NCBI RefSeq assembly: GCF_004570865.1
Contig: NZ_SPQS01000008.1
Span: 62,001 to 126,000, forward strand
Direction: 5' to 3'
Length of the DNA stretch: 64,000 bases
Source of the DNA: Bradyrhizobium frederickii
GTDB taxonomy: Bacteria; Pseudomonadota; Alphaproteobacteria; Rhizobiales; Xanthobacteraceae
Shown here: in pieces, positions 1-64,000 of the stretch
Position numbering within the stretch: position 1 is the stretch's first letter
How the letters are laid out: every line of letters begins with the position of its first letter
Translations under genes and position numbers: made by a program
Notes under the pieces: model-generated
Databases searched by the model: none
Told to the model about the DNA's origin: nothing
The model's input: the letters and a program-made list of their open reading frames with translations, nothing else

Positions 1-312
1 GAGCACCTCGCGCCGGCCGTCCGGTCGCTCGCGGATGAGCTGCGAGGTCGCGTGCTCGCAGACGATCAGGTTGAGCTCGGCGTCATAGGTCATGCCGTTG
101 CATTTGTTCGACGGGCGCTTGACCTCGGTGACGCCGCGCCGCGGGTCCCAGCGCCGCCGCACGTCACCCGGCATGTCCGAGAACAGCAGATAGTGGTCGA
201 TCGGATGCCAGACCGGTCCCTCCGTGAAGTCGAAGCCGGTGCCGACCTGCGCGACCGGCGCGTAGGGGTCGATCAGGGACTCGAATTCGCTCCGCAAGGT
301 GACGTGGGTCAT
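1..312 (-). CDS. SMP-30/gluconolactonase-family protein, partial (N-terminal 104 residues)
   Basis: The gene runs off the left edge of the window, so only the N-terminus is visible. The residues carry the SMP-30 signatures EGPVWHP (about residues 31-37) and SNKCNGMTYDAE (about residues 68-79), which belong to the first blades of the calcium-binding six-bladed propeller of lactonases. The ATG at 312 has a GAGGA-like ribosome site and begins 20 bases after the stop of the metallo-beta-lactamase gene, so it is probably the next gene of the same operon. Known family members hydrolyse sugar or other lactones. Here it probably acts downstream of the molybdenum hydroxylase; the substrate is unknown. 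Confidence 0.8.
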   Translation of the reverse strand, partial: MTHVTLRSEFESLIDPYAPVAQVGTGFDFTEGPVWHPIDHYLLFSDMPGDVRRRWDPRRGVTEVKRPSNKCNGMTYDAELNLIVCEHATSQLIRERPDGRREVL

Positions 313-332
313 CGCTCGATCCTCAAGTCACG

Positions 333-1181
333 TTACGCCGGAAACCAGTTGCGTGCCGGCAGCGATTGCACGATCGGTCCGGGGACCTGATCGTGCAGGC
401 GCCCGACGACGTTGCCGCCTTCGATCTTGGCCGGACGGTCGTGCACGGGCAGCAGATAGCGCGAATTGCTGAGCAGCTTCTTGATCGAGGCCTTCTCCGC
501 CCGCTTGCTGGTGCCGTGGTTGCCGGTGGTGCGCGGCTCCCAGTCGTGGATCTCGTTGAAGGGCGTGACGATCTGGTCGTTGAAGTCGTAGATCACGTCG
601 CCGCAGATGGTCGCGATGCCGTCGGCGGTCTCGACGATGACGTTCATTGATCCCTCCGTATGCGCATTGGCGGCGTCGCAATAGACGCCGGGCATCAGCT
701 CGATCGGACCGGTGATCTCGAGATCAAGGAAACGCAGCGCGCTCTTGGTATGCAGGCGGTCGATCAGGTGCTTGATGTCGGGCGCCGGGTATTGCGGATG
801 CATCAGGCCGGAGACGGAATATTCCAGCTCCTTGCGGTTGAGCACCACGGTCGTGTTCATCGGAAACAGGTCGTCCTTGCCGGCATGGTCGATGTGCAGA
901 TGGGTGTGGCAGACGAAGCGGACGTCGCCCATGCGCACGCCGTGGCGCGCCAGCTGATTCTCGATCATGTTCTCGTGGTATTGAAGGCCACGCATGCCCA
1001 GCGTTTCCATGATCTGGTTGGAGCGGTAGCCGGTGTCGACCACGACCGGATATTTCCCGCCGAGGATCAGGAAGCCGAGGGTGAGGACGCGGCGGGTGCG
1101 GCCGCAATCGCGGCCGAGAACCAGAAAGCTCGATTCCAGTTCGATATCGCCATAGTCCAGGATCTTGATCTCCAGCGCCAT
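333..1181 (-). CDS. Metallo-beta-lactamase-fold hydrolase (N-acyl homoserine lactonase-like)
   Basis: A 282-residue metallo-beta-lactamase-fold hydrolase. The dinuclear zinc motif HTHLHIDH is at residues 92-99, with further ligands plausible at H175 (ANAHTEGS), D196 (CGDVIYD) and H247 (PVHDRP). The layout resembles the AHL-lactonase branch (AiiA/AttM type), which opens lactone rings. Its place between an amidohydrolase and an SMP-30 lactonase suggests catabolism of a lactone or ester rather than quorum quenching, but that is inference. The start is ATG at 1181 after a GGGAGAG site. No signal peptide is visible, so it is probably cytoplasmic. Confidence 0.8.
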   Translation of the reverse strand: MALEIKILDYGDIELESSFLVLGRDCGRTRRVLTLGFLILGGKYPVVVDTGYRSNQIMETLGMRGLQYHENMIENQLARHGVRMGDVRFVCHTHLHIDHAGKDDLFPMNTTVVLNRKELEYSVSGLMHPQYPAPDIKHLIDRLHTKSALRFLDLEITGPIELMPGVYCDAANAHTEGSMNVIVETADGIATICGDVIYDFNDQIVTPFNEIHDWEPRTTGNHGTSKRAEKASIKKLLSNSRYLLPVHDRPAKIEGGNVVGRLHDQVPGPIVQSLPARNWFPA

Positions 1182-1212
1182 TCGTTGCTCTCCCTATCCT
1201 GTCCCTTGCCTG

Positions 1213-2097
1213 TCAAAGCCGGTAGACGCGCATTGCCGTCGTCTTGAAGATCGCGTCCTGCTGCTCGGCGCTCAGCGGCGCAGCGGCTGCGCGAAACGCA
1301 TCGACGAGCTCGCGATAGCTGGTCCACAATTTCTCGATCGGAAAATTGGAGCCGAACAGGCAGCGTTCGGCGCCGAAGATCGCGACCGTGTCAGTGACGA
1401 CGGCGGCGATATGCGCGGGGTCGTTGCGATGGATGAAGGTGCCGAGCCCCGACAGCTTTGAGACCACGTTCGGACAGGCTGCCAGCCGCGCGACGCCGGC
1501 GCGCCAGGCTGCGCGGCCGGCGGGCGAGAGGTCCTCGAGCATGCCGGCATGCTGGAGGATGAAGGTCACGTTGGGGCAGGCTTCTGCGAGCGCAGCGGCC
1601 TGCGGCATTTGCGGCGTGAACACCTGCAAATCGAAGCTCCACCCATGGTCGGCAAGGTGCGCAATGTTGCGCTGGATCATCGGATCGGCGCAGAGATCGG
1701 CGCGGGCCGCAAAGCGGTAGAGCGGGTTCTCGTGCCAGTGCAGCTGCATCCGGACGCCGCGCACGAGGGGATAGCGCTTCAGGCGGTCGAGTTGCGGGCG
1801 CACGTCGTCCACGGCGAAATTGGCGTAGGCGACAATGGCATGGGGCCAGCCATGCGCGTCGGCGGTTTGCTGGACCCAGGCGGCTTCGTCCTCGAAGCGG
1901 TCGTTGGCCCAGTTGGTCTGGACGTAGACCGAGCGGGTGACGCCGGTACCTTTGAGGTCGTCGAGATATTCCTGGATCGGATAATCGCGCCGGATTGGCT
2001 CGTAGGGTCCGAAGATGCGGGGCTGCATCGGGCCGACCAGCCAGGGCAGGTCGGTCTGCCGCCAGATGTGGTGATGCCCGTCGATCATATCGGTCAC
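1213..2097 (-). CDS. Amidohydrolase family protein (COG3618/Amidohydro_2)
   Basis: A 294-residue TIM-barrel amidohydrolase. The N-terminal metal motif DGHHHIW (residues 6-12), the central RGVRMQLHWHENP and the C-terminal GSNFPIEK (N in place of D is usual in this subgroup) place it with COG3618, which includes 2-pyrone-4,6-dicarboxylate lactonase and fuconolactonase-like enzymes. These hydrolyse lactone or amide bonds. The ATG overlaps the stop of the upstream VWA gene by four bases, which implies translational coupling. The substrate cannot be read from the sequence. Confidence 0.82.
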   Translation of the reverse strand: MTDMIDGHHHIWRQTDLPWLVGPMQPRIFGPYEPIRRDYPIQEYLDDLKGTGVTRSVYVQTNWANDRFEDEAAWVQQTADAHGWPHAIVAYANFAVDDVRPQLDRLKRYPLVRGVRMQLHWHENPLYRFAARADLCADPMIQRNIAHLADHGWSFDLQVFTPQMPQAAALAEACPNVTFILQHAGMLEDLSPAGRAAWRAGVARLAACPNVVSKLSGLGTFIHRNDPAHIAAVVTDTVAIFGAERCLFGSNFPIEKLWTSYRELVDAFRAAAAPLSAEQQDAIFKTTAMRVYRL

Positions 2098-3211
2098 GCA
2101 GCTCTCCTTCGTCCCAGCGCCAGAATGTGCGCGACGATCGACGCGCTCGAGCCGCCGTCGACGAGGTCGTCGACGAAGCGCTCGATGGCCATGAGGGCCT
2201 CGGTTTGGGGGCGGAAGCCGGGGCTTGTCGCCAGTGGGGTCAGCCAGCTCACCCGCCAGGCCCGCCGTGACAGCTTTGCGACCGCATCGCGCAGCGCATC
2301 GGGCTCGCCGCGCTCCAATCCGTCCGAGATCACGACCACCGCGGCGCCGCGAGCATAGCCGCCGAAGCGGGGCACGGCGAGGAAGGCCTGGAGTGCATCG
2401 CCGATGCGGGTGCCGCCGTCCCAGTCGCTGACCAGATGGGCGGCCGCGTTCAGTGCCTGCTCGCGGCGCTTCAGCCGCAACGGACGGGTGACGCGGGTGA
2501 GCCGCGTGCCGAAGGTGAACACCTCGACATTGGGCGCAGCCTGCACCAGCGCATGCGCGAGCTTCATGTTCTCCTCGGTGCGGCTCTTCATCGAGCCGGA
2601 GACGTCGATCAGCAGCAGCATCTTGCGCGGGCGCTGACGCCGCTTCATGTGGCCGAGCCGCAGGATCTCGCCGTCGCTGCGAACGCTGTCACGCAAGGTG
2701 CGGCGGAGATCGGCAAACGGACCGCGGCGGGTCCGCATGCGACGGTGACCGCGCCGTCGCGGCAGGCGTCGTGGAGCCTCGCGCGCCAGGCGGCGCAGTG
2801 CGTCGGTCGTGGAGAGTTGCGCGAAGCGGCGCTCGACGAGCGCCTCGGTACGTGTGGCAGTCAGGCCGGATTCATTGGCGTCATCGGACAGCAATGGCTC
2901 CTCGTCGCCGCGGCCTTCCTCCTGAAGCCGGACGGTTTCGTCCTCTTCGCCGTTGTCGGCGCGCTCGATAGCCTCGCTGCCGCGGAAGTGCAGATCGAAC
3001 AGCCGGTCGAAAGTGGTGCGGCGCTCGGGCGGCGGGGCGAGGGTGGCGAGCGCCGCCTGCCTGATATCCTTGAGGTCACGCGGGCCGAGCAGCTCGATCG
3101 CGGCGAGGAACGCGGTGGTCTGCTCCGGCGCGACGGCAAAATTGTTGGCACGCAGCAGCGCAACGAAGGAGACGAAGACGCGGGCGGCGCGCGGAAGCCG
3201 GGGCTCGGTAC

Positions 3212-3215
<4 letters not shown>
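2094..3215 (-). CDS. VWA domain-containing protein, CoxE-like
   Basis: A 373-residue protein with an acidic middle section (about residues 80-115), an Arg-rich section (about 142-175), and a C-terminal von Willebrand A domain with MIDAS motif DVSGS at residues 204-208. It matches CoxE, the partner of the CoxD AAA+ ATPase in maturation of the active site of CO dehydrogenase and related molybdenum hydroxylases. It overlaps the upstream MoxR gene and the downstream amidohydrolase gene by four bases each. The context (MoxR ATPase plus a Mo-hydroxylase immediately upstream) supports a maturation role; which metal or sulfur step it serves is unknown. Confidence 0.85.
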
Positions 3216-4093
<878 letters not shown>

Positions 4094-4096
4094 GGC

Positions 4097-5119
4097 CTAA
4101 CGTCGCGCCTGCGGCCGCGCGCCACCCTGGGCCTTGATCGCGCGCAGCACCTTTTCGGGCGTGATCGGCAGGTCGTCGATGCGGACGCCGACGGCGTTGA
4201 AGATCGCATTCGCAACGGCCGGCAGCACCGGATTGGCGCACATCTCACCAGGTCCCTTGGCCCCGAAGGGGCCATCGGGCGCCGGACGCTCCAGCACCGC
4301 GATATCGTGCGGGCAGATGTCGCCGGGGCCGGGCATCAAATATTCGACGAAGTCGCGGGGCCCATGAACGGGATCGGGATAATAGGGCTCCGGGGTCTCG
4401 TAGAGCGCATGGCTGACGCCCATCCAGGCGCCGCCGACCAGTTGCTGTTCGACCAGGCGGGGGTTGAGCGCGCGGCCGAGCTCATAGGCGGAATCCATCC
4501 GGACCATCGCGACCTCGCCGGTCTCGTCATCGACCTCGACTTCTGCGACGAGACAGGCATGGGCGTAACAGGTCGCCGGCGACATCTCGCCGGTCTCCGG
4601 ATCGACATCGGAAAGCGGGACCAGAAAGATGCCGCGGCCCGAGATGGTCTTGCCCTGCCTGAACTGCGCGGCAATCGCGACGTCCTTGGTTGAAATCGAA
4701 CGGTGCGGCGCGCCCTTGACGTGGATGTTGCCGCGCCCGTCGGTCTCGAGGTCGGCGGCGTTGACCTCCAGCTCCTCGGCGGCCGCCTCCATCATCACCC
4801 CGCGCGCTTCGCGGGCGGCGGCCATCACCGCATTGCCGACGCGGTGGGTGCCGCGCGAGGCGAACGAGCCCATGCAGTGCGGGCCGGTGTCGGAATCGGC
4901 GGTGTCGACATAGACGTCCTCGACGGGAACGCCGAGCGTTTCGGCGCAGATCTGCCGCGTCACCGACTTCATGCCCTGGCCGAGGTCGATCGACGACAAC
5001 GCGACCGTGAACTTGCCGCTGGGATTGGAGTGAACCAGGGCCTGGCTCGGATCGCCGCCGAGGTTCATGCCGATGGGATAGTTGATCGACGCCATGCCGC
5101 GTCCGCGATGCCGGGTCAT
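4097..5119 (-). CDS. Xanthine dehydrogenase-family molybdopterin subunit, C-terminal half
   Basis: This 340-residue protein carries only the second molybdopterin-binding domain (MoCoBD_2). It shows SSIDLGQGM (about residues 42-50), CMGSFASRGTHRVGNAV (about 82-98) and GAKGPGEM (about 286-293), whose glutamate E292 is the expected catalytic base of this enzyme family. The upstream gene holds the first half of the usual subunit. Its ATG lies one base after that gene's TGA, in another frame, so both parts are probably made by coupled translation and assemble together. It could be one gene broken by a frameshift in the Pro-rich linker, but the restart is clean. Confidence 0.82.
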   Translation of the reverse strand: MTRHRGRGMASINYPIGMNLGGDPSQALVHSNPSGKFTVALSSIDLGQGMKSVTRQICAETLGVPVEDVYVDTADSDTGPHCMGSFASRGTHRVGNAVMAAAREARGVMMEAAAEELEVNAADLETDGRGNIHVKGAPHRSISTKDVAIAAQFRQGKTISGRGIFLVPLSDVDPETGEMSPATCYAHACLVAEVEVDDETGEVAMVRMDSAYELGRALNPRLVEQQLVGGAWMGVSHALYETPEPYYPDPVHGPRDFVEYLMPGPGDICPHDIAVLERPAPDGPFGAKGPGEMCANPVLPAVANAIFNAVGVRIDDLPITPEKVLRAIKAQGGARPQARR

Positions 5120-5120
5120 G

Positions 5121-6722
5121 TCAGCGTCTCCTGGTCCCGAACACGGATGAGAACCGCGTCGCGCCGTGCGACGGCGCGGCCGGGCGCGGCGGGGGAGGCG
5201 GCGGCGCCGGCGGCGCCGGCGGCGGTGGATCGCGCGGCGGCTCCCGTGTCGCGGTCACCGGCGCGCGCTCATAGCTCGTGCGCTGCTGGACCGGCGTCGG
5301 CCTTGCGCGCGAAGAATCCGTCGGCGTCGGCGGAATCGCGGCGCGGCTGCCGCCGCCGTCCTTGCGCGAGGAGGCGCGCTTGAACTCGTCGCGGATCGGC
5401 CATTTGGCCTTTTCGGCCGCGACCTGGACGCATTCGATGAGAGCCGTGTTCTTCGCCTCGCGTCGATGTGCCTTCATGTCGCCGTCGCGATAGGCGTTGA
5501 GGATGCGGAACTCCATCGGATCCATGCCGACGAGATTTGCGAGCTTGTCCATCTGGCACTCGATGGCAAAATCCATCGCGGTGACGCCGAAGCCGCGCAT
5601 CGCGGTCGCCGGCGTGCGGTTGGTGAAGACGCAATAGACGTCGCCGTAGACGTTGGGGATGGTGTAGGGGCCCGGCAGATGCGCGGCGCATTTCACCGCG
5701 GCGTAACTGGACAGCCTTGTATAGGCGCCGCTGTCGAAATAGGCCCGGATCTTGCGCGCGACGATGCGGCCGTCGCGCATGACGCCGTCCTTGATGTAGA
5801 TGCGCTCGGCGCCGCGCGGCGGGCCGTACTGCATCTCCTCCTCGCGCCCGAACACGTAGCGCACCGGTCGCCCGGTCAGGATGGCGCCGAGAATGGCGAG
5901 CGGCTCGGTCAAGGTATCGACCTTGCCGCCAAAGCCACCGCCGACGGTGCCGCCGATGAAGTGGAAGGTGTTGGAGGGCACATCCAGGATCTTGGCGCAG
6001 GTGTCGACCGAGAAGAACAGCGCCTGGGTCGAGGTGTAGACGACGTAGCGTCCGTTGGTGTCCGGCGCGGCAATGGCGCCGTTGGTCTCGGTCGGCGCGT
6101 GCTCGATCGGCGACATCTGGTAGCGCTGTTCAAGCACGTGATCGGCGGTCGCAAGCGCTGCGTCCGCATCACCGAAGCGCAGGCGCTGATGGTCGTAGAC
6201 GTCGTGATAAATGAAGGCGTTCTTCGGATAGGTCTCGTTGACCACGGGGGCGCCGGGTTTCAGCGCGTCCTCGACGTCGAACACCGTCGGCAGAGGCTCA
6301 TAGTCGATCCTGACCTTTGCGATAGCCTCGAACGCTTCCCGCTCGCTGTCGGCGACGATGGCGAGGATCGGCTCGCCCTTGTAGCGCACCTTGTCCACCG
6401 CGAGCGAAGGCTCGTCGTCCTTGCCGAAATTGATCAGGCTGAGAAGCGTGTTGAGATTGACCGGAACGTCGGCGCCGCGAATGATCCGGCGGACGCCGGC
6501 CGAGCGTTCTGCGTCCGTGGTATCGATGCGGCGCAGCCGTGCATGGGCCTGTGCCGAGCGCACGACCTTCAGGTGCAACATGCCTTGCAGTTGATGGTCG
6601 TTAAAATAGCTCGATGTGCCCGTGATGTGCCCGAGCATGTCCTGGCGTTGGGTGCCCTTGCCGATTTCCTTGAGGTTATCGTCGCGCTCGTCGGCGAAGA
6701 TGTCCTTGCGCAGTTCCAGCAT
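5121..6722 (-). CDS. Xanthine dehydrogenase-family molybdopterin subunit, N-terminal half with Pro-rich tail
   Basis: About 533 residues. It contains the a/b hammerhead domain (about residues 20-140) and the first molybdopterin-binding domain, with FIGGTVGGGFGGK and the substrate-pocket motif TPATAMRGFG. The CO dehydrogenase motif AYxCSFR is absent, so this is a general hydroxylase and not a form I CO dehydrogenase. The last 80 or so residues are a low-complexity tail rich in Pro, Arg and Ala. I chose the ATG at 6722, which has a GAAGGA site and lies 13 bases after the 2Fe-2S gene; an in-frame start at 6791 would overlap that gene by 56 bases. Confidence 0.83.
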   Translation of the reverse strand: MLELRKDIFADERDDNLKEIGKGTQRQDMLGHITGTSSYFNDHQLQGMLHLKVVRSAQAHARLRRIDTTDAERSAGVRRIIRGADVPVNLNTLLSLINFGKDDEPSLAVDKVRYKGEPILAIVADSEREAFEAIAKVRIDYEPLPTVFDVEDALKPGAPVVNETYPKNAFIYHDVYDHQRLRFGDADAALATADHVLEQRYQMSPIEHAPTETNGAIAAPDTNGRYVVYTSTQALFFSVDTCAKILDVPSNTFHFIGGTVGGGFGGKVDTLTEPLAILGAILTGRPVRYVFGREEEMQYGPPRGAERIYIKDGVMRDGRIVARKIRAYFDSGAYTRLSSYAAVKCAAHLPGPYTIPNVYGDVYCVFTNRTPATAMRGFGVTAMDFAIECQMDKLANLVGMDPMEFRILNAYRDGDMKAHRREAKNTALIECVQVAAEKAKWPIRDEFKRASSRKDGGGSRAAIPPTPTDSSRARPTPVQQRTSYERAPVTATREPPRDPPPPAPPAPPPPPPRPAAPSHGATRFSSVFGTRRR

Positions 6723-6735
6723 GGCGCGGCGTCCT

Positions 6736-7212
6736 TCAGGCGCTGACCCGGCCGCCTGCGGCGGCGAGAATGGCATTGATGATCGGCTCATAGCCGGTGC
6801 AGCGGCAGATGTTGCCGGAGATGGCCTCCACGACCTCGTCGCGGCTCGGCGAGGGATTGCGGTTGAGCAGGGCCTTTGCGGCCATCAGCATGCCCGGCGT
6901 GCAATACCCGCACTGGGCGGCAAAATGGTCGGCAAAGGCACGCTGGAGCGGATGCAGGTTCGGGCCCTGCTTCATGCCGTCGAGCGTTTCGATCGAGCGG
7001 CCGGCGACCGTCTCGGCGAGCGTCAGGCAGGACAGGTGCAGCTCGCCGTCGACCAGCACGCTGCAGGTGCCGCAGCCGCCCTGGCCGCAGCCGAATTTCG
7101 GCGTCATGTCGCCGATCAGCTCGCGCAGCGCGACCAGCAGATTGGTGCCGCCCTCGACGAAGATCGCGACGTCGCGGCCGTTGTGACGAAATTGAAGCGG
7201 AATTTTCGACAT
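6736..7212 (-). CDS. (2Fe-2S)-binding small subunit of a molybdenum hydroxylase
   Basis: 158 residues, the usual length for the CoxS/XdhA-type subunit. All eight cluster cysteines are present: C42, C47, C50 and C62 (plant-ferredoxin-type cluster), then C101, C104, C136 and C138 (second cluster, with CGYCTPGM and CRCTGY). The protein passes electrons from the molybdenum centre to FAD. It begins five bases after the FAD subunit ends. Gene order M-S-L matches the coxMSL arrangement. Confidence 0.93.
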   Translation of the reverse strand: MSKIPLQFRHNGRDVAIFVEGGTNLLVALRELIGDMTPKFGCGQGGCGTCSVLVDGELHLSCLTLAETVAGRSIETLDGMKQGPNLHPLQRAFADHFAAQCGYCTPGMLMAAKALLNRNPSPSRDEVVEAISGNICRCTGYEPIINAILAAAGGRVSA

Positions 7213-7217
7213 GGGCT

Positions 7218-8036
7218 TTAGTCCTGTCCCGACAGCAGGCGCCGCAGATGGACGCCGACGATCTCGCGGCGATACCAGGCGCTGCCGAGCGCGTTGTCAG
7301 ATGGCGATGTTCCTTCGGTCGCTGCGGATGCGGCCGCCGCGATGGTGGCGGCATCGAGCGAGCGGCCCTCCAGCGCCCGCTCGGCGGCACGGGCGCGGAT
7401 CTGCGTCGGTGCCATCGATCCCAGCGCGATGCGAGCGCCCGCGATCCGGCCGCCGCTGATCGGCAGATACGCGGCCAGCGTGATGACCGAGCCGCCCTTC
7501 GGTTTGATGCGGGCGATCTTGCGATAGCGGAACGTCTCGGCGCTGCCTGGCCGGGTGCAGGACACCGACAGCACGAGTGTCCCGGCCTGCCGGTCGCGCG
7601 CCTGCAGGAACTCCTCGATCGGAATGTCGCGCGCACCAAAGCCGCCTTGCACGGCCACGGTGGCATCGAGCGCCAGCAGCGCGACGGTGAAATCGCCATA
7701 GGGAGTTGGCGCAAAGAGGTTGCCGCCGACGGTACCCATGTTGCGCACGGCTGGACCGCCGATCGAGCGGGCAGGAGCATGCAGGAAGGCGAGGTCGCGT
7801 TCGGCGAGGATGCGGGCGAAGGTGACGCCGGCACCCAACGTGATGCGCGGACCCGATGCGTCGATCCGGGTGAGGGCCTGATCCTGCGCGCGGACGACGG
7901 TCGAGATCGACACGTCGCCCTCGTTCAACGCGCGCATCACCAGCGTGCCGCCGCCGAGATAGCGCGCGCTGCGATCCGAAGACAGCGCGCCGGCCGCTTC
8001 GCTGGCGCTTGTAAAGGTCTTGACCGTCACGGCCAT
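7218..8036 (-). CDS. FAD-binding medium subunit of a molybdenum hydroxylase (CoxM-like)
   Basis: 272 residues starting at MAVTVKTF. The FAD-binding motifs ARYLGGGTLVMR (about residues 27-38) and GTVGGNLFAPTPYGD (about 102-116) are those of the CoxM/XdhB family, in which FAD takes electrons from the iron-sulfur subunit. The ATG at 8036 lies two bases after the upstream SRPBCC stop; a longer frame exists but would run through that gene. It forms one enzyme with the small subunit and the split large subunit downstream. Confidence 0.9.
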   Translation of the reverse strand: MAVTVKTFTSASEAAGALSSDRSARYLGGGTLVMRALNEGDVSISTVVRAQDQALTRIDASGPRITLGAGVTFARILAERDLAFLHAPARSIGGPAVRNMGTVGGNLFAPTPYGDFTVALLALDATVAVQGGFGARDIPIEEFLQARDRQAGTLVLSVSCTRPGSAETFRYRKIARIKPKGGSVITLAAYLPISGGRIAGARIALGSMAPTQIRARAAERALEGRSLDAATIAAAASAATEGTSPSDNALGSAWYRREIVGVHLRRLLSGQD

Positions 8037-8038
8037 GA

Positions 8039-8482
8039 TTATGCGGCCTCCCTTAGGTGTCGGCGGATCGCATCGAATCCGGCTTGATAGATGTCTTCGG
8101 CGACCATATGGGTGATGCGGTCCTTGTCCTCGGGCTTCGTGGTGAAGCGGGACTCCCAATGCCAGAAGGTGCGGTCACCGTCGGTGACGGGCAGCAAGCG
8201 GACATGGGCGACGTAATTGAACATCGGGATCGGGGTATCGAGCAGGCAATAGCTGAAGGTTTGCTCGAGGTCGGACAGCGCCAGCAGCTGCTCGCGCAGC
8301 TCGGAGCCGTCCTTGAGCTTGAAACGCCTGACGCAGCCGACCTTGTCGGAGGACTGCGCGCGCTCGATGGAGGAGGTCGCGACCGCCGGATGCCAGCGAT
8401 CATGCCCGTTGAAATCGCGCAGCATGGCCCACGCCGCATCGGTCGGCGCGTCCAGAATCGTGCTTTTGACGATATGCGGCAC
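8039..8482 (-). CDS. SRPBCC family protein (CoxG/PYR-like), copy 2
   Basis: 147 residues of START/Bet v1-like helix-grip fold with WAMLRDFNGHDRWHP near the N-terminus and a YxAxxRLLPVTDGDRTFW core. SRPBCC proteins bind hydrophobic ligands, and CoxG-type members accompany molybdenum hydroxylase operons. It is clearly related to the upstream copy (shared RDFNG..xWHPA, SDK.GCVR.F, PVTDGD.TF), so the two are probably an old tandem duplication. It ends two bases before the FAD subunit starts. The ligand is unknown; delivery of substrate or help with assembly is possible. Confidence 0.82.
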   Translation of the reverse strand: MPHIVKSTILDAPTDAAWAMLRDFNGHDRWHPAVATSSIERAQSSDKVGCVRRFKLKDGSELREQLLALSDLEQTFSYCLLDTPIPMFNYVAHVRLLPVTDGDRTFWHWESRFTTKPEDKDRITHMVAEDIYQAGFDAIRRHLREAA

Positions 8483-8505
8483 GGCTAGCCCTCTGTTGTT
8501 CTCTT

Positions 8506-8534
8506 CACCTCTCCCCGCGAGCGGGGCGAGGGGG
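8506..8534. repeat. Short GC-rich palindrome between the SRPBCC genes
   Basis: An imperfect hairpin with core CCCCGC-GA-GCGGGG (8513-8526) and flanking arms that pair except for one position. A similar element lies at 17902-17927, also inside this operon. It resembles the small REP-like palindromes common in Bradyrhizobium. It could slow or partly end transcription between the two genes, but no U-run follows. Confidence 0.55.
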
Positions 8535-8569
8535 CGCAGTGAGCCTCGATCGAAACAGGTCTGGTCACG

Positions 8570-9007
8570 TCAGCCTCCGAATACGCGCTTTAGCGCGTCG
8601 AACCCACCCTGGAACACGCCGCCGCCGATATTGCCGACGAGCTCGGTCTCGCGCTCCGGCGCGCAGTCGAACTCGGCGGTCCATTCCACGAAGGTCTGGT
8701 CGCCGTCGGTGACGGGGGTCAGCCGCAGCGTCGCGACGTAGTTCTCGACGCCCATCGGGGATTCCAGGATCGAATAGGTGCAGAACATGTCGTAGTCGGA
8801 GAGGCCCAGGAGCTTCTCGCGGATGCGGTCGCCGTTGCGCAGGCGGAAATCTCTGACGCAACCGATTTTGTCCGAGGGCTCCCCGCCTTCGATGCGGCTT
8901 TCGGCGATGGCCGGATGCCAGTTCGGCAGACCGTTGAAATCGCGCACCCGCGCCCAGACGCGGTCGTTGCGGGCGTTGACGACGGTGGAGACATAGACGC
9001 GGGCCAT
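8570..9007 (-). CDS. SRPBCC family protein (CoxG/PYR-like), copy 1
   Basis: 145 residues of the same helix-grip fold as the next gene, with WARVRDFNGLPNWHPA near residue 18 and TLRLTPVTDGDQTFVEW in the second half. The product is cytoplasmic and shows no signal sequence. The ATG at 9007 follows the flotillin stop by nine bases, so it belongs to the same transcript. The family is known for binding small hydrophobic ligands (MxaD and polyketide cyclase-like proteins). Its specific role here is inference. Confidence 0.82.
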   Translation of the reverse strand: MARVYVSTVVNARNDRVWARVRDFNGLPNWHPAIAESRIEGGEPSDKIGCVRDFRLRNGDRIREKLLGLSDYDMFCTYSILESPMGVENYVATLRLTPVTDGDQTFVEWTAEFDCAPERETELVGNIGGGVFQGGFDALKRVFGG

Positions 9008-9016
9008 GGTGCGACC

Positions 9017-11923
9017 TCAGCTCTTCTTCCGTTGCCCACGCTCGGTCGGCGGTTCGCCACCCTCGGCCGCAGGCGGGGAGGCGGCCGGCTTGTCGCCGCC
9101 GCCGCCGCCGCCGCCCTTGCGTGCGGAATCCTTGATGCCCTGCATGTCGCGCGCCTCGCGGATCAGGCCCGGCATTTTCGAAAGACTGCCGCCCTCGACG
9201 CCGATGTCGGCCAGGATCGAGTCGATCAAGGGCGCCTGAACCCGATAGCGCAGCGCGGAATCGATGACCTCGTCGGTGGCGCTGCGGCCGCCATTGCCGT
9301 TTCCGTGGCCGTTGAGGCCGTCGACCTGGAGGATGCGGATGCCCTCGATCTTCTCCATCGGCTTGACGCTTTCGCGTACGATGCCCTCGATCCGGTCGAG
9401 CAGTTTTCTGCGGAACAGAGAGTAGCGCGCCTGGTCGGTGAGCACGTTCTCGGCCTCGTTGAGCATCCGCTGCGCCTCGGCTTCGACGGCCGCGCGCACG
9501 CGCTCGGCCTCCGCGGCGATGCGGGTCTCCTCGGCCTGCTTCTCGGCGAGCAGCACCTCGACGGTCTTGCGGCGTTTTGCGATTTCGCTCTCGCGGGCGG
9601 TAATGACGCGCTCGGTCGCTTCCGTCGCCCGCATCCGCGCCTCCTCGGCCATGGCCTTGGCTGCGGATTCTTCCAGCGACTTCTGGTGGATGGCGATCGC
9701 CTTCTCCATCAGGACCGTCTCGACCTCCTTTTCGCGGTTGACCTCGAGCTTGCGCAGCTCGCGCTCGCGACCGACGCGAGCCTCGTCGAGGCCGCGGTCG
9801 GACGCGATGCGGGCGCGCTCGACCTCTTCGCGGGAGGCGATCTCGGCCTCCTGCAGCGACTGGACGCGGGCGACCTCGAGCTGCTCGATGGCGCGGCGGC
9901 GCTCGAGGCGAGCGGCTTCCAGCGCCTGCTCGCGCGAGACGTCCGTGGTCTCGACCTCCTTGCGGGCAACGATCTCGGCCTGCCGGACCTGGCGGTCGGC
10001 ATCGATCCGCTCCGACTTCTTCGCGGAGAGCGCGATGACGCGGTCTTCGTCGGCAATCTCGATCGCCTTCTTCTGCTCGATGTTGAGCACCTCGCGCTTC
10101 TTGGACGAGTTGATGCGCTCGGCTTCGAGCGCGAGATCGACCGTAATGCGTTGGCGCTCGATGGCATCGCGCCGCTTCAGCTCGGCGGCCTCCAGCACGC
10201 CGGTGCGCTCGATTTCCAGCGAGCGCGTGTCGCGCTCGGCCTGGATGCGCTCGGCCGCGACGGCCTTCTCCTGGGCGATGCGCGCCGCCTCGATCGCCTC
10301 GCGAGAGGCGATGTCGGCTTCCTCGACGGCCCGGTTGCGGGCGATCTCCAGCGAGCGCACGCGCTCCTCCTGGGCGATGCGCGAGGCCTCGGTGGTCTCG
10401 CGCGCGGCGATGCCGGCGACTTCGAGGGCCTGGTTGCGCTCGATCTCCAGCTGCCGGGTATTCTGCTCGGCGGCGATGCGCTCGGCGGCGAGCGTCCGTT
10501 CGCGGGCGATGCGGGCGGCTTCGACGGCGCGCTGCGCCTCGATTTCGGCCTCCTGGATGGTCCGCACCTGGTGGATCTCCAGCGCGCGGGTACGCTCGTC
10601 GGAGGAGATGCGCTCGACGTTGACGATCAAGGTCTGGGCGATGCGTGCCTTTTCGGTGGCCTCGCGGGCGGCGATCTCGGCCTCGTCGACGGCACGGGTG
10701 CGTTCGATCTCGCGGCGCCTGGTCTCCTCCTCGTTGGCGATGCGGGCATCGGTGACGACGCGGTCCTGCTGGATGCGGGCTTTCTCGATCGCCTCGCGGG
10801 CCGCGATCTCGGCTTCCTCCACGGTGCGCATCCGCTCGATCTCGCGCTGGCGGACTTCGCGTTCCGACGCAATCCGCGTCGTATCGATCGCGCGCTGGTT
10901 GGCGATCCGGGTCTTCTCGATCTCCTCGCGCGCCAGCAGCTCCTTCTCCTCGATGGTGCGGGTGCGCTCGATCTCCTTCTGGCGAGTCTCGCGCTCGGAG
11001 GCGATTCGGGCCTCCGCGATCGCCTGCTCATTGGCGATCCGCGCACGTTCGATCGCCTCGCGCGCCGAGATGTGGGCCTGCTCGGCCTCGGTCTCGCGCA
11101 GCGCGCGCTCGCGGGCGACTTCCGTGCGCTGGAGTGCGCGGCGCATTTCGATGTCGCGTTCCTGCTCCAGCCGCGCGGTCTCGCTCTCGCGCTCGATGTC
11201 GAGCGCCTGACGTTCGGCCTCCAGATTGCGAGTGCGGATCTTGATCATCGAGTCCTGCTCGATGTCGTTGCGCAGCTTGCGCCGGGCCTCGATGTCCTCC
11301 ATCAAGCGGGTCAAGCCTTCGGCGTCGAACCGGTTCGAGGGGTTGAAGAATTCGAGGTCGGTCTGGTCGAGATCGGTGATGGCGACCGATTCCAGTTCGA
11401 GACCGTTCTGGGCGAGGGCTTCTGCCGCATTGGTCTTGACCCGCTCGACATAGTCGCCGCGCCGCTCATGCATCTCCTCCAGGGTCATTTCCGAAGCGAC
11501 CGAGCGGATCGCAGAGATGAACTTGCCGGCCAGCAGCGCGTGCAACTGCTCCGGTTCCATGGTGCGGCGGCCGAGCGTCGCGGCCGCGATCGAGACGGCT
11601 TCACGGGTCGCCCGGACGCGGACGTAGAAGTCGGCCTCGATGTCGACCCGCATGCGATCGCGGGTAATGACCGCATCCTGCTTGGAACGCACGATGCCCA
11701 TCGGCAGCACGTTCATGTTGACGGAGGTGTAGTCGTGGATGAAGGGCAGCACGAAGGCGCCACCGTTGATCACCACGCGCTCGCCGAGGAAGCCGGTCCG
11801 GACGAACGACACCTCCTTGGATGAGCGGTGGTAGAGCCAGTTGACGATGTAGACGCCGACTACGATGACGACGACTGCGACGATCAGCCAGAGGATGAGC
11901 TCGCCGACCAGGATCCCTGACAT
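9017..11923 (-). CDS. Flotillin/SPFH-domain membrane protein with a giant hendecad coiled coil
   Basis: 968 residues. A single N-terminal membrane segment (about residues 7-30) is followed by an SPFH/band 7 domain (about 40-200), then a charged coiled coil to about residue 880, a Gly-rich run and a Pro/Lys-rich tail. Residues 274-614 are built from eight end-to-end units of 44 residues (one of 33), i.e. multiples of 11. Bacterial flotillins organise membrane microdomains and are often under 600 residues, so this one is long. ATG at 11923 has a GGGAGAG site; the frame is open further upstream but would cover the TIM-barrel gene. The location inside a transport-catabolic operon is unusual. Confidence 0.9.
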   Translation of the reverse strand: MSGILVGELILWLIVAVVVIVVGVYIVNWLYHRSSKEVSFVRTGFLGERVVINGGAFVLPFIHDYTSVNMNVLPMGIVRSKQDAVITRDRMRVDIEADFYVRVRATREAVSIAAATLGRRTMEPEQLHALLAGKFISAIRSVASEMTLEEMHERRGDYVERVKTNAAEALAQNGLELESVAITDLDQTDLEFFNPSNRFDAEGLTRLMEDIEARRKLRNDIEQDSMIKIRTRNLEAERQALDIERESETARLEQERDIEMRRALQRTEVARERALRETEAEQAHISAREAIERARIANEQAIAEARIASERETRQKEIERTRTIEEKELLAREEIEKTRIANQRAIDTTRIASEREVRQREIERMRTVEEAEIAAREAIEKARIQQDRVVTDARIANEEETRRREIERTRAVDEAEIAAREATEKARIAQTLIVNVERISSDERTRALEIHQVRTIQEAEIEAQRAVEAARIARERTLAAERIAAEQNTRQLEIERNQALEVAGIAARETTEASRIAQEERVRSLEIARNRAVEEADIASREAIEAARIAQEKAVAAERIQAERDTRSLEIERTGVLEAAELKRRDAIERQRITVDLALEAERINSSKKREVLNIEQKKAIEIADEDRVIALSAKKSERIDADRQVRQAEIVARKEVETTDVSREQALEAARLERRRAIEQLEVARVQSLQEAEIASREEVERARIASDRGLDEARVGRERELRKLEVNREKEVETVLMEKAIAIHQKSLEESAAKAMAEEARMRATEATERVITARESEIAKRRKTVEVLLAEKQAEETRIAAEAERVRAAVEAEAQRMLNEAENVLTDQARYSLFRRKLLDRIEGIVRESVKPMEKIEGIRILQVDGLNGHGNGNGGRSATDEVIDSALRYRVQAPLIDSILADIGVEGGSLSKMPGLIREARDMQGIKDSARKGGGGGGGDKPAASPPAAEGGEPPTERGQRKKS
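10082..11104 (-). repeat. In-gene repeat: seven 132-bp units plus one 99-bp unit coding a hendecad coiled coil
   Basis: These units encode flotillin residues 274-614. Counting from the recurring IER.R start, units begin at residues 274, 318, 362, 406, 450, 494, 527 and 571; all are 44 residues except the one from 494, which is 33. The shared core reads roughly EAEIAAREAIEKARIA. Unit length is always a multiple of 11, the hendecad period, as expected for a right-handed or straight coiled coil grown by internal duplication. Confidence 0.85.
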
Positions 11924-11949
11924 GTTTCTCTCCCTCGATCGTTCCGGCG

Positions 11950-12783
11950 TTATCGCGCGCCGATCGCCTTGAATTTGCGTACCTGGTCCGTCAAGGCTCG
12001 CTCGACCGGCAGCCGCTCCATCGAAGAGGCGCCGTAGAAGCCGTGGCAGTAGCGGGTGTTCTTCATGATGAAATCGGCATCCGCGGGATCCGCGATCGGA
12101 CCGCCATGAGCGAGCACCAGGATATCGGGATTGACGCTGAGCGCGGCGGAGGCCCAGATGTCGATGCGCTCCGGGCAGTCCTTCAGCTTTGCTGCGGTCT
12201 GCGCCCCGATCGTGCCGCCGGTCGTGAGGCCGAGATGGCAGACGATGATATCGGCGCCGGCGATCGCCATCGCGGCGGCTTCCTTCTCGCTGAAGACGTA
12301 AGGCGTCGTCAGGAGGTCCTTCTCGCGCGCCTTGGCGATCATGTCGATCTCCAGCGCGTAGGACATGCCGGTCTCTTCGAGGTTGGCGCGGAAGACGCCG
12401 TCGATTAGACCGACTGTCGGAAAATTCTGCACGCCGGCAAAGCCGAGCATCTTTAACTGGTCTAGAAAGACGTCCATGTCGCGGAACGGGTCGGTGCCGT
12501 TGACGCCGGCGAGCACGGGCGTCTTGCTGACCACGGGCAGTACTTCGCCGGCCATCTCCAGCACGATGGCGTTGGCGTCGCCGTAAGCCATCAGCCCCGC
12601 CAGCGAGCCGCGACCGGCCATGCGATAGCGGCCGGAATTGTAGATGACGATGAGGTCGACGCCGCCGGCCTCCTCGCACTTGGCCGACAGGCCGGTGCCG
12701 GCGCCGCCGCCGACGATCGGCTCGCCGCGCCTCGCCATCTCGTGGAATCGTTTCAGGAGTGCAGCGCGTTCAAACCGGGCCAT
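11950..12783 (-). CDS. TIM-barrel protein, Tm-1 C-terminal domain-like (PEP hydrolase-like family)
   Basis: 277 residues. The N-terminal [20 protein letters not shown], the [18 protein letters not shown] segment and [19 protein letters not shown] identify the TIM-barrel family (PF09370) that forms the C-terminal half of plant Tm-1 and occurs in bacteria beside UPF0261. The enzymatic activity is not established; annotations call it phosphoenolpyruvate hydrolase-like. It begins three bases after the LivF-Tm-1N fusion gene, so together the two genes rebuild the whole Tm-1 architecture. ATG at 12783 has a GAGGTGA site. Confidence 0.87.
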
Positions 12784-12786
12784 CGG

Positions 12787-15003
12787 TCACCTCGCTAGTC
12801 TCCGCCGCGCCCCGGTGCGGCCGAACAGGGTTCGGAATGCACTGACGATGGCGGCGGCGAAATCGGGATCGTTGATGTTCTTGGGGATGCGGATGAGCCG
12901 GCGGCTGCTGGTCTGCCGCACATCGCGCTCCAGCGCGCGGAACAGGGCGGCGTCGGCGTCCGGATCCCAGAATGGCTGGCCCCGCGCGTCGAGTGCGGAG
13001 ACGCCGCCCTCGGGCAGGAAGAAGCGCACCGGCCCATCCATCTGGTTGAGCCGCTCGGCGATCCAGCGGCCCATGCGCTCATTCTCTTCGACAGTCGTCC
13101 GCATCAGCGTTACCTGCGGGTTATGGACGTGGAATTTGCGGCCGCGATACCGCTCCGGGATGGTGTCGGGCGCGCCGAAATTGACCATGTCGAGCGCGCC
13201 GACCGAGCCGACATAGGGCAGGCGGGTGCGGACGATCGCGCCGAAGCGATCCTCGGTGGCGGGAAACACGCCGCCCATCAGCAAGTCGCAGATTTCGGTT
13301 GTCGTAATATCGATGACACCCGCGAGCTGGCCGGATTCGACGAGCTTCTCCATCGAGCGGCCGCCGACGCCCGTGGCGTGGAAGACGAGACATTCGAAGT
13401 CCTCGCCCAGATCTGCGGCGATCTTCTGGACCGCCGGGGTCGTCACGCCGAACATGGTGATGCCGACCGCAGGCAGTCCTTCGCTGGTGGCGCGCTGCCT
13501 GGCCTCGCGCTGATCGAGGCGTGCCTTAACCATGCCTGCGATCGCATTGGCGCCGTTCGACAGCACTGCACGCGAGATCGAGTTCAGTCCCTGAATGTCG
13601 GTGACCGAGTGCATCATGGTGATGTCGGCGGGGCCGACATAGGGCCCGACATCGCCAGAGGCGACGGATGATATGATCAGTTTGGGCACGCCGACCGGCA
13701 GGGTGCGCATGCCCGGGGCAACCAGCGAGGCCGCGCCCGAGCCGCCGGCGGAGATCACGCCGGCGACATTGCCCTGGCGCCGCAGCCAGCTGGCGAACGC
13801 GTCCGCCATCGCCGTCACGGCCGCGCCGCGGTCGGCGCCGAACACCGCAGCCCCGCCGCGGCCGTGGTTCAGCGCGATCTCCTGCGCCGAGACATCGCAG
13901 CTGGAGTGCTTGCCGCTGGTGGAGACGTCGACCAGCCGGGTGCGCAGGCCGCTTTCGGCGATGATATCGCGGATGAAGCGGAGTTCCGTCCCCTTGGTGT
14001 CGAGCGTGCCGACGACCAGCACGACCGGCGGCCCTGACGACTGGGACGTCACCGGCTCGCGCTTGCGCCGTGCCGTCTCGTCGAGGCGCGATATTTGCGT
14101 CGAAAGCGTGCGTGCCGCCGCTTCGATCCGTGCGATCGGCGCGGGTTGGGACCAGCGTGTCGGCGGTGTCGGGTTGGAGATGTAGATCCGGATCGGGCCG
14201 CTCGGTCGGGTGGCCTGCGGCGCCGACTTCGCCTCGGAGCCCGGAGCCGGCACGTCGAGATCCGGCGTAAGCTCGGCATGCAAGCCGACGCCGAGCAGCC
14301 GCTGCTGCAACTCGCGGTCGGCGGCGAGCCGCGCCGAGTCGATGATGCGGTTGATGCGGCCGTTGACCATGATCGCGACATTGCGCGAGATCGCGGTCGC
14401 CACGCCGATGTTCTGCTCGATCAGGAGCACGGACATGTCGCCGTCCTCACCCAACCGCAGCAGCATCTCCTCGACCTGTGCGACGATGACGGGCGCGAGT
14501 CCTTCGGTCGGTTCGTCCATGACCAGCAGTTGCGGGTTGGTCAGCAGCGCGCGCGCGATCGCCAGCATCTGCTGCTCGCCGCCGGAGAGCTGGCCGCCGC
14601 CATGGTCCTTGCGCTCGGCGAGGCGCGGAAAGGTGTCGTAGATGCGCTCGACGGTCCAGGCACCGGACCGCATCCCGCCGGCAAGTCGGAGATGCTCGTC
14701 CACGCTGAGCGAGCGCCAGAGCCGGCGGCCCTGCGGCACATAGCCGACGCCGAGGCGCGCGATGTGAGCCGGCGGCCGCCGCGTGATGTCCTCGCCGCGG
14801 ACCCGGATCGAGCCGCCGCTGACCGGTACGAGGCCCATGATGGCCTTGCACAGCGTGGTCTTGCCCATGCCGTTGCGGCCGACGACGGAGAACACGCCGC
14901 TCTCCAGCGTGAGATCGACGCCCTGGAGCGCATGCGAATGGCCGTAATAGACGTCGAGGCCGCGGACCTCGAGCGCAACGGTAGCGCGGCGGGCCTCATT
15001 CAT
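12787..15003 (-). CDS. LivF-type ABC ATPase fused to a Tm-1-like (UPF0261) ATP-binding domain
   Basis: 738 residues in two parts. Residues 1-245 are a complete LivF-like ATPase: Walker [10 protein letters not shown] (42-50), signature LSGGEQQM (139-146), Walker [12 protein letters not shown] (159-169) and H-loop region LLIEQN. A linker (about 246-325) leads to a UPF0261/Tm-1 N-terminal domain starting [17 protein letters not shown] (327-343) and reaching the C-terminus. LivF proteins are normally about 240 residues, so the extra 490 residues are a true fusion in one open frame. It overlaps the LivG gene by eight bases. The Tm-1 domain may couple transport to metabolism of the imported compound. 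Confidence 0.88.
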
Positions 15004-15778
15004 GGCCGCCTCCGAGATATAGCTCCTGCACTTCAGGATCGGACTGTATCTCTTCCGGCAGGCCTTCCTTGAAGATGCGGCCGTTGTGCATCATCGTCAC
15101 GCTCTCGACGACGCGCAGCGCCACGTCCATGTCGTGCTCGATGATGATGTAGCCGATATGGGCCGGCAGCGAGGTCAGGATCTCGATCAGCTCGGCGCGC
15201 TCGGTCGGCGAGAGGCCTGCGGCCGGCTCGTCGAACAGCACGAAGCGCGGGGCGCCGGCGAGCGCCAGTGCGATCTCGAGCTGGCGCTGCTGCCCGTGCG
15301 CGAGCTCGGCGACGCGCTGGTCCTTGACCGCAGTCAGATGCACGGCCTGCACCAGATTGTCGGCGGCGTGCATCAGCGCGTCGTTCGGGCCGGGGCGCAG
15401 GAACGAGAACCGTCCGCGCGAGACGCCGCGGCAGGCGAGGTAGACGTTGTCCTGCACGGTGAGGCCGGGAAACAGCGCTGAAATCTGATAGGTGCGCCGC
15501 AGCCCCCGGCGGATGCGCTCGTAGGGCGGGAAATGCGTGACGTCTTCGCCGAAGAAGCGGATCGTGCCTGATGTCGGCGGGAAGTCGCCGGTGATGCAGT
15601 TGAACAGCGTGGTCTTGCCGGCACCGTTGGAGCCGAGCACCGCGCGGCGTTCGCCGGGACGCACGGTGATGGTGACGTCGGTCAAGGCCGCCAGCGCCCC
15701 GAATAGCCGCGTCACGCCGCGCAGTTCCAGCGCTGCGCCGGCGCCGACAGCGGAGAGGCGCTGGGCGACGCTATCCAT
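14996..15778 (-). CDS. LivG-type ABC transporter ATP-binding protein
   Basis: 260 residues from MDSVAQRL. Walker A is [13 protein letters not shown] and the family segment [20 protein letters not shown] follows. Walker B is [12 protein letters not shown] and the H-loop segment is [11 protein letters not shown]. The signature motif is degenerate: LAHGQQRQ in place of LSGGQ, which is common in LivG. The start at 15778 overlaps the LivM stop by eight bases (ATGGATAG pattern); an in-frame start 36 bases upstream is possible but less likely. It powers uptake together with the fused LivF. Confidence 0.9.
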
Positions 15779-16859
15779 GGCCGCGCCCTCCGCCTTGGCG
15801 GTTCGCCTCGCCAAGCTGGCTCTGGCGCCAGCGCTGCCAGAGGCCGATCACGCCGTCCGACGACCAGAACACGATGGCGAGGAAGCCGAGGCCGATCAAC
15901 AGGCGGAAACGGTTGCCGTCGAGCCCGATCTTGACGAGGAAGTCGAGCGCGAAGGTGCGCAGCAGCACGAAGACCAGCGCGCCGATATAGGGACCGACCG
16001 GGCGGGTGATGCCGCCGACGACGGCGATGATGAGGATGTCGATGCAGGCGCCGACGCTGACCGAGCCGGGCGAGATCTGGCGGTAGTTCCAGACCTGGAG
16101 CACACCTGCAAGGCCCGCGATGAAGGACGCCACCGCATAGGCCGCGACGCGGTGGGCATTGACGTTGAAGCCCAGCGCGGACATGCGGCGCGGATTGTCG
16201 CGCACGCCCTGGAGGGCGAGACCGAATGGCGCACGGGAAATGTAGTCGACGGCAAAATAGCAGAGCCCGGCTGTCGCAAGCACGACATAGTAGAAGGGAA
16301 TGTCCGCCCGCCAGTCGACACCCCAGAAACGCGGCGTCGAGACGTTGTTGATGCCGGTGTGGCCGTTGAAGATCGCCCAGTTCTGGTTGGTGAAGTAGTA
16401 GAACGCGGCGCCGATCGCCAGCGTGATCATGATGGTGTAGATGCCCTCGGTGCGCACCGCCAGCGCGCCGCCGAGCGTGCCGAACATGACTGCGAGCGTC
16501 AGCGCCATCGGCACCGCCAGCCACCACGGCCAGCCGAGGCTGATATTGGCGTTGCCGCTGACACCGAACACCGCGACCATGTAAGCGCAAAAGCCCGCGA
16601 TGCTGAGCTGCATCAGGCTGACCATGCCGCCATATCCGGCCAGGAACATCAGGCTGAGCGCGACGGTGCCGAGGATCAAGGTGGTCGCAAAGATCTCGAT
16701 CAGGAAGAAGCCGTTGGCGATCAGCGGCATGATCAGCAGGATGGCCGCCACGATCCAGGCCGCGGGATTGTTGATATCGGGCCAGCCGCGCGCAGCCGGT
16801 CGTTCCACCGTTGACGCGGGCCTGTGAACCTGAACGCTGACGTCGTGAGTGACGGACAT
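15771..16859 (-). CDS. LivM-type ABC transporter permease
   Basis: 362 residues, hydrophobic, about ten predicted membrane segments. The family segments AGYGGMVSLMQLSIAGFCAY (about 73-92) and VGGITRPVGPYIGALVF in the cytoplasmic coupling region are typical of the branched-chain amino acid permease family (HAAT). Members carry amino acids, amides, urea and aromatic acids, so the name does not fix the substrate. It begins one base after the LivH stop and overlaps LivG. Confidence 0.9.
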   Translation of the reverse strand: MSVTHDVSVQVHRPASTVERPAARGWPDINNPAAWIVAAILLIMPLIANGFFLIEIFATTLILGTVALSLMFLAGYGGMVSLMQLSIAGFCAYMVAVFGVSGNANISLGWPWWLAVPMALTLAVMFGTLGGALAVRTEGIYTIMITLAIGAAFYYFTNQNWAIFNGHTGINNVSTPRFWGVDWRADIPFYYVVLATAGLCYFAVDYISRAPFGLALQGVRDNPRRMSALGFNVNAHRVAAYAVASFIAGLAGVLQVWNYRQISPGSVSVGACIDILIIAVVGGITRPVGPYIGALVFVLLRTFALDFLVKIGLDGNRFRLLIGLGFLAIVFWSSDGVIGLWQRWRQSQLGEANRQGGGRGHG

Positions 16860-16860
16860 C

Positions 16861-17871
16861 TCAGCGCCTCGCCAGCAGGCCCTGCGGCCGAAGCGCCAGC
16901 ACCAGCACCATGATCAGGAAGGTCACGACGATGGCGTAGGTGGGGATGTAGACCGAGCCGAGCTGCTCGGCGAGGCCGATGATCAGCGCGCCGAGCGCGG
17001 CGCCGGGAATCGAGCCCATGCCACCAACGATCACGACGACGAGCGAGGCGAGCAGGAAGCGGATGTCCTCGCCGGGCGAGAGCGACTGGAAAGTGCCGCC
17101 GACCACGCCGGCGATGCCGGCAAGCCCGGCGCCGAGTGCAAAGACGAGCACGAAGACGACCTGGATGCGGACGCCGGTCGCGGCGAGGATGTCGCGGTCG
17201 TCGACGCCGGCGCGGATGATCATGCCGATCCGGGTGCGGTTGAGCGCGAGCCACATCGCGATGCCGATGGCGACGGAGGCCAGGAAGATCACGAGCCGGA
17301 CCAGCGGATAGCGCAGGTAGACCGGCTCCCCCGAGGATTTCACCGCGGTGAGCAGCGGCAGCTCGATCGGGCCGATCAGCCAGTTCGGGGTCTGGATCTG
17401 GTAGAAGTCGCCGCCGCAGGCCCACAGCATCAGATCAGCGAACACGATCGAGAGCCCGATCGTCACCATGGTCTGGCGCAGATCCTGGCCCTCCATGCGG
17501 CGGAACACGAGAACCTGGAGTAGCACGCCGACCAGCGCGGTCAGGACGAAGGCGACGATGAACGACAGGACCCAGGAGCCGGTGGAGGCGCTGATAGCGT
17601 AGCCGACATAGCCGCCGAACAAATAGAGCGAGCCGTGCGCGAGGTTGACGTTGCGCATCAGGCCGAAGATCAGCGTGAAGCCGCTGGCGACGAGGAAATA
17701 CAGACCTCCCAGCGTGATGCCGTTGAAGACCGCGTTGAGGAACACCCGCTTGCGGCCGACGGCCTCTTCGAGGCCCGGCGGCCACACGGCGAAGATCAGC
17801 CACAGTGCCACCGCGACCGCGATGATGACGATCAATGCCCAGGCGGGATGGCGCTCGATGAAGCGGGTCAT
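16861..17871 (-). CDS. LivH-type ABC transporter permease
   Basis: 336 residues with about eight membrane segments and the LivH signatures GITLGGLYFLVASGFTLIFG (about 50-69), VNLAHGSLYLFGGYVGY, and VVVIVGGMGSIPGAALGALI near the C-terminus. It pairs with the LivM gene one base downstream. The upstream 201 bases to the AraC gene contain a palindrome, so a second promoter there cannot be excluded. Confidence 0.9.
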   Translation of the reverse strand: MTRFIERHPAWALIVIIAVAVALWLIFAVWPPGLEEAVGRKRVFLNAVFNGITLGGLYFLVASGFTLIFGLMRNVNLAHGSLYLFGGYVGYAISASTGSWVLSFIVAFVLTALVGVLLQVLVFRRMEGQDLRQTMVTIGLSIVFADLMLWACGGDFYQIQTPNWLIGPIELPLLTAVKSSGEPVYLRYPLVRLVIFLASVAIGIAMWLALNRTRIGMIIRAGVDDRDILAATGVRIQVVFVLVFALGAGLAGIAGVVGGTFQSLSPGEDIRFLLASLVVVIVGGMGSIPGAALGALIIGLAEQLGSVYIPTYAIVVTFLIMVLVLALRPQGLLARR

Positions 17872-17901
17872 GATCGCCGCTCCGTCTCCACGTCAATCCG
17901 A

Positions 17902-17927
17902 CCCTCTCCCTGCAAGCGAGGTGAGGG
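17902..17927. repeat. GC-rich palindrome upstream of the LivH gene
   Basis: The sequence CCCTCTCCCTGC-AA-GCGAGGTGAGGG can fold into an imperfect hairpin and resembles the element at 8506-8534. It sits in the 201-base gap between the AraC and LivH genes. It is likely a dispersed REP-like element rather than a terminator, since no U-rich tail follows. Confidence 0.5.
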
Positions 17928-18072
17928 GGCGCGCAGACCGTCACCGGCTGCAAGCCCTGCCATGTACGTGTGCTCCCTGTCGACCGCGATCCTCTTGTCG
18001 GGACCGCGTTCCGCACATCCTAATGGGGCTGACGGGGGCGCATTTGATCGTGAGTATCTTTTCGCGCGCCCG

Positions 18073-18900
18073 TCAGGCGCGCAAAACCTTGGCGGCGCGG
18101 CGATAATCGGTCGGGGCCATCCCGACATTGGCGGCGAAAAAACGCGTGAAACCGCTTTGCGAGGAGAAGCCGAGATCGAAGCCGATATCGGCGATCGGCG
18201 CCTCGCTCGCCACCAGTGCCTCCAGCGCCTGCTCCATCATCAGCGTGTTGAGATAGAGGTGCGGCGTGACGCCGGTCTGGGTGCGGAACAGCCGGTAGAA
18301 ATGCGGTCGCGACAGGCCGGATTCGCGCGCGATGGTGTCGAGCTCGATCTCGGCGCCCGGACTTTCCGACATCATCTTGATGCACTTGCGCACGCGAAAA
18401 TCGGTGACGGAGCCGTTCGCGCGCGGATCGCGCGCGGTCTCCGCCTGTTGCCAGCTCTCGTCGTAGCAGATGTCGATCAGCCTTCTCAGCTCGCCATCGA
18501 GGCTATTGAGCGAGGGTGCGCCGCACACGAGGGCGGCTGCGTGCCTGATATGCTTGTCCAGCGCGACCGACCTCGTGAACTGGGTGCGGCCGAAGCGCAA
18601 CCGGTCTGTGCCGGGCGCGTCGGGGGCAAACCACTCGGCATTGACGTAGAGCACGAAGAAAACGGCGCCGCCTTCGAGGTCGGACGGCAGAAAATTATGC
18701 GGTTCCCATGGATTGACCGCGACGACGGAACCTTCGGTGAGATCGTAACGTCCGTCGCTGACATCGATGCATGCGGGACGCCCCCCGACATGGAAGATCA
18801 AATGACCTTCACGATGCGCGTGGATGTTGAAAGGGCGGTTCAACTGATAGACCGTCGCCCGGCCGAAGCGGCCGTGGAAGACGGCGAGCGCCCGGCTCAT
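18073..18900 (-). CDS. AraC-family transcriptional regulator
   Basis: 275 residues. An N-terminal cupin-like sensor domain (about 1-150, with FNIHAHREGHLIFHVGG) precedes the C-terminal double helix-turn-helix (about 175-275: LDTIARESGLSRPHFYRLFR and IADIGFDLGFSSQSGFTRFF). It lies between the binding-protein gene and the permease genes in the same direction, which makes it the best candidate for local control of the operon, probably in response to the transported compound. ATG at 18900 is preceded by GGGAGGG. Confidence 0.88.
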   Translation of the reverse strand: MSRALAVFHGRFGRATVYQLNRPFNIHAHREGHLIFHVGGRPACIDVSDGRYDLTEGSVVAVNPWEPHNFLPSDLEGGAVFFVLYVNAEWFAPDAPGTDRLRFGRTQFTRSVALDKHIRHAAALVCGAPSLNSLDGELRRLIDICYDESWQQAETARDPRANGSVTDFRVRKCIKMMSESPGAEIELDTIARESGLSRPHFYRLFRTQTGVTPHLYLNTLMMEQALEALVASEAPIADIGFDLGFSSQSGFTRFFAANVGMAPTDYRRAAKVLRA

Positions 18901-19028
18901 GCCTTCCCTCCCAGAAGCTCTTCTTTTTTTCGATAGCGTTCAACAACCGGGGAGAGAATGCAAGTGCGCACGCGTCGCGCCCCTTACAAATCTCTCCCCG
19001 GTCAGTCATCGCCCGCAACGGGACTACG

Positions 19029-20279
19029 TCAGTACTTCTTACATTCCGGTACTGTACGGCTTGGCAAACCGATCTTTGCGAACACTGCAGGGTCATAGCC
19101 CAGCGTCTGGTTGACGTTGGGAATCACCTTCACGACCTTCGAGAACAGCGCGCCCTTGCCGTCGTCGACGACTTCGGTGACGAAGTTTGTGCCGATCGCC
19201 TGTCGGTTGGAGTCGAGCTTGATCTTGCCGTTAGGCGCGTCGATCTCGATCTTGGCGAGGGCTTCCTTGTACTTGGCCTGGTTGTTGGAGAGATCGCCAT
19301 TGACCTGACGCAGCGCCAGGATCAGCGCCATGGTCGAGTCGTAATAGTTGGTGGCGAGCAGCGACGGGCTCGGGAAGCGCTTGTTGGGCGGGAAGGCGTC
19401 CTGATAGGCCTTCACGAATTTCTGCCAGCCCGGATCCTCCCAGGTGTCGGCCTGGCCGCTCGCCGCGATGGTGCCGATCAGAGCGTTCTTGGCGTTGCCC
19501 TTGGACGACAGGATGGTCTGGTCGATCATGATGGAACCGCCCATCAGATGCGCCTTGCCGCCGGCCTGCTGGTACTGGTTGAGGAAGTTGACGGCGTCGG
19601 CGCCGCCGAGGCCCAGATAGATCGCATCGACATCATCGGGCAGCGCCGCGATGACCGAGGCAAAGTCCTTGGTGCCGAGCGGCACCCATTGCCGGTTGGT
19701 GACCTGTCCGCCGGCGCCGCAGAATTCGAGCACGAGGCCGAACACCTGTGTGTAGATGAAGGAATAGTCCTCGCCGACGGTCGCGATCTTGCGATACTTC
19801 TTCTCGTCATAGGCGTATTTGCCGAGGCCCACCTGCCACTGCGCACCGTCCATGTTGTAACGGAAGAAGTTCGGGGCGGGATCGACATAGGTCGTTTCCT
19901 GGGCGCCCGAAGCGGCGTTGATGAAGGTCAGCTCCGGATGAGTCTTTGCGAAATTCTTGACGGCGATGCCTTCGTCACCAGACAGCGGAGACAGCAGGAT
20001 CTGCACCTTGTCCTGCTCGATCAGCTTTCGCACGGCACGGACCGCTGAGTCGGGCGTCGCGTCCGTGGAGGCGATGATGAATTCGAGCTCCTTGTCGCCG
20101 ACCTTCTTGCCCAGCACGTTGAGCGCGGTCTGGTGGCCGCGGATGCCGTCCTCGCCGAGCACGGTGTAGGTGCCTTCGAGGGTCGCGGTGACGCCGACCT
20201 TGATCTTCTCCTGGGCGATTGCTGCGCCCGAAAGAAACAAGCTGCTCAGCGCGAGCAGTCCCACACTGCATTTCAACAT
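19029..20279 (-). CDS. Liv-type periplasmic substrate-binding protein
   Basis: 416 residues. A Sec signal peptide spans about residues 1-22 (leader ending AAIAQ) and is followed by the KIKVGVTATLEGTYTVLGEDG opening of the Peripla_BP_6 (LivK-like) fold. It captures the substrate for the permease and ATPase genes downstream and is the first gene of the run, behind a strong GGGAGGAG site. The 128-base gap to the AraC gene could hold a processing site, which would let the binding protein be made in excess. The ligand is unknown. Confidence 0.88.
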   Translation of the reverse strand: MLKCSVGLLALSSLFLSGAAIAQEKIKVGVTATLEGTYTVLGEDGIRGHQTALNVLGKKVGDKELEFIIASTDATPDSAVRAVRKLIEQDKVQILLSPLSGDEGIAVKNFAKTHPELTFINAASGAQETTYVDPAPNFFRYNMDGAQWQVGLGKYAYDEKKYRKIATVGEDYSFIYTQVFGLVLEFCGAGGQVTNRQWVPLGTKDFASVIAALPDDVDAIYLGLGGADAVNFLNQYQQAGGKAHLMGGSIMIDQTILSSKGNAKNALIGTIAASGQADTWEDPGWQKFVKAYQDAFPPNKRFPSPSLLATNYYDSTMALILALRQVNGDLSNNQAKYKEALAKIEIDAPNGKIKLDSNRQAIGTNFVTEVVDDGKGALFSKVVKVIPNVNQTLGYDPAVFAKIGLPSRTVPECKKY

Positions 20280-20502
20280 TATGCTCCTCCCTGTGTCGCC
20301 GCTTTATTGCCGCGCGACGCCCGTGGCTCTCGAACGGCCCGCGGCTTTGGAGGGAAGCTAGCCGAAGTCGGATGCGGGTGCCTGCGTGAGCGCCTCGTCC
20401 GGTTTGACGGGCAGTCTCATTTTTGAATGCTGCGGCGCAAGTTGTTTTGCAGTGCAAGCGACGACCGGGCTGTGCCTCGATGCACCCGCGGTCCTCGGCA
20501 TC

Positions 20503-21261
20503 TCACACCCAGCCGCCATCCACGATGTAGTGCTGGGCGGTGCAGGCGGAGGCCTCGTCGGACGCAAGAAAGACGGTGAATTTGGCAACCTCGTCCGGCA
20601 TGAGCCTGCGCTTCAGGCATTGTCGCTGCTGCAGCTCGATCTCGCCGGCCGGCGTCATCCATTTCTCGAGCTGCCGCTCGGTCATGATCCAGCCCGGCGC
20701 GATCGCGTTGACGCGGATGTTGTAAGGGCCGTAGTCGCGCGCCAAGGAGCGCGTGAGACCGATGACGCCCGATTTGCTGGCCGTGTACGCAGCCATGCCG
20801 CCCTGTCCGGCGATCCACGACACTGATCCGAAATTGATGATGGCGCCGGCATTCGCCGCCTTCATGTCCGGCAACACGGCCTGTGACGCAAAGAACTGGT
20901 GCTTCAGATTCACTGCGATGCGGTCGTCCCAATAGTCCGGGGTCATCTCCTCGGTGTTGTGCCGTTCGTCATGCGCGGCATTGTTGATCAGGATATTGAT
21001 AGGCCCATGAGCCTTGCGTGCCTCGACGACGCCGACACGGAGCGCGGGGATGTCGGTGAGGTCGATGTGCTGGAAATGCGCGGCCATGCCCTGGTCGGAC
21101 AGCTCACGCGCCAGTCGCTGTCCCTCGTCGACCTTGATGTCGAAGAACACCACCTTGGATTTCTGCTCCGCGAAGCGCCGCACGATCGCAGCGCCGATTC
21201 CCGCTGCACCTCCGGTGACGAGCACGACCTTGCCGGCGAGGTCGGAATAGATGGCAGCCAT
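20503..21261 (-). CDS. SDR-family NAD(P)-dependent oxidoreductase
   Basis: 252 residues of classical short-chain dehydrogenase. The cofactor motif TGGAAGIG is near residue 15, NNAA and the catalytic Ser in INFGSVSW follow, and the active site is YTASKSG. I chose ATG 21261, which has a GAGGTG site eight or so bases upstream, over an in-frame ATG at 21333. It is divergent from the sugar-transport operon (163-base gap), so it may oxidise the imported sugar. It could also belong to the ABC/hydroxylase run to its left, from which it is separated by 223 bases. Confidence 0.87.
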   Translation of the reverse strand: MAAIYSDLAGKVVLVTGGAAGIGAAIVRRFAEQKSKVVFFDIKVDEGQRLARELSDQGMAAHFQHIDLTDIPALRVGVVEARKAHGPINILINNAAHDERHNTEEMTPDYWDDRIAVNLKHQFFASQAVLPDMKAANAGAIINFGSVSWIAGQGGMAAYTASKSGVIGLTRSLARDYGPYNIRVNAIAPGWIMTERQLEKWMTPAGEIELQQRQCLKRRLMPDEVAKFTVFLASDEASACTAQHYIVDGGWV

Positions 21262-21427
21262 GGGCACCTCGGTTTGTTGCGGCCGGCGCGGCGGGCCGCC
21301 ACCGAACCTTTTTCTAAACCTTAGCCATTTCATCGGTGAGGTGCATAGATCAGAATTTTAGTTGCGTACCTCAAAAATCGAAGGCAGGATTGCGATCAAA
21401 GAATAAGAGCCGGTTGGGAGGAATGTG
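21262..21427. promoter_or_regulatory. Divergent promoter region between the SDR and sugar ABC genes
   Basis: This 166-base gap must hold start signals for both directions. It is richer in A and T around 21345-21410 than its surroundings, and a GGGAGGA ribosome site lies at 21416-21422. It is a likely target for the LacI-family regulator encoded at the end of the operon, but I could not point to a convincing operator palindrome. Confidence 0.45.
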
Positions 21428-22693
21428 ATGAGACTGCTCGGGAAGCTGGTACTCGCCGCCGCCGCCTGTCTGCTTTGGGCCAATTCCGCGGCAGCCGACA
21501 CCACGATCAAATGGCTGCACATCGAGGTCAACCCGGCCCAGGTGAAGATCTGGGAGGAGGTCGCACGCAGCTATGAGGCGTCGCACCCCGGCGTGAAGGT
21601 CGAGATGCAGTTCCTCGAGAACGAGGCTTACAAGGCCAAGCTGCCGACCATCCTGCAATCGAAGGACCGGCCGCACATCATCTATAGTTGGGCCGGCGGA
21701 GTGCTGAAGGCGCAAGTCGAGGCGGGCGTGCTGGAAGACATCACCGACTCTGTGAGGAGCGGCGGCTACAGCGACACGATCGCACCGGCGGCGCTCGCCG
21801 CCTTCACCCAGAACGGCCGCGTCTTTGGACTTCCGATCGCGCTATCGCAGGTCGGCTTCCTCTACAACAAGGATTTGATGGCCAAGGGTAACGTCGATGC
21901 AAGTAGGATCAAGACATGGGACGATCTGCTCGGCGCGGTGAAAACGCTGAAGGCCGCGGGTGTTACGCCGATTGTGGTTGGCGGTGCCGATAAATGGCCG
22001 CTGCATTTCTACTGGACGCATCTCGCAGTGCGCGTCGGCGGCAAGCCGGCCTTCGATGCAGCGCTGAAGGGTGAGAATGGTGGCTTCGCCGGGGAGACCT
22101 TCCAGAGATCCGGCGAGCTGTTCAAGCAGCTGGTCGATCTACAGCCGTTCCAGAATGGCTTCCTCGGCTTCAAGAACCCGCAGGCCGTCGGCTATTTCGG
22201 TGACGGAAAGGCCACGATGATCCTGGCCATCTCGTCCTTCTATCACACCCAGCGCGCACTCGCCGCCGACAAAGTCGGTCTCGGCGACGACAAGCTTGGC
22301 TGGTTCGATTTTCCGGTCGTACCCGGCGGCAAGGGTGAGCCGTCAGACACGCTCGGCGGCATCACCGGCTGGTTGATCACCAAGGGGGCGCCCAAGGAAG
22401 CCACCGACTTCTTGAAATTCTTTATCTCCAAGGACGTGCAGGCGCGGCTTGCCGCCGGCAACTTCATCGTTCCCGTCGTCAAGGGCGGCGAGGCCGGCCT
22501 CAACAGCGCCTTCATGAAGCAGATCGCGGCCAATCTGGCGAAGTCCAACTATCACCAGAACTTCTATGACCAGAGCCTCGGGCCTTCCGTCGGCCGCGTC
22601 GTCAATGATGTCACGGCGGAAATCGCCGGGGGCAGCATGAACCCGCAGGACGCTGCGAAAGCGATCGAGGCGGCGTGGAAGCAGGGCAATTGA
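21428..22693 (+). CDS. Family 1 (sugar-type) ABC substrate-binding protein
   Basis: 421 residues with a Sec signal peptide (about 1-23, ending ANSAAA) and the SBP_bac_1 layout, including GLPIALSQVGFLYNKDLM (sugar-binding protein type). The ATG at 21428 is favoured over the GTG just before it because GGGAGGA ends five bases upstream of the ATG. It is the first gene of a sugar-uptake operon with two permeases, an oxidoreductase, a ThuA protein and a LacI regulator. Confidence 0.88.
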   Translation: MRLLGKLVLAAAACLLWANSAAADTTIKWLHIEVNPAQVKIWEEVARSYEASHPGVKVEMQFLENEAYKAKLPTILQSKDRPHIIYSWAGGVLKAQVEAGVLEDITDSVRSGGYSDTIAPAALAAFTQNGRVFGLPIALSQVGFLYNKDLMAKGNVDASRIKTWDDLLGAVKTLKAAGVTPIVVGGADKWPLHFYWTHLAVRVGGKPAFDAALKGENGGFAGETFQRSGELFKQLVDLQPFQNGFLGFKNPQAVGYFGDGKATMILAISSFYHTQRALAADKVGLGDDKLGWFDFPVVPGGKGEPSDTLGGITGWLITKGAPKEATDFLKFFISKDVQARLAAGNFIVPVVKGGEAGLNSAFMKQIAANLAKSNYHQNFYDQSLGPSVGRVVNDVTAEIAGGSMNPQDAAKAIEAAWKQGN

Positions 22694-22694
22694 G

Positions 22695-23636
22695 GTGGCG
22701 CGACGGATCGCGATCGCCTCGCCGGTCGGCGCTGCCGGTGAGGCGGCCCCCCAGGTCGCGGTGCGCGGCCCGAGCTGGGATGGACGCTTCACGGTCCTGA
22801 TCCTGTTCCTGCCGCCCGCGCTGCTGCTGTTCACGCTGTTCGTGGTGCTGCCGATCGGCGAAGCCGCCTGGTACTCGGGTTTCAACTGGAACGGGTTCGG
22901 CAGGCCGACCAACTGGATCGGATTCGACAATTACCGTTTCGTGCTGGAGACGCGCGCCTTCTGGCTCGCGCTGCGCAACAACGGGCTGATCATCGCGGTC
23001 TCGCTCGCGATCCAGCTGCCGCTTGCGCTGACGCTGGCCCTGATCCTCGCCGAGCGCTTTCGGGGGGCCGTGGCGCTGCGCATGCTGTTCTTCATGCCCT
23101 ACATCCTGGCCGAGATCGCGACCGGGCTGATCTTCTCGTTCGTCTATGACGGCGACTATGGCCTGGTCGCCTCGATCTGGCGCACCTTCGGCGCCGAGCC
23201 GCCGCATCTTCTGGCCTCCACCGACACGGCGATGCTGGCGGTGCTGATCGTGATCGTCTGGAAGTACTTCGGCTTCCACATGATGCTGTTCATCGCGGCG
23301 CTCCAGGGCCTCGACAAGAGCCTGGTCGAGGCGGCGAGAATCGACGGTGCAACGCGCTCGCAAGCCCTGCGTCACGTCGTGATCCCCTTGCTCTACCCGA
23401 CGATCCGGCTCTCGGTGTTCTTCGCCATCGTCGGCTCGCTGCAGCTGTTCGACCTGGTCATGCCGCTGACGCGCGGTGGCCCTGCGGATTCCTCCAACAC
23501 GATGGTGAGCTTCCTCTACAACAACGGCATCTCGCGCATGCGGGTCGGCTATGGCAGCGCCATCGGCGTGATCCTGTTCGTGATCTGCGTGACCTTTGCC
23601 TTCACCTACAAGCGATGGTTCATGCGCGATGAGTAG
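22695..23636 (+). CDS. Sugar ABC transporter permease (MalF-like)
   Basis: 313 residues, about six membrane segments. The coupling-loop (EAA) motif reads EAARIDGATRSQALRHVVIP (about 211-230). The start is GTG at 22695, one base after the binding-protein stop. Proteins of this type form the MalF-like half of the permease pair. The stop overlaps the next gene start by eight bases. Confidence 0.88.
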   Translation: MARRIAIASPVGAAGEAAPQVAVRGPSWDGRFTVLILFLPPALLLFTLFVVLPIGEAAWYSGFNWNGFGRPTNWIGFDNYRFVLETRAFWLALRNNGLIIAVSLAIQLPLALTLALILAERFRGAVALRMLFFMPYILAEIATGLIFSFVYDGDYGLVASIWRTFGAEPPHLLASTDTAMLAVLIVIVWKYFGFHMMLFIAALQGLDKSLVEAARIDGATRSQALRHVVIPLLYPTIRLSVFFAIVGSLQLFDLVMPLTRGGPADSSNTMVSFLYNNGISRMRVGYGSAIGVILFVICVTFAFTYKRWFMRDE

Positions 23637-24475
23637 TGCCGAAACCGCCCGGGCGCCATTCGATCCCGCCGTGCCGCTCAAGACGGTGTTCCTCGCCGTC
23701 GTCGCCGTCTTCGTGCTGGTGCCGCTGCTCGCGACCCTGCTCGGCGGCTTCAAGTCGCTCGGCGAATTGCGCGTCAATCCGTTCGGCTGGCCCGCGCACT
23801 GGGAATGGCAGAACTATGCCGATATCCTGTTCTCAGCGCTACTGGCAGCTCCTGCGCAACTCGCTGATCATCTCGACGCTCACAGTGACGTTGACCCTGA
23901 TCGTCGCATCGATGGCGGCTTTCGCCTTCGCCCATGTCAAGTTCTACGGCAGCTCAATGCTGCTGAGCTACCTCACTCTCGGTCTGCTGTTTCCTGCGGC
24001 GACCGCCGTGCTGCCCTTGTTCATCAAGGTGCGCGATCTCGGACTGCTCGATACCTATTTCGGCGTCGCCCTGCCGCAGGTGGCCTTCGGCCTCGCCATG
24101 AGCGTGCTGCTCCTGCGACGCTTCTTCAAGGACATTCCCCACGAGCTGCTCGAAGCGGCGCTGGTCGATGGCTGCAGCTATGTCAAATTCTTCCGCTACG
24201 TGACACTGCCGCTGTCTCGGCCGATCCTGGCGACCGTCGGCACCATCACCTTCGTCAACAGCTGGAACGCCTATCTGCTGCCGCTCGTGATGCTCAACAC
24301 CGATGCGCTCTATCCCTGGCCGCTCGGCATCATGGTGTATCAGGGGGAGTATTCGTCCGAATGGCACCTGATCCTGGCCTTCATCACGCTGACCATCCTG
24401 CCGACGATCATTCTCTTCCTTATCGCGCAAAAGCACATCGTCGCCGGCCTCACCGCAGGCGCGGTCAAGGGATGA
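23629..24475 (+). pseudogene. Sugar ABC transporter permease (MalG-like), frameshifted
   Basis: The protein is split between two frames. The ATG at 23629 opens a frame with the N-terminal membrane segment and the expected start of the domain (WQNYADILF). At about 23833-23834 the correct reading passes to another frame, continuing QRYWQLLRNSLIISTL through the EAA loop (ELLEAALVDGCSYVKFF) to the stop at 24475. One extra base or two missing bases would explain it. The original frame runs on without sense to 24498. Everything else is intact, so this is a recent mutation or a sequencing error; a programmed shift is unlikely because no slippery run is present. Confidence 0.85.
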
Positions 24476-24497
24476 GCGGTACCTCACGGAGATCATA

Positions 24498-25595
24498 ATG
24501 AGAAAAGTCGGCATCGGAATCATCGGCTGCGGCAATATCAGCACGGCCTATCTGAAGGCTGCCCAGCGTTTCCCCGTCATGGAGATCAAGGCGCTTGCCG
24601 ACATGCGCAGCGACGCAGCCGAGCGTCAGGGCGCGGCCTTTGGGCTGCCGGCGATGCGGGTCGATCAACTGCTCAAACGTGACGACGTCGAAATCGTCAT
24701 CAATCTCACCGTGCCGCTCGCCCACACCGACGTCAGTCTGGCGGTGCTGAATGCCGGCAAGCACGTGCACTCCGAGAAGCCGCTCGGCATCAACGTCGCG
24801 GAGGCCCGCAAGGTGATGGATCTCGCAGCGCAGAAGAGCCTTCGCGTCGGCTGCGCGCCCGACACGTTCCTCGGCGGCGGACACCAGACCGCGCGCAAGC
24901 TGATCGACGACGGCGCGATCGGCACGCCCGTGGCGGGCAGTGCTTTCTTCGGTTGCCCGGGCCATGAGCGCTGGCATCCGGCGCCGGGGTTCTACTACCT
25001 GCGCGGTGGCGGCCCGATGCTCGACATGGGCTCGTACTACATCACCGACCTCGTGCAGCTGCTCGGTCCGGTCGCAGCCGTGATGGGCTCGACCGCGCGC
25101 CCGAAATCCGAGCGTCTGGTCACCAGCCAGCCGATGAACGGCAGCTTGATCCCGGTCGAGGTTTCGACCCATGTCGCAGGCACGCTCGAATTCGAGAGTG
25201 GGGCAGTCGTCTCGATCGCGATGAGCTTCGACGTGCCGAAGCACCGGCATGCGCCGATCGAGATCTATGGCGACAGCGGCAGCATGCTGGTGCCGGACCC
25301 GAACCGCTTCGGCGGCGAGGTGCAGGTCGCCAAGACCGGCGGCGAATGGGAGGCGGTGCCGTTGACACACGGTCATGTCGAGGGCGAGTTCCGTTCCATC
25401 GGTGTCGCCGATATGGCCTCCGCGATCCTCGACAACCGGCCGCATCGCGCCAGCGGCGCGCTCGCCTTCCACGTGCTGGAGGTGGTGGAGGCGTTCCAGA
25501 CTTCCGCCGACGAGGGACGCCGCGTCAAGATCGAGAGCCGCGTCGAGCGGCCGGCGATGCTGCCGGCCGGACGTGAAACCGGACAGATCGACTGA
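24498..25595 (+). CDS. Gfo/Idh/MocA-family oxidoreductase
   Basis: 365 residues. The N-terminal Rossmann motif GIIGCGNIS (about residues 6-14) and the EKPLGINVAEA segment (about 93-103) are diagnostic of NAD(P)-dependent sugar and inositol dehydrogenases of this family. A GGAG site precedes the ATG. It sits in the sugar-transport operon next to a ThuA protein, a pairing often seen in sugar catabolism clusters. It probably oxidises or epimerises the imported sugar; which sugar is unknown. Confidence 0.88.
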   Translation: MRKVGIGIIGCGNISTAYLKAAQRFPVMEIKALADMRSDAAERQGAAFGLPAMRVDQLLKRDDVEIVINLTVPLAHTDVSLAVLNAGKHVHSEKPLGINVAEARKVMDLAAQKSLRVGCAPDTFLGGGHQTARKLIDDGAIGTPVAGSAFFGCPGHERWHPAPGFYYLRGGGPMLDMGSYYITDLVQLLGPVAAVMGSTARPKSERLVTSQPMNGSLIPVEVSTHVAGTLEFESGAVVSIAMSFDVPKHRHAPIEIYGDSGSMLVPDPNRFGGEVQVAKTGGEWEAVPLTHGHVEGEFRSIGVADMASAILDNRPHRASGALAFHVLEVVEAFQTSADEGRRVKIESRVERPAMLPAGRETGQID

Positions 25596-25605
25596 GGACG
25601 GAAAC

Positions 25606-26250
25606 ATGCGCAAGGCAATGATTGTTTGGGGCGGTTGGCCGGGACACGATCCGGATCTGTGTGCCTCGATGATCCGCGGCTGGCTCAGAGCGGAAGGTTT
25701 TGAGGTCCGGATCGAAACGACGACGGAAGCGTTCGGCGATCCGGCGATCCATGATCTCTCGTTGATCATCCCGATCTACACCATGTCGAAGATCGAGAAG
25801 GCGGACGCACTGAATCTCTGCGCTGCGGTGCGCGGAGGTGTCGGCCTCGCCGGCCATCATGGCGGCATGTGCGATGCATTCCGCGAGTCCGTCGACTACC
25901 AGTTCCTGTGCGGTGGGCAGTGGGTTGCTCATCCCGGCAACATCATCGACTACAAAGTCGACTTGACGAAGCCGGACGACCCAATCATGAAGGGCTTGAA
26001 AAGTTTCGAGCATCGTTCCGAGCAGTACTACATGCATGTTGACCCCGCCAACGAGGTGCTGGCGACGACGACTTTTACCGGCGAGCACGCATCCTGGATC
26101 GAGGGCGTGGTGATGCCCGTGGTCTGGAAGAAGCGCTACGGCGCGGGCAGGGTGTTCTATTCCTCGCTCGGCCACCGCGCCTACGAGCTCGACGTGCCGG
26201 AGATCCGAACGTTGATGACCCGCGGCATGCTGTGGGCGGCGCGCGAATGA
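25606..26250 (+). CDS. ThuA domain-containing protein
   Basis: 214 residues starting MRKAMIVWGGWPGHDP, with GVGLAGHHGGMCDAFRES (about 79-96) and the C-terminal GAGRVFYSSLGHRAYE (about 182-197). These mark the ThuA family, a glutamine amidotransferase-like fold first linked to trehalose and sucrose use in rhizobia. ThuA/ThuB-type proteins take part in 3-keto-sugar metabolism together with Gfo/Idh/MocA enzymes, which fits the upstream gene. The ATG at 25606 lies ten bases after that gene. Confidence 0.85.
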   Translation: MRKAMIVWGGWPGHDPDLCASMIRGWLRAEGFEVRIETTTEAFGDPAIHDLSLIIPIYTMSKIEKADALNLCAAVRGGVGLAGHHGGMCDAFRESVDYQFLCGGQWVAHPGNIIDYKVDLTKPDDPIMKGLKSFEHRSEQYYMHVDPANEVLATTTFTGEHASWIEGVVMPVVWKKRYGAGRVFYSSLGHRAYELDVPEIRTLMTRGMLWAARE

Positions 26251-27296
26251 GCGCTGGCGCGACGCAGCCGCCGGTTCGCGCTACCCTGGAAGACGTCGCG
26301 CGTGCGGCGGGCGTTTCGCTCGCGACCGTCGACCGCGTCGTCAACCGGCGCGACGGCGTGCGCGCCAAGACCGTCGCGCGTGTCGAAGCCGCCGTCGCCA
26401 AGCTCGGCTACCGCGCCGACGTGGCGGCGGCGCGGCTCGCACGCGGGCAGAGTTTTCGCTTCGCCTTCGTGCTGCCGTCCGGCAGCAACAGCTTTATGAC
26501 CAACCTGGCCGAGCAGGTCCAGCGCACCGCAGACTGGCTTGCCGGCCAGCGCGGCTTCATCGATATCCACCATGTCGATGTGTTCGATCCCGATGTGTTG
26601 GCCGGCACGCTGGAAGACTTGTCGCCGGCCTATCAGGGCGTCGCCGTCATCGCGCTCGACCATCCCAGAGTGCGCGCCGCGATCGACGAACTCACCGCGC
26701 GCGGGGTCGCCGTGGTGACCCTCGTATCGGACGCGCCGAGCTCGCGCCGCCTGCATTATGTCGGCATCGACAACCCGGCCGCGGGACGAACGGCCGCAAC
26801 GCTGCTGGGACGCTTCCTCGCCGGCCGCGAGGGGGCCGTCGCCGTGATCGCCGGGTCGTTGTCGCTGCGCGATCATACCGAGCGGCAGTTCGGCTTCCAC
26901 CAGATCCTGTCCAGCGAGTATCCGAACCTGCGCGCGCTACCGGTCATCGAGGGCCGCGACGACAGCGCACGCACGCGGGAGCTTACCGCCACGCTGCTCG
27001 CGCGCCATGCCGATCTCCGCGGCATATATTGCTGCGGCGCCGGAAATCGCGGCATCGCCGATGCGCTCGAAGCCTCTGGCCGCGCGCGCGAGGTGGTCTG
27101 GATCACCCACGAGCTCACCCACTATACACGGCGTTTCCTGGTGCGCGGCACGCTCGATGCCATCATCAACCAGGATCCTGGCCACGAGGCGCGGTCTGCG
27201 GCGCGGGTCCTGCTCGCGCATTGTTCGGGGGAGCCGATCAGCCCCGATCAGGAGCGTATCCGCATCGATATTTTTCTGCGGGACAATCTGCCGTAA
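26247..27296 (+). CDS. LacI-family transcriptional regulator
   Basis: 349 residues. The N-terminal helix-turn-helix is LEDVARAAGVSLATVDRVVN (about 14-33), the hinge region follows, and a periplasmic-binding-protein-like sensor domain fills the rest (HYVGIDNPAAGRTAATLLGR). The ATG overlaps the ThuA stop by four bases, so the regulator is made with the operon it probably represses. The sensor has the LacI type III sugar-binding layout. Confidence 0.88.
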   Translation: MSAGATQPPVRATLEDVARAAGVSLATVDRVVNRRDGVRAKTVARVEAAVAKLGYRADVAAARLARGQSFRFAFVLPSGSNSFMTNLAEQVQRTADWLAGQRGFIDIHHVDVFDPDVLAGTLEDLSPAYQGVAVIALDHPRVRAAIDELTARGVAVVTLVSDAPSSRRLHYVGIDNPAAGRTAATLLGRFLAGREGAVAVIAGSLSLRDHTERQFGFHQILSSEYPNLRALPVIEGRDDSARTRELTATLLARHADLRGIYCCGAGNRGIADALEASGRAREVVWITHELTHYTRRFLVRGTLDAIINQDPGHEARSAARVLLAHCSGEPISPDQERIRIDIFLRDNLP

Positions 27297-27316
27297 CATT
27301 CGCCGCGGTCGCAAGG

Positions 27317-28099
27317 CTAGCTCAGCGCCTTGTAGGTCATGTAGAGCGCCATCAGCGAAACGAGAGCGATCATGGCCTGGCGCAGCACTGATCGGCTGAC
27401 GCCGTTGGCCATGCGTGCGCCGAGGTCGGTGCCGACCCAGAGGCCGGCGAGAATGCCTGTGATGGCGGGCCAGCCGACCATGAGCCCATTGCTCCAGTAG
27501 ATCCAGGCCGCCGGAAGGTTGGTTGGGATCACCGAGAAAACGAGGCTGACGAGCTGCGCCTGATGTTGTGGCACGCGAAATCCGGCGGCGAGACCGACGG
27601 TGATCGCGAGGCCGCCGCCGATGCCCATGAAGCCGGAGGAGAAGCCCGCAACCGCGCCGATCAGGAGCAGGGGCAGCCAGTGAAGTTCACCGCGCTCGCC
27701 GGCGTCGTGGCTGCCGTCCTTGCGTTCGCGGCGCAGGATCAACAGGGCGATCAGCGCGACGAGATAGACGACGTAAGTCCATTGCAGGACGGAGTCGGAA
27801 ACCAATGTTGCAGCATGACCGCCGCCGGCGCCACCGATCAGAAATCCGAAGCCGATCCAGATGATCCACGGCAAGGGGCTGCGATTGCCGCCTTGCCAGT
27901 AGCGGCGTATGCCGGCAAGACCCGTCGGCGGAATTTGAGTAATCAGCGAGGTGCCCTGGGCAACGTGTTGCTCGGCCCCGAGCAGCAGCACGGAGAAGAT
28001 CACGAGGCCGCCGCCCGGGCTGGTCCCCGTGAAGCCCGCTGCCAGGCCTGCGGCCAGACCGACACCGCCACCGGCGAGAAGGTCGTGAAGCCAGGACAT
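27317..28099 (-). CDS. TauE/SafE-family membrane exporter
   Basis: 260 residues, about eight membrane segments, with FTGTSPGGGLVIFSVLLLGA (about 23-42) and GFSSGFMGIGGGLAITVGL in the second half, the two repeat signatures of the TauE/SafE family of putative sulfite or organosulfur exporters. The gene starts three bases after the TetR stop, so the two form an operon with the regulator first. A second family member lies at 57658-58383. Confidence 0.85.
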   Translation of the reverse strand: MSWLHDLLAGGGVGLAAGLAAGFTGTSPGGGLVIFSVLLLGAEQHVAQGTSLITQIPPTGLAGIRRYWQGGNRSPLPWIIWIGFGFLIGGAGGGHAATLVSDSVLQWTYVVYLVALIALLILRRERKDGSHDAGERGELHWLPLLLIGAVAGFSSGFMGIGGGLAITVGLAAGFRVPQHQAQLVSLVFSVIPTNLPAAWIYWSNGLMVGWPAITGILAGLWVGTDLGARMANGVSRSVLRQAMIALVSLMALYMTYKALS

Positions 28100-28102
28100 C
28101 GC

Positions 28103-28735
28103 TTACGTCCGGGTCCGTCGCTTGGTCTCGGACCTGGTCGTGCGCAAGCCGTCGATCATGCCGGCCACGGCCGCCATGCAGGCGTCGACGTCAAATTCGT
28201 CGCCCCAGCATTTTTGCAGCACAAACCCCTGGAAGATCGCGATCAGCGTGCGCGCGATCGCGTCCGCACCGAGGTCGCGGCGGATGAGGCCATCATGCTG
28301 GCCGCGTTCGACCAGCGCCACGATCAGAGCGCGCGGCATGTCGATGCCTTCGACGACGCCGGTGCGGACGCGGCGGTTGCGCAGGGCTTCGGCCCAGCCG
28401 TGGATGCCGACACGGCGGCGGGCTTCGCCGGCGGGATCGGTCAGCCATTGCGCGTAGACGCGGATCAGTGCGTGAAGTCCTTCGATCGGGTCGCCCGATC
28501 CTTGCGCGACCGAATTGAGCACGGCTTCGCGGCGGTGCCGGTCGTCGGCGAGCGCCTCGATCAGGTCGTCCTTGCTCTGGAAGTAGAGATAGACCGCGCC
28601 ATGGCTCAGTCCGGACCGCTTCACGATGTCGGCCATCCCGGTCTGGTGAAAACCGTCTTCGGAGAAGCAGGCGAGGGCCGCTTCGAGAATCTGCTGCCGC
28701 CGGCTTTCGCGTTGCTTGTCGCTGATCTTGGGCAT
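28103..28735 (-). CDS. TetR/AcrR-family transcriptional regulator
   Basis: 210 residues. The N-terminal helix-turn-helix region reads ILEAALACFSEDGFHQTGMA then LSHGAVYLYFQSKDDLIEAL (about 16-63). The rest is an effector-binding domain. It is the first gene of the pair with the TauE exporter and is followed by it after three bases. Two copies of an inverted ACTGAC..GATCG half-site lie in the upstream region, a good candidate operator for autoregulation. Confidence 0.88.
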   Translation of the reverse strand: MPKISDKQRESRRQQILEAALACFSEDGFHQTGMADIVKRSGLSHGAVYLYFQSKDDLIEALADDRHRREAVLNSVAQGSGDPIEGLHALIRVYAQWLTDPAGEARRRVGIHGWAEALRNRRVRTGVVEGIDMPRALIVALVERGQHDGLIRRDLGADAIARTLIAIFQGFVLQKCWGDEFDVDACMAAVAGMIDGLRTTRSETKRRTRT

Positions 28736-28751
28736 CCGGCGGCCTCAAATA

Positions 28752-28831
28752 ACTGACAGATTGATCGTTTTCGGCTGGACGCCGATTTGGCCGAAAGAGG
28801 CTGGTTTCAATAAAAAGCGATCAGTCAGTCA
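28752..28831. promoter_or_regulatory. Putative TetR operator: paired inverted half-sites
   Basis: ACTGACAGATTGATCG at 28752-28767 and CGATCAGTCAGT at 28818-28829 are inverted versions of the same element (ACTGAC..GATCG). An A/T-rich stretch lies beside the second copy, as expected for a promoter. They flank the likely promoter of the TetR gene, which starts at 28735. Binding is inferred, not shown. Confidence 0.5.
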
Positions 28832-28941
28832 TTTTTATAATCGAATACGGATCCGGTCAAGTCCGGACCGGCCGAAGAGAAACAGAAGGATTTGCTGCAA
28901 GCGCGCCGGCGCAAGCGACGCGGCAGCCTCGGACCGCGCGG

Positions 28942-29313
28942 CTAGAACAGCCGTCCGCCGTTCGGCACCGGCTGGCTCGGCTGCATCAGCACGACCTTGC
29001 CGTCGGCATCGGGGAAGCCGAGCGTCAGCACCTCCGAGATGACAGGTCCGATCTGGCGCGGCGGGAAATTGACCACGGCCGCGACCTGTTGGCCTACCAG
29101 CGTCTCGAGCGGATGGTTTTCGGTGATCTGGGCCGAGCTCTTGCGCACGCCGATGGCGGGTCCGAAGTCGATCCAGAGCCGAAACGCCGGCTTGCGCGCC
29201 TCGGGAAACGGCTTGGCGTCGACGATGGTGCCGACGCGGATATCGACGGCCAGGAAGCTGTTGAAGTCGATGGTCGGCGTGGCGGCGGCCGCGGGATCGT
29301 GAGTGACGTGCAT
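28942..29313 (-). CDS. CsaA-like tRNA-binding domain protein
   Basis: 123 residues from MHVTHDPA. The core (FLAVDIRVGTIVDAKPFPEA, about 19-38, and VAAVVNFPPRQIGPVISEVL) is the OB-fold tRNA-binding domain of CsaA, a small dimeric protein reported to bind tRNA and assist protein export in some bacteria. The start at 29313 was chosen because the preceding 30 codons of open frame have no family match. It is a single gene, divergent from the ArsC-family gene to its right. Confidence 0.85.
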   Translation of the reverse strand: MHVTHDPAAAATPTIDFNSFLAVDIRVGTIVDAKPFPEARKPAFRLWIDFGPAIGVRKSSAQITENHPLETLVGQQVAAVVNFPPRQIGPVISEVLTLGFPDADGKVVLMQPSQPVPNGGRLF

Positions 29314-29417
29314 GGGATATCCGTTCGGCGAGATGGCGTCGTTGGCAATATTGTCGCGCGAAGCGGAGTTTCGTACAACGCCGCGTCCACCACGATACGT
29401 CATGCGCGAGGAACGCC

Positions 29418-29777
29418 TTGCCCAACATCATCTACGGCATCAAGAACTGCGACACCATGAAGAAGGCGCGCGCCTGGCTCGATGCCCATGACGTGCCTTA
29501 CGCGTTTCACGACTACAAGGCGGCGGGCGTGGAGCAGGACAAGCTCAAGCAGTGGAGCGCCAAGGTCGGCTGGGAGACGCTGCTCAATCGCGCCGGGACG
29601 ACGTTCAAGAAGCTCCCCGAGTCCGACAAGGACGGCCTCTCCGAGAAGAAGGCGCTGGCCTTGATGCTAGCGCAACCATCGATGATCAAGCGGCCGGTGC
29701 TGGAAATCGGCGGCAAGCTGCTGGTCGGCTTCAAGCCGGAGATCTATGCCAAGGAAGTCGGCGCCAAATCGCGCTGA
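29418..29777 (+). CDS. ArsC/Spx-family thioredoxin-fold protein (YffB-like)
   Basis: 119 residues starting with TTG at 29418. IIYGIKNCDTMKKARAWLDA at residues 4-23 is the ArsC-family N-terminus with a single active-site cysteine (C11), and KRPVLEIGGKLLVGFKPE near the end is the family substrate loop. It matches the YffB branch (thiol or glutathione-dependent reductase of unknown substrate) rather than a true arsenate reductase, and no ars genes are near. Confidence 0.83.
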   Translation: MPNIIYGIKNCDTMKKARAWLDAHDVPYAFHDYKAAGVEQDKLKQWSAKVGWETLLNRAGTTFKKLPESDKDGLSEKKALALMLAQPSMIKRPVLEIGGKLLVGFKPEIYAKEVGAKSR

Positions 29778-29855
29778 CGCCAAATCGCGCTGAGAGCATC
29801 ATCGCGCCTTGGCTTGTCGTTTGAGCATGGTCTCCGCGCAAACGCGTTCCGCGTT

Positions 29856-30521
29856 CTAGTTCAGCTCGATGATCTCGTTGGCGACGCCCGGAGCCGGCTG
29901 GTCCGCGAACTCGACCAATTCGGCCGTCGCGATGCGGCCGGGCGCCCGATGGAAGAGTTCGCGGTCGATCAGGGCGCGCAGTTTCGGACGCGGCAGCGCG
30001 TCATTTCCGCGCATCAGATTCTTGATCTCGAAGCCGCCGTCCTCGCAGAAGGTCTTGACCGATGCGATGACGTGACAGACCTTGCCGTCGGTCTGGAATG
30101 GCAGCAGCAGCCGTTCATAAGCGACGATGTGCCCGTAGATGTCGTCGACGTCGGCAACGCTGTAGACCGGCAGCCCGCGCGCCACGCATTCGTGATAGAT
30201 CGGCATCACGAAGGGCGCGAGCCGCGGCCCGAGATACTCCTCGAGCAGAACGCCCTTGCCGGTATGTCCATAGGCGCGCGAGATGCGCGTGTTTGCGCTC
30301 TGGATGGTCAGGCGCGGGGCCGGCGTGGAAGTATCCACCGTATAATAGATGAGATCGGACAGCTCTTCCTCGAGCCGCGCAGGCTGATATTCCCAGACCG
30401 CCGGCGCGATCTGCTGGCGCGCATAAAGTCGCAGCCACGTGTTCAGGAGATCACGCTGTCTGATCGACTTGACGACGGAAGGAGCGGCGCTGGCGAAATC
30501 CAAGACAATATTCCAGACCAT
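29856..30521 (-). CDS. PAS-like domain protein (PAS_5 type), function unknown
   Basis: About 221 residues from the ATG at 30521; the same frame is open to 30656. The central part (LIYYTVDTSTPAPRLTIQSA, then RAYGHTGKGVLLEEYLGPRL) resembles the PAS_5 family of alphaproteobacterial proteins, often found as stand-alone sensors. No output domain, signal peptide or membrane segment is visible. The ribosome site before either start is weak, so the N-terminus is uncertain. The function is unknown. Confidence 0.55.
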   Translation of the reverse strand: MVWNIVLDFASAAPSVVKSIRQRDLLNTWLRLYARQQIAPAVWEYQPARLEEELSDLIYYTVDTSTPAPRLTIQSANTRISRAYGHTGKGVLLEEYLGPRLAPFVMPIYHECVARGLPVYSVADVDDIYGHIVAYERLLLPFQTDGKVCHVIASVKTFCEDGGFEIKNLMRGNDALPRPKLRALIDRELFHRAPGRIATAELVEFADQPAPGVANEIIELN

Positions 30522-30855
30522 CAAAAACCCGCGCACGATGCCATGTGCGGGAAAATTTTTGATGAAGGCTGGCGCACGGAACGAAAGACCGTTAACGACG
30601 GCTTGACGACCGGTGTCTTGCGAACCGGGAGGCCGGGCAGGCGCGACATCACACACCTCCGACTAAGGGAGCATTTGTATCCCAGCCGGAGACCTGATCT
30701 GCTCAGCTTTCCGCCTTGCCTAACCCCCGTCACCTCCGGCATATTCCGCGCCCGGAGGCGGCGTTCCGGAGAGGCTTCAAGGATAGGCTCCAAGGCCTCC
30801 GGAAAGCCGAAGCAACAAGGATAGCCACGCGCGACGCGGGCAGGGGGAAATCTGT
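30522..30855. promoter_or_regulatory. Region between the PAS-like gene and the Liv-type operon
   Basis: About 334 bases that must contain the divergent starts of the PAS-like gene and the ABC operon. The first 135 bases could be the 5' end of the PAS-like gene if it begins upstream. An 8-bp inverted repeat (CCGGAGGC at 30752-30759 and GCCTCCGG at 30795-30802) lies before the operon, and GGGGG at 30843-30847 serves as ribosome site. No clear operator was found. Confidence 0.35.
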
Positions 30856-31611
30856 TTGGCCGATGAGTTCATTCTCGAAACGGAAGGCTTGACCAAGGAG
30901 TTCGCGGGCTTCTTCGCCGTCCGCGACGTTGCGCTCAAGGTTCGCCGTGGGAGCATTCACGCGTTGATCGGCCCGAACGGGGCCGGCAAGACGACCTGCT
31001 TCAATCTTCTGACCAAGTTCCTCAAACCGTCTGCCGGAAAAATCCTGTACAAGGGGCAGGACATCACCGCGATGGCGCCGGCCGACGTGGCCCGCCTGGG
31101 GCTTGTCCGTTCGTTCCAGATTTCGGCGGTGTTTCCGCATCTCACCGCGCAGGAGAACGTCCGTGTCGCGCTTCAGCGCCAGCACGGCTCTTCGTTCGAT
31201 TTCTGGCGCTCCAAGTCGGTCCTCAACCGTTTCAACGATCGCGCCCGCGAGCTCCTCAACGATGTCGGTCTCAGCGAGTTTGCCAACACGCCCGCGGTCG
31301 AGATGCCCTATGGACGCAAGCGCGCACTCGAAATTGCAACCACGCTTGCGCTCGACCCGGAGATGATGCTGCTGGACGAGCCGATGGCCGGCATGGGTCA
31401 CGAGGACATCGACAAGATCGCGGCGCTGATCAAGCGCATCTCCGCGAAATATACCATCCTGATGGTCGAGCATAACTTGAGCGTCGTGGCCAACCTCTCC
31501 GACATCATCACCGTGCTGACGCGCGGGCAGGTGCTCGCGCAAGGTCATTACAGCGAGCTCACCAAGGACGAGCGCGTCAAGGAAGCTTACTTGGGAGCCG
31601 GGCATGCCTGA
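30856..31611 (+). CDS. LivG-type ABC ATP-binding protein
   Basis: 251 residues, TTG start with a GGGGGAA site eight bases upstream. Walker A is GPNGAGKTT (about 37-45), the segment GLVRSFQISAVFPHLTAQEN is typical, the signature region reads MPYGRKRALEIA, and Walker B is MMLLDEPMAGMG. It is the first gene of a complete Liv-type operon (ATPase, ATPase, binding protein, two permeases), so the transporter can be made from this locus alone. The substrate is not evident. Confidence 0.9.
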   Translation: MADEFILETEGLTKEFAGFFAVRDVALKVRRGSIHALIGPNGAGKTTCFNLLTKFLKPSAGKILYKGQDITAMAPADVARLGLVRSFQISAVFPHLTAQENVRVALQRQHGSSFDFWRSKSVLNRFNDRARELLNDVGLSEFANTPAVEMPYGRKRALEIATTLALDPEMMLLDEPMAGMGHEDIDKIAALIKRISAKYTILMVEHNLSVVANLSDIITVLTRGQVLAQGHYSELTKDERVKEAYLGAGHA

Positions 31612-32350
31612 CACTGCGATTGCCGAGGCTCCGGCCAAGGTTGCGACCGGCGGAAACCTCCTTCAAGTCCGCAACCTCGAAGCCTGGTACGGCGAGTCCC
31701 ACATCCTGCACGGGATCAACTTCGACGTGAACGCGGGCGAGGTCGTCACCCTGCTCGGGCGTAACGGCGCCGGCAAGACGACCACGCTGAAGTCGATCAT
31801 GGGCATCATCGGCAAGCGTACCGGCTCGGTGAAGTTCAACAACGAGGAGATCATTCGCGCGACCTCCGACAAGATCGCGCGCATGGGCATCGCATTCTGC
31901 CCGGAGGAGCGGGGCATATTCGCCAGTCTCGACGTGCGCGAGAACTTGATGCTGCCGCCGGTGGTCCGCGAAGGCGGATTGCCGCTCGATCAGATCTTCG
32001 AGCTGTTCCCGAATCTGAAGGAGCGGCTCAACAGCCAGGGCACCAAGCTGTCCGGAGGCGAGCAGCAGATGCTCGCGATTGCGCGCATCCTGCGCACCGG
32101 CGCGAGCTTCCTGATGCTGGACGAGCCGACCGAGGGTCTCGCGCCCGTCATCATCCAGCAGATCGGCCACACCATTGCGCGGCTCAAGAAGGAGGGCTTC
32201 ACGATTCTCCTGGTCGAGCAGAATTTCCGCTTCGCGTCCACCGTCGCCGACCGCTACTACGTGGTCGAGCACGGCAAGATCATTGACGGATTTTCCAATG
32301 CCGAGCTTGCCGCCAACATGGACAAGCTCCACACCTATCTCGGCGTGTAG
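31604..32350 (+). CDS. LivF-type ABC ATP-binding protein
   Basis: 248 residues. Walker A is GRNGAGKTTT (about 47-56), signature [13 protein letters not shown] and Walker [13 protein letters not shown]. The gene overlaps the LivG gene by eight bases. Length and domain content are those of an ordinary LivF, in contrast to the fusion at 12787-15003. Confidence 0.9.
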   Translation: MPDTAIAEAPAKVATGGNLLQVRNLEAWYGESHILHGINFDVNAGEVVTLLGRNGAGKTTTLKSIMGIIGKRTGSVKFNNEEIIRATSDKIARMGIAFCPEERGIFASLDVRENLMLPPVVREGGLPLDQIFELFPNLKERLNSQGTKLSGGEQQMLAIARILRTGASFLMLDEPTEGLAPVIIQQIGHTIARLKKEGFTILLVEQNFRFASTVADRYYVVEHGKIIDGFSNAELAANMDKLHTYLGV

Positions 32351-32406
32351 CGGTGCTAGGCCGGACCATCGAGAGTAACTGTCAAAGCAATACTGGGGAG
32401 CGGATT

Positions 32407-33627
32407 ATGAAGCACGGCATTTCGGCGATGTTGCTCGGCACAGCCCTGGCCTTCGGTGCGGCAGGCGCCGCGGTCGCGCAGGACAAGAACATCAAGATCG
32501 GCGTACTGACCGACAATTCGGGACTCTATGCCGACCTCGGCGGCCCTGGCTCGACCGTCGCCGCGCAGATGGCGATCGAGGATTCCGGGCTCGCGGCCAA
32601 GGGTTGGAAGCTCGACCTGATCTCTGCGGACCATCAGAACAAGCCCGACATCGGCTCCACGATTGCCCGGCAATGGATCGACGTCGAGAAGGTCGACATC
32701 TTCATGGATGTCCTGAACTCCGGCGTTGCGCTGGCGGTCAACAACATCGTCAAGGAGAAGAATTCCATCCTGATCGACACCGGTGCAGCGACGTCGGATC
32801 TCACCAACGCGCAATGCTCGCCGAACACGGTCCACTGGGTCTACGACACCTACATGCTGGCCAACAGCACGGGGCAGGCGCTGGTGAAGGCGGGCGGCGA
32901 CACCTGGTACTTCTTGACCGCGGACTACGCCTTCGGCCATGCCCTCGAGCGCGACACTGCCGCGGTCGTGGTGAAATCGGGCGGCAAGGTGATCGGCAAT
33001 GTCAAGCATCCCCTGAACACCGCCGACTTCTCGTCGTTCCTGCTTCAGGCGCAGGCCTCCAAGGCCAAGATCATCGGCATGGCGAATGCCGGCGGCGACA
33101 CCACCAACACGATCAAGCAGGCGGCGGAGTTCGGCGTCGTCTCGGGCGGCCAGAAGCTTGCGGGCCTGCTTCTCTTCATCACCGACGTGCACGCGCTCGG
33201 GCTGAAGGTGGCGCAGGGCCTGAACTTCACCGAGACCTTCTATTGGGACCTGAACGACGGTACGCGCGCGTTCTCCAAGCGCTTCTCCGAGCGCATGAAG
33301 AACAAGGCGATGCCTTCGATGGTGCAGGCCGGCGTCTATTCGGGCCTGCTGCACTATTTCAAGGCGCTGGAGGCCATGGGCGGCAATCCGCATGACGGCG
33401 CCAAGGTCGTCGCCAAGATGAAGGAAATGCCGACGGACGACGCGCTGTTCGGCAAGGGCACGATCCGCGCTGACGGCCGCAAGCTGCATCCGGCCTATCT
33501 CTTCGAGGTGAAGAAGCCCGAGGAATCCAAGGGGCCGTGGGACTATTACAAGCTGATCGGCACGACCCCCGGCGAGCAGGCCTTCCGGCCGCTGTCGGAA
33601 AGCGCCTGTCCCCTGGTGAAGAAGTGA
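32407..33627 (+). CDS. Liv-type periplasmic substrate-binding protein
   Basis: 406 residues with a signal peptide (about 1-23, ending GAAVAQ) and the Peripla_BP_6 fold (IKIGVLTDNSGLYADLGGPG at about 28-47). The ATG at 32407 has a GGGGAG site; the frame is open further upstream but lacks a signal peptide there. It lies between ATPase and permease genes of one operon. The orphan gene at 46945-48171 encodes a close paralogue with many identical stretches (DHQNKPDIG, ARQWIDV/A, YAFGHALERDT). Confidence 0.9.
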   Translation: MKHGISAMLLGTALAFGAAGAAVAQDKNIKIGVLTDNSGLYADLGGPGSTVAAQMAIEDSGLAAKGWKLDLISADHQNKPDIGSTIARQWIDVEKVDIFMDVLNSGVALAVNNIVKEKNSILIDTGAATSDLTNAQCSPNTVHWVYDTYMLANSTGQALVKAGGDTWYFLTADYAFGHALERDTAAVVVKSGGKVIGNVKHPLNTADFSSFLLQAQASKAKIIGMANAGGDTTNTIKQAAEFGVVSGGQKLAGLLLFITDVHALGLKVAQGLNFTETFYWDLNDGTRAFSKRFSERMKNKAMPSMVQAGVYSGLLHYFKALEAMGGNPHDGAKVVAKMKEMPTDDALFGKGTIRADGRKLHPAYLFEVKKPEESKGPWDYYKLIGTTPGEQAFRPLSESACPLVKK

Positions 33628-33692
33628 GTTGGCCGCGCCCGCGGGCGCGGCAGAATGAAATGGCATAACGAGACCGGGTACGAGATTGATCG

Positions 33693-34556
33693 ATGCAGGC
33701 TCTATACGCTCAGCTACTGGTGGGACTGATCAACGGCTCGTTCTACGCGCTGCTCAGTCTCGGGCTTGCCGTGATCTTCGGCATGCTCAACATCATCAAT
33801 TTCGCCCATGGCGCGCTCTACATGATGGGCGCCTTCGTCGCCTATTTCCTGCTGAATATCGGCGGCATCAACTATTGGTGGGCGTTGCTGCTTGCGCCCA
33901 TCATCGTCGGCATCTTCGGCATGATCCTCGAGCGGACCATGCTGCAATGGCTGACCGGGCTCGATCATCTCTACGGACTGCTGCTGACCTTCGGCATCGC
34001 GCTGATCGTGCAGGGCGTGTTCCAGAACTATTTCGGCTCGTCCGGCCTGCCTTACGCCATTCCGGACCAGCTCAGGGGCGGCATGAATCTCGGCTTCATG
34101 TTCTTGCCCGTCTATCGCGGCTGGGTGGTGGTGTTCTCGCTGATCGTGTGCCTTGCGACCTGGTTCCTGATCGAGAAGACCCAGCTCGGCGCATACCTGC
34201 GCGCCGCCACTGAAAATCCAACGCTGGTGCGCGCCTTCGGCATCAACGTGCCGCGCATGATCACGCTCACTTACGGTCTCGGCGTCGGCCTCGCCGCGCT
34301 CGCCGGCGTGCTCTCGGCGCCGATCAACCAGGTGCGGCCGCTGATGGGCGCCGACCTCATCATCGTCGTGTTCGCGGTGGTCGTGATCGGCGGCATGGGA
34401 TCGATCATGGGCTCCATCATCACCGGCTTCGCGCTCGGGGTGATCGAGGGTCTGACCAAATATTTCTACCCCGAGGCCTCCAACACCGTCGTGTTCGTGC
34501 TGATGGTGCTGGTGCTCCTGGTGAAGCCAACGGGATTGACGGGAAGGGCGGCCTGA
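33693..34556 (+). CDS. LivH-type ABC transporter permease
   Basis: 287 residues, about eight membrane segments, with LINGSFYALLSLGLAVIFGM near the N-terminus, NIINFAHGALYMMGAF (about 32-47) and the loop VVVIGGMGSIMGSIITGF. These are LivH-family signatures. It is followed by the LivM gene after one base. Confidence 0.9.
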   Translation: MQALYAQLLVGLINGSFYALLSLGLAVIFGMLNIINFAHGALYMMGAFVAYFLLNIGGINYWWALLLAPIIVGIFGMILERTMLQWLTGLDHLYGLLLTFGIALIVQGVFQNYFGSSGLPYAIPDQLRGGMNLGFMFLPVYRGWVVVFSLIVCLATWFLIEKTQLGAYLRAATENPTLVRAFGINVPRMITLTYGLGVGLAALAGVLSAPINQVRPLMGADLIIVVFAVVVIGGMGSIMGSIITGFALGVIEGLTKYFYPEASNTVVFVLMVLVLLVKPTGLTGRAA

Positions 34557-34557
34557 T

Positions 34558-35526
34558 ATGACAACCCTGACGGACAACACGCTGCCGGTGACCCCTCGCG
34601 CGATGCGCGACGAGATGATCGTTTTCGTGGTGATGGCGCTGCTGCTCGCGGCGGTGCCGTTCACGGGCGTCTACCCGTTCTTCGTCATGCAGGCGCTGTG
34701 CTTTGCGCTGCTCGCCTGTGCCTTCAACCTGCTGGTCGGCTATGGCGGCCTGTTGTCGTTCGGCCACGCGATGTTCCTGGGCACCGCCGGCTATTGCAGC
34801 GCTCATGCGTTGAAGGTCTGGGCCTTGCCGCCCGAGCTCGGCATCCTCGTCGGCATCGCCGCGGCTTTCGTGCTCTCGATCGTCACGGGCTACATCTCGA
34901 TCCGCCGCCAGGGCATCTACTTCTCGATGATCACGCTGGCGCTGTCGCAGCTCTTGTACTTCATCTACCTCCAGGCCCCGTTTACCCATGGTGAGGACGG
35001 CATCCAGGGCATCCCGCAGGGACACTTGTTCGGCATCTTCGATCTGTCCAAGCCGACGGTGCTCTATTACGTCGTGCTGGTCGGATTCCTCGCCGGCTTC
35101 CTCCTGATCTTCCGCATCATCAACTCGCCGTTCGGCGAGGTGCTGAAGGCCATCCGCGAGAACGAGCCGCGCGCGATCTCGCTCGGCTACCGGACCGACC
35201 AGTACAAGTTCCTGGCCTTCGTGCTTTCAGGCACGCTGGCCGGTTTCGCCGGTGCGCTGAAAGTGTTCGTGGCGCAGAACGCCTCGCTCACCGACGTCCA
35301 TTGGTCGATGTCCGGTGAGGTCGTGCTGATGACGCTGGTCGGCGGCCTCGGCACCATCTTCGGCCCCGTGGTCGGCGCCTTCGTGATCATCGCCATGCAG
35401 CAATACCTGGCGGGTTTCGGCCAGTGGGTGACGGTGATCCAGGGCTCGATCTTCGTGATCTGCGTGCTGACCTTCCGCCGCGGCGTCATCGGTGAAATCG
35501 CGCATTACTTCCGGAGATCGCTCTAA
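34558..35526 (+). CDS. LivM-type ABC transporter permease
   Basis: 322 residues, highly hydrophobic. NLLVGYGGLLSFGHAMFLG (about 57-75) and TLVGGLGTIFGPVVGAFV (about 260-277) are LivM signatures. It is the last gene of the Liv-type operon that starts at 30856. A strong hairpin follows 10 bases after the stop. Confidence 0.9.
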   Translation: MTTLTDNTLPVTPRAMRDEMIVFVVMALLLAAVPFTGVYPFFVMQALCFALLACAFNLLVGYGGLLSFGHAMFLGTAGYCSAHALKVWALPPELGILVGIAAAFVLSIVTGYISIRRQGIYFSMITLALSQLLYFIYLQAPFTHGEDGIQGIPQGHLFGIFDLSKPTVLYYVVLVGFLAGFLLIFRIINSPFGEVLKAIRENEPRAISLGYRTDQYKFLAFVLSGTLAGFAGALKVFVAQNASLTDVHWSMSGEVVLMTLVGGLGTIFGPVVGAFVIIAMQQYLAGFGQWVTVIQGSIFVICVLTFRRGVIGEIAHYFRRSL

Positions 35527-35535
35527 ATAATTGAT

Positions 35536-35560
35536 ATCGCACCAGTTTTATTGGTGCGAT
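35536..35560 (+). terminator. Hairpin terminator after the Liv-type operon
   Basis: A perfect 9-bp stem (ATCGCACCA / TGGTGCGAT) with a 7-base loop GTTTTAT begins ten bases past the LivM stop. There is no long U-run after the stem, so it may act as a weak intrinsic terminator or as an mRNA 3' protecting hairpin. Confidence 0.65.
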
Positions 35561-35623
35561 AATCCGGTGGATGATCCGGCGCCGCAGGCGTGAGATGACA
35601 CGCGCGCGGCTCGAAAATGGTCT

Positions 35624-35641
35624 ATGACAGTTTCATGACGG
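35624..35641 (-). promoter_or_regulatory. PHO-box-like site upstream of the DUF47-pit operon
   Basis: Read on the minus strand the site is CCGTCAT-GAAA-CTGTCAT, two 7-base direct repeats separated by four bases; it matches the PhoB box (CTGTCAT, N4, CTGTCAT) at 13 of 14 repeat positions. It lies 41 bases before the DUF47 start. In Sinorhizobium meliloti PhoB represses the equivalent orfA-pit genes under phosphate limitation, so repression is the likely mode here. Confidence 0.6.
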
Positions 35642-35682
35642 CCCCTCGGGCCGGGCCATTTTCCAACCGGTAGCCTATCCCC

Positions 35683-36327
35683 ATGATGCAATGGTTTCGT
35701 GCATTCCTGCCCAAGGAAGAGCGGTTCTTCGACCTGTTCGACCGGCATGCCCAGACAGTGATCCAGGGCGCGATCGCGCTCCAGGGCATGCTCAATGGAG
35801 GCGAGGAGACGCCGGTCTACTGCCAGCGCGTCAACCAATTCGAAAATGATGCCGACAACATCACCCGCGAGGTGCTGACGGCGGTGCGCCGCACCTTTAT
35901 CACGCCGTTCGACCGTGGCGACATCAAGAACCTGATCACGTCGCTGGACGATGCCATCGACCAGATGCAGCAGACCGCCAAGGCCGTGATGCTGTTCGAG
36001 GTCCGTACCTTCGAGCCGCCGATGCGCGAGATCGGCGGGCTCCTGATCGATTGCGCCAATCTGGTCGGGCGTGCGCTGCCGCTGATGCAGTCGATCGGCC
36101 CGAACGTCGCCATGCTGACCGCCATTACCGAAGAGCTGGGCAAGCTGGAGGGGCGGGTCGACGATCTCCACGACATCGGGCTGAAGGAGCTGTTCCTGAA
36201 GCATCGCGACGGCAACGCGATGGACTTCATCGTCGGCGTCGAGATCTACGACCACCTCGAGAAGGTGGCTGATCGTTTCGACGACGTCGCGAACGAGATC
36301 AACAGCATCGTCATCGAGCAGGTCTAG
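35683..36327 (+). CDS. DUF47/PhoU-like protein (OrfA type) of the Pit system
   Basis: 214 residues, helical throughout, beginning MMQWFRAFLPKEERFFDLFD. It contains conserved DUF47 segments (RVNQFENDADNITREVLTAV, FITPFDRGDIKNLITSLDDA). DUF47 proteins resemble PhoU and are thought to regulate phosphate permeases of the Pit family. The partner pit gene follows after four bases. A second ATG directly after the first is an equally possible start. Confidence 0.9.
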   Translation: MMQWFRAFLPKEERFFDLFDRHAQTVIQGAIALQGMLNGGEETPVYCQRVNQFENDADNITREVLTAVRRTFITPFDRGDIKNLITSLDDAIDQMQQTAKAVMLFEVRTFEPPMREIGGLLIDCANLVGRALPLMQSIGPNVAMLTAITEELGKLEGRVDDLHDIGLKELFLKHRDGNAMDFIVGVEIYDHLEKVADRFDDVANEINSIVIEQV

Positions 36328-36331
36328 GGCC

Positions 36332-37339
36332 GTGGATGCAGCGTTGGGTCTTCCCATCCTGGTCGGCTTGATCGCCGTCGCGCTGCTGTTCGACTTCCTG
36401 AACGGCCTGCACGACGCCGCCAATTCGATCGCGACCATCGTCTCGACCCGCGTGTTGCGGCCGCAATATGCGGTGTTGTGGGCCGCGTTCTTCAATTTCA
36501 TTGCCTTCATGGTGTTCGGGCTGCACGTCGCCCAGACCATCGGCACCGGCATCATCGATCCCGCGATCGTCGACGCCCAGGTGATCTTCGCCGCCCTGGT
36601 CGGCGCCATCGTCTGGAACCTGGTGACTTGGGCGCTCGGCATCCCGTCCTCGTCCTCGCACGCGCTGATCGGCGGGCTGGTCGGCGGCGGCATGGCCAAG
36701 GCCGGGATCTCGGCCGCGGTATGGAGCGGATTGTCCAAGACAGTGCTGGCAATCGTGCTGTCGCCACTGGTCGGCTTCCTGCTCGCGATGATGCTGGTGG
36801 CGATCGTGTCGTGGGCCTCGGTGCGCTCGACGCCATTCGCGGTCGATCGCGCTTTCCGCATCCTGCAATTCGCTTCCGCCTCGCTCTATTCGCTCGGCCA
36901 TGGCGGCAACGACGCGCAGAAGACCATGGGCATCATCGCGGTGCTGCTGTATTCGCAGGGCCATCTCGGCAGCGACTTCTCGGTGCCGTTCTGGGTGGTG
37001 CTGTCATGTCAGGCCGCGATGGCGCTGGGCACCTTGATGGGCGGCTGGCGCATCGTCCGCACCATGGGCCTGCGCATCACGAAATTGACGCCGATGCAGG
37101 GCTTCTGCGCCGAGACGGGAGGCGCGGCGACCCTGTTCATGGCGACCTTCCTCGGAGTTCCCGTCTCGACCACGCACACCATCACCGGCGCCATCGTCGG
37201 CGTCGGCGCGGCCCGCCGCGTCTCGGCGGTACGCTGGAACGTGGCAAGCTCGATCGTCTATGCCTGGGTGATCACGATCCCGGCCTCGGCCATCGTCGCG
37301 GCGCTGACCTGGTGGATGGTCCAGATCTTCGTCAAGTGA
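36332..37339 (+). CDS. pit: Inorganic phosphate transporter, Pit family
   Basis: 335 residues, GTG start, about ten membrane segments. The two PHO4-family signatures are present: [19 protein letters not shown] (about 22-40) and [18 protein letters not shown] (about 189-206). Pit proteins carry metal-phosphate in symport with protons as the low-affinity phosphate route. It is translationally close to DUF47 (four-base gap). Its 3' end overlaps that of the convergent SMR gene by eight bases. Confidence 0.92.
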
Positions 37340-37646
37340 CGAGCTTCAGCCCGACGATCCCGGCGACGATCAGGCCGATGCTGGCAAGACGCAGGGCCGT
37401 GGCCGGCTCGCCGAACAGGACGATGCCCAGCGTCGCGGTGCCGACCGCGCCGATCCCGGTCCACACCGCATAGGCGGTTCCGACGGGCAGCGATTTGAGC
37501 GCGAGGCCGAGCAGGATGACGCTGCCGGCCATGGCCGCCAGCGTGACGATTGACGGAACAAGCCTGCTAAAACCCTCGGTGTATTTCAGGCCGATCGCCC
37601 AGGTGATCTCGAGAAGCCCGGCGACGAACAGGATGCTCCAGGCCAT
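37332..37646 (-). CDS. sugE: Small multidrug resistance transporter, Gdx/SugE type (likely guanidinium exporter)
   Basis: 104 residues, four membrane segments, starting [20 protein letters not shown] with the conserved membrane glutamate E13 in [16 protein letters not shown]. This matches the SugE/Gdx branch of SMR proteins, now known to export guanidinium in several bacteria. A guanidine-II riboswitch candidate lies 19-72 bases upstream of the start and strongly supports that function here. A GGAG site precedes the ATG at 37646; an in-frame extension would run through the riboswitch. Confidence 0.88.
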
Positions 37647-37664
37647 GGCGACCCTCCATTCAAG

Positions 37665-37718
37665 GCAGGGTCGTCCCCGCGGGCTGATATGCTGATGAGC
37701 GGGAAGGCCGTCCTTCCC
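37665..37718 (-). ncRNA. Guanidine-II (mini-ykkC) riboswitch candidate
   Basis: Read on the minus strand, two hairpins with ACGR loops occur in a row: GGGAAGG-ACGG-CCUUCCC (37701-37718), then GCGGGG-ACGA-CCCUGC (37665-37680, one G-U pair). They are separated by a 20-base linker. Two short stems capped by ACGR are the defining pattern of guanidine-II riboswitches, and the second stem lies 19 bases before the SMR start. Ligand binding in this class frees the ribosome site. Confidence 0.85.
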
Positions 37719-37817
37719 CAAGATCGATGATCAAGCCGATATGGGGCTGGCCGAATGGCTCCGCAATCACCAAATGAGGCTTGATCAGGCCCGTTTTCCC
37801 TGCCACACGCTCCCGCC

Positions 37818-39440
37818 ATGTCCGACATTGCCATCACCACAGCCGAATCGCCGGCCCGTTCCCCGCTTGCCGCGGAAGTCGCGCGGCGGCGCACCTTTGC
37901 GATCATCTCGCATCCTGACGCCGGCAAGACCACGCTGACCGAGAAGCTGCTGCTGTTCGGCGGCGCCATCAACCTGGCTGGTCAGGTCAAGGCCAAGGGC
38001 GAGCGGCGCAACACGCGCTCGGACTGGATGAAGATCGAGCGCGAGCGCGGCATCTCGGTCGTGACCTCGGTCATGACCTTCGAGTTCGAGGGCCTCGTCT
38101 TCAACCTCCTGGACACGCCGGGCCACGAGGACTTTTCGGAAGACACCTATCGCACGCTCACCGCGGTCGATTCCGCCGTCATGGTGATCGACGCCGCCAA
38201 GGGCATCGAGGCGCGCACCCGCAAGCTGTTCGAAGTGTGCCGCCTGCGGGATATTCCGATCATCACCTTCATCAACAAGATGGACCGCGAGAGCCGCGAC
38301 GTGTTCGAGCTGCTCGACGAGATCGAGAAGACGCTGGCGCTCGACACCACGCCGATGACCTGGCCGGTTGGCCGCGGCCGCGACTTCCTCGGCACCTACG
38401 ACGTCGTCAATGGCGGCGTGCGCCTGCTCGAAGGCGGCGGCGCCAAGACCGGCGCAGCCCAGCAGATCGAGATCGAGGAACTGGCCAAGCTCAACGCCAA
38501 TCTCGACGTGTCTGCGGTGAAGGACGAGCTCGAGCTCGTCACCGCGGCCTCGAAGCCGTTCGAGCTCGAGGCGTTCCGCGAAGGCCATCTGACCCCGGTT
38601 TATTTCGGCAGTGCGCTGCGCAATTTCGGCGTCGGCGACCTTCTGGAAGGTCTCGGCAAGTTCGCGCCCGAACCGCGCGCGCAGGACAGCGACCAGCGCA
38701 GGGTCGAGGCCACCGATCCGCGCATGAGCGCCTTCGTGTTCAAGATCCAGGCCAACATGGATCCGAACCACCGCGACCGCATCGCGTTCGCGCGCCTCTG
38801 CTCGGGCAAGCTCAGCCGCGGCATGAAGGCCAAGCTGGTGCGCACCGGCAAAAGCATGCCGCTGTCGAGCCCGCAATTCTTCTTCGCCCAGGACCGCTCG
38901 GTCGCGGACGAAGCCTTCGCCGGCGACGTCGTCGGCATTCCCAATCACGGCACGCTGCGCATCGGCGACACCCTGACCGAGGGCGAGGATTTCAACTTCG
39001 TCGGCGTGCCGAGCTTCGCGCCGGAAATCGTGCGCCGCGTCCGTCTCACCGACGCGATGAAGGCGAAGAAGCTGAAGGAAGCGCTGCAGCAGATGTCGGA
39101 AGAGGGGGTGGTGCAGGTGTTCCGCCCCCGCGACGGCGCGCCCGCGCTGGTCGGCGTCGTCGGCGCGCTGCAGCTCGACGTGCTGAAGGCGCGGCTCGAG
39201 GCGGAATATTCATTGCCGGTCGAGTTCGAGGTCAGCGAATTCCAGCTGGCGCGTTGGGTCTCCTCGGAGGACCGCAAGAAGCTCGACACCTTCATCGCCG
39301 CCAACACCTCCAGCATCGCCGACGACGTCGACGGCGATCCCGTCTATCTCGCCCGGAACGAGTTCTATCTCGGCTACACCAAGGAGCGCGCCGAGGGCAT
39401 CGAGTTCACCAACGTCAAGGACGTCAAGAAGAAGGGGTAG
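37818..39440 (+). CDS. prfC: Peptide chain release factor 3
   Basis: 540 residues, the usual RF3 length. GTPase motifs are SHPDAGKTTL (G1, about 33-42), ISVVTSVMTFEFEG (switch I region), DTPGHEDF (G3) and NKMDRES (G4). The rest carries the RF3 domain II and III segments (RRVEATDPRMSAFVFKIQAN). RF3 is a GTPase that recycles RF1 and RF2 from the ribosome after peptide release. It is monocistronic and divergent from the SMR gene; the riboswitch lies between them. Confidence 0.95.
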   Translation: MSDIAITTAESPARSPLAAEVARRRTFAIISHPDAGKTTLTEKLLLFGGAINLAGQVKAKGERRNTRSDWMKIERERGISVVTSVMTFEFEGLVFNLLDTPGHEDFSEDTYRTLTAVDSAVMVIDAAKGIEARTRKLFEVCRLRDIPIITFINKMDRESRDVFELLDEIEKTLALDTTPMTWPVGRGRDFLGTYDVVNGGVRLLEGGGAKTGAAQQIEIEELAKLNANLDVSAVKDELELVTAASKPFELEAFREGHLTPVYFGSALRNFGVGDLLEGLGKFAPEPRAQDSDQRRVEATDPRMSAFVFKIQANMDPNHRDRIAFARLCSGKLSRGMKAKLVRTGKSMPLSSPQFFFAQDRSVADEAFAGDVVGIPNHGTLRIGDTLTEGEDFNFVGVPSFAPEIVRRVRLTDAMKAKKLKEALQQMSEEGVVQVFRPRDGAPALVGVVGALQLDVLKARLEAEYSLPVEFEVSEFQLARWVSSEDRKKLDTFIAANTSSIADDVDGDPVYLARNEFYLGYTKERAEGIEFTNVKDVKKKG

Positions 39441-39487
39441 GGTGCGGCGGTTCCGTTATGGCGGCTCTGCCGCCATATCCGCCGCTG

Positions 39488-39591
39488 TCATGCCCCGGCT
39501 TGACCGGGGCATCCAGTACGCCGCAGCTCCTCGGCTCGACAATGAACGCCTCTGGAATACTGGGTCGCCCGGTCTGGCCGGGCGACGACAA
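39488..39591. repeat. Composite palindromic repeat with two hairpins
   Basis: Two 8-bp hairpins, TGCCCCGG-CTTGA-CCGGGGCA (39491-39511) and TCGCCCGG-TCTGG-CCGGGCGA (39565-39585), are enclosed with an outer pairing ATCCAGTA (39511-39518) to TACTGGGT (39558-39565). The whole can form a cruciform. This is a typical dispersed element of Bradyrhizobium intergenic DNA; other palindrome types occur at 40270, 46835, 50324 and 60211. Confidence 0.7.
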
Positions 39592-39684
39592 TGTGCATTG
39601 AACGCGAGCACGTGAACGGCGATAGGCTTGACGGTGTTGGAGGCAATGGCACCTTCAACTCGTGTGACATCGCGAGTTCACTCT

Positions 39685-40263
39685 ATGTGGCGCGGCATTC
39701 CCGTTCTTCTGTTGCTGACGATCTCGACGACCGCCGCCGACGCGCGGCCGCGCCAGATCAATCCGATTCCGTTTGCGCATGAGCCGTGCAGCGTGCTCGA
39801 CGACCGGCCCTGCACGCCGTCCTATTGCAGCCCGCTCGAGCCGGGCCCCTGCATTCCCGAGATTGACTACCCCTACGGCCAGAACCTCCAGCTCACCATC
39901 CAGAGCGTTCCGTCGGAGGCGGACCGCGCCAAGTACCAGAAGCCGGATCACGATCTCGATACGATCGGCGACCTCTTCGCCGCGTTGCGCGGCTGCTGGT
40001 CGCCGCCATCGGACAATGCGCGCGTGGGCATGCAGATGTCGGTGCGCTTCAGCTTCAACAAGGCCGGAGGCCTGATCGGCCCGCCGCGCCTCACCTATGC
40101 GACCCCCGGCGTGCCCGCAGAGACCCGAACCACCTATCTCAACGCGATCAACTCCTCGCTGAAAGCCTGCCTGCCGCTGAAATTCACCGGCGGTCTCGGC
40201 GGCGCGCTGGCAGGCCGGCCGATCGCCATCCGTTATGTCGACAATCGCGAATTTGGAAAATAG
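39685..40263 (+). CDS. Exported protein of unknown function, TonB-C-like end
   Basis: 192 residues from the ATG at 39685. The N-terminus MWRGIPVLLLLTISTTAADA is a signal peptide and the mature part begins with a Cys-rich, Pro-rich section containing six cysteines (CSVLDDRPCTPSYCSP and so on). The second half (DNARVGMQMSVRFSFNKAGG, then ACLPLKFTGGLGG) resembles the C-terminal fold of TonB-like energy transducers or TolA-type proteins. The frame is open 57 bases upstream without a signal peptide. The function is unknown. Confidence 0.65.
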   Translation: MWRGIPVLLLLTISTTAADARPRQINPIPFAHEPCSVLDDRPCTPSYCSPLEPGPCIPEIDYPYGQNLQLTIQSVPSEADRAKYQKPDHDLDTIGDLFAALRGCWSPPSDNARVGMQMSVRFSFNKAGGLIGPPRLTYATPGVPAETRTTYLNAINSSLKACLPLKFTGGLGGALAGRPIAIRYVDNREFGK

Positions 40264-40269
40264 CTCTAT

Positions 40270-40420
40270 CTCCTCATCCTGAGGAGCGCGTTCTTCACGC
40301 GCGTCTCGAAGGATGAAAGGCCGAGCTGTCGCGAGAGCCGGGGCCTCTATGGTTTGCCCGGCCATGCGCAGCATCGTCCGGCGGCGCTTTCGCGCCTCCT
40401 CACCATGAGGCGGAAGAGTT
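40270..40420. repeat. Dispersed intergenic repeat element
   Basis: The 218-base gap before nnrU begins with CCTCATCCTGAGGAGCGCG and a GCGCGTCTCGAAGGATGA segment, followed near 40400 by CCTCACCATGAGGCGG. This pattern is typical of a palindromic repeat found between many Bradyrhizobium genes. It shows internal self-complementarity (CCTCA..TGAGG twice). No gene is visible in it. Confidence 0.5.
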
Positions 40421-40481
40421 GCGGCCCGCAGCCAATCGATGATACGCCATTGGCGGGGGCTGCTTCGCGGGGGAGGATGTC

Positions 40482-41066
40482 ATGGGTCTGCTGGTCATGA
40501 TCCTGGGGCTGGTGCTGTTCTTCGCCACCCATGTTTTCACGACGAAACGTGAGGCGCGTGCGCAGGCAATCGCGCGGCTGGGCGAGGGGACCTACAAGAT
40601 CCTCTACACGCTGGTCTCGCTCGCGGGGCTCGTGCTGATCGTCTGGGGCTTTGGCCATTACCGCAGCTCCGGCTGGATCGACGTCTGGTATCCGCCGAAG
40701 GCGATGAAGCACATCGCGGTCGCGCTGATGCTGCCCGCGGTGATCCTGGTGGTCGCCTCTTATCTGCGCGGCCGCATCTACGCGACGCTGAAGCATCCGA
40801 TGCTGGCCGGTCTCAAGCTGTGGGCTGCGGCGCATCTTTTGGCCAACGGCGATCTCGGCTCCATCATCCTGTTCGGCTCGTTCCTGGGCTGGGCTGTCTA
40901 TGACCGCATTTCGCTGAAGCATCGCACCGACCCCGGCGGCCCGCCTATACCGGTGGGCGGCGTCACCAACGATCTGATCGCGGTCGGGGTCGGCCTCGTC
41001 GCCTATGTGGCTCTGGCGTTCGCGTTCCATCCGGTCGTGATCGGCGTGCCGGTCGTGGGGGTGTAG
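40482..41066 (+). CDS. nnrU: NnrU family membrane protein
   Basis: 194 residues, about five or six membrane segments, with GLLVMILGLVLFFATHVFTT at the N-terminus and HPMLAGLKLWAAAHLLANGD (about 105-124), the NnrU family signature. NnrU was described in connection with nitrate and nitrite denitrification and is related to NnrS/isoprenylcysteine-like membrane proteins; its exact activity is not known. No denitrification genes are adjacent. Confidence 0.85.
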   Translation: MGLLVMILGLVLFFATHVFTTKREARAQAIARLGEGTYKILYTLVSLAGLVLIVWGFGHYRSSGWIDVWYPPKAMKHIAVALMLPAVILVVASYLRGRIYATLKHPMLAGLKLWAAAHLLANGDLGSIILFGSFLGWAVYDRISLKHRTDPGGPPIPVGGVTNDLIAVGVGLVAYVALAFAFHPVVIGVPVVGV

Positions 41067-41143
41067 CGCAGCCGCTCAGCGCAAGACCATTGCGCGCAGC
41101 CGTGCGCGGAACGTGACAAAAGCAACAAGCCGAGGGCGTTCCG

Positions 41144-42736
41144 ATGGACTGGTCGCAATCTCAGATCCCGCCGATGCGGCTCGAGGCGCGGTTTGGCGAT
41201 CGGCTGGTGCCGGCCTTTTGCGATCGGCCGGCGAGCCTGTGGGCGATGATCGCGGATGCCTGCGCCCGTAATGCCAATGGCGAGGCTTTGATCGCAGGCA
41301 ATGTCCGGCTGAGCTGGCGCCAGGCCGTGGAGCAGGCGACGCGGATCGGGGCGGGTTTTCGCAAGCTGGGCTTGCAGCGCGGCGACCGCGTCGCGATCCT
41401 GCTCGGCAACCGCATCGAATTTCCGCTGCTGCTGTTTGCCGCCGCGCATGAGGGGCTGGTGACGGTGCTGCTCAGCACGCGCCAGCAGAAGCCGGAGATC
41501 GCCTATGTGCTCGCCGATTGCGGCGCGAAGATCCTGATCCACGAAGCCTCGCTCGCCGAGCGGCTGCCTGACGCGCAGGATGTGCCCGATCTGATCCACC
41601 GTATCGCCGTCGACGAGGAGCCGGCCCGATCGCGCTTCGCCTTGCTCGCCGACAACGCGCCGGCACCGGCGCCGGTCGAGGTGAGTGAAGAGGACACCGC
41701 GATGATCCTCTACACCTCGGGCACGACCGGTAAGCCGAAGGGCGCGATGCTGGCCCATTGCAACATCGTGCATTCCTCGATGGTGTTCGTGTCCTGCCTG
41801 CAATTGACGGAAGCGGACCGCTCGATCGCCGCGGTGCCGCTCGGCCACGTCACCGGCGTCGTCGCCAACATCACCACCATGATCCGCTGCGGCGGCGCGC
41901 TGATCATCATGCCCGAGTTCAAGGCCGCCGATTACCTCAAGCTCGCCGCGCGCGAGCGCGTCACCTACACGGTGATGGTGCCGGCGATGTATAATCTCTG
42001 CCTGCTGCAGCCCGATTTCGACGGCTACGATCTGTCGAGCTGGCGCATCGGCGGTTTTGGCGGCGCGCCGATGCCGGTCGCGACCATCGAGAAGCTCAAG
42101 GCGAAGATTCCGGGCCTGAAGCTGATGAACTGCTACGGCGCGACCGAGACGACGTCACCTTCGACGATCATGCCGGGCGAGCTGACCGAGAGCCATATCG
42201 ACAGCGTCGGCCTGCCGTGCCCCGGCGCGCGCATCGTGGCGATGGATCCGGATGGGCGCGAACTGCCGCACGGCGAGATCGGCGAGCTCTGGATCCACAG
42301 CGCCTCCGTCATCAAGGGCTACTGGAACAATTCGAAGGCGACCGCCGAAAGCTTCACTGGCGGGTTCTGGCATTCCGGCGATCTTGGTTCGGTCGATGCG
42401 GAGGGGTTTGTCCGCGTGTTCGACCGGCAGAAGGACATGATCAATCGCGGCGGCCTGAAGATCTATTCGGCCGAGGTCGAATCCGTGCTGGCCGGCCATC
42501 CCGCAGTGGTCGAGAGCGCGATCATCGCCAGGGCCTGCCCGGTGTTGGGCGAGCGCGTCCATGCCGTGGTGGTGACGCGGGTGCCGGTGGCCGACAGCGA
42601 CTTGCGGGCCTGGTGCGCGGAGCGGCTGTCCGACTACAAGGTTCCCGAGACCATGGCGATCACGGCCGACCCGTTGCCGCGCAACGCCAACGGCAAGGTA
42701 TTGAAGCGGCAGCTGCGGGAGCTGCTCGGAGCTTGA
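41144..42736 (+). CDS. Acyl-CoA synthetase (AMP-forming, class I adenylate-forming)
   Basis: 530 residues. The AMP-binding P-loop is MILYTSGTTGKPKGAMLAH (about 187-205). NCYGATETTS and the catalytic core follow, and the C-terminal lysine lies in NANGKVLKRQLRELL. It activates a carboxylic acid as the CoA thioester by way of the acyl-adenylate. The substrate (long-chain or aromatic acid) cannot be told from the sequence. The gene stands alone. Confidence 0.88.
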   Translation: MDWSQSQIPPMRLEARFGDRLVPAFCDRPASLWAMIADACARNANGEALIAGNVRLSWRQAVEQATRIGAGFRKLGLQRGDRVAILLGNRIEFPLLLFAAAHEGLVTVLLSTRQQKPEIAYVLADCGAKILIHEASLAERLPDAQDVPDLIHRIAVDEEPARSRFALLADNAPAPAPVEVSEEDTAMILYTSGTTGKPKGAMLAHCNIVHSSMVFVSCLQLTEADRSIAAVPLGHVTGVVANITTMIRCGGALIIMPEFKAADYLKLAARERVTYTVMVPAMYNLCLLQPDFDGYDLSSWRIGGFGGAPMPVATIEKLKAKIPGLKLMNCYGATETTSPSTIMPGELTESHIDSVGLPCPGARIVAMDPDGRELPHGEIGELWIHSASVIKGYWNNSKATAESFTGGFWHSGDLGSVDAEGFVRVFDRQKDMINRGGLKIYSAEVESVLAGHPAVVESAIIARACPVLGERVHAVVVTRVPVADSDLRAWCAERLSDYKVPETMAITADPLPRNANGKVLKRQLRELLGA

Positions 42737-42902
42737 ATCGGGCCGAGGCCTCCGGACTGTCCCGGGTGGTTAACGCCTTGATCGGGCTCGCTTTGCCTTG
42801 CCACCGCCATATCGTTAGGGTACCTCGCCGCCACACGGGGGACGGGATTCCTGACGCGGACGCTTCGGCGCGCGCACCCGCACGGGCATGGGATTAGCAT
42901 AA

Positions 42903-43556
42903 GTGTCTGAATTATTTGACGAAGTCGACGAGGAAGTACGTCGCGAACAGTTCAAGAGACTGTGGGACAAGTATTCGATCTACTTCATCGCCCTGATGGT
43001 GCTGGTCGTGGCCGCGGCGGCTGGCTGGCAGGGTTATAGGTACCTGGAGGCCAAGAAGGCCGCTGAGGCCGGTGGCGCCTTCGAGAAGGCCGTCGAGCTG
43101 TCCGAGCAGGACAAGCACGCCGAGGCTGAGGCCGCCTTCACCGAGCTCGCCGCCAAGGCGCCGTCGGGCTATCGCACCCTGGCACGGCTGCGCGCCGCCG
43201 CCGAGGCTGCCGCGCGCGATCCTAAGGCCGCCGCGAAGATGTATGATGATCTTGCTGCCGATCGCAGCGTCGGCGGTGAGTGGCAGGATCTGGCGAAGAT
43301 CCGCGCCGCCGGCCTCGTGCTCGACAGCGCCAGCTATGCCGACATGCTGCAGCGGCTGGAGCCCTCCGCCGCGCCCAAGGCGACCTTCCGCCACAGTGCC
43401 CGCGAGATGCTGGCGCTGTCGGCTTGGCGCAACAACGACATGACCGCGGCCCGCAAATGGCTCGACGCGATTGCCGAGGACGGTGAAACCCCGCCCGGTC
43501 TGCGCTCGCGCGCCGAGGCGCTCCAGGCCCTGTTGCCGCCCGTCGCCAAAAGCTGA
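42903..43556 (+). CDS. YfgM-like tetratricopeptide membrane protein
   Basis: 217 residues, GTG start. A cytoplasmic stretch rich in acidic residues (SELFDEVDEEVRREQFKRLW) leads into one membrane segment (about 26-44), and the rest is a periplasmic helical TPR-like domain. This matches the YfgM/TPR_21 family, an ancillary SecYEG translocon subunit that interacts with periplasmic chaperones. In gammaproteobacteria the order is yfgM-bamB-der; here der follows after a short lipoprotein gene. Confidence 0.8.
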   Translation: MSELFDEVDEEVRREQFKRLWDKYSIYFIALMVLVVAAAAGWQGYRYLEAKKAAEAGGAFEKAVELSEQDKHAEAEAAFTELAAKAPSGYRTLARLRAAAEAAARDPKAAAKMYDDLAADRSVGGEWQDLAKIRAAGLVLDSASYADMLQRLEPSAAPKATFRHSAREMLALSAWRNNDMTAARKWLDAIAEDGETPPGLRSRAEALQALLPPVAKS

Positions 43557-43603
43557 CCAAGAGCTGACAACTGACGGGCCCTCTGACGTAAACGAGACAC
43601 AAG

Positions 43604-44155
43604 ATGCGCCGTACGCCACGCTTGATCGCAGCCGCCGTCCTGATCGCCTTCACCGGCGTCCTGGGCGGCTGCTCCAGCTTCGATCCAAGCGACTTGCTCG
43701 ACTTCCTCGACACCAAGAAGAAGCTGCCCGGCGACCGCAAGCCGGTCTTCCCGGAAGGTGTGCCCGGCCTCGAGCAAGGCGTGCCGAAGGATTTGTACAA
43801 GGGCGCGCAGCAGCAGCCCGATCCGAACGCGCCCGCCGTGGCGGCTTTGCCTGCGGAGCCGCCGCCCGAGTCGGCCAAGTCGGCGAAGGGCGCCAAGGCG
43901 AAGCGCACCAGGCAACCGGCAGCCGCAGCGGTTGCGCCGGCTGAAGCGCCTGCCGGCGAGGTCGACGGCGAGGCTCAGCCGGAGGCGGCGCCGCCCACGG
44001 CCGCTCCGCCGCCCAAGCACAAGATCGTCCGCAAGCGCACCACCGCGCCGCCGCCGGATCAGCCGGTCCAGCAGGCGCAACCGACCCAGACCACGCAGCA
44101 GCAATCGCAGGGCGGTTTCCCGGCGCCGCTGCCGAGCGGCAGCTTCTCGCGCTGA
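43604..44155 (+). CDS. Pro/Ala-rich lipoprotein between the YfgM-like gene and der
   Basis: 183 residues. The N-terminus is a lipoprotein signal with lipobox LGGC (C23 or so) followed by SSFDPSDLLDFLDTKKKLPG. A conserved-looking segment KPVFPEGVPGLEQGVPKDLY precedes a long low-complexity tail of Ala, Pro, Lys and Gln. It takes the position bamB has in Escherichia coli but has no propeller. A link to the outer-membrane assembly machinery is possible from the position only; no function is known. Confidence 0.65.
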   Translation: MRRTPRLIAAAVLIAFTGVLGGCSSFDPSDLLDFLDTKKKLPGDRKPVFPEGVPGLEQGVPKDLYKGAQQQPDPNAPAVAALPAEPPPESAKSAKGAKAKRTRQPAAAAVAPAEAPAGEVDGEAQPEAAPPTAAPPPKHKIVRKRTTAPPPDQPVQQAQPTQTTQQQSQGGFPAPLPSGSFSR

Positions 44156-44203
44156 TCATTCATTTCATTGACACGCGCAGCCCCGGCAGCGCACGAATGA
44201 CCG

Positions 44204-45586
44204 ATGTCCTTCACGATCGCCATCATCGGCCGGCCCAATGTCGGCAAATCGACGCTGTTCAACCGCCTGGTGGGACAGAAGCTCGCGCTCGTCGATGATC
44301 TGCCGGGCGTCACCCGCGACCGCCGCGAGGGCGAGGCCAGGCTTGGCGATCTCCACTTCACCATTATCGACACCGCCGGCCTCGACGAGGGCGCCAAGGG
44401 CTCGCTGACCGCGCGCATGCAGGAGCAGACCGAGGCGGCGATCGCGCAAGCCGACGCGCTGTTCTTCGTTGTCGATGCCCGCATCGGCCTCACGCCCACC
44501 GATCGCGCCTTCGCCGATTTCGCCCGCAAGGCCAACAAGCCGGTGCTGCTGATCGCCAACAAGAGCGAGGGCAAGCACGGCGATGCCGGCGCCATGGAAG
44601 CCTTCGCGCTCGGCCTTGGCGATCCCATCCAGATCTCGGCCGAACACGGCGAGGGCATGGGCGAGCTCTACGGTGCGCTCGCCAAGCTGATGCCGGAGCC
44701 CGTGGACGAAGACGAGATCGAGGATGACGCGCCGCTCTCCGAGGAAGAGGCCGCGACCCGCCCGATCCGGGTCGCCATCGTCGGCCGGCCCAATGCCGGC
44801 AAGTCGACGCTGATCAACCATCTGCTCGGCGAGGAGCGGCTGCTGACGAGCCCGGAGGCCGGCACCACGCGCGATTCCATCGCGGTCGAGATCAACTGGA
44901 AGGGCCGCGATTTCCGCGTATTCGACACCGCCGGCCTGCGCCGGCGTTCGCGCATCGAGGAGAAGCTGGAAAAGCTCTCGGTCGCCGACGCACTGCGCGC
45001 GGTGCGCTTCGCCGAAGTCGTCGTGCTGATGATGGATACGCAAAACCGCTTCGAGGAGCAAGATCTGCGCATCGCCGATCTGATCGAGCGCGAGGGCCGC
45101 GCCATCGTGCTCGCCGCCAACAAATGGGACCTGATGGAGACCAAGGGCGGCGGCGCGATCTCGGGTCTGCGCCGTGATGCCGATCACTTGCTGCCGCAGG
45201 TCAAGGGCGTCCCGATCGTCGCCGTGTCGGGCCTGATGGGAGAAGGCATCGACCGCTTGATGCAGGCCATTCAGGACGCCTATGCGGTCTGGAACAGGCG
45301 GGTGCCGACCTCGGCGCTCAATCGCTGGTTCGAGCAGGCGGTCCAGGCCAATCCGCCGCCGGCGGTGTCGGGCCGCAGGCTGAAGCTGAACTACATCACG
45401 CAGAACAAGGCGCGCCCGCCGAGCTTCGTGCTGTTCTGCTCGCGCGCCGACGCGGTGCCGCAATCCTATTTGCGCTACCTCACCAATTCCATGCGCGAGA
45501 CCTTCGATCTGCCGGGCACGCCGGTGCGCATCACCCTGCGCGAGAAGGCCAATCCGTTCGCGCACAAGCGCAAGCGCCCGTCGTGA
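44204..45586 (+). CDS. der: Ribosome-associated GTPase Der (EngA)
   Basis: 460 residues with two tandem GTPase domains: first G1 [12 protein letters not shown] (about 7-18), second [12 protein letters not shown] (about 193-204), each with G3 DTAGL and G4 NKxx/NKWD motifs, followed by the KH-like C-terminal domain ([19 protein letters not shown]). Der is essential for 50S subunit assembly. The MFS gene overlaps its stop by four bases. Confidence 0.95.
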
Positions 45587-46839
45587 GCGGCGGTGCCGGA
45601 GAGGCGACGGCGCAAGGCGCTGTGCCGGCGAGGGGCGGCGCGGTCGCTTTCATCTTCGTCACCATCCTGCTCGACATGCTCGCGCTCGGCGTGATCATGC
45701 CGATCCTGCCGAAGCTGATCGAGAGCTTCGTCGACAACGACACCGCGCACGCGGCCCGCATCTTCGGCCTGTTCGGCACCGCCTGGGCCTTGATGCAATT
45801 CGTGTTCTCGCCGCTGCTCGGCGCGCTGTCGGATCGTTTCGGGCGGCGGCCGGTGGTGCTGCTGTCGAATTTCGGCTTGGCCGCCGACTACGTGCTGATG
45901 GCGCTGGCGCCGTCGCTGGCCTGGCTGTTCGTGGGCCGCGTGATTTCAGGCATTACTTCGGCCAGTATCTCGACGGCCTTCGCCTATATCGCCGACATCA
46001 CGCCGCCGGAGCGGCGCGCGGCGGTCTTCGGCAGGATCGGCGCGGCCTTCGGGGCCGGCTTCATCTTGGGGCCGGCGCTGGGCGGCCTGCTCGGCGACAT
46101 CGATCCGCGCCTGCCGTTCTGGGCCTCGGCGGCCCTGAGCTTCGCCAATGCGCTCTATGGGCTGTTCGTCCTGCCGGAATCGCTGGCGCCCGACAAGCGC
46201 GCGCCGTTCCGCTGGAGGAGTGCCAGTCCGGTCGGGGCACTGCATCTGTTGCGATCCAACGCGGTGTTGGCCGCCTTGTCGGTCGTGAATTTCATCGCGC
46301 AGGTCGCGCATGTCGTGCTGCCCTCGACCTTCGTGCTCTACGCGACCTATCGCTACGGCTGGGATTCCAAGACCGTGGGATTGACGCTGGCGATGGTCGG
46401 CATCTGCGCCATGGTGGTGCAGGGGCTCGCGATCGGCCCGATCGTGCGTGTGCTGGGCGAGCGGAACGCGCTGCTGCTCGGCCTGTGCTGTGGCGCGCTC
46501 GGCTTCTTGGTCCTGGGCGCGGCGCCGACCGGGCCGCTGTCCTGGCTTGGTATTCCCATTCTGGCGCTGTGGGGCATCTCGGGTGCCGCCTCGCAATCCC
46601 TGATGACGCGGCTGGTGACGCCCGATCAGCAGGGCCAGCTTCAGGGCGCGACCGCGAGCGTGCAGAGCGTCTCGCAGCTCGTCGGCCCGTTCCTGTTCAC
46701 GCTGACCTTTTCCTATTTCATCGGCACCAGCGCGCCGCTGCATCTGCCCGGCGCGCCGTTCCTGCTTGCGGCGGTGCTGATGGTGCTGTGCGTGGCGATC
46801 GCCGTGCGGACGCTGGCGTCCACAAAGACGGTCTCGTAG
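45583..46839 (+). CDS. Major facilitator superfamily transporter, Tet/TCR type
   Basis: 418 residues, 12 membrane segments. [20 protein letters not shown] (about 83-102) is the MFS loop 2-3 motif and [16 protein letters not shown] near the N-terminus is typical of the TetA-type drug:proton antiporters. GTG start overlapping the der stop. The TAG stop lies inside a palindromic repeat. The substrate cannot be predicted; resistance to tetracycline is not implied. Confidence 0.87.
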
Positions 46840-46929
46840 GGTGGGCAAAGCGAAGCGTGCCCACCGCTGCTTCGTCAATTCGCGGACGGAAGGTGGGCAC
46901 GGCGCTTGGGCGCCTTTGCCCACCCTACG
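46835..46929. repeat. Palindromic repeat overlapping the MFS stop codon
   Basis: Outer arms CGTAGGGTGGGCAAAG (46835-46850) and CTTTGCCCACCCTACG (46914-46929) are perfectly complementary over 16 bases. Inner arms CGTGCCCACC (46856-46865) and GGTGGGCACG (46892-46901) pair over 10. The stop codon of the MFS gene is within the left arm. The element belongs to a dispersed Bradyrhizobium palindrome type and may act as a bidirectional transcription stop between two converging genes. Confidence 0.8.
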
Positions 46930-46944
46930 AAAGCGTTGGCTGGT

Positions 46945-48171
46945 CTACTTCTTCACCAGCGGACAATCGCTGTCCTTGAGCGGCTTGGCCGCGTCCTCGG
47001 GCGCGATGGTGGCAACCAGCTTGTAATAGTCCCACGGTCCCTTCGACTCCTCGGGCTTCTTCACCTCGAACAGATAGGCCGGGATGAGGCGGCGTCCGTC
47101 CTGGCGCAGCGGGCCCTTGCCGAACAGCGGATCGTCAGTCGGCAGCTCCTTCATCTTGGCGACGACCTTGGCGCCGTCATGCGGATTGCTGCCGAGCGCT
47201 TCCATCGCCTTCAAATAATGCAGGATCTCGGCGTAGAGGCCTGCGACCGTCATCGAGGGCATCGAGCCCTTGGGCGAGACCTTCTGGAAGCGCTTCGACC
47301 ATTCGCGGGTCTGGTCGTTGAGGTCCCAATAGAAGGATTCGGTGAAGGTCAGGCCCTGCGCGGTCTTCAGGCCGAGCGAGTGCACGTCGTTGATGAACAG
47401 CAGCAGCGCGGCGAGCTTCTGACCGCCCTGGACGATGCCGAACTCGGCGGCCTGCTTGATCGCGTTGGTGGTGTCGCCGCCCGCATTGGCGAGGCCGATG
47501 ATCTTGGCCTTGGAGGACTGCGCCTGAAGCAGGAACGAGGAGAAGTCCGCCGTGTTCAGCGGGTGCTTGACGCCGCCGAGCACCTTGCCGCCGGTGGCCG
47601 TGACGACCGCGCCGGTGTCGCGCTCCAGCGCATGGCCGAAGGCATAATCGGCGGTGAGGAAGAACCAGCTGTCGCCGCCCGCCTTGGTCAGCGCCTTGCC
47701 GGTGCCGTTGGCGAGCATGTAGGTGTCGTAGGTGAACGAGACGGTGTTGGGCGTGCAGGCCTTGCCGGTGAGATCGGCGGTGGCCGCACCCGAGTTGAGC
47801 AGCACCGCGTTCTTTTCCTTGACGAGGTTGCTCACCGCGAGCGCAACGCCCGAGCTCGGCGTGTCGGCGATGGCATCGACCTTGTCGGCATCGATCCACT
47901 GCCGGGCGATGTTGACGCCGATGTCGGGCTTGTTCTGGTGATCGCCGGAGAGGACCTCAACGGTCCAGCCCTTGGCCTTCAGGCCGGAATCCTCGACCGC
48001 CATCTTCACCGCCGCGACCGAGTTCGGGCCGCCGATGTCGGCATAGAGGCTCGACATGTCGTTGAGCACGCCGATCTTGACGGTCTTGTCCTGCGCGAAA
48101 GCGGATGTTGCAAAACCGAAGGCGGCACAGGCCAGAAGGGCCGCGGAGCGGCGGGCGAACGTTGTCGTCAT
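46945..48171 (-). CDS. Orphan Liv-type periplasmic substrate-binding protein
   Basis: 408 residues with signal peptide (about 1-26, ending ATSAFAQ) and the opening VKIGVLNDMSSLYADIGGPN. It is a close paralogue of the binding protein at 32407-33627, sharing DHQNKPDIG, ARQWIDA, YAFGHALERDT and VKHPLNTADFSSFLLQAQ. No permease or ATPase gene is beside it, so it may feed the transporter at 30856-35526 or another one elsewhere. ATG at 48171 has GGAGGAAA upstream. Confidence 0.9.
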   Translation of the reverse strand: MTTTFARRSAALLACAAFGFATSAFAQDKTVKIGVLNDMSSLYADIGGPNSVAAVKMAVEDSGLKAKGWTVEVLSGDHQNKPDIGVNIARQWIDADKVDAIADTPSSGVALAVSNLVKEKNAVLLNSGAATADLTGKACTPNTVSFTYDTYMLANGTGKALTKAGGDSWFFLTADYAFGHALERDTGAVVTATGGKVLGGVKHPLNTADFSSFLLQAQSSKAKIIGLANAGGDTTNAIKQAAEFGIVQGGQKLAALLLFINDVHSLGLKTAQGLTFTESFYWDLNDQTREWSKRFQKVSPKGSMPSMTVAGLYAEILHYLKAMEALGSNPHDGAKVVAKMKELPTDDPLFGKGPLRQDGRRLIPAYLFEVKKPEESKGPWDYYKLVATIAPEDAAKPLKDSDCPLVKK

Positions 48172-48338
48172 AAAAGGTTTCCTCCATTGTCAAATATGCG
48201 GACGGCTCTTTTGAGGAGTCTTGGTCCTTCCGATGGCTCTAGCCTGTCCGAGCGCCGGCGGCAATGCGCCTAAAGCCGGACGATGCTGCGTCGTAGCGTC
48301 ATCTCTCGGTTAACTTTTGGGCAAAATGCGTCAAGACG

Positions 48339-49487
48339 CTATTTCAGCGCGTCCGATGTCAGCCTGAATTTCTGGATGCGCTTTCCGGTATCGACCTCGG
48401 CGGTATAGACGTTACCCTTGGCGTCGATCGCCATGGCGTGCACCCAGTGGAATTGACCGGCGTTGCGGCCGCTATGCCCGAAGCTGCCGACCACGCTGCC
48501 GTCCTCGCGCTTGATCACCCTGATCTCGTTGTTCTCGCCGTCGGCGCTGAGCAGATAGGTCTGCTTCGGATCGGGCCAGAGCGCGATGTCCCACACCGCG
48601 CCGTTGCCGAGCGTGTTCTTCTCGAAGAAGAACTCCTTCACGAAGCTGCCGTCCTTTTTGAACACCTGGATGCGGTTGTTGATGCGATCGCAGACATAGA
48701 CGAGGCCGTCATTGGCGAGCTTCACGCAATGGACCGGATTGCCGAACTGCTGAGCAACCGGAGCCTTGGGGTCGTAGGGACCTTGCTTGGCATCGTCGGG
48801 CTTGTTGCCATAGGCGCCCCAATGCCGCTTGTAGGCGAGGCTGGTCGCGTCGAACACGATGACGCGGCGGTTGCCATAGCCGTCGGCGACGTAGATCTCG
48901 TTCGCTTCCTTGTCGAGCGCGGTTTCGGCGGGCTTGCCGAGCTGGGTCGTGTCGTTGCTGCCAAGGCTTGGCGCGAACTTGCCGATCTGGGCGACGAACT
49001 TGCCGTCGAGCGTGAATTTCAGGATCGCGTTGTCGTTGTCGGCATTGCCGCCGACCCAGACGAAGCCGCGCTCGTCGACCTCGATGCCGTGCTCGCGGCC
49101 GACCCATTCGTAGCCCTGGCCCGGGCCGCCCCAGGACCGCAGCAGATTGCCGTCGGCGTCAAATTCGAGCACGGGCGGCGCCGACACGCAGCATTTCGAA
49201 CGCGGTGGATTGAGGCTTGCGCCCTTCTCGTCGTCGGTGAGCGAGCGCGGGCGGTGGATCACCCAGATATGGCCCTGCCCATCGACGGTGATACCGCCGA
49301 CCTGGCCGAGGATCCAGTTGTTGGGCAGCTGCTTCGGCCAGGACGCATCGACTGCGAAGGTCGGGACGTCGCCGGCTCGCGCCGTGCCCGGAACCATCAA
49401 GGCGATGGCGGCGATCAGGATGGAGATGGCGTGAGAGACATTTGCGAGCGCGCGCGCAAAGCCTGCGCGATCATGCCATGATGCCAT
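48339..49487 (-). CDS. NHL-repeat beta-propeller protein, exported
   Basis: 382 residues. The first 39 residues form a long export signal ending PGTARAG; a start further in would shorten it. The mature part begins FAVDASWPKQLPNNWILGQV and carries repeated NHL-type blades (GGITVDGQGHIWVIHRP, HGIEVDERGFVWVGG, EIYVADGYGNRRVIVFD, LVYVCDRINNRIQVFKK). Such periplasmic propellers resemble peptidyl-alpha-hydroxyglycine amidating lyase or SMP-30-type scaffolds. The function is unknown. Confidence 0.8.
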   Translation of the reverse strand: MASWHDRAGFARALANVSHAISILIAAIALMVPGTARAGDVPTFAVDASWPKQLPNNWILGQVGGITVDGQGHIWVIHRPRSLTDDEKGASLNPPRSKCCVSAPPVLEFDADGNLLRSWGGPGQGYEWVGREHGIEVDERGFVWVGGNADNDNAILKFTLDGKFVAQIGKFAPSLGSNDTTQLGKPAETALDKEANEIYVADGYGNRRVIVFDATSLAYKRHWGAYGNKPDDAKQGPYDPKAPVAQQFGNPVHCVKLANDGLVYVCDRINNRIQVFKKDGSFVKEFFFEKNTLGNGAVWDIALWPDPKQTYLLSADGENNEIRVIKREDGSVVGSFGHSGRNAGQFHWVHAMAIDAKGNVYTAEVDTGKRIQKFRLTSDALK

Positions 49488-49568
49488 GGCGACCTCCCTT
49501 GTTGTTGGCTTGGCGGCTTGCTGCCGCCTGAGCGCGGGCAGTCAATCGCGGGGAGGCATTCGAGTCAA

Positions 49569-50309
49569 TCAGGCCGGCGCGCGGAAGCTCATCAGCGTGC
49601 GGGTCTTGTAGTCGTAGAACCTGCCGGTCTCGGTCCAGTCGGGCGCGCACATCGGCACGATCAATTCGGCGACTTGCTCTGGCGCGTCGAGCGTCGCCGG
49701 ATCCTCGCCCGGCATCAGCGTGGCGCGCATGCGGGTGCGGACCGGGCCGGGATTGAACAGGTTGACGCGCAGCTTGGTGTTCGCGGTCTCCTGCGCCCAG
49801 GCGCGCGCCAATGTTTCCAGCGCGGCTTTCGAGGCGGCATAGGGGCTGACATAGGCGGTTGCCTTGTTGGCGGCGCCCGAGGTGATGAACACGGCGCGGC
49901 CGGCATCGGACTGCCTCAGCAGCGGCTCCATGCAGCGGATCAGCTGGAAATTGGCGGAGACGTTGACGGCCATCACGTCGTTGAAGGTCTTCAGCTCGAT
50001 ATGGCCGATCGGCGAGGAGGGGCCGAGCACGCCGGCATTGCCGACGAGGATGTCGAGCTTGCCGTAGCGCTCGTGCAGGCCTGCGCCGAGGCGCGCGATG
50101 CCGTCGGAATCGGTGAGGTTGAGCGGCACCAGGGTGGCGCTGCCGCCGAGTTTGCGGATCTCGTCGTCGAGTTCTTCCAGCCCGCCTTGCGTGCGCGCGG
50201 TGGCGACAATATGCGCGCCGGCCTTCGCCAGAGCGAGGGCCGTGGCATAGCCGATGCCGCGCGAGGCGCCGGTGACGAGAGCGATGCGGTTGGCGAGGGG
50301 CTGTGTCAT
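49569..50309 (-). CDS. SDR-family NAD(P)-dependent oxidoreductase
   Basis: 246 residues. The cofactor motif TGASRGIG (about 14-21), then VGNAGV, the serine in VFITSGAA and the YAASKAALE active site mark a classical short-chain dehydrogenase. Downstream of purF in this direction, it sits where an SDR lies in many rhizobial genomes. The closing section ends in a short C-terminal helix (YDYKTRTLMSFRAPA). Substrate unknown. Confidence 0.88.
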   Translation of the reverse strand: MTQPLANRIALVTGASRGIGYATALALAKAGAHIVATARTQGGLEELDDEIRKLGGSATLVPLNLTDSDGIARLGAGLHERYGKLDILVGNAGVLGPSSPIGHIELKTFNDVMAVNVSANFQLIRCMEPLLRQSDAGRAVFITSGAANKATAYVSPYAASKAALETLARAWAQETANTKLRVNLFNPGPVRTRMRATLMPGEDPATLDAPEQVAELIVPMCAPDWTETGRFYDYKTRTLMSFRAPA

Positions 50310-50323
50310 CGTCGAATACTTCC

Positions 50324-50408
50324 GTCATGCCCGGGCTTGTCCCGGCCATCCACGTTCTTTGCGGCGGGTATTACAGACGTGGATGGCCGGGACAAGCCCG
50401 GCCATGAC
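50324..50408. repeat. 85-bp inverted repeat (32-bp arms) between SDR and purF
   Basis: The left arm at 50324-50355 and the right arm at 50377-50408 are inverted copies of 32 bases with one mismatch, separated by 21 bases. The motif GGCTTGTCCCGGCCATCCAC in the arms is typical of a dispersed Bradyrhizobium element. It has the size and form of a small MITE-like or RPE-like palindrome and lies in the gap between two genes of the same direction. Confidence 0.85.
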
Positions 50409-50450
50409 GAAAAAGGCAGCCTCTGACGAGCTCCCGGGGACGCCCCTTCG

Positions 50451-51974
50451 TCAGCTCGCCTCGGCCAGCAGCGACAGCTGCCGCGGCTGCTGCTCGGTCT
50501 GGGTCTGGTCGGTGAGGTGGGTCGGATAGGCGCCGGTAAAACAATGATCCGAGAATTTCGGATTGGCGGGGTCGCGGCCGGGCTCGCCCATGGCGCGGTA
50601 CATGCCGTCGATCGAAAGGAAGGCGAGCGAGTCGGCGCCGATGATCTCGCGCATCTCCTCCAGCGAATGCGTCGCCGCCAGAAGACCGCCGCGGTCGGGC
50701 AGGTCGATGCCGTAATAATCGGGATACAGGATCGGGGGCGAGGCGAGGCGGAAGTGCACTTCCTTGGCGCCGGCATCGCGCATCATGCGCACGATCTTCT
50801 TCGAGGTGGTACCGCGCACCAGCGAGTCGTCGATCAGGATGATGCGCTTGCCCTCGATCGCGGCGCGGTTGGCCGAATGCTTCATGCGCACGCCGGATTC
50901 GCGGATCGCCTGGGTCGGCTGGATGAAGGTGCGGCCGACATAATGGTTGCGGATGATGCCGAGCTCGAACGGCACGCCGGAATGCTGGCTGTAGCCGACC
51001 GCGGCGGGCACGCCGGAATCCGGCACCGGCACGACGACGTCGATCGGCACGTGGCTCTCGCGCGCGAGCTGGGCACCGAAGGCCTTGCGGACCTCGTAGA
51101 CCGAGCGGCCGTGCACGATCGAATCCGGACGGGAGAAGTAGATGTATTCGAAGATGCAGGGACGCGGCGCCATCGGCGGGAACGGCTTGTGGATGTCCTG
51201 GCCGTTCTCGTCGAACACGATGACCTCACCCGGCTCGATGTCGCGAATGAAGCGCGCGCCGATGATGTCGAGTGCGCAGGTCTCCGAGGTCAGGATCGGG
51301 CAGCCGTCGAGCTCGCCGAGCACCAGCGGGCGGATGCCGCGCGGATCGCGCGCGCCGACCAGCTTCTTGTTGGTGAGCGAGACCAGCGCATAGGCGCCCT
51401 CGATCTCGCGTAGCGCGTCGATATAGCGCTCGATGAAGCGGCTGCGCCTGGAGCGCGCGACCAGGTGCAGGATCACCTCGGTGTCGGTGGTCGACTGCAT
51501 CATGGCGCCGCTTCGGACGAGCTCTCGGCGCAGCGTCAGGCCGTTGGTGAGGTTGCCGTTGTGGGCGACCGCAAGGCCGCCGGCATTGAGCTCGGCGAAC
51601 AGCGGCTGCACGTTGCGCAGGATGGTGGCGCCGGTGGTGGAATAGCGGACATGGCCGACCGCCATGTTGCCGGGTAGGCGGTCGATCACCTCGCGGCGGG
51701 AGAAGGTGTCGCCGACGAGGCCGAGCCGGCGTTCACTGTGAAACCGGCTGCCGTCGTAGGAGACGATGCCGGCGGCCTCCTGACCGCGGTGTTGAAGCGC
51801 ATGCAGGCCGAGCGCGGTGATGGCGGCGGCGTCGGGGTGGCCGTAGATGCCGAAGACGCCGCATTCCTCGCGCAGCGTATCTCCCTCCAGATCGTCCTGA
51901 ACCTCTAGCGCGGCCGGACCGGGGCCGGCGTGTGGATCGAGATCGAATTGGGCGTCCTGGTCAGGGTGTCGCAT
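50451..51974 (-). CDS. purF: Amidophosphoribosyltransferase
   Basis: 507 residues from ATG 51974. A 37-residue propeptide precedes the catalytic cysteine (C38 in REECGVFGIYG), which becomes the N-terminal nucleophile after cleavage. LGLHALQHRGQEAAGI and the PRTase signature RIILIDDSLVRGTTSKKIV follow. It commits PRPP to purine synthesis using glutamine. A TTG start at 52001 is possible but would sit directly after the cvpA stop. Order radA-cvpA-purF is conserved in alphaproteobacteria. Confidence 0.95.
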   Translation of the reverse strand: MRHPDQDAQFDLDPHAGPGPAALEVQDDLEGDTLREECGVFGIYGHPDAAAITALGLHALQHRGQEAAGIVSYDGSRFHSERRLGLVGDTFSRREVIDRLPGNMAVGHVRYSTTGATILRNVQPLFAELNAGGLAVAHNGNLTNGLTLRRELVRSGAMMQSTTDTEVILHLVARSRRSRFIERYIDALREIEGAYALVSLTNKKLVGARDPRGIRPLVLGELDGCPILTSETCALDIIGARFIRDIEPGEVIVFDENGQDIHKPFPPMAPRPCIFEYIYFSRPDSIVHGRSVYEVRKAFGAQLARESHVPIDVVVPVPDSGVPAAVGYSQHSGVPFELGIIRNHYVGRTFIQPTQAIRESGVRMKHSANRAAIEGKRIILIDDSLVRGTTSKKIVRMMRDAGAKEVHFRLASPPILYPDYYGIDLPDRGGLLAATHSLEEMREIIGADSLAFLSIDGMYRAMGEPGRDPANPKFSDHCFTGAYPTHLTDQTQTEQQPRQLSLLAEAS

Positions 51975-52001
51975 CTCGTCCGCGCCTCTCTTTAAGGGCA
52001 A

Positions 52002-52631
52002 TCAACGCGCCGCAGGTTTCTCGATCAGTTTCTTCAAACTGTCACGAGCAGGTTTACTGTATCCGTCGCCACTGCCCGAAGGCGGCTGCTCGGCATCAGC
52101 TTGATCATCATCTGGTTTGTTTTTCTTGAATCTCTTCAAGATGGTGTTCTCGGGGTCGTCGGGCAAGAGGGCCATCAGCCAATCCCCGGTTCCCTGCAGC
52201 ACCACGCGGGATTTCGCCCCAGTGACCCAGTCCGGGCGCTGCTTGTCCGGCACCAGCCAGGTGAAGAACAGGAACGCGACCACGACGATCAAAAGTCCGC
52301 GAGCCAGGCCGAACAGGAAGCCGAGGGTGCGGTCCAGCGCGCCGATGCGCGAATCCAGGATCATGTCGGAGATCCGGACCGTGATCACGGAGACCACGAC
52401 CAGGGTGCCGACGAATACGCCCGCGACCACGACGACGCTCGCCACCGTGTCGTTGTTGAAATAGGTCTTGGCGGTCGGCAGCAGCTTCGAGAACGAGTAG
52501 AGCGTCACGATCGCCGCCGCGCCCCAGGCCGCGATCGACAGGATTTCGCGCATGAAGCCGCGGACCATGGCGAGCAGGCCCGAGATCAGCATCACACCGA
52601 GCAGGATCAGGTCGAGGATGGTAACTGGCAT
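52002..52631 (-). CDS. cvpA: CvpA family membrane protein
   Basis: 209 residues, four membrane segments. The opening ILDLILLGVMLISGLLAMVR and FMREILSIAAWGAAAIVTLY are CvpA signatures. A cytoplasmic tail of about 70 residues (RFKKNKPDDDQADAEQ) follows. CvpA is linked to colicin V production, envelope stress and purine-operon expression. It is upstream of purF and next to radA as in other alphaproteobacteria. Confidence 0.9.
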   Translation of the reverse strand: MPVTILDLILLGVMLISGLLAMVRGFMREILSIAAWGAAAIVTLYSFSKLLPTAKTYFNNDTVASVVVVAGVFVGTLVVVSVITVRISDMILDSRIGALDRTLGFLFGLARGLLIVVVAFLFFTWLVPDKQRPDWVTGAKSRVVLQGTGDWLMALLPDDPENTILKRFKKNKPDDDQADAEQPPSGSGDGYSKPARDSLKKLIEKPAAR

Positions 52632-52798
52632 CGGCTGGTCTGGTCCGCTCGTACTTCAAAGGTGCTCTAGCGAATCGGTGTTTGGCCGCTGCCTTAAAAG
52701 AGGGGCAGACGGCGTTCCCGGCAAGGCCGCAACCACGCAATCCCATGCTGCTTTTGTGACGGCTGTATAGCGGCGGGCGCCTCCGGCGTCACCTCCAC

Positions 52799-54244
52799 CT
52801 AACCCTCTCCACGGCGGAATCTTGCCGGTGTGGCATTTTTCTCGGCCGGCGCGTTCGATTCGCCCCGGCGAGAGCCGCGGGCGGCGATCTCGGCCACCAA
52901 TGTCGTCAGGCTGTTGACCGCGTTCAGCGACAATCCGGCATCGCCGCCGCTCTCGCCGCGTGCCGATTCGGGCAGCACGGCGCGCTGGAAGCCGAGTTTT
53001 GCCGCCTCCTTCAGCCGGGCCGGGGTCTGCGCCACGGGACGCACCACGCCGGACAGCGAGATCTCGCCGAAATAAACGGCATCGGCGGGCAATTGCGCAT
53101 TAACCAGGGACGACACCAGCGCCGCGGCGGCGGCGAGGTCGGCCGCGGGCTCGTGGATGCGCAGGCCGCCGGCGACGTTCAGATAGACGTCGTGGCCAGA
53201 CAGCTTGACCCCGCAATGCGCCTCCAGCACCGCCAGCACCATCGAGAGCCGGCTCGGATCCCAGCCGACCACCGCGCGCCGCGGCGTGCCGAGCGAGGTC
53301 GGCGCCACCAGCGCTTGTAATTCGACCAGAACGGGCCGCGTGCCCTCAATACCCGCGAAGACTGCGGTGCCGGGCGTGCCGAGATCGCGCTCGGACAGGA
53401 ACAGCTCCGAGGGGTTGGTGACCTCGCGCAGGCCGAGGCCCGTCATCTCGAACACCCCGATCTCGTCGGTCGGGCCGAAGCGGTTCTTCACGGCGCGCAG
53501 GATGCGGAATTGCTGCGAGCCTTCGCCCTCGAATGACATTACGGCATCGACCATGTGCTCGACCACGCGGGGACCGGCGATCTGGCCGTCCTTGGTGACA
53601 TGGCCGACCAGGATGATGGCGGCGCCCGTTTTCTTGGCAAAACGGATCAGCGCCTGCGCCGAGGCCCGCACCTGGGTCACGGTGCCGGGCGCCGATTCCA
53701 CCGTGTCGGTCCACATGGTCTGGATCGAGTCGATCACGATCAGCCGGGGCACCGCGCCCTCCGACAGCGTCGAGACGATGTCCTCGACCGAGGTCTCGGC
53801 GGCGAGCTGCACCGGAGCGTCCGACAGCCCGAGCCGTTCGGCGCGCAGGCGCACCTGCGCGACCGCCTCTTCGCCGGAGATGTAGACGACGCGATGGCCG
53901 GCGCGTGCCAGCAGGCTGGTCGCCTGCGTCAGCAGCGTCGATTTGCCGATGCCGGGATCGCCGCCGACCAGCAGCACCGAGCCGCGGACGAAGCCGCCGC
54001 CGGTGACGCGGTCGAGCTCGGTCATCCCTGAGGACAGGCGCGGCGCGTCCGGGCTCTTGCCGGAAAGGCTCTCCAGCGCGAACGTCCGGCCCTTGCGCCT
54101 GGAGCGGATCGAGACCGGCACGCTGCCGCTGGTGTCCTCCTCGGCGAGCGTATTCCATTCGCCGCAGGACTCGCACTTGCCCTGCCAGCGGTTATAGGCC
54201 GCGCCGCAGTTCTGGCAGACGAAGGAGAGCGTGTTCTTGGCCAT
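52799..54244 (-). CDS. radA: DNA repair protein RadA
   Basis: 481 residues. The N-terminal zinc finger CQNCGAAYNRWQGKCESCGE (about 10-29) is followed by Walker A GGDPGIGKSTL (about 94-104) and the RadA motif AVKNRFGPTDEIGVFEM (about 250-266), then the Lon-like C-terminal domain (HDVYLNVAGGLRIHEPAADL). RadA is a RecA-like helicase that processes branched recombination intermediates. It starts a group read towards cvpA and purF. Confidence 0.95.
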   Translation of the reverse strand: MAKNTLSFVCQNCGAAYNRWQGKCESCGEWNTLAEEDTSGSVPVSIRSRRKGRTFALESLSGKSPDAPRLSSGMTELDRVTGGGFVRGSVLLVGGDPGIGKSTLLTQATSLLARAGHRVVYISGEEAVAQVRLRAERLGLSDAPVQLAAETSVEDIVSTLSEGAVPRLIVIDSIQTMWTDTVESAPGTVTQVRASAQALIRFAKKTGAAIILVGHVTKDGQIAGPRVVEHMVDAVMSFEGEGSQQFRILRAVKNRFGPTDEIGVFEMTGLGLREVTNPSELFLSERDLGTPGTAVFAGIEGTRPVLVELQALVAPTSLGTPRRAVVGWDPSRLSMVLAVLEAHCGVKLSGHDVYLNVAGGLRIHEPAADLAAAAALVSSLVNAQLPADAVYFGEISLSGVVRPVAQTPARLKEAAKLGFQRAVLPESARGESGGDAGLSLNAVNSLTTLVAEIAARGSRRGESNAPAEKNATPARFRRGEG

Positions 54245-54432
54245 GGGACGGGTGAGTCGAGGTTTCGGCTTGCTGATAGCACGGAATGGCGGGGCAATCG
54301 CCGCGCTTCGATGAGAGCTCGTACGCCAGATATACCTTTCATTAGCCCTGTACCGCCGTGGCCGGGTGGATTTTGCGAAGTGTTAGCGGACGCGGGTCCA
54401 CGCTCGGAACCATCGGGGGGCGGCGACGAGAC

Positions 54433-55581
54433 ATGATGAGATTCCTGCGAATATTGCTCGCTGTGGGCATGGCCTGCGGCGTTTTCGCGTCCGCCGGCCC
54501 CAGCTTTGCCAAACCCCTCGAGATCGTCTTCGTCAATCCCGGCAAGACCGGCGAGGTCTTCTGGGACATGGTGGCGCAGAGCATGCAGGCCGCCGGTCGT
54601 AAGCTCGACGCGCAGGTCGAGGTGCTGACCAGCGAACGCAATTATCGCACCATGCAGGAGCTCGGCCTCGGCGTGCTGGCACGTCAGGACAAGCCCGATT
54701 TCCTCATCCTGTCGAACGAGGAATCCGCCGCCGTTCCGATCATGGAGGCGGCCGAGGCTGCGGGCGTCAAGACGCTGCTGCTCTCGAACACGCTGATCGG
54801 CGAGGATGCGGCGCGCCTTGGACCGCCGCGGCAGAAGCTCAAGACCTGGCTCGGCGACATCACGACCGATCTTCAGACCGCGGGCGCGCGGATGGCCAAC
54901 GCCCTGATCGCGGCAGCGCGTGCCGAGAAATGGCAGAGCCCGGACGGCAGGATCCATATTCTCGGCATCGGCGGCGACGAGATCACGCCCGCCTCGATCG
55001 CGCGCAACGCCGGTCTCAAGCTGGCGGTGGATGCCGCCCCTGACGTCGTGGTGGACCGGCTGCTGTTCGCCAACTGGACGCAGTCGGAGGCCGAGCGCGT
55101 CACCACGAACTATCTGGGCTGGGCGTCGCGCAAGGAGATCCGCCCCGCCGGCATCTGGGCCGGAAACGATCCGATGGCGCTCGGCGCGCTGCGCGCGGTG
55201 GTCGCCGCCGGCCTCGTGCCCGGCCGCGACATCCAGCTGGTCGGCCTCAACTGGTCGGAGGATGCGCTGCGCGAGATCAGGGCAGGCCGCCTGCTGCTGA
55301 CCGACGGCGGGCATTTCCTGCTCGGTGGCTGGTCGATCGTCCTGCTGCGCGATTATGCCGATGGCTGCGATTTCGCGGCGGTCTCGCCCCGGGTCGAGGT
55401 CAAGACCTCCGCGATCACCCGGCAGAATCTCGGCTCGGTCGGTGACCTCATCAAGACGCGTGCGTTCGACCGGATCGACTTCGCGCGGTTCCGGGCGAAG
55501 GCGGGACGCTGCGGTCATTACGACTTCTCCCTCGATGCGCTGATTTCGTCCCTGCCGCTTCCCGAAGGCGCCGCCGACTGA
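54433..55581 (+). CDS. Periplasmic sugar-type binding protein paired with a c-di-GMP enzyme
   Basis: 382 residues. The signal peptide is MMRFLRILLAVGMACGVFAS and onwards to about residue 27. The mature part (LEIVFVNPGKTGEVFWDMVA; SNEESAAVPIMEAAEAAGVK; GIWAGNDPMALGALRAVVAA) is the family 4-like periplasmic ribose-binding fold. It overlaps the GGDEF-EAL gene by one base (TGATG) and no permease is near, so it probably serves as the sensing partner of that receptor. The ATG at 54433 is the first of two. Confidence 0.8.
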   Translation: MMRFLRILLAVGMACGVFASAGPSFAKPLEIVFVNPGKTGEVFWDMVAQSMQAAGRKLDAQVEVLTSERNYRTMQELGLGVLARQDKPDFLILSNEESAAVPIMEAAEAAGVKTLLLSNTLIGEDAARLGPPRQKLKTWLGDITTDLQTAGARMANALIAAARAEKWQSPDGRIHILGIGGDEITPASIARNAGLKLAVDAAPDVVVDRLLFANWTQSEAERVTTNYLGWASRKEIRPAGIWAGNDPMALGALRAVVAAGLVPGRDIQLVGLNWSEDALREIRAGRLLLTDGGHFLLGGWSIVLLRDYADGCDFAAVSPRVEVKTSAITRQNLGSVGDLIKTRAFDRIDFARFRAKAGRCGHYDFSLDALISSLPLPEGAAD

Positions 55582-57647
55582 TGCGCAACGATGAGGCGAT
55601 GACCGGTCCCGACCACAACGACCAGGCCGCGCCGCCGCGCTTGCGGTCGGTCGTTCGCGCCATGATCTGGGCCACTGTGCCCGTTCTGCTGCTGGTGCAA
55701 TTGCTCGCTTCCGCCGGCGTCGAGGCTTCGAGCTTCTGGTCGCAGATCAGGCAGCTCGACGCCCGCATGGCCCGCGTCGCCGAGAGCCGGGCCGAGCTGA
55801 TCGCCGAGCCGCTCTGGAAGATGCGCTACGATCAGGTCACTGGCGTGCTCAACGAGATCATGCACGACGAGACCATCGCGGCGGCGGCCGTCTATGACGA
55901 TACGGGCGCGGCGATTGCCCGCGTGGCGGCGCGCCCCGAAGGCCGGGCGGTCGCGGAGGTCTCGCGTCCGATCCACTACAGCAACGGCAACATGGCCGTT
56001 GAGGCCGGTCGCATCGCGATCGCCTATTCCAACGCGGCGCTCTACGCGGACGCAGGCAGCCGCTTGGTGCTGCTGCTGGTCGTCGGCTTGCTCGCGACCT
56101 TTGCGACGCTGATCGCCATGCGGATCTCCGCCAACATCTTCATCGGCAGGCCGCTGGCCGCCATGATGTCGGCGATCCAGCGCAGCAAGCAGGATGGCCG
56201 GGCCTATCCGGCGGACGTGACATGCTCGAACGAATTCGGCCAGCTCGCGCGCGCCTTCAACGCCATGCAGCATACCACGTCAGGCGCGCTCGACCGGCTT
56301 GGACACATGGCTGCGCACGATCCGCTCACCGGGCTGCCCAACCGGCGCTCCCTGACCGAGCGCCTGGCTGTCGCGAGCCGCCATTGCGGCAGAGCGGACG
56401 CGCTGGTCGCGTTCTGCTTCATCGATCTCGACGACTTCAAGGGCATCAACGACACCTTCGGCCACGAGGCCGGTGACGAGCTCCTGGTTCAGATTTCCCA
56501 GCGTCTTCGGAGCGCGGTCGAAGCGGAGGATTGGGTTGCCCGCCTCGGCGGCGACGAATTCGTCGTCATCCGCCCCGAGGTGAGCAACGAGGCATCGGCG
56601 CACGCCTTCGCACAGCAGGTGCTGGCCGCCATTTCCGAGCCGATCCGGCTCCACGACAAGCAGGTGGTGCCGCGCGCCAGCATCGGCCTTGCCGTGCGCC
56701 GCGCCGACGATCCGGAGCTGTCGCATCTGCCGACGCTGGCCGACATCGCGCTCTATCATGCCAAGAGCAAGGCGCCGGGCACGGTCGCCGTGCTGGATGA
56801 AGCGCTTCAGCGCGACTACCGCCGCCGCAGGGATCTCGAGCTCGCCATTCCCGCCGGCTTTGACGAGGGGCAGTTCGAGGTCTGGTACCAGAGCCAGGTC
56901 GACCTCGAAAGCCACGAGGTCGTCGGCCTGGAAGCCCTGATCCGCTGGCGTCATCCCGACCATGGCGTGATCGGTCCGGCCGAATTCCTGCCGCTGATCG
57001 AGCGCAGCGGCAATAATGGGCGGCTGACCCGCTACGTGTTGACCGACGCCTGCTGGGCGTTGCAACGCCTGGCCGCCGCCGGCCGGCCGCAGATCCGGAT
57101 CGCGATCAATCTGCCGCCGTCAGAGCTAGCCGACCATTCGCTCGCCGCCGCGCTGCGCGCGACCTGCGCACGCTTCGATGTTGCCGCCTCGCTGCTGGAG
57201 CTCGAGATCACCGAGGGCTCGCTGATCAACAACATCGCCAGCGCCGCCGAGACGCTGCATCGGCTGCGCCGCTTGGGTGCCACGATCGCGCTCGACGATT
57301 TCGGCACCGGCTACAGCTCGCTTGCGCATCTCAGGCGCTTCCCACTCGACAAGGTCAAGATCGACAAGGCCTTCATCAGCGAGATTCCCGATAGCGCCGA
57401 AGACAAGGCCATCGTCGGCGTGATCGCATCGCTCGCCGGCACCCTGGGACTCACGCTGGTCGCCGAGGGCATCGAGCGCGCCGAACAGGCTGAGGCCATG
57501 CGCGAGATGGGGGTGAGGTTCGGGCAGGGCTATCTCTATCAGCGGCCGCAACCGCTCGACGCCGTGCTGCGATGGCTAAAGACGCAGCCGGCGGCCGAGA
57601 GCCGCGTCCTCGCCGACAGCCCGTCGATCGCGCCCGAATTCGCCTGA
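55581..57647 (+). CDS. Membrane diguanylate cyclase/phosphodiesterase (GGDEF-EAL)
   Basis: 688 residues. TM1 is about 25-45, a periplasmic domain spans 46-160, TM2 is about 161-181 and HAMP about 182-235. Then GGDEF domain (DPLTGLPNRR at 247-256, GGDEF at 323-327) and EAL domain (EAL at 451-453, DDFGTGYSS at 572-580, and EGIE near the end). Both active sites look intact, but the RxxD inhibitory site has Glu in place of Arg. It makes or breaks cyclic di-GMP in response to a periplasmic signal, probably delivered by the binding protein just upstream. Confidence 0.93.
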   Translation: MRNDEAMTGPDHNDQAAPPRLRSVVRAMIWATVPVLLLVQLLASAGVEASSFWSQIRQLDARMARVAESRAELIAEPLWKMRYDQVTGVLNEIMHDETIAAAAVYDDTGAAIARVAARPEGRAVAEVSRPIHYSNGNMAVEAGRIAIAYSNAALYADAGSRLVLLLVVGLLATFATLIAMRISANIFIGRPLAAMMSAIQRSKQDGRAYPADVTCSNEFGQLARAFNAMQHTTSGALDRLGHMAAHDPLTGLPNRRSLTERLAVASRHCGRADALVAFCFIDLDDFKGINDTFGHEAGDELLVQISQRLRSAVEAEDWVARLGGDEFVVIRPEVSNEASAHAFAQQVLAAISEPIRLHDKQVVPRASIGLAVRRADDPELSHLPTLADIALYHAKSKAPGTVAVLDEALQRDYRRRRDLELAIPAGFDEGQFEVWYQSQVDLESHEVVGLEALIRWRHPDHGVIGPAEFLPLIERSGNNGRLTRYVLTDACWALQRLAAAGRPQIRIAINLPPSELADHSLAAALRATCARFDVAASLLELEITEGSLINNIASAAETLHRLRRLGATIALDDFGTGYSSLAHLRRFPLDKVKIDKAFISEIPDSAEDKAIVGVIASLAGTLGLTLVAEGIERAEQAEAMREMGVRFGQGYLYQRPQPLDAVLRWLKTQPAAESRVLADSPSIAPEFA

Positions 57648-57657
57648 GCGCGGGTCG

Positions 57658-58383
57658 CTACGTCTGCGTCGCGTTCCACAGCATGGAGAGCCCGGCCGCG
57701 ATCATGATCGCATCCATCAGCAGGCGGAACATGTCCGGCTTCAGGTGCAGCACGAAGCGCTTGGCGATGAAGGCGCCGGACATCAGCGAGGCGCCCGCGA
57801 TCAGGCCCTTCATGAAGACCTCGCCGGTCAGCGCGCCGAAACGTTCGAAGGTCACCGACTTCGCGAAATAGAGACCGAGCGAGGAGGCGGCTTCGGTGGC
57901 GAGGAAGGCGCCTTTGGACAGGCCGTAGAACAGGAACAGCGGCACGCTGAGCGGGCCGGTCGAGACCACGATGCCGGTGAGATAGCCGATGACCGCGCCG
58001 CCGATCGCCAGATGCCAGAGATTGGCCTTCAAATCGTGCCGCGCCAGGAAGTGCCGGACCGGCACCATCGCGATCAGGAAGACGCCGATGGCAAGGTCCA
58101 CGGCATGCGCGGGCAGCGCCAGCAAGGTTCGCGCGCCGAGCACGGCGGCCGGAACGCCCGTGACCGAATAGGCCGCGCAAGCCCGCCAATCGACCTCGCG
58201 CCACCAGGCCAGGATGCGCGAGAAGTTTGCCATCACGGACGCCACCGCCATGATCGGCACCGCCTCCTTCGGCCCATAGGCATAGACCAGCACCGGCATC
58301 AGCATGATCGACGAGCCGGTGCCGACGATGCCTGAGATGGTGCCAGCGACGAGCCCGACGGTGAGGACGAAGAGAAAGGCCAA
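57658..58383 (-). CDS. TauE/SafE-family membrane exporter
   Basis: 241 residues, about eight membrane segments, with LVAGTISGIVGTGSSIMLMP at the N-terminus and ALTGEVFMKGLIAGASLMSG near the end. These are TauE/SafE family signatures (putative sulfite or organosulfur efflux). It converges on the GGDEF-EAL gene with ten bases between the stops. A remnant of a glycogen-debranching gene lies upstream of the start. Confidence 0.8.
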   Translation of the reverse strand: MAFLFVLTVGLVAGTISGIVGTGSSIMLMPVLVYAYGPKEAVPIMAVASVMANFSRILAWWREVDWRACAAYSVTGVPAAVLGARTLLALPAHAVDLAIGVFLIAMVPVRHFLARHDLKANLWHLAIGGAVIGYLTGIVVSTGPLSVPLFLFYGLSKGAFLATEAASSLGLYFAKSVTFERFGALTGEVFMKGLIAGASLMSGAFIAKRFVLHLKPDMFRLLMDAIMIAAGLSMLWNATQT

Positions 58384-58397
58384 GGGAGAGCGCTCCG

Positions 58398-58565
58398 ATT
58401 GGTGTCGATCAGCCCCAGCCGGCGGCTTCCGTCGGCGACGGGCGGCAAGGCGAAGTTCACGACGTCGTAATGAGCGTTGTAGACCAGAAGCATCGTCGCG
58501 TCCGAGCGGTGGCGCTTGATCCCGGTCTCCTGGCGGATCCGTCGAGCAGCGTGGTTCCCCGGCAC
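58398..58565 (-). pseudogene. glgX: Remnant of glycogen debranching enzyme GlgX C-terminus
   Basis: In one minus frame the sequence reads ETGIKRHRSDATMLLVYNAH and then YDVVNFALPPV and LGLIDTN, which matches the end of GlgX. There is no start codon of its own, an in-frame stop interrupts the frame at about 58605-58607 upstream, and the frame runs on past the natural end. It is a decayed fragment, probably left after deletion of glgX. Not functional as it stands. Confidence 0.6.
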
Positions 58566-58807
58566 AACCGGCTGCCGATGCCGGAATTGGTCGCAGGCGA
58601 ATGCCTATGGCGGGGCGGGCCGGCGGACGAACAAGCGCTCCCGCCGGGCGATGGTCCGACTCGGGCGGGCATAAGTTATTGAATCAACTGGGGCCGGCTA
58701 CTGTGCATGGGGTTGTTTTCGTCTTTCTTGTTCAGGCGTCTCGCTGCTGACAGCATGTTGGCAGCAGGAGCCGGCTACGACCACCTCCTGACAAACGGGA
58801 GCGGGTC
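58566..58807. other. Gene-poor spacer between the glgX remnant and the GFA gene
   Basis: 242 bases. I see no open frame with family features, no tRNA-like fold and no clear repeat. An A/T-richer stretch around 58670-58750 probably holds the promoter of the GFA gene, whose ribosome site is GGGAGC near 58798-58803. Confidence 0.4.
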
Positions 58808-59176
58808 ATGCCGATCGAGGCAAGCTGTCATTGCGGTGAGACGGTGTTCGAGGTGACGGAGGCGCCCGCGAACGTCACGCGCTGCACGTGTTCGCTCTGC
58901 GCCAAGCGCGGCGCGTTGTGGGCCTATTACACCCCGGCGCAATTTCGCCTGCTGTCACCGCCGGACAATGTCGCGACCTATCTCTGGGGCAGCCGCACGG
59001 TCAAACACCATTTCTGCGCGAATTGCGGCTGCGGCACCTATTCGGAGTCGCCGGACTGGTCGAGCGGCAAGCCCGATTTCGACAATCCCAAGGTCGCCGT
59101 GAATGCGCGCCTGTTCGACGATTTCGATCTGGAGGCCGTGCCGGTGAACGTGATCGACGGCAAGAAGCTGTGGTGA
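58808..59176 (+). CDS. GFA (Gfa-like) family zinc protein
   Basis: 122 residues. The zinc-binding pattern of the GFA family is complete: CHCG (about 7-10), CTCSLC (27-32) and FCANCGCGTYSE (69-80). The family includes formaldehyde-activating enzyme, but most members act on unknown substrates, and the label 'Gfa' should not be read as activity. It converges on the exonuclease III gene with three bases between the stops. Confidence 0.88.
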   Translation: MPIEASCHCGETVFEVTEAPANVTRCTCSLCAKRGALWAYYTPAQFRLLSPPDNVATYLWGSRTVKHHFCANCGCGTYSESPDWSSGKPDFDNPKVAVNARLFDDFDLEAVPVNVIDGKKLW

Positions 59177-59179
59177 ATG

Positions 59180-59950
59180 TCACCGCAGCACCACCCATGC
59201 CGGCGCGTGGTCGCTGGCACCTTCCTCGCCGCGGATATTCTTGTCGACACCAGCCTTCGCCAACCGCGGGGCGAGGGTAGGGCTGAGCAGGAGATGATCG
59301 AGCCGCAGGCCCGCATCGCGCGGCCAGCGGTTCCGCTTGTAGTCCCAGAACGTGTAGATGCGTCGGTCCGGATGTAATTCGCGGATCGCATCGCACCAGC
59401 CCTGCGACACCAGCGAGGCATAGGCCGCGCGGCTCTTGGGCTGGACCAGCGCATCCTTGTCCCATGAGCGCGTCGGATAGATGTCGATCTCGGTTGGCGC
59501 GACGTTGTAGTCGCCGGCGAGCACGACGGGCAGATCCTGCTTGATGAATGTGTTGGCGTGACGCTTGAGGCGCGCGAACCAGTCGAGCTTATAGTCGAAT
59601 TTCGGTCCCGGCTGCGGATTGCCGTTGGGCAGATAGATGCTGGTGACGATGATGCCGCGCACGGCGGCCTCGATGTAGCGGGCTTCGTCATCGCCTGGTC
59701 TTCCGGGCAGGCGGTCGCGGGTCAGGATGGGCGCGGCCTTGCGGGCGAGGATGGCGACCCCGTTCCAGGTCTTTTGTCCGCGCCACACCGCGCCGTAACC
59801 GGCTTTTTCGATCGCGGCCGCCGGAAATTCGCCATCACTTGCCTTCAATTCCTGAAGCGCGACGACATCGGGCTTTGCCGCGCGCAGCCATGCCAACAGG
59901 TTGGGCAGGCGGCGGTTGACGTTGTTGATGTTGAATGTCGCGATCTTCAT
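59180..59950 (-). CDS. xth: Exodeoxyribonuclease III
   Basis: 256 residues. The AP-endonuclease family motifs are present: KIATFNINNVNRRLPNLLAW (N-terminal), VVALQELKAS (catalytic Glu), AGDYNVAP, RLDHLLLS and the C-terminal SDHAPAW catalytic pair. It repairs abasic sites and trims 3' ends. ATG at 59950 is followed by a 40-base gap to the small Cys-rich gene in the other direction. Confidence 0.92.
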   Translation of the reverse strand: MKIATFNINNVNRRLPNLLAWLRAAKPDVVALQELKASDGEFPAAAIEKAGYGAVWRGQKTWNGVAILARKAAPILTRDRLPGRPGDDEARYIEAAVRGIIVTSIYLPNGNPQPGPKFDYKLDWFARLKRHANTFIKQDLPVVLAGDYNVAPTEIDIYPTRSWDKDALVQPKSRAAYASLVSQGWCDAIRELHPDRRIYTFWDYKRNRWPRDAGLRLDHLLLSPTLAPRLAKAGVDKNIRGEEGASDHAPAWVVLR

Positions 59951-59990
59951 GTAGAGCTACCGGCTCCTGCCTTCCGTACCCGGAGACACA

Positions 59991-60206
59991 ATGTCCAAGT
60001 TGAGCTTTGCCGCCATCGCCTTCGTCGTCGCGTTCTCCGGGGCCGCGGCACAGTCAGCCGAAACGCGCGGCGCGTGCAAGGCGGACTACGACAAATTCTG
60101 CGCCGGCATCGCGCCGGGCAGCGGCATCGTCGCCTGTCTCAACGCCAAGCGCGATCAGCTCAGCGCGACCTGCAAAGAGGCGCTGGACAGCAGAAAGAAG
60201 AAATAA
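59991..60206 (+). CDS. Small exported cysteine-rich protein
   Basis: 71 residues. A signal peptide (MSKLSFAAIAFVVAFSGAAA) is followed by a mature domain with four cysteines in GACKADYDKFC and GIVACLNAKRDQLSATCKEA, a spacing like the Cys-rich repeat of Golgi GLG1 proteins. Such small periplasmic proteins are common in rhizobia; the function is unknown. Confidence 0.75.
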   Translation: MSKLSFAAIAFVVAFSGAAAQSAETRGACKADYDKFCAGIAPGSGIVACLNAKRDQLSATCKEALDSRKKK

Positions 60207-60210
60207 TCCT

Positions 60211-60331
60211 CGTGTCCCGGACGCGCGGAGCGCGAGCCTGGACCCTGAAGGCGATACGGTACACTGTGGAGAGATGGGCCCCGGCTCTGCAGCGCATCGC
60301 TGAAGGAGCGCTGCACTGCGTCCGGGGCACG
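60211..60331. repeat. Inverted repeat between the Cys-rich gene and alr
   Basis: Left arm CGTGTCCCGGACGC (60211-60224) and right arm GCGTCCGGGGCACG (60318-60331) are inverted copies with one mismatch. Inside, GGGGCCCATC-type and AGCGCTGCACTGCG segments match a dispersed Bradyrhizobium element. It occupies most of the gap between two converging genes. Confidence 0.65.
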
Positions 60332-60341
60332 AAAGCGTCGC

Positions 60342-61625
60342 CTAGCCCGGCAGCGGCGGCGGAGCCGCGGGCTGCTCGATCGGCGGCGGGGTAGGCGGCT
60401 GCCCGGCGTTCGACGCGGGCTCCGGCTTGGCCAGCGGCTCCTCGACATTGCCGCCCTTGTAGATGCGGGCATAGCGGTGGCCGAGGCTGGTCAGCGCCTC
60501 ATAGCCGATGGTGCCGAAATGATGCGCGAGCTCGTCGACGGTGATGCCATCGCCGAGCAGCGTCACCATATGGCCCCGCCGCGCCGCGTTCGGCGGCAGA
60601 TCGGTGATGTCGATCGCGATGAGGTCCATGGAGATGCGTCCCGCGACCGGGCAGCGCTTGCCGGCGACGATGACCTCGGCGCCGCGGGTGCCGTCATTGG
60701 AGCTGGCGGCTCGGAAATAGCCGTCGGCATAGCCGACTGCGATGATCGCGAGCTTGGTCGGCCGCCGGGCGGTCCAGGTGCCGCCATAGCCGACGCTCTC
60801 GCCGCGCTCGATGGTGCGGGTCTGCACGATGCGCGCCTTGAGGTCGACCACCTGCTGCATCGGATTGTCGGCCTCCGGGGTCGGGTTGACGCCGTAGAGC
60901 GCAGCCCCCGGCCGCACCAGGTCGAACTGGAAGGGCGCGCCCAGGAAGATGCCGGAGGAATTGGCGAGCGCGGCCGGCACGCCGGCGAATTCGCTGGCGA
61001 TGCTGCGGAAGGCGGCGAGCTGCCGGGCGTTCACCGGGCTGTTGAGCTGCTCGGCCGAGACCAGATGGCTCATCACCAGCGTGATGCCGTGATCGCCGGC
61101 GTTGATGCGGGGGATGATGGCCTGCGCTTCGGACAGCGTCAGGCCGAGGCGGTTCATGCCGGTGTCGATGTGGATTGCAGCCCCTCCGTTCCAGCCGGTG
61201 CGGCGGCAGAACACGTCCCATTCGGCGAGCTCGTTGAGATCGCCGATCACCGGGCGGCAATTGATCCTGGCGTAGTGCTCGCCGGTGTTCTGGAAATAGC
61301 CGCCGAGCACGTAGATGGTGGGCTCGGGAACGGCCGCGCGCACCTTGCGCGCTTCCTCGATGGTGGCGACGAAGAAGGTCTTGCAGCCGGCCTTGTTCAG
61401 CGCACGCGCGACCTGCTCGGCGCCGCAGCCATAGGCGTCGGCCTTGATCACCGCCGAGCACTCGGCCGGCACCGCCGTCTTCTCGAGCTTGCGCCAGTTG
61501 GCAATGACGGCGTCGAGATCGACGGTCAAGACGCCGCCATAGGCGGCGAGCGCGGCAGCCTGGTTGGCCTCGGCAGAGAGAAGGCCGGATTGCGGATGGG
61601 TTTTCGGGTCGGACGCCATTGTCAT
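60342..61625 (-). CDS. alr: Alanine racemase
   Basis: 427 residues. The PLP lysine is K61 in SAVIKADAYGCG, and the catalytic tyrosine lies in GESVGYGGTWTA. The enzyme supplies D-alanine for peptidoglycan. A C-terminal Pro-rich tail of about 40 residues (PLAKPEPASNAGQPPTPPP) exceeds the usual 370 or so. A second methionine (MASDP) two codons on is an equally good start. Next to dnaB as in other alphaproteobacteria. Confidence 0.95.
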   Translation of the reverse strand: MTMASDPKTHPQSGLLSAEANQAAALAAYGGVLTVDLDAVIANWRKLEKTAVPAECSAVIKADAYGCGAEQVARALNKAGCKTFFVATIEEARKVRAAVPEPTIYVLGGYFQNTGEHYARINCRPVIGDLNELAEWDVFCRRTGWNGGAAIHIDTGMNRLGLTLSEAQAIIPRINAGDHGITLVMSHLVSAEQLNSPVNARQLAAFRSIASEFAGVPAALANSSGIFLGAPFQFDLVRPGAALYGVNPTPEADNPMQQVVDLKARIVQTRTIERGESVGYGGTWTARRPTKLAIIAVGYADGYFRAASSNDGTRGAEVIVAGKRCPVAGRISMDLIAIDITDLPPNAARRGHMVTLLGDGITVDELAHHFGTIGYEALTSLGHRYARIYKGGNVEEPLAKPEPASNAGQPPTPPPIEQPAAPPPLPG

Positions 61626-61670
61626 GGCGCCGTTTTACGCAAGAGACCCGCGCGGTTCAACCCAAGGAAC

Positions 61671-63176
61671 CTAGTAGTCGCTGCTGCGGTCCGGCAATTG
61701 ACCGTCATGCGCGAGGTCGCCGAAGCGGGTGACCGAGGCGTCGAAGTGCAGCTCGACCGTGCCGGTCGGACCGTGACGCTGCTTGCCGATGATGACTTCA
61801 GCGCGGCCGACCGTGCGCTCCATGTCCGCCTGCCATTTGGCGTGTTCCTCGGTGCCGGGGCGGGGCTCCTTCATGGCGAGGTAATATTCCTCGCGGAACA
61901 CGAACAGCACGACGTCGGCGTCCTGCTCGATCGAGCCGGATTCACGCAGGTCCGACAGCTGCGGCCGCTTGTCGTCGCGCGATTCGACCTGACGCGAGAG
62001 CTGCGACAGCGCGATAACGGGGACGTTGAGCTCCTTGGCCAACGCCTTCAGGCTGGTCGTGATCTCCGTGATTTCCTGCACGCGATTATCGCTTCGCTTG
62101 CCCGAACCCGAGAGCAGCTGGATGTAGTCGATCACGAGGAGGTCGAGGCCCTTCTGGCGCTTCAGCCGGCGCGCGCGCGCCATCAGCTGTGCGATCGAGA
62201 GGCCGCCGGTGGCGTCGACGTAGAAGGGCAGCGATTGCAACTCGATCGAGACCTGGCGGATCTTCTCGAAATCGGCTTCCGTGATGCCGCCGCGGCGGAT
62301 GTGGGAAGAGGGGATGCCGGTGCGCTCGGCCACGATACGCGTGGCAAGCTGGTCGGCCGACATTTCGCACGAGAAGAAGCCGATCACGCCGCCGTTGGCG
62401 GCCTTCATGGTGCCGTCGGCCTGAAGCTCCGGCACATAGGCCTTGGCGACGTTGTAGGCGATGTTGGTGGCCAGCGACGTCTTGCCCATGCCGGGACGCC
62501 CCGCCACGATGATGAGGTCGGAGTGCTGCAGGCCGCCCATCTTGGTGTCGAGGTCGCGCAGGCCCGTGGAGATGCCCGACAGCTTGCCGTCGCGCTGGAA
62601 TGCCTTGGCCGCGAGATCGACCGCGACCGTCAGCGCCTGCGAGAATTTCTGGAAGCCGCCGTCATAGCGGCCGGATTCGGCGAGCTCGTAAAGCTTGCGC
62701 TCGGCGTCCTCGATCTGCGCCCGCGGCTGGAAGTCGACCGGCGCGTCATAGGCGACGTTGACCATGTCTTCGCCGATGCCGATCAGGTCGCGCCGGAGCG
62801 ACAGGTCGTAGACGGTGCGGCCGTAATCCTGGGCGTTGATGATGGTGGTCGCTTCGGCGGCAAGCCGCGCAAGATATTGCCCGATGGTCATGCCGCCGAC
62901 ATCGGTGTCGGCGGGCAGAAACGTCTTCAGCGTGACGGGCGTCGCGATCTTGCCCATCCGGATCAGGCTGCCGGCTGTCTCGAAGATGGTCTGGTGCAGC
63001 GGCTCGAAGAAATGCTTCGCCTCCAGGAAGTCGGAGACGCGGTAGAAGGCATCGTTGTTGACCAGGATCGCGCCCAGAAGGCTCTGTTCCGCCTCGATAT
63101 TATGCGGCGCGCTCCGATACGCGGGAGTTCCGGAATCGGGCGCGAGTTTGAGAACGTTCGAATCAGTCAGGGCCAT
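61671..63176 (-). CDS. dnaB: Replicative DNA helicase DnaB
   Basis: 501 residues. The N-terminal domain opens APHNIEAEQSLLGAILVNND (about 24-43), then the RecA-like domain has Walker A GRPGMGKTSLA (about 215-225), Walker B LLVIDYIQLLSG and the DnaB motif ALSQLSRQVESR. It unwinds DNA at the replication fork. The ATG at 63176 has a weak ribosome site; alr lies 45 bases downstream. No intein is present. Confidence 0.95.
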   Translation of the reverse strand: MALTDSNVLKLAPDSGTPAYRSAPHNIEAEQSLLGAILVNNDAFYRVSDFLEAKHFFEPLHQTIFETAGSLIRMGKIATPVTLKTFLPADTDVGGMTIGQYLARLAAEATTIINAQDYGRTVYDLSLRRDLIGIGEDMVNVAYDAPVDFQPRAQIEDAERKLYELAESGRYDGGFQKFSQALTVAVDLAAKAFQRDGKLSGISTGLRDLDTKMGGLQHSDLIIVAGRPGMGKTSLATNIAYNVAKAYVPELQADGTMKAANGGVIGFFSCEMSADQLATRIVAERTGIPSSHIRRGGITEADFEKIRQVSIELQSLPFYVDATGGLSIAQLMARARRLKRQKGLDLLVIDYIQLLSGSGKRSDNRVQEITEITTSLKALAKELNVPVIALSQLSRQVESRDDKRPQLSDLRESGSIEQDADVVLFVFREEYYLAMKEPRPGTEEHAKWQADMERTVGRAEVIIGKQRHGPTGTVELHFDASVTRFGDLAHDGQLPDRSSDY

Positions 63177-63469
63177 GGTCGGACGTGCTTAGCAATTTTC
63201 TTGGGCGGATGCGGGGCCGGGATAAAGCGCCGCCGCGGTGCAAAGCGGAAGCGAAAGCTGGCCGCTATCAACCGCTCAGTGAAAGTGGTGGATGATTAGC
63301 AGCCGCAGCACGCGCCGCGCTTGACGGATTTTTGCGGAACCGGCTCCGCCTGAAGCGGCCGCGACCGCGCCACGGAAAAATCCTGAAACCATGAACTTTA
63401 TGGATTGGCGCGCAGACGTAACCAAGAGGTGCGCGGAACGGCGCATGCCGACGCGCTGTCGGCTCAGCT
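63177..63469. other. Spacer upstream of dnaB
   Basis: 293 bases with no convincing gene on either strand. It should contain the dnaB promoter. I see only short frames with skewed composition and no repeat or RNA gene. Confidence 0.4.
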
Positions 63470-63589
63470 TCAGACCAGCAGGAGGTAGACCAGCGCAACC
63501 AGAGCCGCCCCGACGCCGGTCGCGATCAGGGCGTAATCGGTGCGGAGGTCGTCCTGCACGTCAAGCGAGGTTTGGGTCTCTTTGCTCAT
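63470..63589 (-). CDS. Small single-pass membrane protein (39 residues)
   Basis: The frame runs from an ATG at 63589 to a TGA at 63470-63472. A polar N-terminus (SKETQTSLDVQDDLRTDYAL) precedes one membrane helix (ALIATGVGAALVALVYLLL). The composition is that of a real protein. The Shine-Dalgarno is poor. A CRP/FNR-like site (63623-63638) lies 34 bases upstream. Function unknown. Confidence 0.5.
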   Translation of the reverse strand: MSKETQTSLDVQDDLRTDYALIATGVGAALVALVYLLLV

Positions 63590-63622
63590 GGCGACGGTCT
63601 AGGCCAGGCCCGACCAGACTTA

Positions 63623-63638
63623 TGTGAAGTGGATCACA
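63623..63638. promoter_or_regulatory. CRP/FNR-family binding-site candidate
   Basis: TGTGA-AGTGGA-TCACA is a perfect two-fold symmetric match to the CRP-type consensus TGTGA-N6-TCACA. It sits 34 bases upstream of the small membrane-protein gene and within the region before any rightward gene. In alphaproteobacteria the true regulator could be a CRP-, FixK- or Dnr-like protein. Confidence 0.5.
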
Positions 63639-63729
63639 TCTCCCCGGATTCTTTCGGGGGTAGGACCGGAACAGGCGGACGGGACGGGAATTGTCTCCCG
63701 CGGTCCGTCAACAGGGAACGAGGCAAGCG

Positions 63730-63981
63730 ATGCGGCCAGAACGGCAGCCCAAGACTCGGCAGCGCAAGACTTGGCAGTCCCGGACTTGGCAGTCCCAGAC
63801 TTGGCGGAGCGAGGCGGGCAGCCGGCTTTGGCTGTCGGGGCTGATTGCGGCCATGGACCACGCTGAGCGGCCCGACGTGCGTCGCCAGCCGGTCGCCCCC
63901 GAAATCCTGCTGGACCTGCGGGCGCAACTGGCGTTAACGGCCCTGGCCCGGTTCGCCCCAATTTCGACCCTGCGTCACTAA
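63730..63981 (+). other. Doubtful open frame with 5-residue repeats
   Basis: An 83-residue frame beginning MRPERQPKTRQRKTWQSRTW, with the repeat TWQS, then a second half (HAERPDVRRQPVAPEILLDL) of ordinary composition. No family was recognised, and the opposite strand is also open here, so the coding status is uncertain. Confidence 0.25.
63751..63810. repeat. 15-bp tandem repeat, four imperfect units
   Basis: Four units of 15 bases with core GACTTGGCAG begin at 63751, 63766, 63781 and 63796. They stay in frame with the doubtful open frame and give a 5-residue repeat. The unit size and lack of spacers rule out a CRISPR array. Confidence 0.75.
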
Positions 63982-64000
63982 CCACTAAAACGCGATGCGA

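Follow-up and report, generated by a model that had tools for sequence, protein, structure and literature searches.

The LivF-type ATPase of an ABC importer in Bradyrhizobium frederickii is encoded in one intact chain with UPF0261, the N-terminal domain of plant Tm-1. This supports the sequence-only reading of the window (the whole stretch of 64,000 nucleotides analysed here), in which an importer ATPase was physically tied to that domain. Our preferred explanation, to which we give a probability of roughly 0.5, is that the importer carries half of a two-part enzyme and that the tethered UPF0261/PF09370 pair receives the compound as it enters. On sequence evidence, we infer that UPF0261 and PF09370 together form an enzyme whose substrate is the imported compound and that tethering serves to supply this putative enzyme; the binding partner of the tether motif and the kind of substrate discussed below are proposals of the same order. 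The direct coupling of transport to chemistry envisaged in the earlier reading is unproven. The literature searched yielded no biochemical function for UPF0261 or PF09370, and we know of none. The features at the centre of this proposal are the following:

12787..15003, (-), LivF::UPF0261 fusion, 738 aa, one frame with no internal stop; ATPase domain at residues 1-242, tether at 243-326, UPF0261 N half at 327-495 and C half at 511-726
14098..14199, (-), codons of fusion residues 269-302, which contain the tether motif
11950..12783, (-), PF09370 (phosphoenolpyruvate hydrolase-like) barrel, 277 aa, of the family of the plant Tm-1 C-terminal half

A complete LivF ATPase and a UPF0261 domain in one unbroken 738-residue frame had been read from the letters, and both the frame and the Pfam matches bear this out. 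ABC_tran covers residues 26-166 (98.6 bits against a cut-off of 25), and the search for UPF0261 after residue 320 located both domains of the UPF0261/Tm-1 N-terminal family at full length, UPF0261 at residues 327-495 (202.4 bits) and UPF0261_C at residues 511-726 (309.2 bits), each against a cut-off of 27. Walker A, signature and Walker B are all present in the window frame; among 136 fused frames, Walker B with EQN occurs in 136, the signature in 133 and the Walker A pattern in 130, one of the exceptions (L198) being cut by its contig end. As in LivF-type (HAAT) importers, genes for two permeases, LivG and a binding protein accompany the ATPase, and the ATG of the fusion overlaps the LivG stop. 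Since this LivG and the fused LivF are the only ATPases of their kind within the operon, the fused LivF should be a functioning component of the transporter, as judged from gene content. The expected TIM barrel also stands where it had been placed: exactly 3 bases separate the two genes (TGA CCG ATG), and the barrel covers model positions 2-267 of the 267 in PF09370 (428.7 bits against a cut-off of 33.8) and matches PDB 2p10 (Mll9387) with 401.8 bits.

The fusion is no artefact and is well preserved. ATPase and UPF0261 share one frame of 734-769 residues in all 80 named loci, the top 80 of 175 found and chosen by similarity rather than by frame length; the stop between residues 245 and 325 that would have betrayed two joined genes is therefore absent from these relatives. 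Another 56 open frames of the fusion, which bring the total to 136 (window included), were mostly picked by frame length and thus attest to spread, not to the absence of stops. The fusion occurs in Bradyrhizobium and many of its relatives, and 22 coded families yielded fused frames. That a sequencing or assembly error merged two genes has a negligible probability: the existence of unfused relatives is the sole point in its favor, against the 80 open frames and the purifying selection that acts on both halves.

Unfused operons with the same gene order (LivH-LivM-SBP-LivG-LivF-UPF0261-PF09370) were found at four loci (L215, L222, L223, L226) and in Thermomicrobium roseum (L242); they differ in that LivF and UPF0261 are two genes with no tether. 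The gene for LivF in a LivHMGF importer would have fused with the adjacent UPF0261 gene. In the ATPase tree, 59 fused rows lie on one side of a branch with support 90 (not starred), and in the UPF0261 tree one clade holds 60 of the 62 fused rows with support 99; most of the 80 named loci were left out of both trees. Constraining 61 fused rows to stay together, with L213, L219 and L206 excluded, raised the likelihood (p-AU 0.83), and a single fusion event, compatible with these trees, is not rejected. L213, a 740-residue frame fetched as a fusion, was set aside, since it shows no similarity to LivF and seems to be a frame extended upstream.

The fusion can be compared with several known systems. 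Tm-1, a classical plant resistance gene, encodes a tomato virus-resistance protein that inhibits tobamovirus replication; ATP binding, reported in work on Tm-1, would be expected of the UPF0261/Tm-1 N-terminal family. The UPF0261 part of the fusion aligns with Tm-1 (PDB 3wry, 3wrw) over nearly its full length (340.9 bits). Unlike the window's proteins, however, Tm-1 holds UPF0261 and the barrel in one chain and has no ABC ATPase; in the window, LivF is the fusion partner of UPF0261, and a stop codon sets the barrel apart as its own gene, so that neither product is Tm-1 proper. The C-terminal PF09370-type barrel of Tm-1, and the co-evolution of free bacterial UPF0261 and PF09370 genes, are described in PMC5028733. 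These free genes belong to the same two families, are often adjacent and share the same conserved residues, but come without the ATPase, without the tether motif (30 proteins) and without an SPFH gene (27 loci). Branched-chain amino acid and urea importers (PDB 1ji0; UrtE, TIGR03410) likewise have the complete ATPase, LivH, LivM, LivG and binding protein; the fusion adds a C-terminal extension of ~490 residues and scores below the cut-offs for UrtE (223.1 against 285.8 bits) and for the LivF equivalog (150 against 441).

The kinship to Tm-1 could by analogy suggest an anti-phage role, and the fusion does have PADLOC matches, the best being mad3 with 69.7 bits. The best stretches of all 6 matches nevertheless fall within residues 23-212, in the ATPase part, as would be expected of general ABC-type ATPase similarity; PADLOC gave no match beyond this shared part and none for the barrel or the flotillin protein. 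With the locus itself being a transport and oxidation operon, such a role appears highly improbable. The remaining genes of the operon are:

19029..20279, (-), periplasmic substrate-binding protein (Peripla_BP_6)
18073..18900, (-), AraC-family regulator, present in 39/42 loci with a type I tether
16861..17871, (-), LivH-type permease
15771..16859, (-), LivM-type permease
14996..15814, (-), LivG-type ATPase that would pair with the fused LivF; stop codon overlapping the fusion start
9017..11923, (-), SPFH/flotillin protein (Band_7 + Flot), 968 aa, likely start 11923; the mechanical frame reaches 12679
8570..9007, (-), SRPBCC (Polyketide_cyc2) protein 1, which we take to be CoxG-like
8039..8482, (-), SRPBCC (Polyketide_cyc2) protein 2
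7218..8036, (-), molybdenum hydroxylase FAD subunit (FAD_binding_5 + CO_deh_flav_C), start 8036 assumed
6736..7212, (-), molybdenum hydroxylase 2Fe-2S subunit
5121..6791, (-), molybdenum-binding subunit, N-terminal part (Ald_Xan_dh_C + MoCoBD_1), own gene
4097..5119, (-), molybdenum-binding subunit, C-terminal part (MoCoBD_2), own gene
3212..4093, (-), AAA ATPase, standing where the Yoonia operon has its MoxR gene
2094..3215, (-), VWA_CoxE protein
1213..2097, (-), Amidohydro_2 protein, under the fuconolactonase model cut-off
333..1181, (-), metallo-beta-lactamase-fold protein, under the cut-offs of lactonase models

The best reading of this gene content is an operon that would serve the uptake and oxidation of a compound. 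The genes of aerobic CO dehydrogenase are coxM, S, L, D, E and G, and the operon resembles this set in bringing together FAD, 2Fe-2S and Mo subunits, a MoxR-like ATPase, VWA_CoxE and SRPBCC genes. It differs in having the Mo subunit divided over two genes, as in all 99 loci with both parts. In the window, these parts reach 170.3 and 116.2 bits against the TIGR02416 cut-off of 991.15, and 158.9 and 147.4 bits against the NF040766 cut-off of 950; the split lowers the scores, yet their sums also lie far under the cut-offs, and the enzyme does not classify as aerobic CO dehydrogenase. In type I operons, the incoming compound would be handed to the UPF0261/PF09370 pair and the molybdenum hydroxylase, and in type II operons to the pair and a Zn-alcohol dehydrogenase.

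The proposal that UPF0261 and the PF09370 barrel constitute one two-part cytoplasmic enzyme, which plants would carry as a single chain in Tm-1, draws on how the two genes travel together. UPF0261 and PF09370 genes are often neighbors among free bacterial copies as well. Of the 133 fused loci, 127 also contain PF09370, which lies immediately downstream in 124; the remaining 6 are without it (4 of those genomes hold a copy elsewhere, and none was found in 2), so the question raised earlier of whether the fusion always precedes PF09370 is answered in the negative, and PF09370 was rejected as an obligatory companion.

Conservation within UPF0261 is high. Across 81 fused and unfused rows, window included and L213 and L219 dropped, 98 columns are at least 95% conserved; every fused row except L206 departs at 3 or fewer of them, and of six fused rows outside the column definition, five depart at 0-1 columns and L206 at 31. 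The window keeps the family-wide conserved residues. No PF09370 turned up in G561, the genome of L206, and the UPF0261_C of L206 has a mean identity of 43.9% against a median of 70.1% (z -14.4). The L206 tether motif has the highest identity of 42, and its LivG and SPFH are ordinary. Its ATPase domain is the lowest of 42 (68.6 against 74.3, z -3.4), its SRPBCC1 the lowest of 35 (69.4 against 75.5, z -3.2) and its UPF0261_N the second lowest of 42 (61.4 against 66.8), which means that the erosion is strongest in UPF0261_C and not confined to it; L240 was left out of this comparison. The letter make-up of L206 is also odd. Since PF09370 is absent and UPF0261_C eroded while tether, LivG and flotillin persist, UPF0261 probably functions together with the barrel, as a pair that can be separated from transport, and the retention of the transporter genes speaks for an importer able to operate in the absence of the UPF0261-linked activity. 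This joint case is a single genome, with a second genome of its genus lacking the gene; PF09370 was not found in G447 (93% complete), yet UPF0261 is intact there.

These observations bear on the idea that UPF0261 is instead a regulatory domain of the importer, binding an internal nucleotide or metabolite and switching the ATPase. C-terminal sensor domains are common on importer ATPases, as in MetN, OpuA and ModC, and beside one unfused operon PF09370 forms the N-terminal domain of a sigma-54 activator (L215:1933-3786), which suggests that the family may act as a sensor. However, the residues conserved in free UPF0261 are kept in the fused copies, L206 apart, and the erosion in L206 accompanies the absence of PF09370 and not a loss of transport genes; moreover, operons with a free UPF0261 exist and the tether, at 71 to 114 residues, is unlike a rigid switch. 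We therefore consider regulation unlikely.

Under the tethered-enzyme proposal, the tether of ~80 residues would hold the UPF0261 half at the importer. It contains a conserved motif, [RK][IV]YxSNPxxPTRWSxxVPVxxIExxART, with TRW or NRW present in 136/136 fused linkers and ahead of the domain in 0/30 unfused UPF0261 proteins; the motif was likewise not seen in the examined unfused LivF C-termini or UPF0261 N-termini. Values of dN/dS are 0.11 for the motif, 0.46 and 0.35 for its flanks, 0.13 for the ATPase and 0.14 for UPF0261, so by this sequence-based measure the motif is under strong purifying selection between fast-evolving flanks. The two best matches of the tether profile outside fusions, in genomes carrying the unfused operon (G165, E 4e-4; G338, E 0.017), were judged to be chance, as they fall within longer genes whose reading frame is a different one. 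Additionally, a flotillin-type (SPFH) gene accompanies 50 of the 54 fused loci and none of the 27 unfused ones, and an SPFH of the operon type was not found in the genomes of unfused L215, L222, L223 and L226. Neither the selected motif nor the SPFH association would be expected if the fusion merely fixed the stoichiometry or co-expression of two operon neighbors with no functional contact. The gene order is identical without fusion and neighboring genes in the window overlap or stand 3 bases apart, which is in keeping with that simpler account, though we find it improbable.

The motif probably binds a membrane-resident part, with the transporter itself or the operon's flotillin as candidates. 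Docking on PF09370 is weakened as an idea by L206 and L176, which retain the motif although PF09370 was found in neither genome. The same two loci, together with L200, which retains the motif though SPFH was not found in its genome (G547), speak for an intramolecular clamp on the ATPase or UPF0261, with no outside partner. Because G547 is 89% complete and in 550 contigs, its SPFH may have been missed, and the lack of the motif from the unfused LivF C-termini and UPF0261 N-termini examined counts against such a clamp; we regard it as possible but doubtful, and it is compatible with the tethered-enzyme proposal. A bolder version of that proposal, which we hold to be rather unlikely, is a membrane-bound uptake-and-catabolism assembly in which the arm motif docks on a flotillin scaffold and the compound passes along the membrane surface from the permease to UPF0261/PF09370 and the molybdenum hydroxylase.

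No description of a LivF-UPF0261 fusion was found in the literature searched, where subscription papers were few; the tether motif under selection, the flotillin association and the joint PF09370 absence and UPF0261_C erosion are new here. Together they outline a new ABC importer design, with a tethered enzyme-like module, a selected motif and a flotillin neighbor. The presence of a Tm-1 N-terminal half on an importer ATPase narrows the question of its role to how one imported compound is metabolized, and the conserved operon offers a testable system in soil bacteria for the relatives of Tm-1.

An AlphaFold2 single-chain model of the fusion reached a pLDDT of 47.8 from an alignment of 42 Bradyrhizobium-type sequences and is unusable. 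Pfam reveals no permease domain in the window's fusion protein, and two such proteins, RefSeq WP_342075027.1 and GenBank QRF61637.1, are both labeled "ABC transporter permease."

The gene at 12787-15003 (-) reads through as one open frame of 738 residues, as the sequence-only reading had claimed, and a Pfam search confirmed ABC_tran, UPF0261 and UPF0261_C in this fusion and PF09370 in the gene that follows it:

Fusion residues 26-166: ABC_tran, far over the Pfam cut-off
Fusion residues 327-495: UPF0261, far over the Pfam cut-off
Fusion residues 511-726: UPF0261_C, far over the Pfam cut-off
11950-12783 (-): gene after the fusion, PF09370 barrel, full length by Pfam

The ATG of the fusion overlaps the stop of LivG, and three bases separate its own stop from the ATG of the barrel. 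Solved relatives of the fusion include plant Tm-1 (3wry, 340.9 bits), a UPF0261 protein (9mpy, 192.1 bits) and an ABC transporter ATPase (1ji0, 169.6 bits); for the barrel, 2p10 scored 401.8 bits. The alignment with Tm-1 spans almost the whole UPF0261 domain and contains common blocks, for example one that opens with GTx and runs on for 19 residues and another of 11.

The fusion is conserved and no accident. Among the best 80 of 175 relatives, whose titles name 79 Bradyrhizobium and one Frankia sp. RB7, all 80 loci carry a single frame of 734-769 residues, so an error joining two genes does not explain it. UPF0261 frames of at least 600 residues, with the ATPase confirmed for part of them and with G440, whose frame is no fusion, excluded, occur in 21 of 26 genomes sampled in the genus, in at least 60 of 397 in the order (among the matches listed) and in 14 of 398 in the phylum, with none beyond the class. 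A plasmid search also located the fusion in Variovorax, a betaproteobacterium. Eighty further loci were taken from the sampled genomes, 54 by a long frame and 26 by a short one; that the fused frames among them are open follows from this choice. All but one of these 54 are fused; the exception, L213, has a distant UPF0261 protein (30% identity) amid genes that resemble aromatic catabolism by eye (ring-cleavage dioxygenase-like, aldehyde dehydrogenase, FAA hydrolase-like). With the window, the comparison set comprises 54 fused and 27 unfused loci, and these fused loci, the named ones and two plasmid loci supply 136 fused frames. In the UPF0261 tree, fused rows span 22 family codes in addition to the two plasmid loci.

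The tether between ATPase and UPF0261 measures 71-114 residues, most commonly 81-82, and has variable ends and a constant middle. TRW or NRW is present in 136/136 fused linkers and precedes the domain in 0/30 unfused UPF0261 proteins, and NPxxP[TN]RW occurs in 43 of 56 diverse linkers and in all 80 named ones. Beyond this search pattern, those 43 linkers retain [RK] and [IV] ahead of the tyrosine (43/43), a later A-R (43/43), the P of VP (42/43) and an E (41/43). Across eight sequences (the window and seven named loci), dN/dS is 0.11 in the motif, 0.46 and 0.35 in its flanks, 0.13 in the ATPase and 0.14 in UPF0261. Importer ATPases with a C-terminal module are known; in this variant the module would be half of a Tm-1-type enzyme, carried on a selectively constrained tether. 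Over 17 genomes, a type I motif profile matched the fusion in five (E < 1e-14), and the remaining matches, at E 4e-4 or weaker, were judged to be chance. Since the profile missed the diverged motif in the fusions of G343, G397 and G686, diverged copies elsewhere would escape it too.

Two operon layouts were distinguished, with gene identities assigned through representatives of each gene cluster. Type I typically runs AraC, LivH, LivM, LivG, fusion, PF09370, SPFH/flotillin, two SRPBCC proteins and molybdenum hydroxylase, frequently with a binding protein upstream; type II runs LivH, LivM, binding protein, LivG, fusion, PF09370, SPFH, SRPBCC and SRPBCC::Zn-alcohol dehydrogenase, frequently with an amidohydrolase upstream. 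Loci with the type I tether have AraC in 39/42, the hydroxylase in 35/42 and the SRPBCC-dehydrogenase fusion in 0/42; the corresponding counts for the other fused loci, which are type II and include L172 and L210, are 0/12, 0/12 and 11/12. Pfam identified this second SRPBCC protein joined to the Zn-alcohol dehydrogenase at L203:3330-4841, and ten more loci were assigned by similarity group with it. SPFH accompanies 50/54 fused loci versus 0/27 unfused ones. Four fused loci are exceptions (L193, L195, L200, L208): genomes G395 and G392 carry an operon-type SPFH in another place, G519 has one on the contig of the locus, at its end, and none was found in the G547 genome (89% complete). None is present in four genomes that have the unfused operon.

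In the window (4097-6791), two separate genes, one with MoCoBD_1 and one with MoCoBD_2, encode the molybdenum-binding subunit of the hydroxylase, and the first part ends in a proline-rich tail. The split recurs in 99/99 fused loci with both parts detected (ten more had the first part alone and 27 neither). The Thermomicrobium annotation gives one undivided gene.

The fusion does not always precede PF09370, a point that the sequence-only reading had raised: the barrel is in the locus in 127/133 fused loci and adjoins the fusion, at a distance of -20 to 60 bases, in 124, and six loci lack it. It lies elsewhere in the genome for four of the six (G531, G533, G397, G497) and was not found in genomes G447 and G561. 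In L206, the locus of G561 (100% complete, 2% contamination), the fusion frame is still open, and 31 of 98 conserved UPF0261 positions are changed, the next worst row having 7. The loss is by far strongest in the C-terminal half, where identity to the other type I loci averages 43.9%, the median being 70.1% (z -14.4). By this measure the tether motif ranks first of 42, LivG and SPFH are unremarkable, and LivH and LivM lowish. A clean reading is weakened because the ATPase domain (68.6 vs 74.3, z -3.4) and SRPBCC1 (69.4 vs 75.5, z -3.2) each rank last in their sets, UPF0261_N is second lowest, and the row has an odd letter make-up. Judged from this one genome, UPF0261_C seems to be kept only together with PF09370, and the ATPase motifs and tether persist without it. 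G447 (93% complete) is a counter-case, with UPF0261 intact and PF09370 not detected.

An unfused LivH-LivM-SBP-LivG-LivF-UPF0261-PF09370 order was found in L215, L222, L223, L226 and Thermomicrobium roseum, and in the four L-numbered loci the LivF end and UPF0261 start correspond approximately to the start and end of the tether. One branch of the ATPase tree sets 59 fused rows on one side (support 90, not starred). In the UPF0261 tree one clade holds 60/62 fused rows (support 99) and excludes L172 and Variovorax L241; a tree forced to group 61 fused rows, without L206, nevertheless reached a better score. The simplest reading, which is not proven, is that the fusion arose once. The trees are unrooted, and the direction, fusion rather than fission, is inferred.

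On the best reading, UPF0261 and PF09370 would make up one enzyme in two parts, of which one is attached to the importer by the tether. Co-evolution of the free UPF0261 and PF09370 proteins is reported in PMC5028733, whose main text lacks the term ABC. The open literature searched, including the accessible portions of PMC5028733, PMC2364660 and PMC8508112, yielded no description of a LivF-UPF0261 fusion. Databases name such proteins "ABC transporter permease" (Yoonia RefSeq WP_342075027.1, Variovorax GenBank QRF61637.1). The architecture is presumably listed in domain databases.

The closest solved relatives of the binding protein are 4zpj (118.8 bits), 4evq and 4ey3, the latter two of which bind benzoate-type acids. 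An Fe-alcohol dehydrogenase is a neighboring gene in 19/42 type I loci, and its representative lies just over the 4-hydroxybutyrate dehydrogenase cut-off (504.5 vs 500); the molybdenum subunit falls far under those of the CO dehydrogenase models and all other full-length models listed. Our guess, somewhat less probable than its opposite, is an aromatic or heterocyclic import. Past the unfused operon of Thermomicrobium roseum (L242:15637-25075) lie PEP/pyruvate-binding and PEP-utilizing proteins, an FAA hydrolase and a xanthine-dehydrogenase-type enzyme, possibly a pathway clue.

Adjoining the unfused operon of L215, a sigma-54 activator (L215:1933-3786) has PF09370 as its N-terminal domain, which suggests that the barrel is able to act as a ligand sensor; nine frames in sampled loci were grouped with it by similarity alone. 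The window's own genome holds a second, distant UPF0261-PF09370 pair of 37-38% identity (L219, G000:C60:40000-59000) and a third PF09370 within a 595-residue frame (G000:C60:95471-96253). The PF09370 copy at G105:C144:5054-5848 is interrupted by internal stops, and its contig also carries, a few kb away, an intact UPF0261-PF09370 pair.
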